From NCBI GenBank assembly GCA_023257625.1, contig JALRBW010000012.1:1-33365 (forward strand): a stretch of 33,365 bases of DNA. Direction: 5' to 3'. Of the stretch, positions 1-33,365 are shown in pieces. The position numbers and the translations under genes are program-made. The notes beneath the pieces are model-generated. The model was not told the origin of the DNA. It made no database searches and saw only the letters and a list, made by a program, of their open reading frames with translations. Source of the DNA: Flavobacteriaceae bacterium (lineage in GTDB: Bacteria > Bacteroidota > Bacteroidia > Flavobacteriales > Flavobacteriaceae). Position 1 is the first letter of the stretch, and the number at the start of each line of letters is the position of its first letter.

Positions 1-17
1 TTCATTTCGTTTTGATT

Positions 18-926
18 TTAAAGGTTTTTATGTGATTTAATAAAAGCACTTAATTCTGTTGAAGATATTATGGGATTTGCTCCTTCACTTTGAGCAACTA
101 ATGCCCCCATAGCGCAAGCAAGATCTAGGGCCTCTTTAGGGTCAATACCACTTAGAAACCCATAAATTAATGTTGCTAGAAAAGAATCTCCCGCGCCTAC
201 AGTATCCTTCACGTTGACCGAATATCCAGAATGATCAATCCATCTACCTTGAGTATAAAACAACGCACCATTTGCACCACGAGTTACACAAACATGCTGA
301 GTTTGAGTTTCTTCTGATATAAATTTAATTTGGTCTTTCATTTGATTGCTAAACGACCCCAATGCATTTCCAATTTCCTGGAGTTCCTCTTCATTAAACT
401 TAATAAAATGAGCAGCATTCATTCGTTCTCTCAATTGTCTAATATTATAATGTGGAGGCCTTAAATTAACATCAAATACAATAAAATTAGCTTTTTCAAG
501 ACAACAATCTAAAGCTTTTACTGAAACTCCACGTTCTATAAGGCTACCAAAAATAAAAGCATCTGAATGAATTACTTGAGTAATTTCTTTTTCAAAAGCT
601 TCAATAAAATCCCATGCTACATTTTTAGTAATATGATAAGAGGCTGAACCACTTTGATCTAATTTTACTTCAACGGTTCCGGTTGCATAATTTTTATCAT
701 ACTGAACAAAAGTGGTTGTTATCCCTCGTATTTCAATTTCGTTTAGAAGTTGATTTCCCAGCTCGTCTTTTCCAATTCTACTTATTAAAATAACTTCGGC
801 ACCTAGTTGATGAAGAGTACATGCAACATTAAAAGGTGCTCCACCCAATTTTTTACCCTCTGGAAAAAGATCCCATAAAACTTCTCCAAAACAAACAATT
901 TTGGGTGCAATTTTTTGATTACTCAT
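18..926 (-). CDS. PfkB-family carbohydrate kinase, fructokinase-like
   Basis: Cytoplasmic ATP-dependent sugar kinase of the ribokinase/PfkB fold, 302 aa, full length for the family and without a signal peptide. Seen: the N-terminal glycine pair with GGAPFNVA (residues 28-35), FDVNLRPP (151-158) and the C-terminal PfkB signature DTVGAGDSF (241-249), where Asp247 is the expected catalytic base. The GGAPFNVA and FDVNLRPP forms resemble fructokinases. Inference: it phosphorylates fructose or a related ketose. A KDG kinase role would suit the uronate genes nearby, but the motifs favour fructokinase. It is the last gene of the minus-strand group with the TonB receptor, 31 bases after that gene's stop. 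Confident of the family, moderate on the substrate. Confidence 0.9.
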   Translation of the reverse strand: MSNQKIAPKIVCFGEVLWDLFPEGKKLGGAPFNVACTLHQLGAEVILISRIGKDELGNQLLNEIEIRGITTTFVQYDKNYATGTVEVKLDQSGSASYHITKNVAWDFIEAFEKEITQVIHSDAFIFGSLIERGVSVKALDCCLEKANFIVFDVNLRPPHYNIRQLRERMNAAHFIKFNEEELQEIGNALGSFSNQMKDQIKFISEETQTQHVCVTRGANGALFYTQGRWIDHSGYSVNVKDTVGAGDSFLATLIYGFLSGIDPKEALDLACAMGALVAQSEGANPIISSTELSAFIKSHKNL

Positions 927-957
927 AAAATCAAAAATACCAATTTATAGAAAGCTA

Positions 958-3378
958 CTACTGAAATTTAAAATTATAAGTTAAAGAAACTAATGCTCCT
1001 TTTAGTACTGAAAGTTCATAAGATCCTAACGGATTTCCTCCAAAAATATCACCATTTTCTGAGCCATTACGTTGAGCATAATAAATATTGAAAGGGTTTT
1101 TTCTTCCATACAAGTTATAAATTGTAAAATTCCAATCGCTTTTATATCTATTGTTAGGATCTTTTCTATAGGCTACTTTCCATGAAAAGTCTAATCGATG
1201 ATACAATGGCAATCTAGCGTTGTTTCGATTTAAATAAATTGGAATATTTATATTCCCTTGTTCAAAAACACCATTTGCAATGGTATATGGCCGACCCGTT
1301 TGAGCTGTAAAATTAAAACTGAAGGCATTAAATGCATCTCCTTCAAAATTAACACTTGCATTAAGGGTATGAGGGCGATCAAAATCAGACGAATACCAAT
1401 CATTATTATTGATGCGATTTTTAAAATTCTCCTCTTGAGTTTTTAGTAAACTACGTGACCAAGTATAATTTAAAAAACCATTAACTTTTCCTGATGTTTT
1501 TCTTAAATTCATTTCTAATCCATACGCTTTCCCCTGGGCTTGTAGAACCTCGTTTTCTAGAAATTCTGCAAGAAAAAAATCAGCACCTGGTTTATAAGTT
1601 AAATTGTTTTCTGTTAATCGATAATATGCCTCTGCTGAAAATTCAATATTGAAAGCATCCTGATTTTTATACCATCCTACACTATAAGTATCATTAGTTT
1701 GTGGTAAAATATATTGATCTGACATTTTCCAACGAGAAGTAGGCAAAGGAGTTGTGGTATTGTATATGTTCTGAATATATTGATATATACTAGCATAACT
1801 TGCTTTTAATGAGCTGGATTCATTAAGTTTCATATTTAATCCTATTCGAGGTTCTGGATTAAAATACTGCACAACTTGTTCTCCTTCTCTAAAAGATTGA
1901 ATATTTTCTACATTACCTTGATTATTATAAATTGCTTGTTCATAAGGCCCTAGTAACACAAATTGCGTAAGTCTTAATCCTGCTGATAGTGAAATATTAT
2001 TAATTAAATCAAAAGTAATATTCCCATATAAAGAACGTTCTTGACTATTTTCAATCGGTAAAAAGGTAGGAACAATTGAATTCCCAATTCCTGGATCTAA
2101 ACTTCCTGGGTTAATTTTGTACTGATTCCATTGTAAGCCTATATAATATTCGAAAGGATCTGAAACTTTATTTTTATATTCAATGTCAAAACTCGTATAG
2201 TTAATATTAGAAAGGTATTCAATTACATTTTCACTATCTACTTCAGGAAATAGGTTTTTAGGAGTATAGTCGCTTTTAATAGCTGAGCCAACTAAATGTT
2301 TGTTTTCATTAAAACTGTGTAACCATCGAAGTGTATGGTTTGAAGTTGAAAAATCATATTGATTTGCAGATGCAATAATGTTATCGATTGAGGATATTAA
2401 ATCAAGTTGATAAAAATCATTTGTCCTAAAATGTGTATAAGTCATTTGATTTTTCTCGTTCGGAATGTATAACATTTTAATTGTTGCATCGTTAAAGTTA
2501 GCTCTTGTATTCTCTAACCTTGGTATTATTAACGGAAAAAGAAAATCTGTAAAACCGATTCTACCACCTGCAAGAAACATTAACTTATCCTTTATAATAG
2601 GAGTCGCAACTTTTAATCTACTTGACAAAACTCCAACTCCTCCTTCCAATTGAAATTGATCAGTATAAGGGTTTTCAACTTTTACATCTACAACAGAAGC
2701 CATTCTTCCACCATATTTTGAAGGTATGTTTGCTCTATAAATATTGACTCCAGATATTACATCTGGCGTAAAAACAGAAAAGAGTCCAAACAAGTGGGTT
2801 GGATTAAATACTGGAGCGCCATCAAATAATAATAGATTTTGATCTAAAGATCCACCGCGAATTGAAATACCATTACTAACATCACCTGTATTGCTTACAC
2901 CAGATAACATGGTCATGCTTCTAAGAACATCAAATTCACCTAAGGCTGTAGGTATTTTAATCAATTCCCTTGCATTGAGTTCAAATACACCCATTTGTGC
3001 ACTTTCTACATTTTTATTATTGTTTTTTGCAAGTACAACAATTTCTGAAAGTTGTTCTTCTTCTATTACCATATCAATAAAAACCTCTTTATTTTCTAGT
3101 AATGAAATTTGTTGTTGTATGGGTTTAAATCCTAAAAACGTTAGGTTAATAGTATAATTACCAGATGGTAATCGCTTAAAAAACAATCCACTTGTATTGG
3201 TTATACCGCCACATTGGCATTCATCAATGATCACCGTTACTCCTTCTAAAGGCAGTTTATTTTCTTGGTCTCGAACAGTATAGGTTAGGGAAAACTCTTG
3301 TGCAAATCCTATTTGAAAAGAAAGAAAAATAAAAAAAATAACTCCTTTATATTTTTTAAAAATTAATCTAAAATCCAT
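958..3378 (-). CDS. TonB-dependent outer-membrane receptor (DUF4249-associated type)
   Basis: An 806-aa outer-membrane beta-barrel transporter driven by TonB. Seen: a signal peptide ending near FAQ (residues 25-27), a CarboxypepD_reg-like beta-sandwich (about 30-115), a plug domain (about 125-240) containing the IRGGSLDQNLLLFDGAP motif, then a long beta-barrel ending in an aromatic-rich strand (YNFKFQ). It lacks the extra size (about 1,000 aa) of a classical SusC. Its start overlaps the last 16 bases of the DUF4249 gene, so the two are translationally coupled and probably form a receptor/lipoprotein pair, analogous to SusC/SusD but not homologous. The substrate cannot be read from the sequence. 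A CxC motif (CQC) sits in the N-terminal domain near residue 54. Confidence 0.93.
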   Translation of the reverse strand: MDFRLIFKKYKGVIFFIFLSFQIGFAQEFSLTYTVRDQENKLPLEGVTVIIDECQCGGITNTSGLFFKRLPSGNYTINLTFLGFKPIQQQISLLENKEVFIDMVIEEEQLSEIVVLAKNNNKNVESAQMGVFELNARELIKIPTALGEFDVLRSMTMLSGVSNTGDVSNGISIRGGSLDQNLLLFDGAPVFNPTHLFGLFSVFTPDVISGVNIYRANIPSKYGGRMASVVDVKVENPYTDQFQLEGGVGVLSSRLKVATPIIKDKLMFLAGGRIGFTDFLFPLIIPRLENTRANFNDATIKMLYIPNEKNQMTYTHFRTNDFYQLDLISSIDNIIASANQYDFSTSNHTLRWLHSFNENKHLVGSAIKSDYTPKNLFPEVDSENVIEYLSNINYTSFDIEYKNKVSDPFEYYIGLQWNQYKINPGSLDPGIGNSIVPTFLPIENSQERSLYGNITFDLINNISLSAGLRLTQFVLLGPYEQAIYNNQGNVENIQSFREGEQVVQYFNPEPRIGLNMKLNESSSLKASYASIYQYIQNIYNTTTPLPTSRWKMSDQYILPQTNDTYSVGWYKNQDAFNIEFSAEAYYRLTENNLTYKPGADFFLAEFLENEVLQAQGKAYGLEMNLRKTSGKVNGFLNYTWSRSLLKTQEENFKNRINNNDWYSSDFDRPHTLNASVNFEGDAFNAFSFNFTAQTGRPYTIANGVFEQGNINIPIYLNRNNARLPLYHRLDFSWKVAYRKDPNNRYKSDWNFTIYNLYGRKNPFNIYYAQRNGSENGDIFGGNPLGSYELSVLKGALVSLTYNFKFQ

Positions 3379-4508
3379 TCTGAGGGGGGTATTGCAGTTT
3401 GATTTCTATTTTCTTCACATGGGGCATCATAAGTTAATGGAGGAGGTAAAGGATCTCCATATTCCTCTGGCTGAGGACTTTTAAAATAATCTACTGCTGT
3501 TTCAGCAATTTTTTCTCTACTTATATTAATTGAACTATAACTTGCTGAGGCAACTGTAAACCTACCTAAAACAGGTTCATCACTATTTTGATTATTATAA
3601 AAATTACCAATTAATGCGGAAGGTAAAGGTGCATTAAATCCACTATTATTATCTACAATATCCTTTAAAGTTTTTAGGTATGAATAGGCCTCTTTTGTAA
3701 TGTTTAATTGTAAAACTTCTACTAAAACCTTTTGTTTAGAATACAATGGTACTTTTGCTACCAGTAAATTATCAATAGTTTTTCCATTTGTAAATTCATC
3801 GTTAAAAACAGTTACATCTTCATTATACGTAATATCCCAACAAGGAGTTTGACATGCGTAAGTATAATATGATCTAGTTCTAAATCTGACTGGTGTGAAA
3901 TTGACACATTTGCCATTGCGTAAGACATTATCAAAGCAAATTTTACAATATTGGGCCTTTTGATATGCTCTATATTGGTAATAGTAAAAATTTTGATCTT
4001 GTTGTGGATCGTCAAAACTAATTCTTATTTCATGTCCAGGAATATATTTATTTACTCCTTCATCAAAAATCATTTGGGTATTATAAATCTCTTCTATTTG
4101 ATTTATTTTCACAGGATTAGGTGTAATTTCAGCATCAGAAACAAATAGTTTACCATCAGGAGTATAAACTTCAACCTTCCATGAGCTACCTGGAACAACT
4201 TTAAAGGTTTCTTGAGGCAAATAGTTTTCACCTTTTTCAACTAATTTGACCTCTTCATTTGTTAATGTATTTTTTAAAAATACTTTACAACCGGAAACAA
4301 AACTAGCTTTGTATTTATCATATTCTAAATAGGTCTTTCTTACAGTTATATAGGTTGTCCCCTCTACTGTTGAGGCTAATCCATCTATAACATAAATTCC
4401 TTCAATATATTCAAATTCTGGTGGATAGGGATCTATACATGATTGAAGTGAAAAAAGAGATAAAAGAATCCATCCTAAATGGGCTCTTCCCAATAAATAT
4501 TTTTTCAA
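3363..4508 (-). CDS. DUF4249 outer-membrane lipoprotein
   Basis: Lipoprotein of the DUF4249 family, which in Bacteroidota is commonly encoded beside a TonB-dependent receptor and is thought to be its surface partner. Its biochemical function is unknown. Seen: a hydrophobic signal with lipobox LQSC, then a beta-rich body starting IDPYPPEFEY, typical of the family. A cysteine-rich stretch lies in the middle (YCKIC, NGKC, ACQTPC), suggesting disulfides or metal contacts. Start choice: no ATG lies near the signal peptide. A TTG at 4508 gives MKKYLLGRAHLGWILL with Cys24 lipidated, and I prefer it. Another in-frame TTG at 4544 adds 12 residues and is the alternative. The first gene of the three-gene minus-strand group. 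Confidence 0.82.
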   Translation of the reverse strand: MKKYLLGRAHLGWILLSLFSLQSCIDPYPPEFEYIEGIYVIDGLASTVEGTTYITVRKTYLEYDKYKASFVSGCKVFLKNTLTNEEVKLVEKGENYLPQETFKVVPGSSWKVEVYTPDGKLFVSDAEITPNPVKINQIEEIYNTQMIFDEGVNKYIPGHEIRISFDDPQQDQNFYYYQYRAYQKAQYCKICFDNVLRNGKCVNFTPVRFRTRSYYTYACQTPCWDITYNEDVTVFNDEFTNGKTIDNLLVAKVPLYSKQKVLVEVLQLNITKEAYSYLKTLKDIVDNNSGFNAPLPSALIGNFYNNQNSDEPVLGRFTVASASYSSINISREKIAETAVDYFKSPQPEEYGDPLPPPLTYDAPCEENRNQTAIPPSEWILD

Positions 4509-4600
4509 GCTGTTATTTATTTTAAAAGATCTAAATTTAGACAAACATAATCTGTATAGACATTTAAATCGCTATTTAGTTTAAAATTAATTTTTATGTA

Positions 4601-5428
4601 ATGAAAAAACATCTAAACTACACTCTATTACTAGCTTTTACTTTTTTTTTATTTCCCCTTTATAGTCAAGAATTTGGAATACAATTATATAGTTTAAGAA
4701 ATTACTTTAAAACTGATATTGAAAGTTCTTTAAAAACAATATCTGATTGGGGAATTACAACGGTTGAAGGTGGTGATACTTATGGTATGAATGAAACTGA
4801 ATTCAGAGGCTTACTTTCTAAATATAATTTAAATACAATTAGCATTGGAGCTGATTATGAAGAATTAAAAAACAATCCAAAAGCCGTAGCGGAAAAAGCA
4901 AAACGATTTGGAGCCCGATTTGTTATGTGTGCTTGGATTCCTCATAATGGCAATAACTTCACAATTGAAGATATTAAAGCAAGTACAGAAGTATTTAATT
5001 TGGCCGGTAATATTCTTAAAAAAGAAGGTATAACTCTTGCCTATCATGCCCATGGATATGAGTTTAGACCTCACGAATATGGAACCCTTTTTGATTATAT
5101 GGCAAAAAATGCAAAAAATTTCTCCTTTGAAATGGATGTCTTCTGGGTACAACACGGAGGGGAAAATCCAATAAAATTACTTGAAAAATATCCTGATTTT
5201 GTAGTAATGTTACATCTTAAGGACATGGATAAAGGGGTTATTGGAAATAATACTGGAAGTGAAGACGTGGAAACAAATGTTGTATTAGGAACAGGTCAAG
5301 TGGATATTAAAGGTATTGTAAAAACAGCACGTGATTTGGGTGTTCGTTATATGTTCATAGAAGATGAATCTTCACGGGTACTTGAACAGGTTCCTCAAAG
5401 CTTAAAATTTTTAAAATCAATTAACTAA
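4601..5428 (+). CDS. Exported sugar phosphate isomerase/epimerase-like TIM-barrel protein
   Basis: A 275-aa xylose-isomerase-like TIM barrel (AP endonuclease 2 / IolE-IolI superfamily) with an N-terminal signal peptide, so it acts outside the cytoplasm. Seen: hydrophobic segment 7-20 ending in YSQ, EFGIQLYSLR at the start of strand 1, then YHAHGYEF, FEMDVFWVQHGG, MLHLKDM and FIEDE, which carry the expected His/Glu/Asp metal-site residues. Exported members are unlikely to act on phosphorylated sugars. Relatives in Bacteroidota include proteins placed in the 3-keto-glycoside pathway as lyases or hydratases, and I infer such a role here. It converges with the Gfo/Idh/MocA gene and overlaps it by 8 bases. 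A cytosolic paralogue is at 24725-25555. Confidence 0.85.
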   Translation: MKKHLNYTLLLAFTFFLFPLYSQEFGIQLYSLRNYFKTDIESSLKTISDWGITTVEGGDTYGMNETEFRGLLSKYNLNTISIGADYEELKNNPKAVAEKAKRFGARFVMCAWIPHNGNNFTIEDIKASTEVFNLAGNILKKEGITLAYHAHGYEFRPHEYGTLFDYMAKNAKNFSFEMDVFWVQHGGENPIKLLEKYPDFVVMLHLKDMDKGVIGNNTGSEDVETNVVLGTGQVDIKGIVKTARDLGVRYMFIEDESSRVLEQVPQSLKFLKSIN

Positions 5429-6797
5429 AATCTTCTGCATAAGGGTGCTTCCAAGGAGCGCGATAAGGTCGCTCTAAAAGTTTTGTTGCTTCATGATCTC
5501 CATCAATATGTTTTTCTTTAGGATTGTATTTTAAAGGACGTCCTAAATCCATTGCAATATTAGCCATAATACAACTAGCAGAAGAAATATGGCCTTCGAG
5601 TAGTGAAGCAGCTGGATTTCTTTTTTCTTCAATTGAGCTTAAAAAATCTAACATATGAAGTCGAGTGGCAGGAGCTGCATGTAACTCAATGTCTTTTTCT
5701 AAAAGGTCTTCAGGATATTTTTCTCGTTCATATAAACATTTTTTATGTACTGCTTTTCCATTACCATGTGGTAAAAAATCATATTGCATTGGACTTCCTG
5801 CAAGTGTTCCTTTTTCACCGTATATTTTAAAAGCCCAAGGATAGTTAGGATCAACTGGAGTACCCCAAGTTCTATGTTGCCAAACACAATTTAAATTGTC
5901 ATAAGCAAAAACAGCAGTTTGAGTATCTGTAATATTTGACTTTGCTTCTTTTTGAACATAAATACCCCCTTGTGAAGTAATTGAATTGGGCCATTTTAAG
6001 TCTAACATCCATCGAGTGGCATCAAACATATGAACACACATATCACCCATAATTCCATTTCCATATTCCATAAAAGCGCGCCACCAACCCCGATGAGGAA
6101 TTCCATCATATGGACGTAGTGGCGCTGGACCAGTCCATAGCTCATAATCTAAATGAGCTGGAATGGGTTGTTCTGGTGGGTTACTTAAATTCCGCATATG
6201 ATAATAACAACAAAGTTCAACATGTGAAATTGCTCCTAATAAACCAGCATCAATTATTTGATCTTTAGCCTCTATTAAATGAGGAGTATTGCGTCTTTGT
6301 AGTCCAACTTGAACAATTCGATTGTACTTTTTAGCCGCCGCTAGCACTGCCTCTCCTTCAACTACATCTACACTAATGGGTTTTTGTAAATATACATGAG
6401 CACCTGACTGCATTACTGCTATGGCTTGAAGTGCATGCCAATGATCGGGAGTGCCAATAATAACAATATCTAACTCGTTTTCTTCAAGCATTTTTTGATA
6501 CTCAACATACATTTTTGGAGTTTTCTTGGAAACTTGACGTTGTTGAATTAATTGTGCTGCTTCCTGTAATTGAATTTGGTCCACATCACAAATTGAAATA
6601 ACATCCACTCGAGTAACTTGAATTAGGCGAAATAAATCACTTTTCCCATACCAACCACAACCTATCAATCCAACACGATAAGCTCTTATAGGATACATCA
6701 AGTCAAACCCATAAAATCCAAATGATGATGCCACCAAGGCAGCAAAACTTCCTCGAAGAAAATGCCTTCGATTGATATAAATGGAATCAAATTTCAT
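5421..6797 (-). CDS. Tat-exported Gfo/Idh/MocA family oxidoreductase
   Basis: NAD(P)-dependent sugar oxidoreductase, 458 aa, with a twin-arginine signal (RRHFLRG, residues 10-16) before a hydrophobic segment, so it is probably exported folded with cofactor bound, as in glucose-fructose oxidoreductase. Seen: Rossmann motif GCGWYG (46-51), GTPDHWH (115-121), and QKP (138-140) in place of the usual EKP; the lysine is retained. The C-terminal half is the beta-sheet GFO_IDH_MocA_C domain. Convergent with the exported TIM-barrel gene and divergent from GH95, with only 75 bases between the divergent starts. Inference: oxidises or reduces a glycoside or uronate in the periplasm. The substrate is unknown. 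Confidence 0.9.
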   Translation of the reverse strand: MKFDSIYINRRHFLRGSFAALVASSFGFYGFDLMYPIRAYRVGLIGCGWYGKSDLFRLIQVTRVDVISICDVDQIQLQEAAQLIQQRQVSKKTPKMYVEYQKMLEENELDIVIIGTPDHWHALQAIAVMQSGAHVYLQKPISVDVVEGEAVLAAAKKYNRIVQVGLQRRNTPHLIEAKDQIIDAGLLGAISHVELCCYYHMRNLSNPPEQPIPAHLDYELWTGPAPLRPYDGIPHRGWWRAFMEYGNGIMGDMCVHMFDATRWMLDLKWPNSITSQGGIYVQKEAKSNITDTQTAVFAYDNLNCVWQHRTWGTPVDPNYPWAFKIYGEKGTLAGSPMQYDFLPHGNGKAVHKKCLYEREKYPEDLLEKDIELHAAPATRLHMLDFLSSIEEKRNPAASLLEGHISSASCIMANIAMDLGRPLKYNPKEKHIDGDHEATKLLERPYRAPWKHPYAEDFS

Positions 6798-6818
6798 TTA
6801 CTTCAATTTAAATTCCAC

Positions 6819-6836
6819 TAAATTTAATGAAATTTA
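6819..6836. promoter_or_regulatory. Candidate operator shared with the 11647 site
   Basis: TAAATTTAATGAAATTTA lies in the 75-base divergent promoter region between the Gfo/Idh/MocA gene (start 6797) and GH95 (start 6873). It differs at one of 18 positions from bases 11650-11667 in another divergent promoter of this locus. It forms TAAAT-N8-ATTTA, an inverted repeat. AT-richness makes chance matches more likely, so this is a suggestion of a shared regulator, not proof. Confidence 0.35.
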
Positions 6837-6872
6837 TATCATTCATTCTTAATTAATTATAATAACAATCTT

Positions 6873-9239
6873 TTGAAATTCTTACGCAACTTTTTTCAAC
6901 TTCTCTTAATCCTCTTCCTCCTCCAACAGTGTTCAAATAAACCCGAATCTCCACATCAAAATGATTTAGTCTTATGGTACTCTACCCCAGCTTCTGAATG
7001 GGAAGATGCGCTTCCACTAGGTAATGGACGATTAGGGGTTATGGTTTTTGGGGATCCAAAAAAAGAACGTATACAATTAAATGATGATTCTTTATGGCCA
7101 GAAAATCTGGGATGGGAACATCCGCAAGGAACGCCTAATGATCTTAAAGAAATTCGCTCGTTACTATTGAATGGCGAAAACGAACTAGTTGACTCACTTT
7201 TAGTTGAAAAATTTTCTAATAAAACAGTAGTCCGATCTCATCAAACTTTAGGAGATTTATTTTTAACGTTTACACATGATAGTATAACTGAATACAAACA
7301 TAGTCTAGACATCTCAAATGCTTTAGCCAAAACATCCTATAAAACAGAAGGCCACTTAGTAGAGCAAACTGTATTTGTATCTCAACCTCATCAAGCTATA
7401 GTGGTTCATTTAGAAAGTAAACATCCTAATGGAATACAAGGCGCAATAACCCTTTCTAGGCCCAGTGATGAAGGTGTAGAAACGGTTATGACCTTTACTA
7501 ATTCAAAAGGACAACTTATCATGCAAGGAGAAGTTACCCAACGTAAAGGTCAATTTAATTCAAACCCTGCTCCAATTACCTCAGGAGTAAAATTTCAAAC
7601 CTTATTGCATCCTGAATTTGAAGGGGGTAGTATAACTTCAACTCCAAACGGAATTCAACTGAATGAAGTTCAAAAAATTACTTTGAAAATAGTCTCAAAT
7701 TCATCCTATTATTTTAAAGATTTTGAGAATCAAAATGAGAAAGATTTAGAAAAAATTAAAGGTTTAACAGTAGATGAACTGAAAATACAACATCAAAAAG
7801 AGTATCACTCTCTTTTTGATCGAATGAGTTTAATAGTTAATAAAAAATCAGACTACAAACAGATTCCTACTGATGAAAGAATTGAAAGGGTTAAGAATGG
7901 AAATATTGATATTGGACTTCAAGAACTACTTTTTCATTATGGGCGGTATTTATTAATCTCCTCTTCCCGAGAGGGAACATTACCTGCAAACCTTCAAGGA
8001 CTTTGGAACCAACATATTAATGCGCCTTGGAATGCAGACTATCATTTGAATATTAATCTTCAAATGAACTATTGGCTAGCTAATCTTACCCAATTGGATG
8101 AACTCAATATGCCACTTTTTGATTATGTAGATCGATTAATTGAAAGCGGAAGGGAAACGGCTATGAAAAATTTTGGCTGTCGTGGATCTTTTTTACCTCA
8201 TGCTACTGACCTTTGGGCACCCACATGGTTACGTGCTCCAACAGCATATTGGGGAACTTCCTTTGGTGCTGGTGGATGGATGGCACAACATTATTGGACA
8301 CATTTTATGTTTACTCTAGACCTTCACTTTTTAGAATCAAGAGGCTTTCCAGCCCTAGAAGCAATTACACAATTTTATAGTGATTGGCTCACTATTGACA
8401 GCAGAACAAATCAACTCATTTCTTCACCTTCAACATCCCCAGAAAATCGATATATCAACAGTAAGGGTAGACCTGTGGCCAGTACATTAGGCGCTGCAAT
8501 GGATCAACAAATAATCAGAGAGGTTTTTGAAAATTACCTAAAAGCAGCCCAAATTTTAAATAAAGAGGGGTTTTGGACAGATCGCGTTAAAGAACAATTA
8601 GAACAATTAAGACCTGGATTTATACTAAACAATGAGGGAAGAATTTTAGAGTGGGATAGAGAATACGAAGAATTAGAACCAGGACACAGACATATGTCTC
8701 ATCTTTATGGTTTTCATCCTGGAAATCAAGTAAGCCCCTTATATACTCCAGAATTGTTTGAGGCAGTAAAAAAAACCTTAGATTATCGTTTAGAAAATGG
8801 AGGCGCAGGAACTGGCTGGAGTAGGGCTTGGTTAATTAATTGTGCTGCCCGTCTTCAAGATGGAGATATGGTACAAGAACATATTCAACTTCTTTTTGAA
8901 AAATCAATTTACTCTAACTTATTTGATGCTCACCCCCCTTTTCAAATTGATGGTAATTTTGGATATACTGCTGGTATAGCTGAAGCTCTACTTCAGTCAT
9001 ATGAAGAAGGTATTATTAGATTAATTCCAGGATTACCTACACTCTGGGAAACAGGAGAAGTAAAAGGGTTAAAAGCAAGGGGTAATATTACAGTTGACAT
9101 TAAATGGAAAAATAGTGAACTTGAGTCTGCAATATTGCTTTCACCGCTAAATACAACTGTTTCTGTTTTCTATAAAAATAGGCCTTATGTAATTACCCTT
9201 AAGGAAGAAATTCCTTTCCATTTTAAACCGCTCAACTAA
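6873..9239 (+). CDS. GH95 family alpha-L-fucosidase / alpha-L-galactosidase, lipoprotein
   Basis: Glycoside hydrolase family 95, 788 aa, the usual length. Removes terminal alpha-linked L-fucose (the founding activity is alpha-1,2-L-fucosidase) or L-galactose, with inversion. Seen: lipobox LLQQC with Cys20, an N-terminal beta-domain (about 32-300), then an (alpha/alpha)6 barrel. The catalytic set known from Bifidobacterium AfcA is present: Asn393 and Asn395 in NINLQMNY, the acid Glu524 in SPSTSPEN, and Asp693 in QIDGNFGYT. GTGWSRAW (646-653) is also typical. The start codon is TTG; no ATG exists upstream of the signal peptide and the lipoprotein signal begins exactly here. First gene of a three-gene operon with inositol oxygenase and ThuA. 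Confidence 0.93.
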   Translation: MKFLRNFFQLLLILFLLQQCSNKPESPHQNDLVLWYSTPASEWEDALPLGNGRLGVMVFGDPKKERIQLNDDSLWPENLGWEHPQGTPNDLKEIRSLLLNGENELVDSLLVEKFSNKTVVRSHQTLGDLFLTFTHDSITEYKHSLDISNALAKTSYKTEGHLVEQTVFVSQPHQAIVVHLESKHPNGIQGAITLSRPSDEGVETVMTFTNSKGQLIMQGEVTQRKGQFNSNPAPITSGVKFQTLLHPEFEGGSITSTPNGIQLNEVQKITLKIVSNSSYYFKDFENQNEKDLEKIKGLTVDELKIQHQKEYHSLFDRMSLIVNKKSDYKQIPTDERIERVKNGNIDIGLQELLFHYGRYLLISSSREGTLPANLQGLWNQHINAPWNADYHLNINLQMNYWLANLTQLDELNMPLFDYVDRLIESGRETAMKNFGCRGSFLPHATDLWAPTWLRAPTAYWGTSFGAGGWMAQHYWTHFMFTLDLHFLESRGFPALEAITQFYSDWLTIDSRTNQLISSPSTSPENRYINSKGRPVASTLGAAMDQQIIREVFENYLKAAQILNKEGFWTDRVKEQLEQLRPGFILNNEGRILEWDREYEELEPGHRHMSHLYGFHPGNQVSPLYTPELFEAVKKTLDYRLENGGAGTGWSRAWLINCAARLQDGDMVQEHIQLLFEKSIYSNLFDAHPPFQIDGNFGYTAGIAEALLQSYEEGIIRLIPGLPTLWETGEVKGLKARGNITVDIKWKNSELESAILLSPLNTTVSVFYKNRPYVITLKEEIPFHFKPLN

Positions 9240-9268
9240 AAGTTTTAATACTTTTGAATATAATTTTT

Positions 9269-10132
9269 ATGATGAAAGAAATTGAAAAAAATCCGTTAAA
9301 GTCATTAGAACATTGGGAAGATGATTTATTAGAGCGCTATCCTGAAAAAGGAGCAAAAAAGAAAGAAGCCTTTAGAAATTACCAAGACTCTGATCGTGCT
9401 GCTTCAGTTAGTGCTTTTTATAAATTAAATCATCAGTTTCAAACCTATGATTTTGTAACTCAAAAAGAAAACGAATTTTTACAGTTTAATAAACGTAAAA
9501 TGTCAATTTGGGACGCAGTAGACTTTTTGAACACATTAGTTGATGACAGTGATCCGGATATAGAATTGGATCAATTTCAACATCTTTTGCAAACCTCTGA
9601 GGCCATTCGTGCAGATGGCCATGAAGATTGGTTTGTTTTGACGGGTTTTTTGCATGATTTAGGTAAAGTTTTATGTCTCTTTGGAGAGCCTCAATGGGCA
9701 GTTGTTGGAGATACATTTCCTGTTGGTTGTGAGTTTTCTTCTAAAATTGTACATCACGAATTCTTTAGTCTAAACCCAGACTCAACAAATCCTAAATACA
9801 ATACAAAATTTGGTATATACAAGGAAAATTGTGGCTTAGATCAAGTGAAAATGAGTTGGGGCCATGACGAATATTTATATCAAATTTTAAAACCTTATTT
9901 ACCCAAGTCAGCTTTGTATATGATACGTTACCATTCTTTCTATGCTCAACATAGAGAGGAGGCTTATCATCATTTACTCAATACTGAGGATCATGAAAAT
10001 TTCAAATGGGTAAAAAAATTCAATCCCTATGATTTGTATTCAAAGGCACCTGTACCACCAGACAGCAAAGTACTTCGCCCATACTACGAAGATTTGGTAG
10101 CCAAATATCTTCCAGATACGCTACAATTTTAA
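9269..10132 (+). CDS. myo-Inositol oxygenase (MIOX)
   Basis: Cytoplasmic mixed-valent di-iron oxygenase that cleaves the inositol ring with O2 to give D-glucuronate. The whole MIOX fold is present and matches the animal enzyme closely, including GEPQWAVVGDTFPVGC and MSWGHDEYLYQ. Numbering from a start at 9254, the six iron ligands are all there: His110, His134-Asp135 (HDLGK), His204, His227 and Asp260. Substrate-contact residues expected from the mouse enzyme (Arg41, Lys138, Ser228) are also kept. I place the start at the ATG at 9269; a second ATG follows at once at 9272, and an upstream in-frame TTG at 9254 is less likely. It follows GH95 by 29 bases and precedes ThuA by 10. The glucuronate would enter the SDR/UxuA branch at 12119-14117. 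Confidence 0.95.
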   Translation: MMKEIEKNPLKSLEHWEDDLLERYPEKGAKKKEAFRNYQDSDRAASVSAFYKLNHQFQTYDFVTQKENEFLQFNKRKMSIWDAVDFLNTLVDDSDPDIELDQFQHLLQTSEAIRADGHEDWFVLTGFLHDLGKVLCLFGEPQWAVVGDTFPVGCEFSSKIVHHEFFSLNPDSTNPKYNTKFGIYKENCGLDQVKMSWGHDEYLYQILKPYLPKSALYMIRYHSFYAQHREEAYHHLLNTEDHENFKWVKKFNPYDLYSKAPVPPDSKVLRPYYEDLVAKYLPDTLQF

Positions 10133-10142
10133 TTTTTTAATT

Positions 10143-10883
10143 ATGCAAATTTTAAAAGTTGTGTTGACTCTAATGATTTTGTGTCAATGGAGCATAGCGC
10201 AAAACGTAGCAGGAAAATCCCTATTAATTTATACAAAAAATGGTACGGGTTATGTTCATGATAATATAGAAGTGAGCGTTAACACTTTGGTTCAACTATG
10301 CGAACAATTAGGAGTAAAAACGACGGTATCTGATATCCCAGATATCTTTTTGACCTCTGAAATGGAATCTTTTGATGCAGTTTTCTTTTCGAATACCAAT
10401 AATGAGGCGTTTGATACCGAGGAACAACGCAATGCCTTTAAAGCCTATTGTGAAAGCGGAAAAGGTTTTGGAGGATTGCATTCTGCTACGGGATCAGAAC
10501 GAAAATGGCCTTGGTTTTGGAATTTGATTGGAGCTTCTTTTTTAAGACACCCCCCCTACCAAGAATTTACCGTAGAAGTTGTAAATTCTGAGCATCCTGC
10601 TACCCAAAATTTAGGTACCTCTTTCACCATAACAGATGAATGTTATTTTTTTAAAAATCTGAATCCCAATGTAAATGTTCTCTTAAAAGCAAATTTAGCG
10701 TCTGTTGCCGAAGGGAAAAACAATTCACAGCCACGACCTACAGAAGCACCCCTCTCTTGGTATACTACACAATTTGGCGGACGCCAATGGTATTCTGCAC
10801 TAGGACACAGCAAAGAAGGTTATGAAAACCCGGTACTTCAAGAGCATTTAAAAGGGGGATTACGCTATATTTTGAGCCAATAA
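10143..10883 (+). CDS. Exported ThuA-like domain protein
   Basis: ThuA-like protein of the class I glutamine amidotransferase-like fold, 246 aa, with a signal peptide (MQILKVVLTLMILCQWSIAQ). Seen: the ThuA start SLLIYTKNGTGYVHDN, FDAVFFSN and GFGGLHSATGSE, which are hallmarks of the family, and a C-terminal LGHSKEGYENP segment. ThuA was named from trehalose utilisation, but the reaction of exported members is not established. Relatives are often encoded with DUF1080 and Gfo/Idh/MocA proteins, as here. Third gene of the GH95 operon. Its stop codon abuts, without a gap, the stop codon of the convergent NIPSNAP gene. Confidence 0.88.
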   Translation: MQILKVVLTLMILCQWSIAQNVAGKSLLIYTKNGTGYVHDNIEVSVNTLVQLCEQLGVKTTVSDIPDIFLTSEMESFDAVFFSNTNNEAFDTEEQRNAFKAYCESGKGFGGLHSATGSERKWPWFWNLIGASFLRHPPYQEFTVEVVNSEHPATQNLGTSFTITDECYFFKNLNPNVNVLLKANLASVAEGKNNSQPRPTEAPLSWYTTQFGGRQWYSALGHSKEGYENPVLQEHLKGGLRYILSQ

Positions 10884-11627
10884 TTACAATTGAGAATAAG
10901 AAAGAGGCGTTAAAAAAGTTCGCTTAATTGAGGAAACTGAATTGGCATATTCAGGAAGTGCAGAAGCTCTTTTCCATTCAGGATGAACCCTAAATTTATC
11001 CCAATTCGTATCGCGATCTTTCATAGATGCAAAAGATATTAGGTAGGTCAATGCTGGCATGTTTGGACCTGCTATTTGTTCGCCAAAAAAGACGGAATGT
11101 AAGCCCGTAGCTTCAAAAATTGAAAATTCTTCCACATTAAACATTTTTACTTTGCGTTCAACACTATGTTCATTATGACCTTCATATGTTCGCAGTTCAA
11201 ATAATTGATGTCCTTCTTTAGGTTTAACCAAATGTGGTAAGCCATCAAATGCAATGTATAATGAGGTTGTGTATCTACTAAAAGCTGGTCGGGTATGTGA
11301 AACTGCATCATAGGATTCCTTTTTTTTCTTAAAGTCTTCATCAGCACTAAGTTTTTGTAACACTACTTCGTACTCTACCATACTTTGATAAGGAATAAGA
11401 AGATATATTTTTTTCGGTGTAGGATTACCCAATTCTTCCAACACACCTATGTTTTTTATCCCTTGTCTGTTAAAGGCGGGTAGTAATGCTTCTGACAAAT
11501 AATTATGAAGTTCAGATTCAGAGGCATTAAATTCAACACTGTAGGTTCTTAATTCGTAAAAATCCTTTTGAGCATAGGTTAAAGAAAAAAGGAATAGAAA
11601 AACAAATAAAAATGGTTTTAAAAACAT
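10884..11627 (-). CDS. Exported NIPSNAP-family protein
   Basis: A 247-aa protein with a signal peptide (MFLKPFLFVFLFLFSLTYAQ) and two NIPSNAP ferredoxin-like domains. The first starts FYELRTYSVE (about 22-125) and the second LFELRTYEGH (about 142-245). NIPSNAP domains are small dimeric alpha/beta-barrel folds whose enzymatic role is unknown in bacteria. The export signal places it in the periplasm. It stands alone on the minus strand, convergent with ThuA and divergent from the VOC gene, sharing a 54-base promoter region. No function can be assigned from sequence; the neighbourhood suggests a role in handling a sugar derivative. Confidence 0.85.
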   Translation of the reverse strand: MFLKPFLFVFLFLFSLTYAQKDFYELRTYSVEFNASESELHNYLSEALLPAFNRQGIKNIGVLEELGNPTPKKIYLLIPYQSMVEYEVVLQKLSADEDFKKKKESYDAVSHTRPAFSRYTTSLYIAFDGLPHLVKPKEGHQLFELRTYEGHNEHSVERKVKMFNVEEFSIFEATGLHSVFFGEQIAGPNMPALTYLISFASMKDRDTNWDKFRVHPEWKRASALPEYANSVSSIKRTFLTPLSYSQL

Positions 11628-11646
11628 ATGCTTGACATAAAAATTA

Positions 11647-11670
11647 GATTAAATTTAATGATATTTAATC
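11647..11670. promoter_or_regulatory. Perfect inverted repeat in the NIPSNAP/VOC divergent promoter
   Basis: GATTAAAT, an 8-base spacer, then ATTTAATC: a perfect 8-bp inverted repeat in the middle of the 54-base divergent region. Bases 11650-11667 match 17 of 18 positions of 6819-6836 in the Gfo/GH95 divergent region. This is consistent with a dimeric regulator binding both, but the sequence is AT-rich and the evidence is limited to two sites. Confidence 0.4.
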
Positions 11671-11681
11671 ACTGAACCGTC

Positions 11682-12122
11682 ATGAAATTGATTTACTATT
11701 TACTTTTATTTCCACTTTTTATTTTCGCACAACAAGAAGAATTTAAACTTACGTTTAATCATCAAGCGCTTCCTGTTAAAAAATTAAAAGAAACCGGTGA
11801 TTTTTATATCAAAATTTTAGGTTTTGAAGAAATTGAAGTTACCGCAAGTCAACAACCACCTAAACGATGGCTTCAAAATCATGAGGGAAAGCAATTACAT
11901 TTAATTACAAGTGATGACGGTATTCCTAATACGATAGTAAATCATATGGCTTTTTCTACAGTAGACATTGAAAAAGTTGTTACACACCTTCAACAGCACA
12001 ATGTAACATATTGGACGGATGAGGGAAAAAAAAATGTAGTTCGTATTCGTAAAGACGGTATTCGACAAGTTAAAATCCAAGATCCAGAAGGCCATTGGAT
12101 TGAAATTAACGAAGCCCGTTAA
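11682..12122 (+). CDS. Exported VOC (glyoxalase/dioxygenase fold) protein
   Basis: A 146-aa vicinal-oxygen-chelate protein with a signal peptide (MKLIYYLLLFPLFIFAQQ), so periplasmic. Seen: NHQALPVKKLKETGDFYIKILGF, the usual first beta-alpha-beta unit; NHMAFSTVDIEKVVTHLQ in the second; and the closing KIQDPEGHWIEINE, with the His and Glu positions that often bind metal in this fold. One VOC domain means it probably works as a dimer. The reaction is unknown; an isomerase, epimerase or lyase acting on an oxidised sugar would fit. Its last 4 bases overlap the end of the convergent UxuA gene. Confidence 0.85.
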   Translation: MKLIYYLLLFPLFIFAQQEEFKLTFNHQALPVKKLKETGDFYIKILGFEEIEVTASQQPPKRWLQNHEGKQLHLITSDDGIPNTIVNHMAFSTVDIEKVVTHLQQHNVTYWTDEGKKNVVRIRKDGIRQVKIQDPEGHWIEINEAR

Positions 12123-13300
12123 GTAGAGAAAGAACGTTGAATTGCTAACGCAAGACCTCTAATTTCTGCCAAGCCTCTCAACCTTCCAATTGCTGAATAC
12201 CCTGGATTGGTTACTTTATTGAGATCGTCAAGCATTTGATGTCCATGATCAGGACGCATAGGAATTTCCCAATCAGAACGCCCTTCAGCTTTTCTTCGTT
12301 TTTCTTCTGTTAATGCAGCTTTTACCATGGCATACATATCTACATCCCCTTCCAAATGATTGGCTTCATAAAAGTTTCCTCTTTCATCCCTTTGAGTGCT
12401 TCTAAAATGAAGAAAATGAATACGATCTGAATGATCCATAAACATTTGCTCAAGGTTATTGTCCGCGCGTACACCAAAGGAACCTGTACAAAATGTCAAA
12501 CCATTGTTTCGTGAAGGAACACCGCTAAACAAAACCTTTAGATCTGCTGCGGTACTTACCACTCTAGGTATACCAAATAAACTGTGCGGAGGATCGTCAG
12601 GATGAATACACATACGTACCCCGTTATTTTCAGCAGTCGGTATAATTGCGGCAAGAAATTGTATTAAATGTTTTTGTAAATCTTCTTTTGTTAAGGCGCC
12701 ATAAGCAGCAATTCTTTTGTTAAACTGCTCCATAGTATACCCTTCTTCTGCTCCAGGTAAACCCGCAATAACACTTTCTGTGAGTTCAGCAATTTCTTTT
12801 TCATTCATCTGTTCGAAATACCGTTTTGCAGTTTCTATTTGATCTGATGTATAATCTGAATTGGCATTTTTACGTTTTACTACAAAAAGATCAAAAGCCC
12901 TCATAGCATCAATTTCATAGGCCAATGCCGTTGAACCATCAGGCATGGGTTTGTATAAATGGGTACGTGTCCAATCCAAAACGGGCATAAAATTATAGCA
13001 GATAGTATAGATTCCACAAGCGGCTAAATTGGCTATAGTTTTTTTATAGTTTTCTATGTACAATTCAAAGTTACCTGTGCGTTGCTTTATATCTTCATGA
13101 ATTGGAACAGACTCTACAACGCCCCATTCTAAACCACTTTTTCGGATAATTTCTTGGTGTTTTTTGATGTCATTAACGGGCCATTCGGCTCCGTTTTCAA
13201 TGTAATGCAATGCTGATACAACTGTTGTGGCTCCAGCTTGCCGGATGGCACTCAAAGGAACTGCATCCTTCGGTCCGTACCATCGAAATGATTCTTTCAT
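12119..13300 (-). CDS. uxuA: D-mannonate dehydratase
   Basis: Converts D-mannonate to 2-keto-3-deoxy-D-gluconate (KDG), the third step of hexuronate breakdown, in the cytoplasm. 393 aa, full length. Seen: the conserved N-terminus FRWYGPKDAV, ALHYIENGAEWP, the metal-site motif CIHPDDPP, the FCTGS motif, HLEGDVDM and RPDHGHQ near the end, all hallmarks of UxuA. It is the last gene of the long minus-strand operon, 13 bases after the SDR that would make its substrate. Its 3' end overlaps the VOC gene by 4 bases on the other strand. Nothing is missing; high confidence. Confidence 0.96.
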   Translation of the reverse strand: MKESFRWYGPKDAVPLSAIRQAGATTVVSALHYIENGAEWPVNDIKKHQEIIRKSGLEWGVVESVPIHEDIKQRTGNFELYIENYKKTIANLAACGIYTICYNFMPVLDWTRTHLYKPMPDGSTALAYEIDAMRAFDLFVVKRKNANSDYTSDQIETAKRYFEQMNEKEIAELTESVIAGLPGAEEGYTMEQFNKRIAAYGALTKEDLQKHLIQFLAAIIPTAENNGVRMCIHPDDPPHSLFGIPRVVSTAADLKVLFSGVPSRNNGLTFCTGSFGVRADNNLEQMFMDHSDRIHFLHFRSTQRDERGNFYEANHLEGDVDMYAMVKAALTEEKRRKAEGRSDWEIPMRPDHGHQMLDDLNKVTNPGYSAIGRLRGLAEIRGLALAIQRSFST

Positions 13301-13313
13301 ATATTATTTTGTA

Positions 13314-14117
13314 TTAAACTCCACTATACGCACTAAAGCCACCGTCAACGGGAAGAACTATTCCTGTGACGAAACTAGCACTATCACTACATAAAAAATG
13401 AAGAGCACCACTTAGTTCATCTGCTTCTCCAAATCGTTTCATTGGGGTATTTCGAATAATTTTTTCACCCCTTTCTGTCAAACTACCATCTTTATTCAAA
13501 AGCAAATCACGGTTTTGTTTGCCAATAAAAAATCCAGGGGCAATGGCATTCACTCGAATTCCATCCCCAAATTTTAAAGCCATTTCTACAGCCATCCATT
13601 TAGTAAAATTTTCCATAGCAGCCTTGGCTGCAGAGTACCCAACCACCCGAGTAATTATTCGGTCAACTGCCATGGAAGAATAATTTACTATAGCTCCTTT
13701 TCCTTGTAATTGCATTACTTTACCAAAAACGATAGAAGGAATGAGGGTACCTTTTAAATTTAAATCAACAACCTCGTCAAAATCAGGTTCAGATATATCA
13801 AATATAGAACGATCATCAGGTATAACAGCGCCAGGTAAATTTCCACCCACTGCATTTATTAAAACGTCAATACGCCCAAATTGGTTAATAATTTTTTCTC
13901 GAACATCTTCTAGTTCATTTCGATTCATTACATCAACACAAAAAGCTTCAGCCAAAGTATATTTTCGAAGTTCTGACAAACTTTGAGTTAACAAATCATC
14001 ATTTCTTCCCAGAATGACTATTTTACCTTTTGCTTTTGCCATACTTAAGGCAATAGCACCTCCTAATGCTCCTGTTGCACCAGTTATTATGATTATTTTA
14101 TCTTGAATCGAAAACAT
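13314..14117 (-). CDS. SDR oxidoreductase, probable D-mannonate oxidoreductase (fructuronate reductase)
   Basis: Short-chain dehydrogenase, 267 aa, cytoplasmic. Seen: TGATGALGG cofactor motif (12-20), NAVGG (89-92 region, replacing NNAG), catalytic Ser147/148, Tyr161 and Lys165 (YSAAK), and the C-terminal GIVLPVDGGFSAYSGV. SDRs of this type next to uxuA in Bacteroidota are generally taken to replace the classical UxuB, reducing fructuronate to mannonate. The assignment rests on the adjacency (13 bases to uxuA) together with the NAVGG form; the substrate is inferred. It lies 9 bases after the Tat-exported oxidoreductase gene in the operon. Confidence 0.88.
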   Translation of the reverse strand: MFSIQDKIIIITGATGALGGAIALSMAKAKGKIVILGRNDDLLTQSLSELRKYTLAEAFCVDVMNRNELEDVREKIINQFGRIDVLINAVGGNLPGAVIPDDRSIFDISEPDFDEVVDLNLKGTLIPSIVFGKVMQLQGKGAIVNYSSMAVDRIITRVVGYSAAKAAMENFTKWMAVEMALKFGDGIRVNAIAPGFFIGKQNRDLLLNKDGSLTERGEKIIRNTPMKRFGEADELSGALHFLCSDSASFVTGIVLPVDGGFSAYSGV

Positions 14118-14126
14118 TTTAAAAGC

Positions 14127-15320
14127 TTATATTTTGAAGTCATTACTCCAATGCACTACTTCTTCACTGTCCATAGCTTGAATTCCCATATCTATTGCGA
14201 TTGCCGTTTTAGCTCCCGTTTCTAAATCAGATAAAGGCTTTTGGTTTTTCATAATTGAATCTCTAAAATCTTCTAAGGCTTGTCGAGTAGGGTCTATATG
14301 GGCATAATTAATTGGAATTCCTTTACCTTCTACCCAATTGGTAGTGGCTCCACTCACTCCGTCAACTTCACCAAATTCTTTTGTATAGGTACCTTCAGGA
14401 TATATCCAGGCATTGGCATAATCAAGAACTAATGTTCCTTTGTCTCCCATAACATAAATTTTGTAATCGTCTTTCGCGTTGGCAGTTAAGCAAGTATAGG
14501 TTGCTTTAACCCCGTTGGGATAAGCATAAACAACATGCGTATTATCATAAGTTTCTCTACCGTCTTTCCAATAATCGATACCACCGAAACCTGTGACCTT
14601 TTCTGGATGCGAATTAAAAAGCCAATTGGCAAAATCTATTTGATGCGAACTTAACTCGGCAAGTAATCCGTAAGAATATTCCCGATACATTCTCCAGTTG
14701 ATCTGACGTTCAAACATAGGGTCAGGAACAGGTCGCCTCCAATTTCCATTTCGATTCCATTGGGCTCTAATGGCATGAACTTTACCAATTTGCCCCTCTT
14801 TAATTAATTCCACAGCATGAACATAAAGACGTGAACTGTGGTATTGATGTCCGGTTTGAAATATTTTTTTATGTTGATCTTTAACCTTTTTAACAAGATC
14901 TAAAGTAGCTTGTGCCCCCTTTACCATTGTTTTTTCACAATAAATATGTTTATCTGCATTAACTGCCGCTGAAGCAATTTGAGCATGTGTATTTAAAGGA
15001 CTACTGATTACAACAGCATCTACATTTTTATCCGATAGTAAGTCCGTATATTTTTCATACATTTTAGCCTTAGGGGAAATCTTACTGGCTTCCTTTAATC
15101 GAAATGGCAATGTATCACAAAATGCAACAATTTCTACTCCTTCTATGGCATTTAAAATTTGCATTAAACCAGTTCCTCTACTTCCTGTTCCTATTACACC
15201 TATTCGAACTCTATTGAGATGTTTTTGAGATAAAATTGAAAATACATCTGGTTTTGTAAAGAGTAATGGAGTGGCCATTACTGTGGCACTTTTTTTAATA
15301 AATGTTCTTCTATTTGTCAT
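14127..15320 (-). CDS. Tat-exported Gfo/Idh/MocA family oxidoreductase
   Basis: NAD(P)-dependent oxidoreductase, 397 aa, with a twin-arginine leader (NRRTFIKK, residues 3-10) and hydrophobic segment, so likely periplasmic. Seen: Rossmann motif GTGSRG (44-49), SSPLNTHA (106-113), and EKTM (129-132), in which the usual proline after the catalytic-region lysine is threonine. The C-terminal domain includes HQIDFANWLF, typical of the family. The tenth gene of the long operon, between an aldo/keto reductase (45 bases) and the UxuB-like SDR (9 bases). Substrate unknown; a glycoside or uronoside oxidised at a ring hydroxyl is plausible. Confidence 0.9.
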   Translation of the reverse strand: MTNRRTFIKKSATVMATPLLFTKPDVFSILSQKHLNRVRIGVIGTGSRGTGLMQILNAIEGVEIVAFCDTLPFRLKEASKISPKAKMYEKYTDLLSDKNVDAVVISSPLNTHAQIASAAVNADKHIYCEKTMVKGAQATLDLVKKVKDQHKKIFQTGHQYHSSRLYVHAVELIKEGQIGKVHAIRAQWNRNGNWRRPVPDPMFERQINWRMYREYSYGLLAELSSHQIDFANWLFNSHPEKVTGFGGIDYWKDGRETYDNTHVVYAYPNGVKATYTCLTANAKDDYKIYVMGDKGTLVLDYANAWIYPEGTYTKEFGEVDGVSGATTNWVEGKGIPINYAHIDPTRQALEDFRDSIMKNQKPLSDLETGAKTAIAIDMGIQAMDSEEVVHWSNDFKI

Positions 15321-15365
15321 TGTAACTGATTCACTTTTGGGTTAATTGATACCTTGGTATCATTT

Positions 15366-16337
15366 TTATTGTGACCATGAGGTAGGCTTCCTATCCCATC
15401 GATGTTTTCGTAATTGAGAGTATAATTCTTTTGGCAACATAGTTCCATCACTACATGCCACATTTGAAAGTACATTACGGGCTTTTCGCATCCCCGGGAT
15501 AATTGTTCCCACTGTTTTATTTTCGAGAATAAACCGCAATGCCATTTCTGCCATACTCATTCCTGAGGGCACTAGCGATCTGAGCATATCAGCTCTATCA
15601 GCACTAGCCTTAAGATTTTCTGGAACAAAGTAGGATCCTCGCCAATCCCCTTGAGGGAAAGTTGTCGTATGAGTAATTGCTCCAGTGAGGGTTCCTTCGT
15701 CAAAGGGTACTCTTGCAATAACAGCAATATCATTTTGAACACAGAAGGGAAATAATTTATCTTCTGGAGCTTGATCAAAAATATTATATATGACTTGAAC
15801 AGCATCTATGCAACCTGTAGATACGGCTTGAATTCCATTTTCAGGCTCCCATCGGTTAAGACTTATACCCATAGCAGCTATTTTACCCTCTTTTTTAAGA
15901 TCTTCCACTGTTCTTTGCCATTCTTCTCGACTCGACCATCCTTCATCCCAAGTATGAAATTGCATTAAATCGATTTGCTCTAGTTTCAAATTTAAAAGAG
16001 TCTTTTCAGTATACTCTCTAATATGATCAGGGGGATAAGATTCTTCGAAAGTATATTCAGGACGGGCAGGCCAACAAAAATTTTTAGGTGGTATTTTACT
16101 GGCAGTATAGAGTTTAGTTGAACGGTACCTTTTAATTAAGGCACCAAGTAAACGTTCACTATGTCCTTCACCATATCCCCAGGCAGTATCAAAAAAATTA
16201 ACGCCGTTTTCTACTGCTAAGTCTAAAGAATGATTGGACTCTAAGTCATCAGATTCTTTCCATCCAGCCATACCCCACATGCCATAGCCAATTTCACTCA
16301 CCTGCCAATTTGTTCTTCCAAATCTTCTGTATTTCAT
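15366..16337 (-). CDS. Aldo/keto reductase
   Basis: Cytoplasmic NADPH-dependent (beta/alpha)8 reductase, 323 aa, full length. Seen: N-terminal RRFGRTNWQVSEIGYGMWG and the complete catalytic tetrad Asp50, Tyr55 (FFDTAWGYG), Lys81 and His128 (LMQFHTW). The C-terminal GTIIPGMRKARNV corresponds to the cofactor-binding end. No signal peptide. Its ATG overlaps the stop of the tandem esterase by 4 bases, implying coupled translation. Inference: reduces a keto-sugar or aldehyde produced by the pathway, which would balance the oxidations by the Gfo/Idh/MocA proteins. Substrate not known. Confidence 0.9.
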   Translation of the reverse strand: MKYRRFGRTNWQVSEIGYGMWGMAGWKESDDLESNHSLDLAVENGVNFFDTAWGYGEGHSERLLGALIKRYRSTKLYTASKIPPKNFCWPARPEYTFEESYPPDHIREYTEKTLLNLKLEQIDLMQFHTWDEGWSSREEWQRTVEDLKKEGKIAAMGISLNRWEPENGIQAVSTGCIDAVQVIYNIFDQAPEDKLFPFCVQNDIAVIARVPFDEGTLTGAITHTTTFPQGDWRGSYFVPENLKASADRADMLRSLVPSGMSMAEMALRFILENKTVGTIIPGMRKARNVLSNVACSDGTMLPKELYSQLRKHRWDRKPTSWSQ

Positions 16338-18382
16338 TTTTGAATAGATAAATAAGTTAGAATCGATTCATCACCAATTAATTCATTTTTTGGACGCTCA
16401 ATAGATGAATATACTTTGAGTTTTTCAGTAGGCAATATAAGGATATCTGTTTCATTATACTCTCCCTTTTTTTGAACTTTATCTTTCTTTAAGTTCAGAT
16501 GCTTAGCCAAAAAATCATATGCCGCAATTCGTTTTGAGACACCGTAATCATGTTTTTCGTTTTTGAGATGTACATTTTTAATTAAATCTTCTTTTGAATA
16601 AAGTGAATAAACTTTAGAAAGATAAGGGAACTCAACTTCAGGCGTGTTTGAAGTCCAGTCAGCACCATCAGATATTATAAGCTGTGGCTTAGGTGCAAAA
16701 GAAGCAGCTATTTCTACATTATTGGTTTGAAAATTTCCTTGTTTATGAATGGGCATACCACTCTCACAAGCACATCCCCCAAAAAAATGAGCAGAAACTT
16801 GTACCACTGGAACACTTACACTTATACGATCATCAAGAGCAGCAAGTATAAAGCTTTGTGTTCCACCTCCTGAAGCTCCTGTTATGCCAATACGTTTTGA
16901 ATCTACATCGTCACGTTGTACTAAATAATCAACAATACTTTTGCTGTTCCATGTTTGGAGCAATAAGGAAATAGGCATTTTATGATTAAGTGTAGTACTT
17001 TCACCATAGCCTACCATGTCATATGAAAAAACAATCGCTCCCATTTTTGCTAACATTGCACATCGGGTCTGAACATCTGCAGAAAAACGTCCTTCATCTC
17101 CATGACCATGTGGGCTTAAAATTGTAGGCATTTTAGACTGTTTTTTCGTTGGCGTATAGAGATTTCCTGTTACATAAAATCCAGGAAAAGTTTCTAATGT
17201 AATATTTTGAACTTGATAGCCATTTTGTACTAAAGGCGCTGAAATCATTATATTTTGTGCCTTTGTAAAAGAGGGAATTTTTGACAATTGCATGCCCTCC
17301 ACTAATTGTTTTTTTATTTGTTGTGTTCTTTCTTCCCATTCCTTTTGATTTGTCCAAAGTTGAGCAAACCTTTTCATTTTTTCTTTTGCTTCTTCCGGAG
17401 TCCAATAAGCGCCTTGACATAATTCTGGAGTAGAATTAAGTTCGGTAATTACATTCACTGTAGTTTCCTTAACCATTCCCATTTGATCTAACCATTGAGC
17501 ACAAGCAGCACTCCAACCCAAGTGGGTGTCGTCAACACCTAATCCATAACCATGTCCCCCAGATCGATATGCATGCATTTCAACAGGTACATTATTTGCT
17601 TTTAATTGTTCTGCATATTCCCAGCTGTTTTCAATAGGTACCGCATTATCATCAAAAGAATGAACTAAAAAGGCTGGGGGTGTATTTTTATTTACTTGTT
17701 TTTCATTTGAATACCAATCAATTTGATCTTGGGATGGATTTTTCCCTAAAAGGTTATCTCTAGAGCCCATATGGGTAATTTCTTGTTGCATTGAAATTAC
17801 AGGATAAATCAGAATTGAAAAATCAGGTCGCGCACTTGAAGTGTCAGTTGGCATATATACTTTTTGGTTGTAATGTGTCGATAAACTTGCAGCTAAATGT
17901 CCTCCAGCAGAAAAGCCAATTACGCCTATTTTTTCGGGATCAATATTCCATTTTACCGCATTTCTTCGAATTGTTCGAAGTCCTTCTTGAGCATCTTGTA
18001 ATGGACCAATTGTTTTATTTTCCATGATCCGATCATCAGGAAGTCTATTTTTTAAAACAAATGCTGAAATGCCAAGACTGTTTAACCATTGTGCAATATT
18101 ATACCCTTCTTTAGTAATGGCTAAAATTCGATACCCTCCTCCCGGGCAAATAAGAACTGCAGCTCCTGATGCTTTTTCTTTTGGGACTAAAAATGCAGTT
18201 AGAGTGGGTATAGAAATTTGACTAACACGTAAAGGTTCACTGTTCTCATCTAGTGTGGTCTGTTCTATAAAAGTAGGGTCATTAATGGCATTTGGAATAG
18301 TATCCCAAAGTGGTAAAACTTCTTGGGCATTAGTCAAATTTAAAGTTAAAACAAAGAAAACTAAGAGAGTGTTTTTTTTCAT
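16334..18382 (-). CDS. Tandem alpha/beta-hydrolase carbohydrate esterase, exported
   Basis: A 682-aa exported protein with two complete alpha/beta-hydrolase domains. Start chosen at 18382 because it gives a clean signal peptide (MKKNTLLVFFVLTLNLTNAQ) and an ATGA overlap with the GH106 stop. Domain 1 (about 60-300) is acetyl-esterase/lipase-like: PGGGY (80-84), nucleophile Ser158 in GFSAGG, Asp244/245 and His277 in GGHGYG. Domain 2 (about 375-630) resembles acetylxylan-esterase/Abhydrolase_7 proteins: SPHGHGDEGR, nucleophile Ser504 in GASGGGT, Asp572 or Asp575, and His611 in KHDYG. Both triads look intact. Inference: removes acyl esters from the glycan so that the rhamnosidase, its upstream neighbour, can act. 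Two nucleophiles suggest two ester positions or types. Confidence 0.88.
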   Translation of the reverse strand: MKKNTLLVFFVLTLNLTNAQEVLPLWDTIPNAINDPTFIEQTTLDENSEPLRVSQISIPTLTAFLVPKEKASGAAVLICPGGGYRILAITKEGYNIAQWLNSLGISAFVLKNRLPDDRIMENKTIGPLQDAQEGLRTIRRNAVKWNIDPEKIGVIGFSAGGHLAASLSTHYNQKVYMPTDTSSARPDFSILIYPVISMQQEITHMGSRDNLLGKNPSQDQIDWYSNEKQVNKNTPPAFLVHSFDDNAVPIENSWEYAEQLKANNVPVEMHAYRSGGHGYGLGVDDTHLGWSAACAQWLDQMGMVKETTVNVITELNSTPELCQGAYWTPEEAKEKMKRFAQLWTNQKEWEERTQQIKKQLVEGMQLSKIPSFTKAQNIMISAPLVQNGYQVQNITLETFPGFYVTGNLYTPTKKQSKMPTILSPHGHGDEGRFSADVQTRCAMLAKMGAIVFSYDMVGYGESTTLNHKMPISLLLQTWNSKSIVDYLVQRDDVDSKRIGITGASGGGTQSFILAALDDRISVSVPVVQVSAHFFGGCACESGMPIHKQGNFQTNNVEIAASFAPKPQLIISDGADWTSNTPEVEFPYLSKVYSLYSKEDLIKNVHLKNEKHDYGVSKRIAAYDFLAKHLNLKKDKVQKKGEYNETDILILPTEKLKVYSSIERPKNELIGDESILTYLSIQK

Positions 18383-21123
18383 TTTGGATTGTATAATGAT
18401 AAGGGTATTAATTTTGGTGGAGTTAATAGTCCTGAAGGGGTAATATCCCAAACACTGGCATCCCACTTTTGATAGTCCTTATTTACCATGTTGATTTCAT
18501 TAAATATAGTCCATACCTCACCTCGTTTTTCTTTAGCACGAACTCTATTAGCCCCCAAGTTTGTAATTTTTAATTCTAAGGTATGATTTCCTGGAGACAA
18601 TTCCTTAAAGTCTAATTCAAATGGGTTTGACCATAAAGTGCCATAATATTTATTGTCTATCCAAACTTCTGCACTTTCTCGAACATCTTCAAGCTGCAAT
18701 CTCCAAAATGGATTACTTTTTTCTGGAATTGAAAATGTTGTTTTATATGAGACTGTTCCTGAAAATTCCTCATATTCTAAATTGATGGATGTCCATGATT
18801 TTAAGGAATCTAATTTTGTTTTAAGAGGTATTATAGGTCCACCTTGGATGGGTTCTAATTGCCAAGGTCCATTAAGGCTTAATTGTGCTGCTGTATCCGT
18901 TTCAAAATATTCCCATGGAGAAGTAGCTAGATCATTTTCAGTCAAAAGTAAAACAGATTCACCTGATTTAAGATTGAGATAAAATTCTTTTCTATTATTA
19001 TTTATTCTAGTAGCAGGTTTGCCATGTATTTCTGTCAATGGATTTAACAGAATTAAAGAGTTACTTTGTGAACGTTCTGATATCCAACCTTTGAATTCAG
19101 TACCCGTATGGTTTACAAGAAAATAAGCATAGCCATTTTTATACGTCCTACGAATAAATTTAATTTGATTTTTTGAAAAAATTTCTGGAATAATCCCTCG
19201 TTCTGAAAAATACTTTGTCCAAGCTTCTCTTGGAATCGTATTGATTTTTGAAGTGTTGAGTAACGAATGTAATTCTTTGGTTTGAGATTCGAATTCTAAC
19301 CACCCTGGAACTGTTTCTGGAGTTCCTTCAAAAACAATATTCGCTCCTTGATTTTGTAATTCAAGTAACTTTTTCATGGTTTTAAGTGGCATGTGAGTTG
19401 TTTTTGGAACAATTATGGCATCATATGAACCTCCTGGTAAATTAATTTTACCTCCGGCAACTAAAGCTTGAGCTAAAAATTGATCCGAGAGGTAATCAAA
19501 ACTATAACCCTCAAATAGTAAGGTTTGAATTGCATCATAAAATGGAGTATGCTTCAACCACGTATCAAGGTCATGAATAGCTAATTGTTGCATCAATCTT
19601 CCCTTGAGAAACTTACCCCAAATATCATGAACTGGCCAGTATAATAAAATTTCATTATCTGGTTTACCTGCTTGTAAAAAAGATTGCACTCTTGTTATAT
19701 AACCAAATAATTCAGGCACATCTGCCCAAATTGTATTTGTAGGGTTAAAATTTACAGAGGCATAGAATTTCCATCCGGGCCATTCTGCTGATTCAGGACT
19801 GTAGGTAGAACCATGTAAAAAAACATGATTGACACCATTTAAGAATAAATCTTCAACTTCAGGCTTACATTGTGACAGTGCAGTTTTAAAATGTTCTCTT
19901 AGCCAGGTAAAGGATTCGGAAGACACTAAAGGTTTACCTGAAATATGAGCAGCAGATGAAGAAAAGCGAAGCATAGCAGGATCTGCATCTCCAGGTCGAA
20001 TATTTTCATCTAAACGACGTAATCCCTTAATGTCAAAAGGCATTGAACCAAAAGTTTCACATTCAGGTATATCAGCAGAGGCATATAAATCAATAAGATT
20101 ACCAGGGGACCCATGAGCTTGTAATCTCGTTTTCATTTCACGCTTATGAGTCCAGTCATTCCATGGTTTTTGAAAGTCATTAATATAAATTTCACTAAGG
20201 GTTTCTCTATAATCTGATTTTATTCGATTTCCAATGGGGTCATCAGTTGCCAAAAAAAGTTTTTGTAAATGGGGTTTTAAATCATATCCCCTTAAATTTT
20301 GAAACGAAGTAAGAAAATCTGGTGTGAAATCCGTTCCATAAACTTCGTAACTGTCATTAAAAATACTTCTAGGTAAAGTTTGAAGAGAATCAAATGCACT
20401 TGTGTATGGAATCAAATATTTAGCTAAGGCCTTGGAGGAATAATGGTCAAGTGTCCACCCAGCGCCCCCAGGTGCTGCTCGTTTTACTTTTTGCAAAGTT
20501 TTATCGGCATACAAAACTATTAGTTCATCAGGAGTTAATTGGGGGTCTAATTGTAAAGTAGTTCCTTTTAATAAGGAAGTTAAATCTGTTGCTTCTCCAT
20601 TTTCAGAAAAAGAAATAATAGCTACTATTTGTAGTGTAATTTTATCTTCGGTTATAGTTTCTTTTAAATCTAAATTTCGCTCTTTTAATGAAGGCCGTTG
20701 AATTCTTTTTATTCTTAGTTTAGTTGCGGCATTTTCTAAATCAACTTGTGGACCGCCAAAGGGCCATCCCGTTCCCAAAGTCATGTCAACACCCATTGAT
20801 AAACTATCTGCAATTTTTAGTGTAAATACCAGATGATCCATCCATTTTGGTGATAAAAAGTCAATGTATTTTTCTTCTAACCCTTGAACTCCATAAATGC
20901 AAGCGATTTCTACTCCTCCAAGCCCTGCTTCATGAAATGCAAGCAACGTTTTACGTATTTCAGCTTTTTCAACAGCGCTTCCTAACCACCACCATCTTGT
21001 CCAGGGTTTGGTTGTTTTATTTATCTCTGGCCAAGGTGATAAAGTCTCATTGGATGAACAATTTGATAATAATAAGATGCTACTTAAACTTATTAATAAT
21101 AGTATGGATTTTAAGCACCTCAT
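18379..21123 (-). CDS. GH106 family alpha-L-rhamnosidase, lipoprotein
   Basis: A 914-aa glycoside hydrolase of family 106, which releases terminal alpha-L-rhamnose with inversion. Seen: lipobox LLSNC (Cys22), then the family's opening TRWWWLGSAVEKAEI, GLGGVEIACIYGVQG and TLGTGWPFGGPQVDLENAA, followed by a TIM-barrel body with SSESFTWLREHF and FLHGSTYSPESAEWPGW. The C-terminal section (about 780-900) is a beta-sandwich with VWIDNKYYGTLWSNPFELD, the galactose-binding-like domain usual here. Surface or periplasmic. It overlaps the esterase downstream and the symporter upstream by 4 bases each. With RhaM at 27075 it makes L-rhamnose a likely product of the locus. Confidence 0.92.
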   Translation of the reverse strand: MRCLKSILLLISLSSILLLSNCSSNETLSPWPEINKTTKPWTRWWWLGSAVEKAEIRKTLLAFHEAGLGGVEIACIYGVQGLEEKYIDFLSPKWMDHLVFTLKIADSLSMGVDMTLGTGWPFGGPQVDLENAATKLRIKRIQRPSLKERNLDLKETITEDKITLQIVAIISFSENGEATDLTSLLKGTTLQLDPQLTPDELIVLYADKTLQKVKRAAPGGAGWTLDHYSSKALAKYLIPYTSAFDSLQTLPRSIFNDSYEVYGTDFTPDFLTSFQNLRGYDLKPHLQKLFLATDDPIGNRIKSDYRETLSEIYINDFQKPWNDWTHKREMKTRLQAHGSPGNLIDLYASADIPECETFGSMPFDIKGLRRLDENIRPGDADPAMLRFSSSAAHISGKPLVSSESFTWLREHFKTALSQCKPEVEDLFLNGVNHVFLHGSTYSPESAEWPGWKFYASVNFNPTNTIWADVPELFGYITRVQSFLQAGKPDNEILLYWPVHDIWGKFLKGRLMQQLAIHDLDTWLKHTPFYDAIQTLLFEGYSFDYLSDQFLAQALVAGGKINLPGGSYDAIIVPKTTHMPLKTMKKLLELQNQGANIVFEGTPETVPGWLEFESQTKELHSLLNTSKINTIPREAWTKYFSERGIIPEIFSKNQIKFIRRTYKNGYAYFLVNHTGTEFKGWISERSQSNSLILLNPLTEIHGKPATRINNNRKEFYLNLKSGESVLLLTENDLATSPWEYFETDTAAQLSLNGPWQLEPIQGGPIIPLKTKLDSLKSWTSINLEYEEFSGTVSYKTTFSIPEKSNPFWRLQLEDVRESAEVWIDNKYYGTLWSNPFELDFKELSPGNHTLELKITNLGANRVRAKEKRGEVWTIFNEINMVNKDYQKWDASVWDITPSGLLTPPKLIPLSLYNPK

Positions 21124-22508
21124 TTTTTAATTCTGTAATTTAAAAATGCACCTAACGAGAGGAGTAACATAAGTAATAAATCAACCCGAAACGAATAGAT
21201 ATTTTGAGGAATCACATTTAATTGTGATAAGATAAAAAACAGAAGTGCAAGAGCAGAAAACCATATCATAAAACTTCCCATAGGCTTTTTTGATAAAATC
21301 CCTAAAATAATCATTGGACCCATTATTCCTGTTCCTGAAAAACTTAGTCGAGCAAGTAAAACCAATTCATTTGAACTAATTAATGAAAAAATAAGAGCAG
21401 CGGAAGCAAATACGATTATTGCGATTCTGACTGGTGTCAATTTTTCCTCATTTGTTGTACCTAATAATCCTCTGAATTCATTCCCCATAGCAAATAATTG
21501 AGAATCAGAGGTAGACATTGCAGCAGCAAAAAGTCCAATAATAGAAATGGCAGCAATAATAGGGTGTTGCTCATCAAGCAAAACTGCTCCAAGAAAACCA
21601 GAAGTACTTTCATCAGCATAATACAATGCTCCATATAAGCCAATAATTATTGTAGGTAAAATTATCAGCATTGCAAATGATCCCACAGCAACTGCCATTC
21701 TCAATAGTGATTTATAGTTTTTCATAATCACCAAACGCGTGGATAGTTGAGGTTGCGTTACAGGAATCATTGCTATAGCAATACAAGAAGCAATTAAAAA
21801 TTGTGGGGTTAATAATCCATTTGGCCCAGGTGGGGAAAGTAAAGCTCGATTAGAATCGTGGATTTTTTCGAAGAGAGAGACCCACCCCCCTACTTGATCT
21901 AAACAATTATATGCCACTAACCAAACCACTATCAATAATAGTGTTCCTTGCATAAAATCTGCATAAATAATAGCCTTTAAACCTCCTAATTCTGAATATA
22001 ATAGCATGATAAGAACGATAAGAACACTCCAGAACCCAACAGAAATAAAATCAGGGAATGCCTCAATTAAAAATATTGCTACTCCTCGAATTTGAATAGC
22101 TACATAAGGAATTAAAAATAAAAAAACTGCTGTAAAATAAAGATAACCTACCCCTTTGTGCTGATAACAATCTTGTAATAATGAAGACATACCGCGAAAA
22201 GATTGTCGCCCAATTCTCTTCCGTAAATAAAACCCAAACCACAGTATAAAAAAGACCATTACTGCATCAGAAAAAGCGAGAAAAAGCCAAGCGCCAACAC
22301 CGTGTATTCTTGAAAAATCTGGCATACCCATTAGGGTAAACGTGCTAAATAAAGTGGCTGCAAAAGTCATAAAACCTAAAATCAATCCTATTTTAGCCCC
22401 ACCCAACATAAAGTCAGTTGAACTTTTGATTTCTTTTCTACTTCTAAGTGAAAGCAAGATTAAGATGCCTACATACACAATACCAATTCCAATTAACGCT
22501 TGAACCAT
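21120..22508 (-). CDS. Sodium:solute symporter (SSS family)
   Basis: Inner-membrane Na+-coupled importer, 462 aa, about 12-13 hydrophobic segments spread through the whole length. Seen: SSF features including STDFMLGGAKIGL near the N-terminus, the YSELGGLKAIIYADFMQG motif in the middle and AAAMSTSDSQLFAMGNEF in the eighth-helix region. The substrate is not readable, but its place between the 2-TM protein and GH106, in an operon of cytosolic uronide and sugar enzymes, suggests import of an oligosaccharide fragment, an unsaturated uronide or a sugar acid. It follows the small 2-TM gene by 4 bases. Confidence 0.9.
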   Translation of the reverse strand: MVQALIGIGIVYVGILILLSLRSRKEIKSSTDFMLGGAKIGLILGFMTFAATLFSTFTLMGMPDFSRIHGVGAWLFLAFSDAVMVFFILWFGFYLRKRIGRQSFRGMSSLLQDCYQHKGVGYLYFTAVFLFLIPYVAIQIRGVAIFLIEAFPDFISVGFWSVLIVLIMLLYSELGGLKAIIYADFMQGTLLLIVVWLVAYNCLDQVGGWVSLFEKIHDSNRALLSPPGPNGLLTPQFLIASCIAIAMIPVTQPQLSTRLVIMKNYKSLLRMAVAVGSFAMLIILPTIIIGLYGALYYADESTSGFLGAVLLDEQHPIIAAISIIGLFAAAMSTSDSQLFAMGNEFRGLLGTTNEEKLTPVRIAIIVFASAALIFSLISSNELVLLARLSFSGTGIMGPMIILGILSKKPMGSFMIWFSALALLFFILSQLNVIPQNIYSFRVDLLLMLLLSLGAFLNYRIKK

Positions 22509-22512
22509 TTCT

Positions 22513-22767
22513 TTATAGATTATGATTGTTGTCAGTTTTTGATTTTAAAGTATAAAAAACATAACCCCCAACACCAGTTAGGGCGACCAGCAAAATTGTA
22601 TTTAAAATACTGACCCATAAGTGAAATGGCATTTTAAGCCAATGTGGATCAAGTTTACCTTGAATTAACACAAGGGGTGAAAAAGTGACCGCGATTAAGA
22701 GTATAGCGCTCCAATAAATGATACGCCATGTTGATTTTAATTTTTGTACTGACCAATTTTCAATCAT
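22513..22767 (-). CDS. Small two-helix membrane protein paired with SSS symporter
   Basis: An 84-aa protein with two predicted transmembrane helices (about 16-36 and 47-72), and a charged C-terminus (SKTDNNHNL). I do not recognise a named domain with confidence. Small 2-TM proteins encoded immediately before an SSS transporter are known (for example YhdT before PanF, and DUF4212 before other symporters). Position and shape suggest an accessory subunit of the same kind. It is separated by 1 base from the upstream SDR and by 4 from the symporter. Confidence 0.75.
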   Translation of the reverse strand: MIENWSVQKLKSTWRIIYWSAILLIAVTFSPLVLIQGKLDPHWLKMPFHLWVSILNTILLVALTGVGGYVFYTLKSKTDNNHNL

Positions 22768-22768
22768 C

Positions 22769-23536
22769 TTACAATCGTTGAAGTGTTAAACCCCCATCCA
22801 CTTGAATAACTTGACCGGTAGCATAGGGTAGGGAATGAATTGCTAATGCAGCAGCCACTTTACCTATATCATTAGGCTCACCCCATCGCTTTTGAACTGT
22901 TATGCCTGATGCAAATAGAGCGTCATATTTTGCCTGAACACCAGCCGTCATATCCGTTTTAATCACCCCAGGTTGAATTTCATAAACAGGAATATCATAC
23001 TCACCTAAACGAGCCGCCCACAATTTGGTTGCCATAGCTATTCCCGCTTTAGAAATACAATATTCGCCTCGTTGCGTGGAGGCAACCGTGGCTGAAACCG
23101 ACGATATGTTTATAATTGAAAAAAAATCTTTAGGATAATCCTTTTTTTGTTCAATCATCCAATGGGCTATTTTTTGTGTCAAAAAATAGGGTCCCTTCAA
23201 ATTTGTTTCTAAAACCAAATCGAAATTTTCCTCAGAAGCCACTAAAATATCATCACGAGAAGGAGGTGCTATACCGGCATTATTAACTAAAATATGGAGA
23301 CATCCAAAGGTAGATCGTGCTGTTTCAATCAGTTTTTTGTGTGTTGATGCAGAAGCAATATTACCTTGACAATAAGCCCATTGAACAGTTTTAGGAAATA
23401 CAGTCGATAGAATATTTCGGACCTCTTCTTCTGGGCGCATTCCATTTAATACAAGATGGAACCCTTCACGCGCTAGAGCTATCGCAATTCCCAAACCAAT
23501 TCCTCGAGTTCCCCCAGTGATTGCTGCTACTTTCAT
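22769..23536 (-). CDS. SDR family oxidoreductase (FabG-like fold)
   Basis: Cytoplasmic short-chain dehydrogenase, 255 aa. The start at 23536 puts the first strand of the Rossmann fold at the N-terminus as in the family; an upstream ATG at 23584 would add 16 non-conserved residues and overlap the preceding gene. Seen: TGGTRGIG (7-14), NNAG (85-88), Ser146, Tyr159 and Lys163 (YCISK), and the closing GQVIQVDGGL. Often labelled 3-ketoacyl-ACP reductase, but in a sugar operon it is more likely a sugar or sugar-acid dehydrogenase. A role like KduD (5-keto-KDG to KDG after GH88) is possible but not shown. Confidence 0.88.
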   Translation of the reverse strand: MKVAAITGGTRGIGLGIAIALAREGFHLVLNGMRPEEEVRNILSTVFPKTVQWAYCQGNIASASTHKKLIETARSTFGCLHILVNNAGIAPPSRDDILVASEENFDLVLETNLKGPYFLTQKIAHWMIEQKKDYPKDFFSIINISSVSATVASTQRGEYCISKAGIAMATKLWAARLGEYDIPVYEIQPGVIKTDMTAGVQAKYDALFASGITVQKRWGEPNDIGKVAAALAIHSLPYATGQVIQVDGGLTLQRL

Positions 23537-23538
23537 TT

Positions 23539-24690
23539 TTATGTTTTTAATTCTGGTATTGTTACCCATATTTTTTTCTCCCAACTCTCAATTCCTTTTT
23601 CAGCAAGCTGAACTCCTTTTGCTCCTTCATAGAGGGTCCATGGAAATGGTGTATTTAACACCACATGTTTTAAAAAAAGTTCCCATTGAACCTTAAAGGC
23701 GTTATCGAAATTTTCTTGCTCGGGCATTTTTGACCAGCCTAAATTAAAATCAATAGGATTAGGAATATCCGGATTCCATACAGGTTTCGGTGTATTACCA
23801 TAAGACTGGGTCCAACATTCACGTAACCCAGCTACAGCAGATCCCTTAGTACCGTCAACATGAAGTGTTAACAAGTCATCACGACGAACTCGTGTGGTCC
23901 AAGAAGAGTTAAATTGTGCGATAACTCCATCTTCGAGTTCGAAAATAGCATAGGCAGCATCGTCTGCTGTACATATATATGGTTTTCCATTTTCATCTAT
24001 TCGCTCAGGTATGTGGGTTGCGCCCATACAAAAAACGCCTTTTACCTTCCCAAACAAATGATCTAAGACGTAACGCCAATGACAAAGCATATCTACAATA
24101 ATTCCCCCGTCCTCTTCTTTTCGGTAATTCCAGCTTGGTCGTTGTGCCGGAACAGAATGTCCTTCAAATACCCAATATCCAAAATCACCTCTTACGGAAA
24201 GTATTTTTCCAAAAAAATCATTTTCAATAAGGCGTTTTAATTTTAAAAGTCCGGGAAGCCATAGTTTGTCTTGGACGACTCCATTTTTTACTCCCTTTTT
24301 TTGACATAAAGCAAATAAATCAAGGGCTTGTTGGGTTGAGGTGGCTATCGGTTTTTCACAGTAAATGTGTTTTCCTGCGGCAACAGCTTTTTCAACCGCA
24401 TCGGCTCTGCGCCCGGTGGTTTGGGCATCAAAATAAATAGAATAGGAAGCGTCTTTAAGTACACTTTCTAAATCGGTTGTCCATTTAGAAATCGATGTGC
24501 GTTCAACTAAGGATTTTAATTTTGTCTCATTGCGACCCACCAAAATCACATCGGGCATGATGCGTTCTGAATCATTAATTTGTACGCCACCTTGTTTGAT
24601 AATCGCATCAATGGACCGGATTAAATGTTGATTGGTTCCCATTCTACCCGTTACCCCATTCATAATAATTCCTATAGTATGTACTTTCAT
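23539..24690 (-). CDS. Cytosolic Gfo/Idh/MocA family oxidoreductase
   Basis: NAD(P)-dependent oxidoreductase, 383 aa, without an export signal, unlike the other three Gfo/Idh/MocA proteins in the window. Seen: nucleotide-binding loop GVTGRMG (12-18), [12 protein letters not shown] and EKP (112-114), [10 protein letters not shown], and [20 protein letters not shown] with the family's histidine. An insert of about 25 residues separates strand 1 from the next conserved part (28-52). Inference: acts on the imported substrate inside the cell, together with the isomerase just upstream (34 bases) and the SDR just downstream (2 bases). The exact substrate is unknown. Confidence 0.9.
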
Positions 24691-24724
24691 TTTATTTTTC
24701 CCTATTAATTAATTTTCAAAAAAT

Positions 24725-25555
24725 TTAAGTAGCTGATAAGTAGGCTTTTTTAATTTTCTCTAAATATTGTTTTTGATTCGAATTCCAATGACGTTCAGAA
24801 AACACTTCAACTTCAATAGCACCATAAAAACCTGCTTCTTCAACCCAGGATCGTATTTTTTTCAACTCTATACAACCCTCACCCATTAATCCTCTATCAG
24901 TCAACATATGATTTGTAGGTACTAACCAATCACATACATGAAAAGCAAAAAGATGGTTGTTTTTCCCACATCTTTTTATCTGCTGTTCTAAATATTGATC
25001 CCACCAAACATGATAAACATCTACGGCAACGCCAACCCAAGATGAATTAATAATTTCAGCCAAGGTATTCGCTTCCTCTAAAGTAGTTACTGCAGATTTA
25101 TCACCAGCATACATGGGGTGGAGCGGTTCTATTGCCATCCTTACCCCTGTTTGTTCGGCAATAGGTATCAGTGTTTTTATTGCAGAGGTTATTTGCTCTC
25201 TATTTTTTTTTAAAGATTGTTTAGGGTCTGCCCCACATACCAATACAAGTAATGGAGCGCCTATTGCTTGTGCTTCGTAAAGTGCGTCAATATTTTCTAT
25301 AAGAGCTTGTTCTCTTTTTTCTTTGGAAGTATTTGGAAAAAAACCACCTCTAACTAAAGAAATGACTTCTAAATTATATTGTTCTAATTTTGATTTAACT
25401 ATGTTAAGATCTTTATTTTCTAAAAGATGTCTCCAAATCGATATTTTCTGAATACCTGCTTTTGAATATTCTGAAATACATTGATCTATATCCCATGGTT
25501 TTGTTGTTTGGGAATGGACGCACAAACGAGAAAAATCATTTAAAGGTTGTGCCAT
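24725..25555 (-). CDS. Cytosolic sugar phosphate isomerase/epimerase-like TIM-barrel protein
   Basis: A 276-aa xylose-isomerase-like TIM barrel with no signal peptide. Seen: GIQKISIWRHLL, VLVCGA, the metal-site strand MAIEPLHPM, VAVDVYHVWWD, HVCDWLVPT, GEGCIELKKI and GAIEVEVFSERHW, which carry the usual Glu, Asp, His and Glu ligands. Candidates from the family are isomerase, epimerase, dehydratase (IolE-like) or 3-keto-sugar lyase/hydratase. It is the second gene of the long operon, 2 bases after GH88 and followed by the cytosolic Gfo/Idh/MocA. The pair mirrors the exported TIM/Gfo pair at 4601-6797. Confidence 0.87.
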   Translation of the reverse strand: MAQPLNDFSRLCVHSQTTKPWDIDQCISEYSKAGIQKISIWRHLLENKDLNIVKSKLEQYNLEVISLVRGGFFPNTSKEKREQALIENIDALYEAQAIGAPLLVLVCGADPKQSLKKNREQITSAIKTLIPIAEQTGVRMAIEPLHPMYAGDKSAVTTLEEANTLAEIINSSWVGVAVDVYHVWWDQYLEQQIKRCGKNNHLFAFHVCDWLVPTNHMLTDRGLMGEGCIELKKIRSWVEEAGFYGAIEVEVFSERHWNSNQKQYLEKIKKAYLSAT

Positions 25556-25557
25556 TT

Positions 25558-26946
25558 TTAATTTTTCTTAACGATACAATTATCGAATCGATAATAGGGT
25601 TCTTTATTTATTATTTTCTGAACATACAATGCCAATTCACGCATATGGTAATCGCCCCACATAGAAGATTCATTACATGCAATTTTTTGACCTTTAGGCA
25701 CGTGATCCCATCCGTTAGGTTGGTGATAAATACTATGTAGTAGAATCCCTTGATGATGTTTTTCCTCACTTAGGTATGGCGCTGATAATAAAGTATTTAA
25801 AACTGTTAAACCTGCTTGCCAATACCTTTTTGCCTCTTTTGGATTACGTTCTTTTAAAAAGTGGCCTAAACGAAGTAAACCCTGGGCTCCAATGGCAGCT
25901 GCAGAACTGTCAACGGGTTCCCAATCATTATAGGGATCAGCAGGGTGATCGAGGTAATTACCCAGTTGATGTAAATTCGGTGCTCCAGTATCCCAATAGG
26001 GTATGCCACAGCTAGGCGTGTGGGTAATGTAAAAATCACAAGTGGCTTGAGCCGCCTTTAACATTAACGCTATCATTTGTTCTTTTTCTAAAACAGAAGA
26101 AAAAGCAGCTGAAGGAAGCTCATTTAGCACTTCAAGCTCTTCTGAAAAACCCAACATGGCCCATGCCAGACCCCGTGTCCATGTACTAAACCCTGTATAG
26201 CCTTGTTGTGAATTTGGACATCTGAATTGTCCATCGTTAACATTAAATATACTCTCATGTGCTGTCCTTCCCCAAAGATCGTAACGGTCACGTCCTTCAC
26301 CATAGTATACACTGTACTTTGCTGTACTCTTTATGTGATGCAATGCACGATCTAAAAGTGAAATTTTAGCATCGCCTTCTGAATGATAACGATGCCCTAA
26401 AAGGTGACTGACTACTAATATTCTACAAGAACGAATGGTATCTACAAATAAAGAATGAGGACCGTTAAAAGAATAAATATACCCTCCTTGAGTTAATGGC
26501 GTCCACCGTGAAGCTTGAACAGCTCCTGAGATTTTTAAGGCTAACGTATAAAATTGAGACTCCCAATCATTAGCTTGTATTTTACCTTCGATAGAGAGTC
26601 GCAACAGATTTCCATAGGTACTTAAGTTATTGAATCCATGATCATGAACACCATCATGACTTACGTGGGGGGCCATAAAATCAACCGTTTGATTTCTGCC
26701 TAAATTCAGGAAATCCATATCATTTGTAGCATCAAATTGAAGCAATGCTGAACCGAATTGAAAACCGTGTGTCCATTCAGTCCAACCTCGGGTAGAATAC
26801 TTACCATCAACAGTAAACACTGGAGCCCCGTGTTTGAGATCGAATGAAGAAGCTATGTTATTAATTTTTTCGCCAGATAATTCCCAAAAATGTAAAAGCG
26901 ATTGCGATAGACTTTCCGGAGAAAGATTTTCATTGATTAGAATCAT
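25558..26946 (-). CDS. GH88 family unsaturated glucuronyl hydrolase-like protein
   Basis: A 462-aa (alpha/alpha)6-barrel hydrolase of the GH88 type, which removes the 4,5-unsaturated uronic acid left on oligosaccharides by polysaccharide lyases, by hydrating the double bond. Seen: WTEWTHGFQFG (55-65), HDHGFNN (101-107) with Asp102 at the position of the Bacillus UGL Asp88, Asp169 at the second aspartate (FVDTIR), STWTRGLAWAMLGF, the family's helix motif, and EPVDSSAAAIGAQGLLRL. It has no signal peptide, so it acts in the cytoplasm on imported fragments. It is longer and more divergent than standard GH88, so another uronide is possible. First gene of the long operon, 25 bases from the candidate LacI operator. 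Confidence 0.83.
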   Translation of the reverse strand: MILINENLSPESLSQSLLHFWELSGEKINNIASSFDLKHGAPVFTVDGKYSTRGWTEWTHGFQFGSALLQFDATNDMDFLNLGRNQTVDFMAPHVSHDGVHDHGFNNLSTYGNLLRLSIEGKIQANDWESQFYTLALKISGAVQASRWTPLTQGGYIYSFNGPHSLFVDTIRSCRILVVSHLLGHRYHSEGDAKISLLDRALHHIKSTAKYSVYYGEGRDRYDLWGRTAHESIFNVNDGQFRCPNSQQGYTGFSTWTRGLAWAMLGFSEELEVLNELPSAAFSSVLEKEQMIALMLKAAQATCDFYITHTPSCGIPYWDTGAPNLHQLGNYLDHPADPYNDWEPVDSSAAAIGAQGLLRLGHFLKERNPKEAKRYWQAGLTVLNTLLSAPYLSEEKHHQGILLHSIYHQPNGWDHVPKGQKIACNESSMWGDYHMRELALYVQKIINKEPYYRFDNCIVKKN

Positions 26947-26971
26947 GAATTAGGACTTAAATAAAAAATTC

Positions 26972-26984
26972 CGTTAACGTTAAC
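26972..26984. promoter_or_regulatory. Candidate LacI-family operator
   Basis: CGTTAACGTTAAC contains the perfect 12-bp palindrome GTTAACGTTAAC (26973-26984), centred on CG as LacI-family operators usually are. It lies in the 128-base divergent region between GH88 (minus) and rhaM (plus). Twelve of 13 bases recur at 27480-27492. The likely partner is the LacI protein at 32026. Confidence 0.65.
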
Positions 26985-27074
26985 TAAATTATATATTTTT
27001 ATGAAAAGGAAAAGAAAATTGATATAATTATGTACTTTAAATTACAAATAGTTTTAAATCAATTTTTGAAAATT

Positions 27075-27389
27075 ATGATTCGTAATGCTTTTGTTATGCA
27101 ATTGAAAAAAGGATGTGAAGCCGAATATAAAAAACGGCATGATACAATTTGGCCTGAATTAAAATCACTTCTTATTCAAAGTGGAATCAATTCCTATTAC
27201 ATATTTTTAGAGGAAGAAAGCGGAAAACTTTTTGCTTTTCAATCGCTTGTTAACACTAATACAACTGCTTATCTGTCAAATGATCCAATCATGAAAAAAT
27301 GGTGGAAATATATGGCAGATCTAATGGAAACAAATTTAGATAGTTCTCCATTAACCACTCCTCTAGCTGAACTATTCTCTCTTGAATAA
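27075..27389 (+). CDS. rhaM: L-rhamnose mutarotase
   Basis: Interconverts alpha- and beta-L-rhamnose in the cytoplasm, ahead of rhamnose isomerase. The start at 27075 gives 104 aa, the same length as the Escherichia coli enzyme, and MIRNAFVMQL aligns with its N-terminus; an upstream TTG at 27030 would add 15 unconserved residues. Seen: His22 in KKRHDTIWPEL (the catalytic histidine of the family) and the KKWWKYMADLME segment near the C-terminus. No other rhamnose catabolic gene (rhaA, rhaB, rhaD) is in the window. It is divergent from the long operon and separated by 131 bases from the DUF1080 operon. The candidate operator lies 90 bases upstream. Confidence 0.94.
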   Translation: MIRNAFVMQLKKGCEAEYKKRHDTIWPELKSLLIQSGINSYYIFLEEESGKLFAFQSLVNTNTTAYLSNDPIMKKWWKYMADLMETNLDSSPLTTPLAELFSLE

Positions 27390-27448
27390 AAATAATATGA
27401 ATACCTGTAAATTAGATATTGGAACATAAAAAATATTCATTTGCAGAG

Positions 27449-27481
27449 TTGTTGAAAATATAAAAGATTTATTTATATTCG
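27449..27481 (+). promoter_or_regulatory. Candidate Bacteroidota-type promoter of the DUF1080 operon
   Basis: TTGTTG (27449-27454), a 19-base spacer, and TATATTCG (27474-27481), which matches the phylum's -7 consensus TAnnTTTG at all but one position. The -33 TTG element and the 19-base spacing are as expected. Transcription would start near 27488, inside the operator-like palindromes at 27480-27501, so a bound repressor would block it. Confidence 0.45.
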
Positions 27482-27501
27482 TTAACGTTCACGTTTAAAC
27501 G
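27480..27501. promoter_or_regulatory. Candidate double LacI-type operator
   Basis: CGTTAACGTTCAC (27480-27492) repeats the site at 26972 with one mismatch. It runs into a second perfect palindrome, CGTTTAAACG (27492-27501). The element sits directly over the predicted start site of the DUF1080 operon, 20 bases before its start codon. Its placement suggests repression by the LacI-family protein at 32026. Confidence 0.6.
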
Positions 27502-27520
27502 ATAATTAAATTAAAAGACC

Positions 27521-28903
27521 TTGAAAACAAAACAAACACTTTGGAGTTCGCTTGTGTTATTTGTGGTATGTATACCAATCTTTGCACAAGAGGCGCCGTG
27601 GAAAATTCTTTTTGATGGAAAGAATTTTGATCAATTTATACAACTTAATGGAAATGCTACTTACCTCATTGAAGGGGGGGCTATGGTGGGAATTTCAAAA
27701 TTAAAAACCCCTAATAGCTTTTTAGCTACAAAAGAACTATTTACAGATTTTATTATAGAATTCGAAGTTCTAGTTGATAATGGACTCAATTCTGGGGTTC
27801 AATTTAGAAGCAATAGTTTTCCTGAATTTATGGAGGGGCGAGTTCATGGCTATCAATGTGAAATTGAAACCAGTCCTAGAAAATGGGCAGGAGGGATATA
27901 TGACGAAGCACGCAACGGATGGTTATATCCTTTAACAATCAATCCTACTGGTCAAGAAGCTTTTATTACAGGAGAATGGAATCACTATCGAATAGAAGCT
28001 ATTGGTACAACTATTAGAACCTACATTAATGGAATTCAATGTGCAAACCTTGTTGATTCTACAACTGCAAAAGGGTTTATTGCATTTCAAGTTCATGCTA
28101 TTGGAAATGCTGAAGATGAAGGAAAAAAAGTACGGTGGAAGAACATTAGAATTTTAACTGAAGAACTAGATAAATATCGTAATCCAAATTATGATTACGC
28201 TCCTGAGGTAAGTAATTTAGAAAATACCCTTACCCCAAATGAGATTCGAAAAGGATGGCGATTACTTTGGGATGGAAAATCAACCCAAGGTTGGAGGAGT
28301 GCTAAATCATCCGAATTTCCAAAAAAGGGGTGGGAAATAAAAGATGGAGTATTGAGCGTTTTGGCATCTGATGGAGGTGAATCGTCTAATGGTGGAGATA
28401 TTGTTACTCTAGAAGAATTTTCAAATTTTGAATTGAGTGTTGACTTTAAAATGAGTGAAGGGGCCAATTCAGGTATTAAGTATTTTGTAGATACTGAATT
28501 AAATAAAGGCACAGGGTCTGCTATTGGACTGGAATTTCAAATTTTAGATGACCGTAAACATCCCGATGCCAAAATGGGTAAAAACGGAAATCGAACAGTA
28601 GGCTCATTATATGATTTAATTCGTGCAGAAAACCTTACAACTGGTGGAAGGGGTAAAAACTTTAAAGGAATAGATGTTTGGAATAATGCACGCATTGTTG
28701 TTAAAAATGGTACTGTTGAACATTGGTTAAATCATGTAAAGGTGGTCTCATTTGACCGTTTTAGCCAAACCTTTAAAGCCTTAGTTGAAAAAAGTAAATA
28801 TGAACAATGGGAACAATTTGGACGGCAGCCCTCAGGGCTTATCTTACTTCAAGATCATGGAAATAATGTTTCCTTTAAAAATATAAAAATTAGAGAATTT
28901 TAA
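27521..28903 (+). CDS. Exported double DUF1080 (3-keto-disaccharide hydrolase-like) protein
   Basis: A 460-aa periplasmic or surface protein with two concanavalin-like beta-sandwich domains of PF06439 (DUF1080). Domain 1 covers about 25-212 (WKILFDGKNFDQF ... VRWKNIRIL) and domain 2 about 240-460 (GWRLLWDGKSTQGWRS ... VSFKNIKIREF). The start codon is TTG: it begins the signal peptide MKTKQTLWSSLVLFVVCIPIFAQ, and an in-frame stop (TAA at 27512) lies just upstream. The family is annotated as 3-keto-disaccharide hydrolase, and members are reported to cleave 3-keto-glycosides by elimination. That activity is inferred here. First gene of an operon with a Tat oxidoreductase, a DUF6807 lipoprotein and a second DUF1080 protein. 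Confidence 0.92.
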   Translation: MKTKQTLWSSLVLFVVCIPIFAQEAPWKILFDGKNFDQFIQLNGNATYLIEGGAMVGISKLKTPNSFLATKELFTDFIIEFEVLVDNGLNSGVQFRSNSFPEFMEGRVHGYQCEIETSPRKWAGGIYDEARNGWLYPLTINPTGQEAFITGEWNHYRIEAIGTTIRTYINGIQCANLVDSTTAKGFIAFQVHAIGNAEDEGKKVRWKNIRILTEELDKYRNPNYDYAPEVSNLENTLTPNEIRKGWRLLWDGKSTQGWRSAKSSEFPKKGWEIKDGVLSVLASDGGESSNGGDIVTLEEFSNFELSVDFKMSEGANSGIKYFVDTELNKGTGSAIGLEFQILDDRKHPDAKMGKNGNRTVGSLYDLIRAENLTTGGRGKNFKGIDVWNNARIVVKNGTVEHWLNHVKVVSFDRFSQTFKALVEKSKYEQWEQFGRQPSGLILLQDHGNNVSFKNIKIREF

Positions 28904-28923
28904 ACTTTGTAATTATTTTGAAA

Positions 28924-30285
28924 ATGGACAAAACAAGAAGAAATTTTATTAAAAAAACCTCCCTAGTTACGGGTGGATTAACCTTTGGGATAGCCTCGGG
29001 TTTGTCGGCAAAAAGCTACCGAAAAATACTTGGTTCTAATGATCGAGTAAGAGTTGGAATTGTTGGATTTTCTAACCGTGCTAAAGGTGCTCTTATTCCT
29101 GCGTTTGTAGGACATCAGAAGAAAATGAATTTTGAAATCGTTGGGGTATCAGATATCTGGAACCGTAGACGAGATGAAGGTTCAGCTTACATTAAAGAGA
29201 AAGCTGGAAATAATGTTACAACTTGGCGAAATAATGAGGAGATGTATGATGATAATAAAATCGATGCAGTTATCATTTCAACTGCTGACTTTCAACATGC
29301 ACTTCATACCGTTCAAGCTGCAAATGCAAAAAAAGACGCTTATGTTGAAAAGCCATTTGCAGAAACTATGGAAGATGCTCGTTTAGGTCGTAAGGCAGTT
29401 GAAGAATCAGGAATTATTTTTCAAATAGGGTCGCAACGTCGTAGTGGCGCAAATTATCATGCCGCCAATAAATTTATCAAATCAGGACAATTTGGTGATA
29501 TTGTAATGGTAGAAATGTCCTGGAATGTAAACCAACCGGGACGTTGGAGGTTACCTAAACTTACAAGTGAAATTAAGGAATCTGATACAGATTGGAAACG
29601 CTATTTAATGAATCGACCTTATGAGCCTTGGGATCCCCGTAAATATTTAGAGTATCGTCTCTTTTGGCCTTACTCATCAGGGATTCCAGGTCAATGGATG
29701 TCACATCAAATTGATACCGTTCATTGGTTTTCAGGATTAAATCATCCAAGAAGTGTAGCTGCCAATGGAGGTATCTACCTATGGAAAGATGGTAGAAAGA
29801 ATTTTGATACTATGACATCTGTTTTTGAATATGGTCCTTCAGATGATTTGGAAAAAGGATTTCAGGTAGTGTATTCCTCTCGTTTTACAAACTCTGCAGG
29901 AGGAACAAAGGAAATATATTATTCTAATGGTGGCGAATTAAATCTTGATACCAATAAAGTTACTTCTAATGGAGGGCTTTCTGCTGGACAGGCTAGACAA
30001 ATGGGTATGAATTCAAATTTATTGAATGATTATGATCTAAGTGAAAGTGACGTTAAGGTCGTAACCTCAGCTGATACTGGAGCAGATAATATGACATCCA
30101 TGCATATGTTGAATTGGATGGAATGCGTTAGAAGTAGAGCAAAAACAAATGGGCCCATTGAAGCTGGTTATAATCATTCTATTGCTAATATAATGACTAC
30201 TGCAGCTTTACGAACAGGACTTAAAGCTACTTTCGATGAGCAAAATCAAGAGGTCCTTGCAGGAGGTAAAGTATTTCAATATTAA
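28924..30285 (+). CDS. Tat-exported Gfo/Idh/MocA family oxidoreductase
   Basis: NAD(P)-dependent oxidoreductase, 453 aa from the ATG at 28924; an in-frame TTG at 28918 would add two residues. Seen: twin-arginine leader TRRNFIKK (4-11), Rossmann loop GIVGFSNRAKG (45-55), STADFQHA (119-126) and EKPFAETM (142-149), then the C-terminal domain with WMSHQIDTVHWFSG, carrying the histidine typical of the family. It is 20 bases after the double DUF1080 gene. Oxidising a glycoside hydroxyl to a ketone next to DUF1080 proteins is the arrangement expected for the 3-keto-glycoside route. The direction and substrate are inferred. Confidence 0.92.
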   Translation: MDKTRRNFIKKTSLVTGGLTFGIASGLSAKSYRKILGSNDRVRVGIVGFSNRAKGALIPAFVGHQKKMNFEIVGVSDIWNRRRDEGSAYIKEKAGNNVTTWRNNEEMYDDNKIDAVIISTADFQHALHTVQAANAKKDAYVEKPFAETMEDARLGRKAVEESGIIFQIGSQRRSGANYHAANKFIKSGQFGDIVMVEMSWNVNQPGRWRLPKLTSEIKESDTDWKRYLMNRPYEPWDPRKYLEYRLFWPYSSGIPGQWMSHQIDTVHWFSGLNHPRSVAANGGIYLWKDGRKNFDTMTSVFEYGPSDDLEKGFQVVYSSRFTNSAGGTKEIYYSNGGELNLDTNKVTSNGGLSAGQARQMGMNSNLLNDYDLSESDVKVVTSADTGADNMTSMHMLNWMECVRSRAKTNGPIEAGYNHSIANIMTTAALRTGLKATFDEQNQEVLAGGKVFQY

Positions 30286-30303
30286 ATTTTATTAAAGTTA
30301 ATT

Positions 30304-31350
30304 ATGAGAAAAATTGTTGGACTCATTTTCATATCTACATTTCTAATAAGTTGTCAAAATCAAACTTCTAAAAAAGAAAGTAATTCAGATAATGTAATGT
30401 CAGAAACTGTAATTCAAATAGTCCCTGATGATGAAAATCAAAAAGTAGATATAGTAATTGATGGATCACTTTTTACGAGTTACCTCTACACAGATGCCTA
30501 CTACAAACCCGTACTCTATCCTCTAATAACAGCTAATGGCAAAACACTAACGCGAGGTTTTCCTGTTTCGCCAAAAGGGGGTGAAAGGGTAGATCATCCA
30601 CACCATGTAGGGTATTGGTTAAATTATGGCGATGTGAATGGTTTGGATTTTTGGAATCATTCTGATGCTATCCCGTTGGATAAAAAAGAAGGTTATGGTA
30701 CTGTTTTTCACAGCGCATACAGTATCGGTAATGATCAAAAATCGCTTTTAGTAAAAACCGAATGGAAAGCTCCTTCTGGGGAAATTTTACTTGAAGAAAA
30801 TACTGTTTTTGAATTTTCTGTTCAAGGAGCTAATCGAATTATAGATAGAACCACTACTCTGCTTGCAAAAACTGAGATTTCTTTAAAAGACAATAAAGAA
30901 GGTTTTGTCGCAATTCGCGTAACACGTGCTTTAGAACACCCTAGCAATAAACCAGAAGTATTTACAGATGCCAATGGTATTCCAAGTGAGGTTAAAGTTT
31001 TAAATAACGATGGCGTAACAGGAAATTATTTAAGCGCTAATGGTCTAACAGGAGAGGAAGTTTGGGGTACAAGAGCTCCATGGGTTGCACTTAATGGAAG
31101 GGTAGAAGATCAAGCTGTAGCAATAACCATTATAGATCACCCAGAAAATTTAGGGTACCCTACCTATTGGCATGCTAGAGGCTATGGCCTTTTTGCTGCG
31201 AATCCTTTAGGTCAAGAAGTATTTTCCGAAGGTGCTGAAGTGCTTAATGCCTCAATTTCCACTGGAGAATCATTAACTTTTAAATACCGAATAGTAATTA
31301 GCGATCAAAATATGGATGCTACAACTATTGCTCCATTTGAAAAGTTTTAA
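30304..31350 (+). CDS. DUF6807 (PmoA-like) family lipoprotein
   Basis: A 348-aa lipoprotein (MRKIVGLIFISTFLISC, Cys17) of the DUF6807 family. Seen: the histidine-rich HPHHVGYWLNYGDVNGLDFWNH, RTTTLLAKT, GFVAIRVTRALEH, EEVWGTRAPWVALNG and IIDHPENLGYPTYWHARGYGLFAANPLG, all typical of the family, forming a beta-sandwich resembling sugar-mutarotase folds. Database names such as 'methane oxygenase PmoA' are misleading; it has nothing of the methane monooxygenase subunit. Function unknown. It is 18 bases after the oxidoreductase gene and 10 before the second DUF1080 gene, so it should work with them at the outer membrane. The conserved histidines suggest a metal or sugar site. Confidence 0.85.
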   Translation: MRKIVGLIFISTFLISCQNQTSKKESNSDNVMSETVIQIVPDDENQKVDIVIDGSLFTSYLYTDAYYKPVLYPLITANGKTLTRGFPVSPKGGERVDHPHHVGYWLNYGDVNGLDFWNHSDAIPLDKKEGYGTVFHSAYSIGNDQKSLLVKTEWKAPSGEILLEENTVFEFSVQGANRIIDRTTTLLAKTEISLKDNKEGFVAIRVTRALEHPSNKPEVFTDANGIPSEVKVLNNDGVTGNYLSANGLTGEEVWGTRAPWVALNGRVEDQAVAITIIDHPENLGYPTYWHARGYGLFAANPLGQEVFSEGAEVLNASISTGESLTFKYRIVISDQNMDATTIAPFEKF

Positions 31351-31360
31351 AATTTATTAA

Positions 31361-31969
31361 ATGAAAAAAACACATGTAATCTTATTCCTGTTCACCATTG
31401 TAATGGGATTTAGCCAAGAACAGTTCTCAAACAAACATCTTATTTTTTCAGGTGAAAATTTTAAAAATTGGACGGTTCCTGAAAATAACATCTGGTGGTC
31501 TATTTCTAATAATGGAGAATTGGAAGCCAAAAGTGATCCTAACGAAACGGGATCTACTTTATGGAGCTCAGAATCATATTCAGACTTTGTTATGCGTTTA
31601 GAATTTAAAATGGGAGAAGGAGTTGTAGATTCTGGTGTCTTTATTCGTGGAGAAAATCCTCAAAATCCTCAGATTCAAATTGGAATTTCAGGTTCTTTGA
31701 AAAGAGACATGACTGCTTCACCTTATGTGCCCGGTCAAGGGTATCCTGTAGAAGCATTAAAAAATCATACAAATGTCCTAAAACCTAACGATTGGAATAC
31801 AATGGAAATTAAAGCGGTTAAAAATCTTTATGAAGTTTGGTTAAATGGTGTAGCCGTTTTGAATTACTCCCTAGAAAATGCTAATTTAAAAGGGCCTGTT
31901 GGACTTCAATTACATCCAGGCAGGAAAATGGATATTAAGTTTAAAAATATTTATCTAAAACGTCTATAA
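31361..31969 (+). CDS. Exported single-domain DUF1080 protein
   Basis: A 202-aa secreted protein with one PF06439 domain. Seen: signal peptide MKKTHVILFLFTIVMGFSQ, then HLIFSGENFKNWTVPENNIWWS, NGELEAKSD, GVVDSGVFIRGENPQIQIGIS-like segments (spread over about 85-115), NDWNTMEIKAV, YEVWLNGVAVLNY and GPVGLQLHPGRKMDIKFKNIYL, which cover the complete domain. Same proposed role as the double protein at 27521: eliminative cleavage of a 3-keto-glycoside, or binding. Last gene of the four-gene operon before LacI, with 56 bases between them. Confidence 0.9.
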   Translation: MKKTHVILFLFTIVMGFSQEQFSNKHLIFSGENFKNWTVPENNIWWSISNNGELEAKSDPNETGSTLWSSESYSDFVMRLEFKMGEGVVDSGVFIRGENPQNPQIQIGISGSLKRDMTASPYVPGQGYPVEALKNHTNVLKPNDWNTMEIKAVKNLYEVWLNGVAVLNYSLENANLKGPVGLQLHPGRKMDIKFKNIYLKRL

Positions 31970-31992
31970 TTAAGCAAATACACCATTTCCAT

Positions 31993-32018
31993 ATTCAAAA
32001 TAGAAAACTATTTTGAAT
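31993..32018. repeat. Perfect 11-bp inverted repeat just before lacI-type gene
   Basis: ATTCAAAATAG, loop AAAA, then CTATTTTGAAT, followed by TTTT. It ends 8 bases before the ATG of the LacI-family gene. It could be a weak terminator of the DUF1080 operon, an autoregulatory operator, or an RNA hairpin over the ribosome site. The stem has only two G-C pairs per arm. Confidence 0.55.
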
Positions 32019-32025
32019 TTTTAAA

Positions 32026-33078
32026 ATGAATAAATCGGTAGGCATTAAAGAAATAGCTGAACTGGCTGGAGTTTCTATAGGCACAGTAGATCGTGTATTG
32101 CATAATAGACCAGGAGTTTCAAAAAAAACTTCGCTTTTAATTCATGATGTAATTAAAAAAACTGGATATAAAAAAAATAATGCAGCTAGTAGGTTAAAAT
32201 TAGCGCAATACAATAAAATAAAAATTGCTGTTCTTTTGCCAATAGAATCATTACTTAAAGAGCACTATTGGTTTTTACCATTAAAAGGAATACAAACTGC
32301 TGTTCAGGAGTTGGTTGATTATGGTGTTAATTATACTTTATTAACTTTTAAAATGTCAGATGCTCAATCGTTTGAAAATCAAGTTCAAACCATAACTCAA
32401 TCCGATTTTAATGCAATTATAACAGTACCTTACTTCTACAACGAGAGTAGAACTTTGCTTCAAGAAGCAAAGAAAATTAAAATACCAGTTGTTTTTATTG
32501 ATACGCATCAAGAATTTAATGAAGATAATTATTCGATTTTTCAAGATTCACATAAAAGCGGTACAGTTGCAGCTAGAATTTTACACCGTATTATTGGTGA
32601 TAAAGGAAACTATCTTGTTATCAATTTAAACAATAAGAATACCGAAGTTCAAGATAACATGAAAAAAAGAGAGGAAGGATTTCGGTCATACTTTTTAAAT
32701 AATAAAAAATCAATATTATCAAAAATTGAAACCTTAAGCACAAATGTCAAAAATTTAAATGTTTTTAATTTAAAGCTTCAGGACCTTTTAAAATCAAATG
32801 AAAACCTTGGAATTTTTGTGACAAATTCAAGAGCCTATTTACTTCCACCTTTACTGTCTAGCGAACAATTTAAAAATGTAACTCTGGTGGGGTATGACCT
32901 CAATGAGCGAAATCTCAATCTTTTAAAAGAAGATAAAATCCATTTTTTGTTACATCAGCAGCCTGAAAATCAAGGATATAATGCTGCTAAAGGATTGTTT
33001 AAATTACTCACTGAAAATGAAGATAACTCACTTCACTTAACCATACCAGTAGAAATTTTTATAAAAGAAAATTTATAA
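32026..33078 (+). CDS. LacI-family transcriptional regulator
   Basis: A 350-aa DNA-binding regulator. Seen: N-terminal LacI helix-turn-helix IKEIAELAGVSIGTVDRVLHNRPGVS (in pieces over residues 7-32) with the TVDRVL form, hinge region SRLKLA (55-60), then a periplasmic-binding-protein-like effector domain (about 65-350, Periplas_BP_4 type) with IKIAVLLPIE and FVTNSRAYLLPP. Cytoplasmic. Likely controls the GH88 operon, rhaM and the DUF1080 operon through the CGTTAACGTT sites at 26972 and 27480. The effector is probably a sugar or sugar acid from the pathway. It lies at the end of the plus-strand group and is followed by a strong terminator. Confidence 0.93.
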   Translation: MNKSVGIKEIAELAGVSIGTVDRVLHNRPGVSKKTSLLIHDVIKKTGYKKNNAASRLKLAQYNKIKIAVLLPIESLLKEHYWFLPLKGIQTAVQELVDYGVNYTLLTFKMSDAQSFENQVQTITQSDFNAIITVPYFYNESRTLLQEAKKIKIPVVFIDTHQEFNEDNYSIFQDSHKSGTVAARILHRIIGDKGNYLVINLNNKNTEVQDNMKKREEGFRSYFLNNKKSILSKIETLSTNVKNLNVFNLKLQDLLKSNENLGIFVTNSRAYLLPPLLSSEQFKNVTLVGYDLNERNLNLLKEDKIHFLLHQQPENQGYNAAKGLFKLLTENEDNSLHLTIPVEIFIKENL

Positions 33079-33102
33079 ATAGTTAAAATAAAAGAAATAA
33101 AA

Positions 33103-33130
33103 AAAGACCGCCAAGGCGGTCTTTCTTTTT
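33103..33130. terminator. Strong bidirectional intrinsic terminator
   Basis: AAAGACCGCC (33103-33112), loop AA, GGCGGTCTTT (33115-33124), then CTTTTTT. There is an A-run before the stem as well, so it should work for both the LacI gene (plus) and the SusD gene (minus), which converge here. The stem has seven G-C pairs, conspicuous in this AT-rich region. Confidence 0.92.
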
Positions 33131-33151
33131 TCAAAATATAAAAATAAGTTT

Positions 33152-33365
33152 CTATTGAGTATATCCTGGATTTTGAGGATATCCCCCTTCTGTTCTATCA
33201 ATTTGATCTAAAGGAATAGGTCTCAAAACGTGATGCGCTTGAATATTCCCAGCAGCATCTGAATTGTTAGCTTTAACACGATCTATTAACTTTCCTGTAC
33301 GCACTAAATCAAACCAACGGTGTCCCTCACCTATGAGTTCTCTTGCACGCTCATCTAATATAAAA
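33152..33365 (-). CDS. RagB/SusD family glycan-binding lipoprotein, C-terminal end (partial)
   Basis: The last 70 codons of a SusD-like protein; the rest is beyond the right edge. Seen on the minus strand: ERARELIGEGHRWFDLVRTG, the hallmark C-terminal motif of the family, then LRPIPLDQIDRT and the terminal QNPGYTQ before the TAG at 33152-33154. SusD proteins are surface lipoproteins that hand glycan to the partner SusC TonB-dependent transporter, whose gene is normally just upstream, outside this window. This establishes the region as a polysaccharide utilisation locus. No start or signal is visible. Confidence 0.95.
   Translation of the reverse strand, partial: FILDERARELIGEGHRWFDLVRTGKLIDRVKANNSDAAGNIQAHHVLRPIPLDQIDRTEGGYPQNPGYTQ

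Follow-up and report, generated by a model that had tools for sequence, protein, structure and literature searches.

The BT2156-BT2160 locus of Bacteroides thetaiotaomicron, in which BT2156 is presumably an AP_endonuc_2 protein, contains both a Gfo/Idh/MocA dehydrogenase and a DUF1080 hydrolase. BT2158 has been described as a periplasmic glycoside 3-dehydrogenase (PMC11300592) and BT2157 as a 3-ketotrehalose hydrolase (PMC9007349). In Caulobacter, extracytoplasmic C3 oxidation by the membrane-bound LacABC dehydrogenase is followed by a proposed DUF1080 cleavage step, the periplasmic protein CCNA_01705 being the proposed 3'-ketolactose hydrolase (PMC9007349). In the AtOGE system of Agrobacterium, C3 oxidation is followed by beta-elimination by a TIM-barrel protein (PMC10628242).

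The window analysed here, a stretch of 33,365 nucleotides from a Flavobacteriaceae bacterium, contains a four-gene module for which a sequence-only reading had proposed oxidative 3-keto-glycoside cleavage outside the cytoplasm. The comparative evidence below points to a coherent exported set of this type. The extracytoplasmic location itself is not new, because BT2158 has been described as periplasmic (PMC11300592) and a periplasmic DUF1080 3'-ketolactose hydrolase has been proposed (PMC9007349). The general pathway of a periplasmic Gfo/Idh/MocA dehydrogenase and a DUF1080 hydrolase is already known, with its location, from BT2156-BT2160; the uronate regulon and the DUF6807 partner seem to be new.

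As in BT2156-BT2160-type loci, DUF1080 is encoded alongside the dehydrogenase, with three domains above cut-off. Unlike that locus, the window has a dehydrogenase from a different subfamily (84.8 bits where the cut-off is 750), two DUF1080 proteins, one with two domains and the other with a single domain, DUF6807 within the module, and an operator that links the module to uronate genes, not disaccharides. The Caulobacter system resembles the present proposal in its order of reactions and differs in using LacABC where the window has Gfo/Idh/MocA; the available sections of PMC9007349 do not mention DUF6807. Likeness to the O-/C-glycoside eliminases (AtOGE, CGE) lies in a predicted exported AP_endonuc_2 protein (4601-5428), but this TIM-barrel gene is outside the operon, and no DUF appears in the available sections of PMC10628242.

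Layout and export signals of the module

The module and its surroundings are arranged as follows.

27474-27493, plus strand: module operator, core CGTTAACGTTCACG at 27480-27493 (predicted from position and conservation)
27521-28903, plus strand: two-domain DUF1080 protein, predicted to be exported (Pfam, PF06439)
28918-30285, plus strand: Tat-type Gfo/Idh/MocA oxidoreductase (Pfam, PF01408)
30304-31350, plus strand: DUF6807 lipoprotein, predicted galactose-mutarotase-like fold (Pfam, PF14100)
31361-31969, plus strand: one-domain DUF1080 protein, predicted to be exported (Pfam, PF06439)
31993-32018, plus strand: hairpin then T run, terminator-like, between module and lacI (z-score -4.88)
32026-33078, plus strand: LacI-family regulator with Peripla_BP_4 domain (Pfam)
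33155-33365, minus strand: SusD-family protein truncated by the contig end, with its C-terminal 70 residues in the window

The four same-strand ORFs are separated by 14, 18 and 10 bp, and the limits originally given for the module (27521-31969) are exact. PF06439 is matched twice in the first protein (8.2e-81) and once in the last (8.3e-28), which gives the module three DUF1080 domains, as had been claimed. Each of these two proteins has a hydrophobic leader ending just before Gln, consistent with export. The N-terminus of the oxidoreductase carries a Tat-type RRNFIKK motif, and TatC is encoded in the genome, which agrees with the predicted Tat export; translation may begin from the ATG at 28924, the start in the same-genus locus L062, instead of the listed TTG. 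The DUF6807 protein (2.2e-72 to PF14100) has the lipobox LISC expected of the lipoprotein that had been predicted. On the comparative evidence, the four genes form a coherent, probably co-regulated exported set of the oxidative (3-keto) type.

Residues and relatives of the module proteins

The oxidoreductase scores 84.8 bits against the BT_2158 family (NF058561, cut-off 750) and 33.9 bits against the BT_2159 family (NF058563, cut-off 650), and the NCBIfam curated cut-offs rule out membership of either. Judged by sequence, it is a distant relative of BT2158 in another subfamily; with scores so far under the cut-offs, C3 oxidation is extrapolated across a large distance. Of the suggested comparison with BT2156-BT2160-type loci, the DUF1080 part holds, including the domain 2 residues described below, but the oxidoreductase part does not. 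K145 belongs to an EKP motif, and H263 and H269 are invariant across 18 aligned sequences; an AF2 model (pLDDT 51.8) was too poor and was set aside. Closer BT2158 relatives are encoded elsewhere in the genome (C8, C42 and C66; 306-459 bits, none above cut-off), two of them directly adjoining a DUF1080 gene; with these, the genome may already possess the classical route.

Domain 2 of the two-domain DUF1080 protein retains E338, Q340, H347, D349, Y364, D365 and Q444-D-H-G, as in solved relatives, and shares the motifs EFQ/EYQ-x-LD, HPDAK, SLYD and QDHG with 8v31, 3osd and 8rr2. These residues, which are assumed to be catalytic, match those of a structure named 3-keto-disaccharide hydrolase. The corresponding set (E-x-Q, HPDAK, SLYD, QDHG) is absent from domain 1 and from the one-domain protein; in the comparison behind this, the 22 two-domain DUF1080 rows include the window twice, hence 20 homologues. 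The solved two-domain DUF1080 protein 4jqt aligns with residues 26-459 of the window protein (E 1.9e-162), its record name being merely 'putative glycosyl hydrolase'.

GH109 enzymes carry out oxidation, elimination, water addition and reduction within one active site. By analogy, the Tat oxidoreductase might be a self-contained NAD-dependent glycosidase of this kind, with DUF1080 and DUF6807 binding or trimming other parts of the glycan. Tat export with bound cofactor would be compatible with such an enzyme, as would the two DUF1080 domains of three that lack the domain 2 residues. However, none of the oxidoreductase's matches among solved relatives and NCBIfam is named a glycosidase, and 20 of 21 orthologues outside the genus have a DUF1080 or DUF6807 neighbour that a self-contained enzyme would not need; we therefore regard this explanation as improbable.

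The DUF6807 protein scores 244.4 bits against PF14100 (curated cut-off 27), which Pfam describes as of 'unknown function'. D97, H98, H100, W105, D115, W117, E165 and R205 are kept in at least 46 of 47 sequences, forming an invariant core that looks catalytic. In Foldseek searches with its model (pLDDT 79.3, pTM 0.80), probabilities of 1.00 were obtained to galactose mutarotases, GH36, OpgD and YidC, but with TM-scores of at most 0.44 among the 50 matches listed. Literature searches for DUF6807, PF14100 and PmoA, covering a minority of subscription papers, yielded at least a mention of DUF6807 as a number in PMC10971088 and an occurrence of PF14100 in PMC10291797, both as judged from the available text. 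Within the same coverage, no paper matched 3-keto-uronate. DUF6807 had been put forward as an undescribed component, and the comparative evidence bears this out, indicating an integral and unstudied part of the module.

Conservation and neighbourhoods

Besides the window, this oxidoreductase occurs in seven distinct loci of the genus (7 of 36 same-genus genomes searched), and all seven keep the four-gene order. lacI follows the module in six of the seven; the contig of L066 ends first. The short DUF6807 was likewise found in only 7 of these 36 genomes, many of which are incomplete. In two same-genus genomes (L107 and L108), genes for a two-domain DUF1080 protein, another Tat-type Gfo/Idh/MocA protein, UxaC, TRAP and a long-form DUF6807 form one same-strand run. 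At the corresponding place there is no lacI, no one-domain DUF1080 gene, no short DUF6807 gene and no gene for this oxidoreductase, which makes the module set replaceable.

Outside the genus, 21 distinct oxidoreductase orthologues (61-79% identical) were found; the total of 28 orthologues leaves out the 127-aa oxidoreductase fragment of L069. Within two same-strand genes, DUF1080 occurs beside 14 of the 21 and DUF6807 beside nine, with both beside three and neither beside one, against a DUF1080 neighbour for 0 of 156 background genes lying at least five genes from any anchor in the same loci. Loci L068-L073 were found via DUF6807 and are biased towards it. Gene labels derive from BLAST or from HMMs built from window proteins and neighbours, with Pfam confirmation for part of the proteins. 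Across 295 other Bacteroidota genomes, the oxidoreductase co-occurs with the two-domain DUF1080 protein in 14 of 17 and with strong DUF6807 in 9 of 17, a count that ignores phylogeny; the 14 strong DUF6807 genomes were taken (best E 1.1e-120 to 4.3e-91) and seven weak ones left out.

DUF1080 alone (11) and DUF6807 alone (6) are near-exclusive beside the outside-genus oxidoreductase (Fisher p 0.016, ignoring phylogeny). The idea that DUF6807 replaces DUF1080 was dropped, as a two-domain DUF1080 homologue with 48-53% identity lies elsewhere in all five genomes checked that lack an adjacent DUF1080 gene (G134, G251, G156, G183 and G207, leaving aside those of L070 and L073).

DUF6807 is present in 39 of 296 Bacteroidota genomes searched, and no relatives were found in viral contigs. 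Outside the genus, 24 of 34 DUF6807 loci lie beside a Gfo/Idh/MocA gene, and the other 10 have no same-strand one within two genes. Larger neighbourhoods cover a portion of the 79 DUF6807 matches, taken in order from the best, and all 17 non-window oxidoreductase matches; L175 is missing from the DUF6807 loci because a spurious opposite-strand ORF from the simple ORF caller masked its match. DUF6807 is fused to DUF1080 in L079, where the DUF1080 part is a 50%-identity homologue of the one-domain protein, and to ThuA in L167, L168 and L172.

These data bear on the possibility of an ordinary PUL accessory operon, in which the DUF1080 proteins would be conventional hydrolases or binding modules, with the oxidoreductase and DUF6807 serving an unrelated step. 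The available literature places an endo-xanthanase within DUF1080, and the family annotation is based on few characterised proteins. Conservation, co-occurrence and fusions over several families of the phylum nevertheless argue against such a composition, and we consider it quite unlikely.

Operator, uronate genes and a proposed route

Other genes and sites of the window relevant to its regulation and substrate are the following.

4601-5428, plus strand: AP_endonuc_2 TIM-barrel protein, predicted to be exported; best solved relatives 8tcd, 8tcs, 8tct
5421-6797, minus strand: third Tat-type Gfo/Idh/MocA protein; 135.9 bits to BT_2158_fam, cut-off 750
10143-10883, plus strand: ThuA-domain protein, predicted to be exported
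12119-13300, minus strand: mannonate dehydratase UxuA, above curated cut-off
13314-14117, minus strand: SDR above the D-mannonate oxidoreductase curated cut-off
14127-15320, minus strand: second Tat-type Gfo/Idh/MocA protein; lies divergently next to the module in relatives of the same genus
22769-26946, minus strand: divergent set behind the second operator, evident signal peptides absent
22769-23584, minus strand: SDR
23539-24690, minus strand: Gfo/Idh/MocA
24725-25555, minus strand: AP_endonuc_2, without leader
25558-26946, minus strand: GH88-like
26972-26985, minus strand: second copy of the operator, with one mismatch, separating rhaM from the divergent GH88-like operon

Both AP_endonuc_2 genes thus lie outside the module operon. 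The operator core CGTTAACGTTCACG lies 27 bp ahead of the listed start of the first gene, and the operator is overlapped by TATATTCG at 27474-27481, which we take to resemble the Bacteroidota -7 element. With one mismatch, TTAACGTTMACG gave six matches in the window, where 0.19 were expected; they fall at four places, two of which are inside the GH88-like gene. CGTTAACGTTMACG, with one mismatch, occurs at just two places genome-wide, 26972 and 27480, both in the window; its four strand matches equal the four of the reversed control pattern, and the count is by itself no proof. A copy lies directly upstream of the first module gene in all eight distinct loci (the window, L062-L067 and L093). It is a perfect 18-bp palindrome in five of six relatives; the window's own is an imperfect palindrome that the palindrome scan missed. 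The suspected LacI operator, with lacI close by, is thus a prediction supported by position and conservation, not by count.

In five relatives (L063, L064, L066, L067, L093), a divergent Gfo_b-SDR operon has the same operator as the module, and UxuA comes next in the three whose contigs extend further. Between SusC and UxaC, all four loci that include this stretch (L063, L064, L065, read via its twin L096, and L093) have a further perfect copy. In relatives, the operator is therefore common to the module, the mannonate oxidoreductase operon and the SusC/glucuronate isomerase promoter, making cleavage of hexuronate-containing glycans outside the cytoplasm the most likely task of the module. A genome pattern search found no copy ahead of UxuA in the window's own genome. 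The oxidoreductase orthologue of L163 adjoins UxaC. As in a LacI-regulated PUL, the window has a LacI gene, a predicted operator and a SusD C-terminus, with whole SusC and SusD in relatives.

We propose, putting the chances at about even, that the four genes make up a single operon under LacI control, which would cleave hexuronate glycosides, most likely of the glucuronide type, outside the cytoplasm with the help of oxidation and so supply the Uxa/Uxu pathway. Glycan fragments would enter via SusC/SusD (adjacent in relatives, truncated by the contig end in the window). The Tat-exported oxidoreductase with its NAD(P) cofactor would, by family, oxidise C3 of the uronosyl residue, and DUF1080 domain 2, given the residues it shares with solved relatives, would cleave the activated 3-keto-glycosidic bond; in this scheme, the small DUF1080 protein and domain 1 would serve for binding or be degenerate. 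The 3-keto sugar might be the substrate of the DUF6807 lipoprotein, which, with its predicted galactose-mutarotase-like fold, would be an anomerase, an epimerase or a lyase, and an oxidoreductase would turn the keto group into a hydroxyl again. Free uronate would then be imported (by a TRAP transporter in relatives) and converted by UxaC, mannonate oxidoreductase and mannonate dehydratase to KDG.

Alternatively, the module might act on free sugars, with an aldose or aldose-aldose oxidoreductase, a DUF6807 mutarotase supplying the right anomer and DUF1080 as carbohydrate-binding domains. The mutarotase-like predicted fold would suit this, as would the glucose-fructose and aldose-aldose oxidoreductases among the solved Gfo/Idh/MocA relatives. 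It has little probability in our estimation, as the operator-sharing genes run through UxaC and mannonate, requiring a uronate unoxidised at C1, domain 2 keeps residues in common with a structure named 3-keto-disaccharide hydrolase, and DUF6807 is fused to DUF1080 and ThuA.

Uronate glycans are an abundant share of algal and plant polysaccharides. If the proposed uronide cleavage is true, DUF6807 gains its first functional frame and oxidative glycoside cleavage reaches beyond disaccharides to such glycans; the fusions and the operator open direct, cheap tests. A wider and rather doubtful version makes DUF6807 a new 3-keto-sugar enzyme family and the whole window a PUL for oxidative uronide degradation in the periplasm, a route taking the place of lyases or beta-glucuronidases. 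Three Tat-type Gfo/Idh/MocA proteins, the exported AP_endonuc_2, ThuA, NIPSNAP and VOC proteins, three DUF1080 domains and DUF6807 would there cleave 3-keto-uronosides and recycle them on the extracytoplasmic side.

The substrate had been envisaged as a rhamnose- or uronate-rich glycan. The uronate half agrees with the operator and the uronate genes of relatives; the rhamnose half is lineage-specific. Of the same-genus loci retrieved, just the window and L062 have rhaM and the GH88-like operon together with the module, and the others have uronate genes with it, which rules out rhamnose as the general substrate. In L073, outside the genus, a GH88-like operon adjoins the oxidoreductase.

Composition and predicted export of the module

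The window is one entire contig (C40) of a draft genome of 1.93 Mb that is 91% complete. The sequence-only reading was correct in the coordinates and Pfam domains of the four module ORFs, which encode, in order, PF06439 twice, Gfo/Idh/MocA, DUF6807 and PF06439:

27521-28903, + strand, two-domain DUF1080 protein
28918-30285, + strand, Gfo/Idh/MocA oxidoreductase
30304-31350, + strand, DUF6807 protein
31361-31969, + strand, one-domain DUF1080 protein

All four proteins have export-type N-termini, i.e., two leaders ending before Gln, one twin-arginine start and one lipobox, and TatC is encoded in the genome. Leaders ending before Gln correspond to the Bacteroidetes Q-rule in the available text of PMC5837995. 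An extracytoplasmic oxidative route is already known in kind from the accessible parts of two papers (PMC11300592, PMC9007349), and the module is thus not new in being extracytoplasmic. As far as the literature searches show, what is new is such a module tied to a hexuronate regulon, and DUF6807 tied to oxidative 3-keto chemistry.

4jqt is a close relative of the two-domain DUF1080 protein, domain 2 of which holds residues also present in 8v31, 3osd and 8rr2; across its 20 two-domain homologues, no position of this set has more than one exception. Since domain 1 and the one-domain protein lack the set, just one of the three DUF1080 domains is probably a hydrolase of this kind. All 18 aligned sequences of the oxidoreductase share K145 (EKP motif), H263 and H269. 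A putative 3-keto-type cleavage chemistry is plausible for the module.

The proposed likeness to BT2156-BT2160 holds in part: BT_2158_fam is the best NCBIfam match of the oxidoreductase, but the score is far below cut-off, and four closer BT2158-like proteins (306-459 bits) are encoded elsewhere in the genome (contigs C8, twice, C42 and C66), those at C8:8470-9786 and C42:10883-12310 directly adjoining DUF1080 genes. The module is therefore a divergent line under separate regulation. In the part of PMC11501099 available, BT2157 or BT2158 deletions caused no growth defect on raffinose-family sugars, indicating that such clusters can be redundant.

Likely operator and hexuronate genes

Across the genome, CGTTAACGTTMACG with at most one mismatch is present at two sites, 26972 (before a divergent GH88-like gene) and 27480 (before the module). 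Because a backward-pattern control gave an equal number of strand hits in the genome, the case for the likely operator rests on place and conservation, not on count: a copy lies just upstream of the first module gene in 8/8 distinct loci (the window, L062-L067 and L093, all same-genus). In L063-L067 this copy is the perfect palindrome TTCGTTAACGTTAACGAA; that of the window is imperfect.

In five of these loci (L063, L064, L066, L067 and L093), the upstream copy is common to the module and a divergent Tat-type Gfo/Idh/MocA-SDR operon, whose SDR is 74-77% identical to the mannonate oxidoreductase of the window and is followed by UxuA where the contig continues (L063, L064 and L093). In L063, L064, L065 and L093, the stretch separating SusC from UxaC (both assigned by Pfam, the former as SusC-type receptors) contains a second perfect copy. 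A further operator-like copy with 1-2 mismatches, possibly an auxiliary operator, lies within uxaC, at a distance of about 0.54 kb from the copy between SusC and UxaC (L063:18095, L064:18092, L065:11024 and L093:1979).

Behind UxaC, L096 (taken, by its length, as the same contig as L065) encodes a PfkB kinase, KDPG aldolase, a TRAP transporter, and mannitol-dehydrogenase-type and altronate-dehydratase-type proteins, placing both hexuronate branches nearby. In the genome of the window, the last gene of contig C2 encodes PfkB and is preceded by KDPG aldolase, TRAP, mannitol-dehydrogenase-type and altronate-dehydratase-type genes, and C40 terminates within SusD; the corresponding hexuronate stretch seems to fall between these contigs.

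Conservation of the set and the DUF6807 component

PF14100 was found in 12/60 relatives searched, all 12 among the 36 same-genus genomes, and seven of these have the short form. All four module genes are present in 7/7 same-genus short-form loci, and lacI in 6/7, L066 ending before its position; the nearest named record found is a Flavobacteriia draft genome (L062), with 87% identity in DUF6807. In two same-genus loci, L107 and L108, the place of the module is occupied by another gene run, and parts of the module are therefore replaceable:

L107:8150-17716, - strand, two-domain DUF1080, Tat-type Gfo/Idh/MocA, UxaC, TRAP genes, long-form DUF6807 and a further Gfo/Idh/MocA

This run shows DUF1080, exported oxidoreductase, DUF6807 and glucuronate isomerase united on one strand.

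Outside the genus, the oxidoreductase (61-79% identity) was found in 21 distinct loci, with DUF1080 within two same-strand genes in 14, DUF6807 in 9, both in 3 and neither in 1 (L163, where it adjoins UxaC). The three proteins co-occur across 295 other Bacteroidota genomes: the oxidoreductase is present in 17, strong DUF6807 in 14 and two-domain DUF1080 in 54, the last being found in 14/17 oxidoreductase genomes and 12/14 strong-DUF6807 genomes, and strong DUF6807 in 9/17 oxidoreductase genomes.

Gfo/Idh/MocA genes lie within two same-strand genes of DUF6807 in 24/34 distinct outside-genus genes and, for long and short forms together, 16/16 inside the genus (background, 16/156 genes). Fusions are also present in relatives:

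L079:8055-9644, DUF1080-DUF6807
L167:6414-8426, DUF6807-ThuA
L168:2672-4282, DUF6807-ThuA, cut by the contig end
L172:5403-7403, DUF6807-ThuA

The DUF1080 part of the L079 fusion is 50% identical to the fourth module protein and the DUF6807 part 48% to the third. ThuA is presumably connected with 3-keto-trehalose. The view of DUF6807 as an undescribed component is upheld: sequence search found no relative of solved structure, and the literature searched yielded, among the matches listed, neither functional work on DUF6807/PF14100 nor mention of either fusion type.

In an alignment of 47 DUF6807 sequences (the farthest 20% identical), 12 core positions are each kept in at least 45; the core comprises D97-H98-x-H100-x-x-G103-x-W105, D115-F116-W117, E165, R205, W260 and N282. 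Its conservation resembles that of an active site, making it a candidate for one. The AF2 model (pLDDT 79.3, pTM 0.80) matches galactose mutarotases and others of that fold with probability 1.00 but TM-scores of at most 0.44 among the matches listed, suggesting that DUF6807 likely belongs to this fold class.

Another DUF6807, of the long form and about 25% identical, is flanked on both sides by Gfo/Idh/MocA genes at C2 26108-26944 (- strand) and L091:10770-11969. In each of three searched genomes (G012, G021 and G033), one contig carries both the long and the short form, separated by about 18 kb.

Other genes of the window

The window also encodes two more Tat-type Gfo/Idh/MocA proteins, ThuA, NIPSNAP and VOC proteins with export leaders, and the following:

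4601-5428, AP_endonuc_2 protein, predicted to be exported, best solved relatives 8tcd, 8tcs and 8tct

We take the 8tc/8td entries to be part of the BT2156-BT2159 work. Several of these further genes are in conserved synteny with the module within the genus, as are the NIPSNAP and glyoxalase-fold (VOC) proteins at 10884-12122 in same-genus loci. The Gfo/Idh/MocA protein at 23539-24690 has an unusual Rossmann N-terminus, its Pfam match not beginning until profile position 29, after a 12-residue stretch. Because the esterase ORF (16334-18466) shares 88 bp (18379-18466) with the GH106 ORF (18379-21123), the true esterase start is probably further in. A myo-inositol oxygenase (9254-10132), an enzyme whose known members produce glucuronate, is encoded on the same contig as the module and has no evident export leader.
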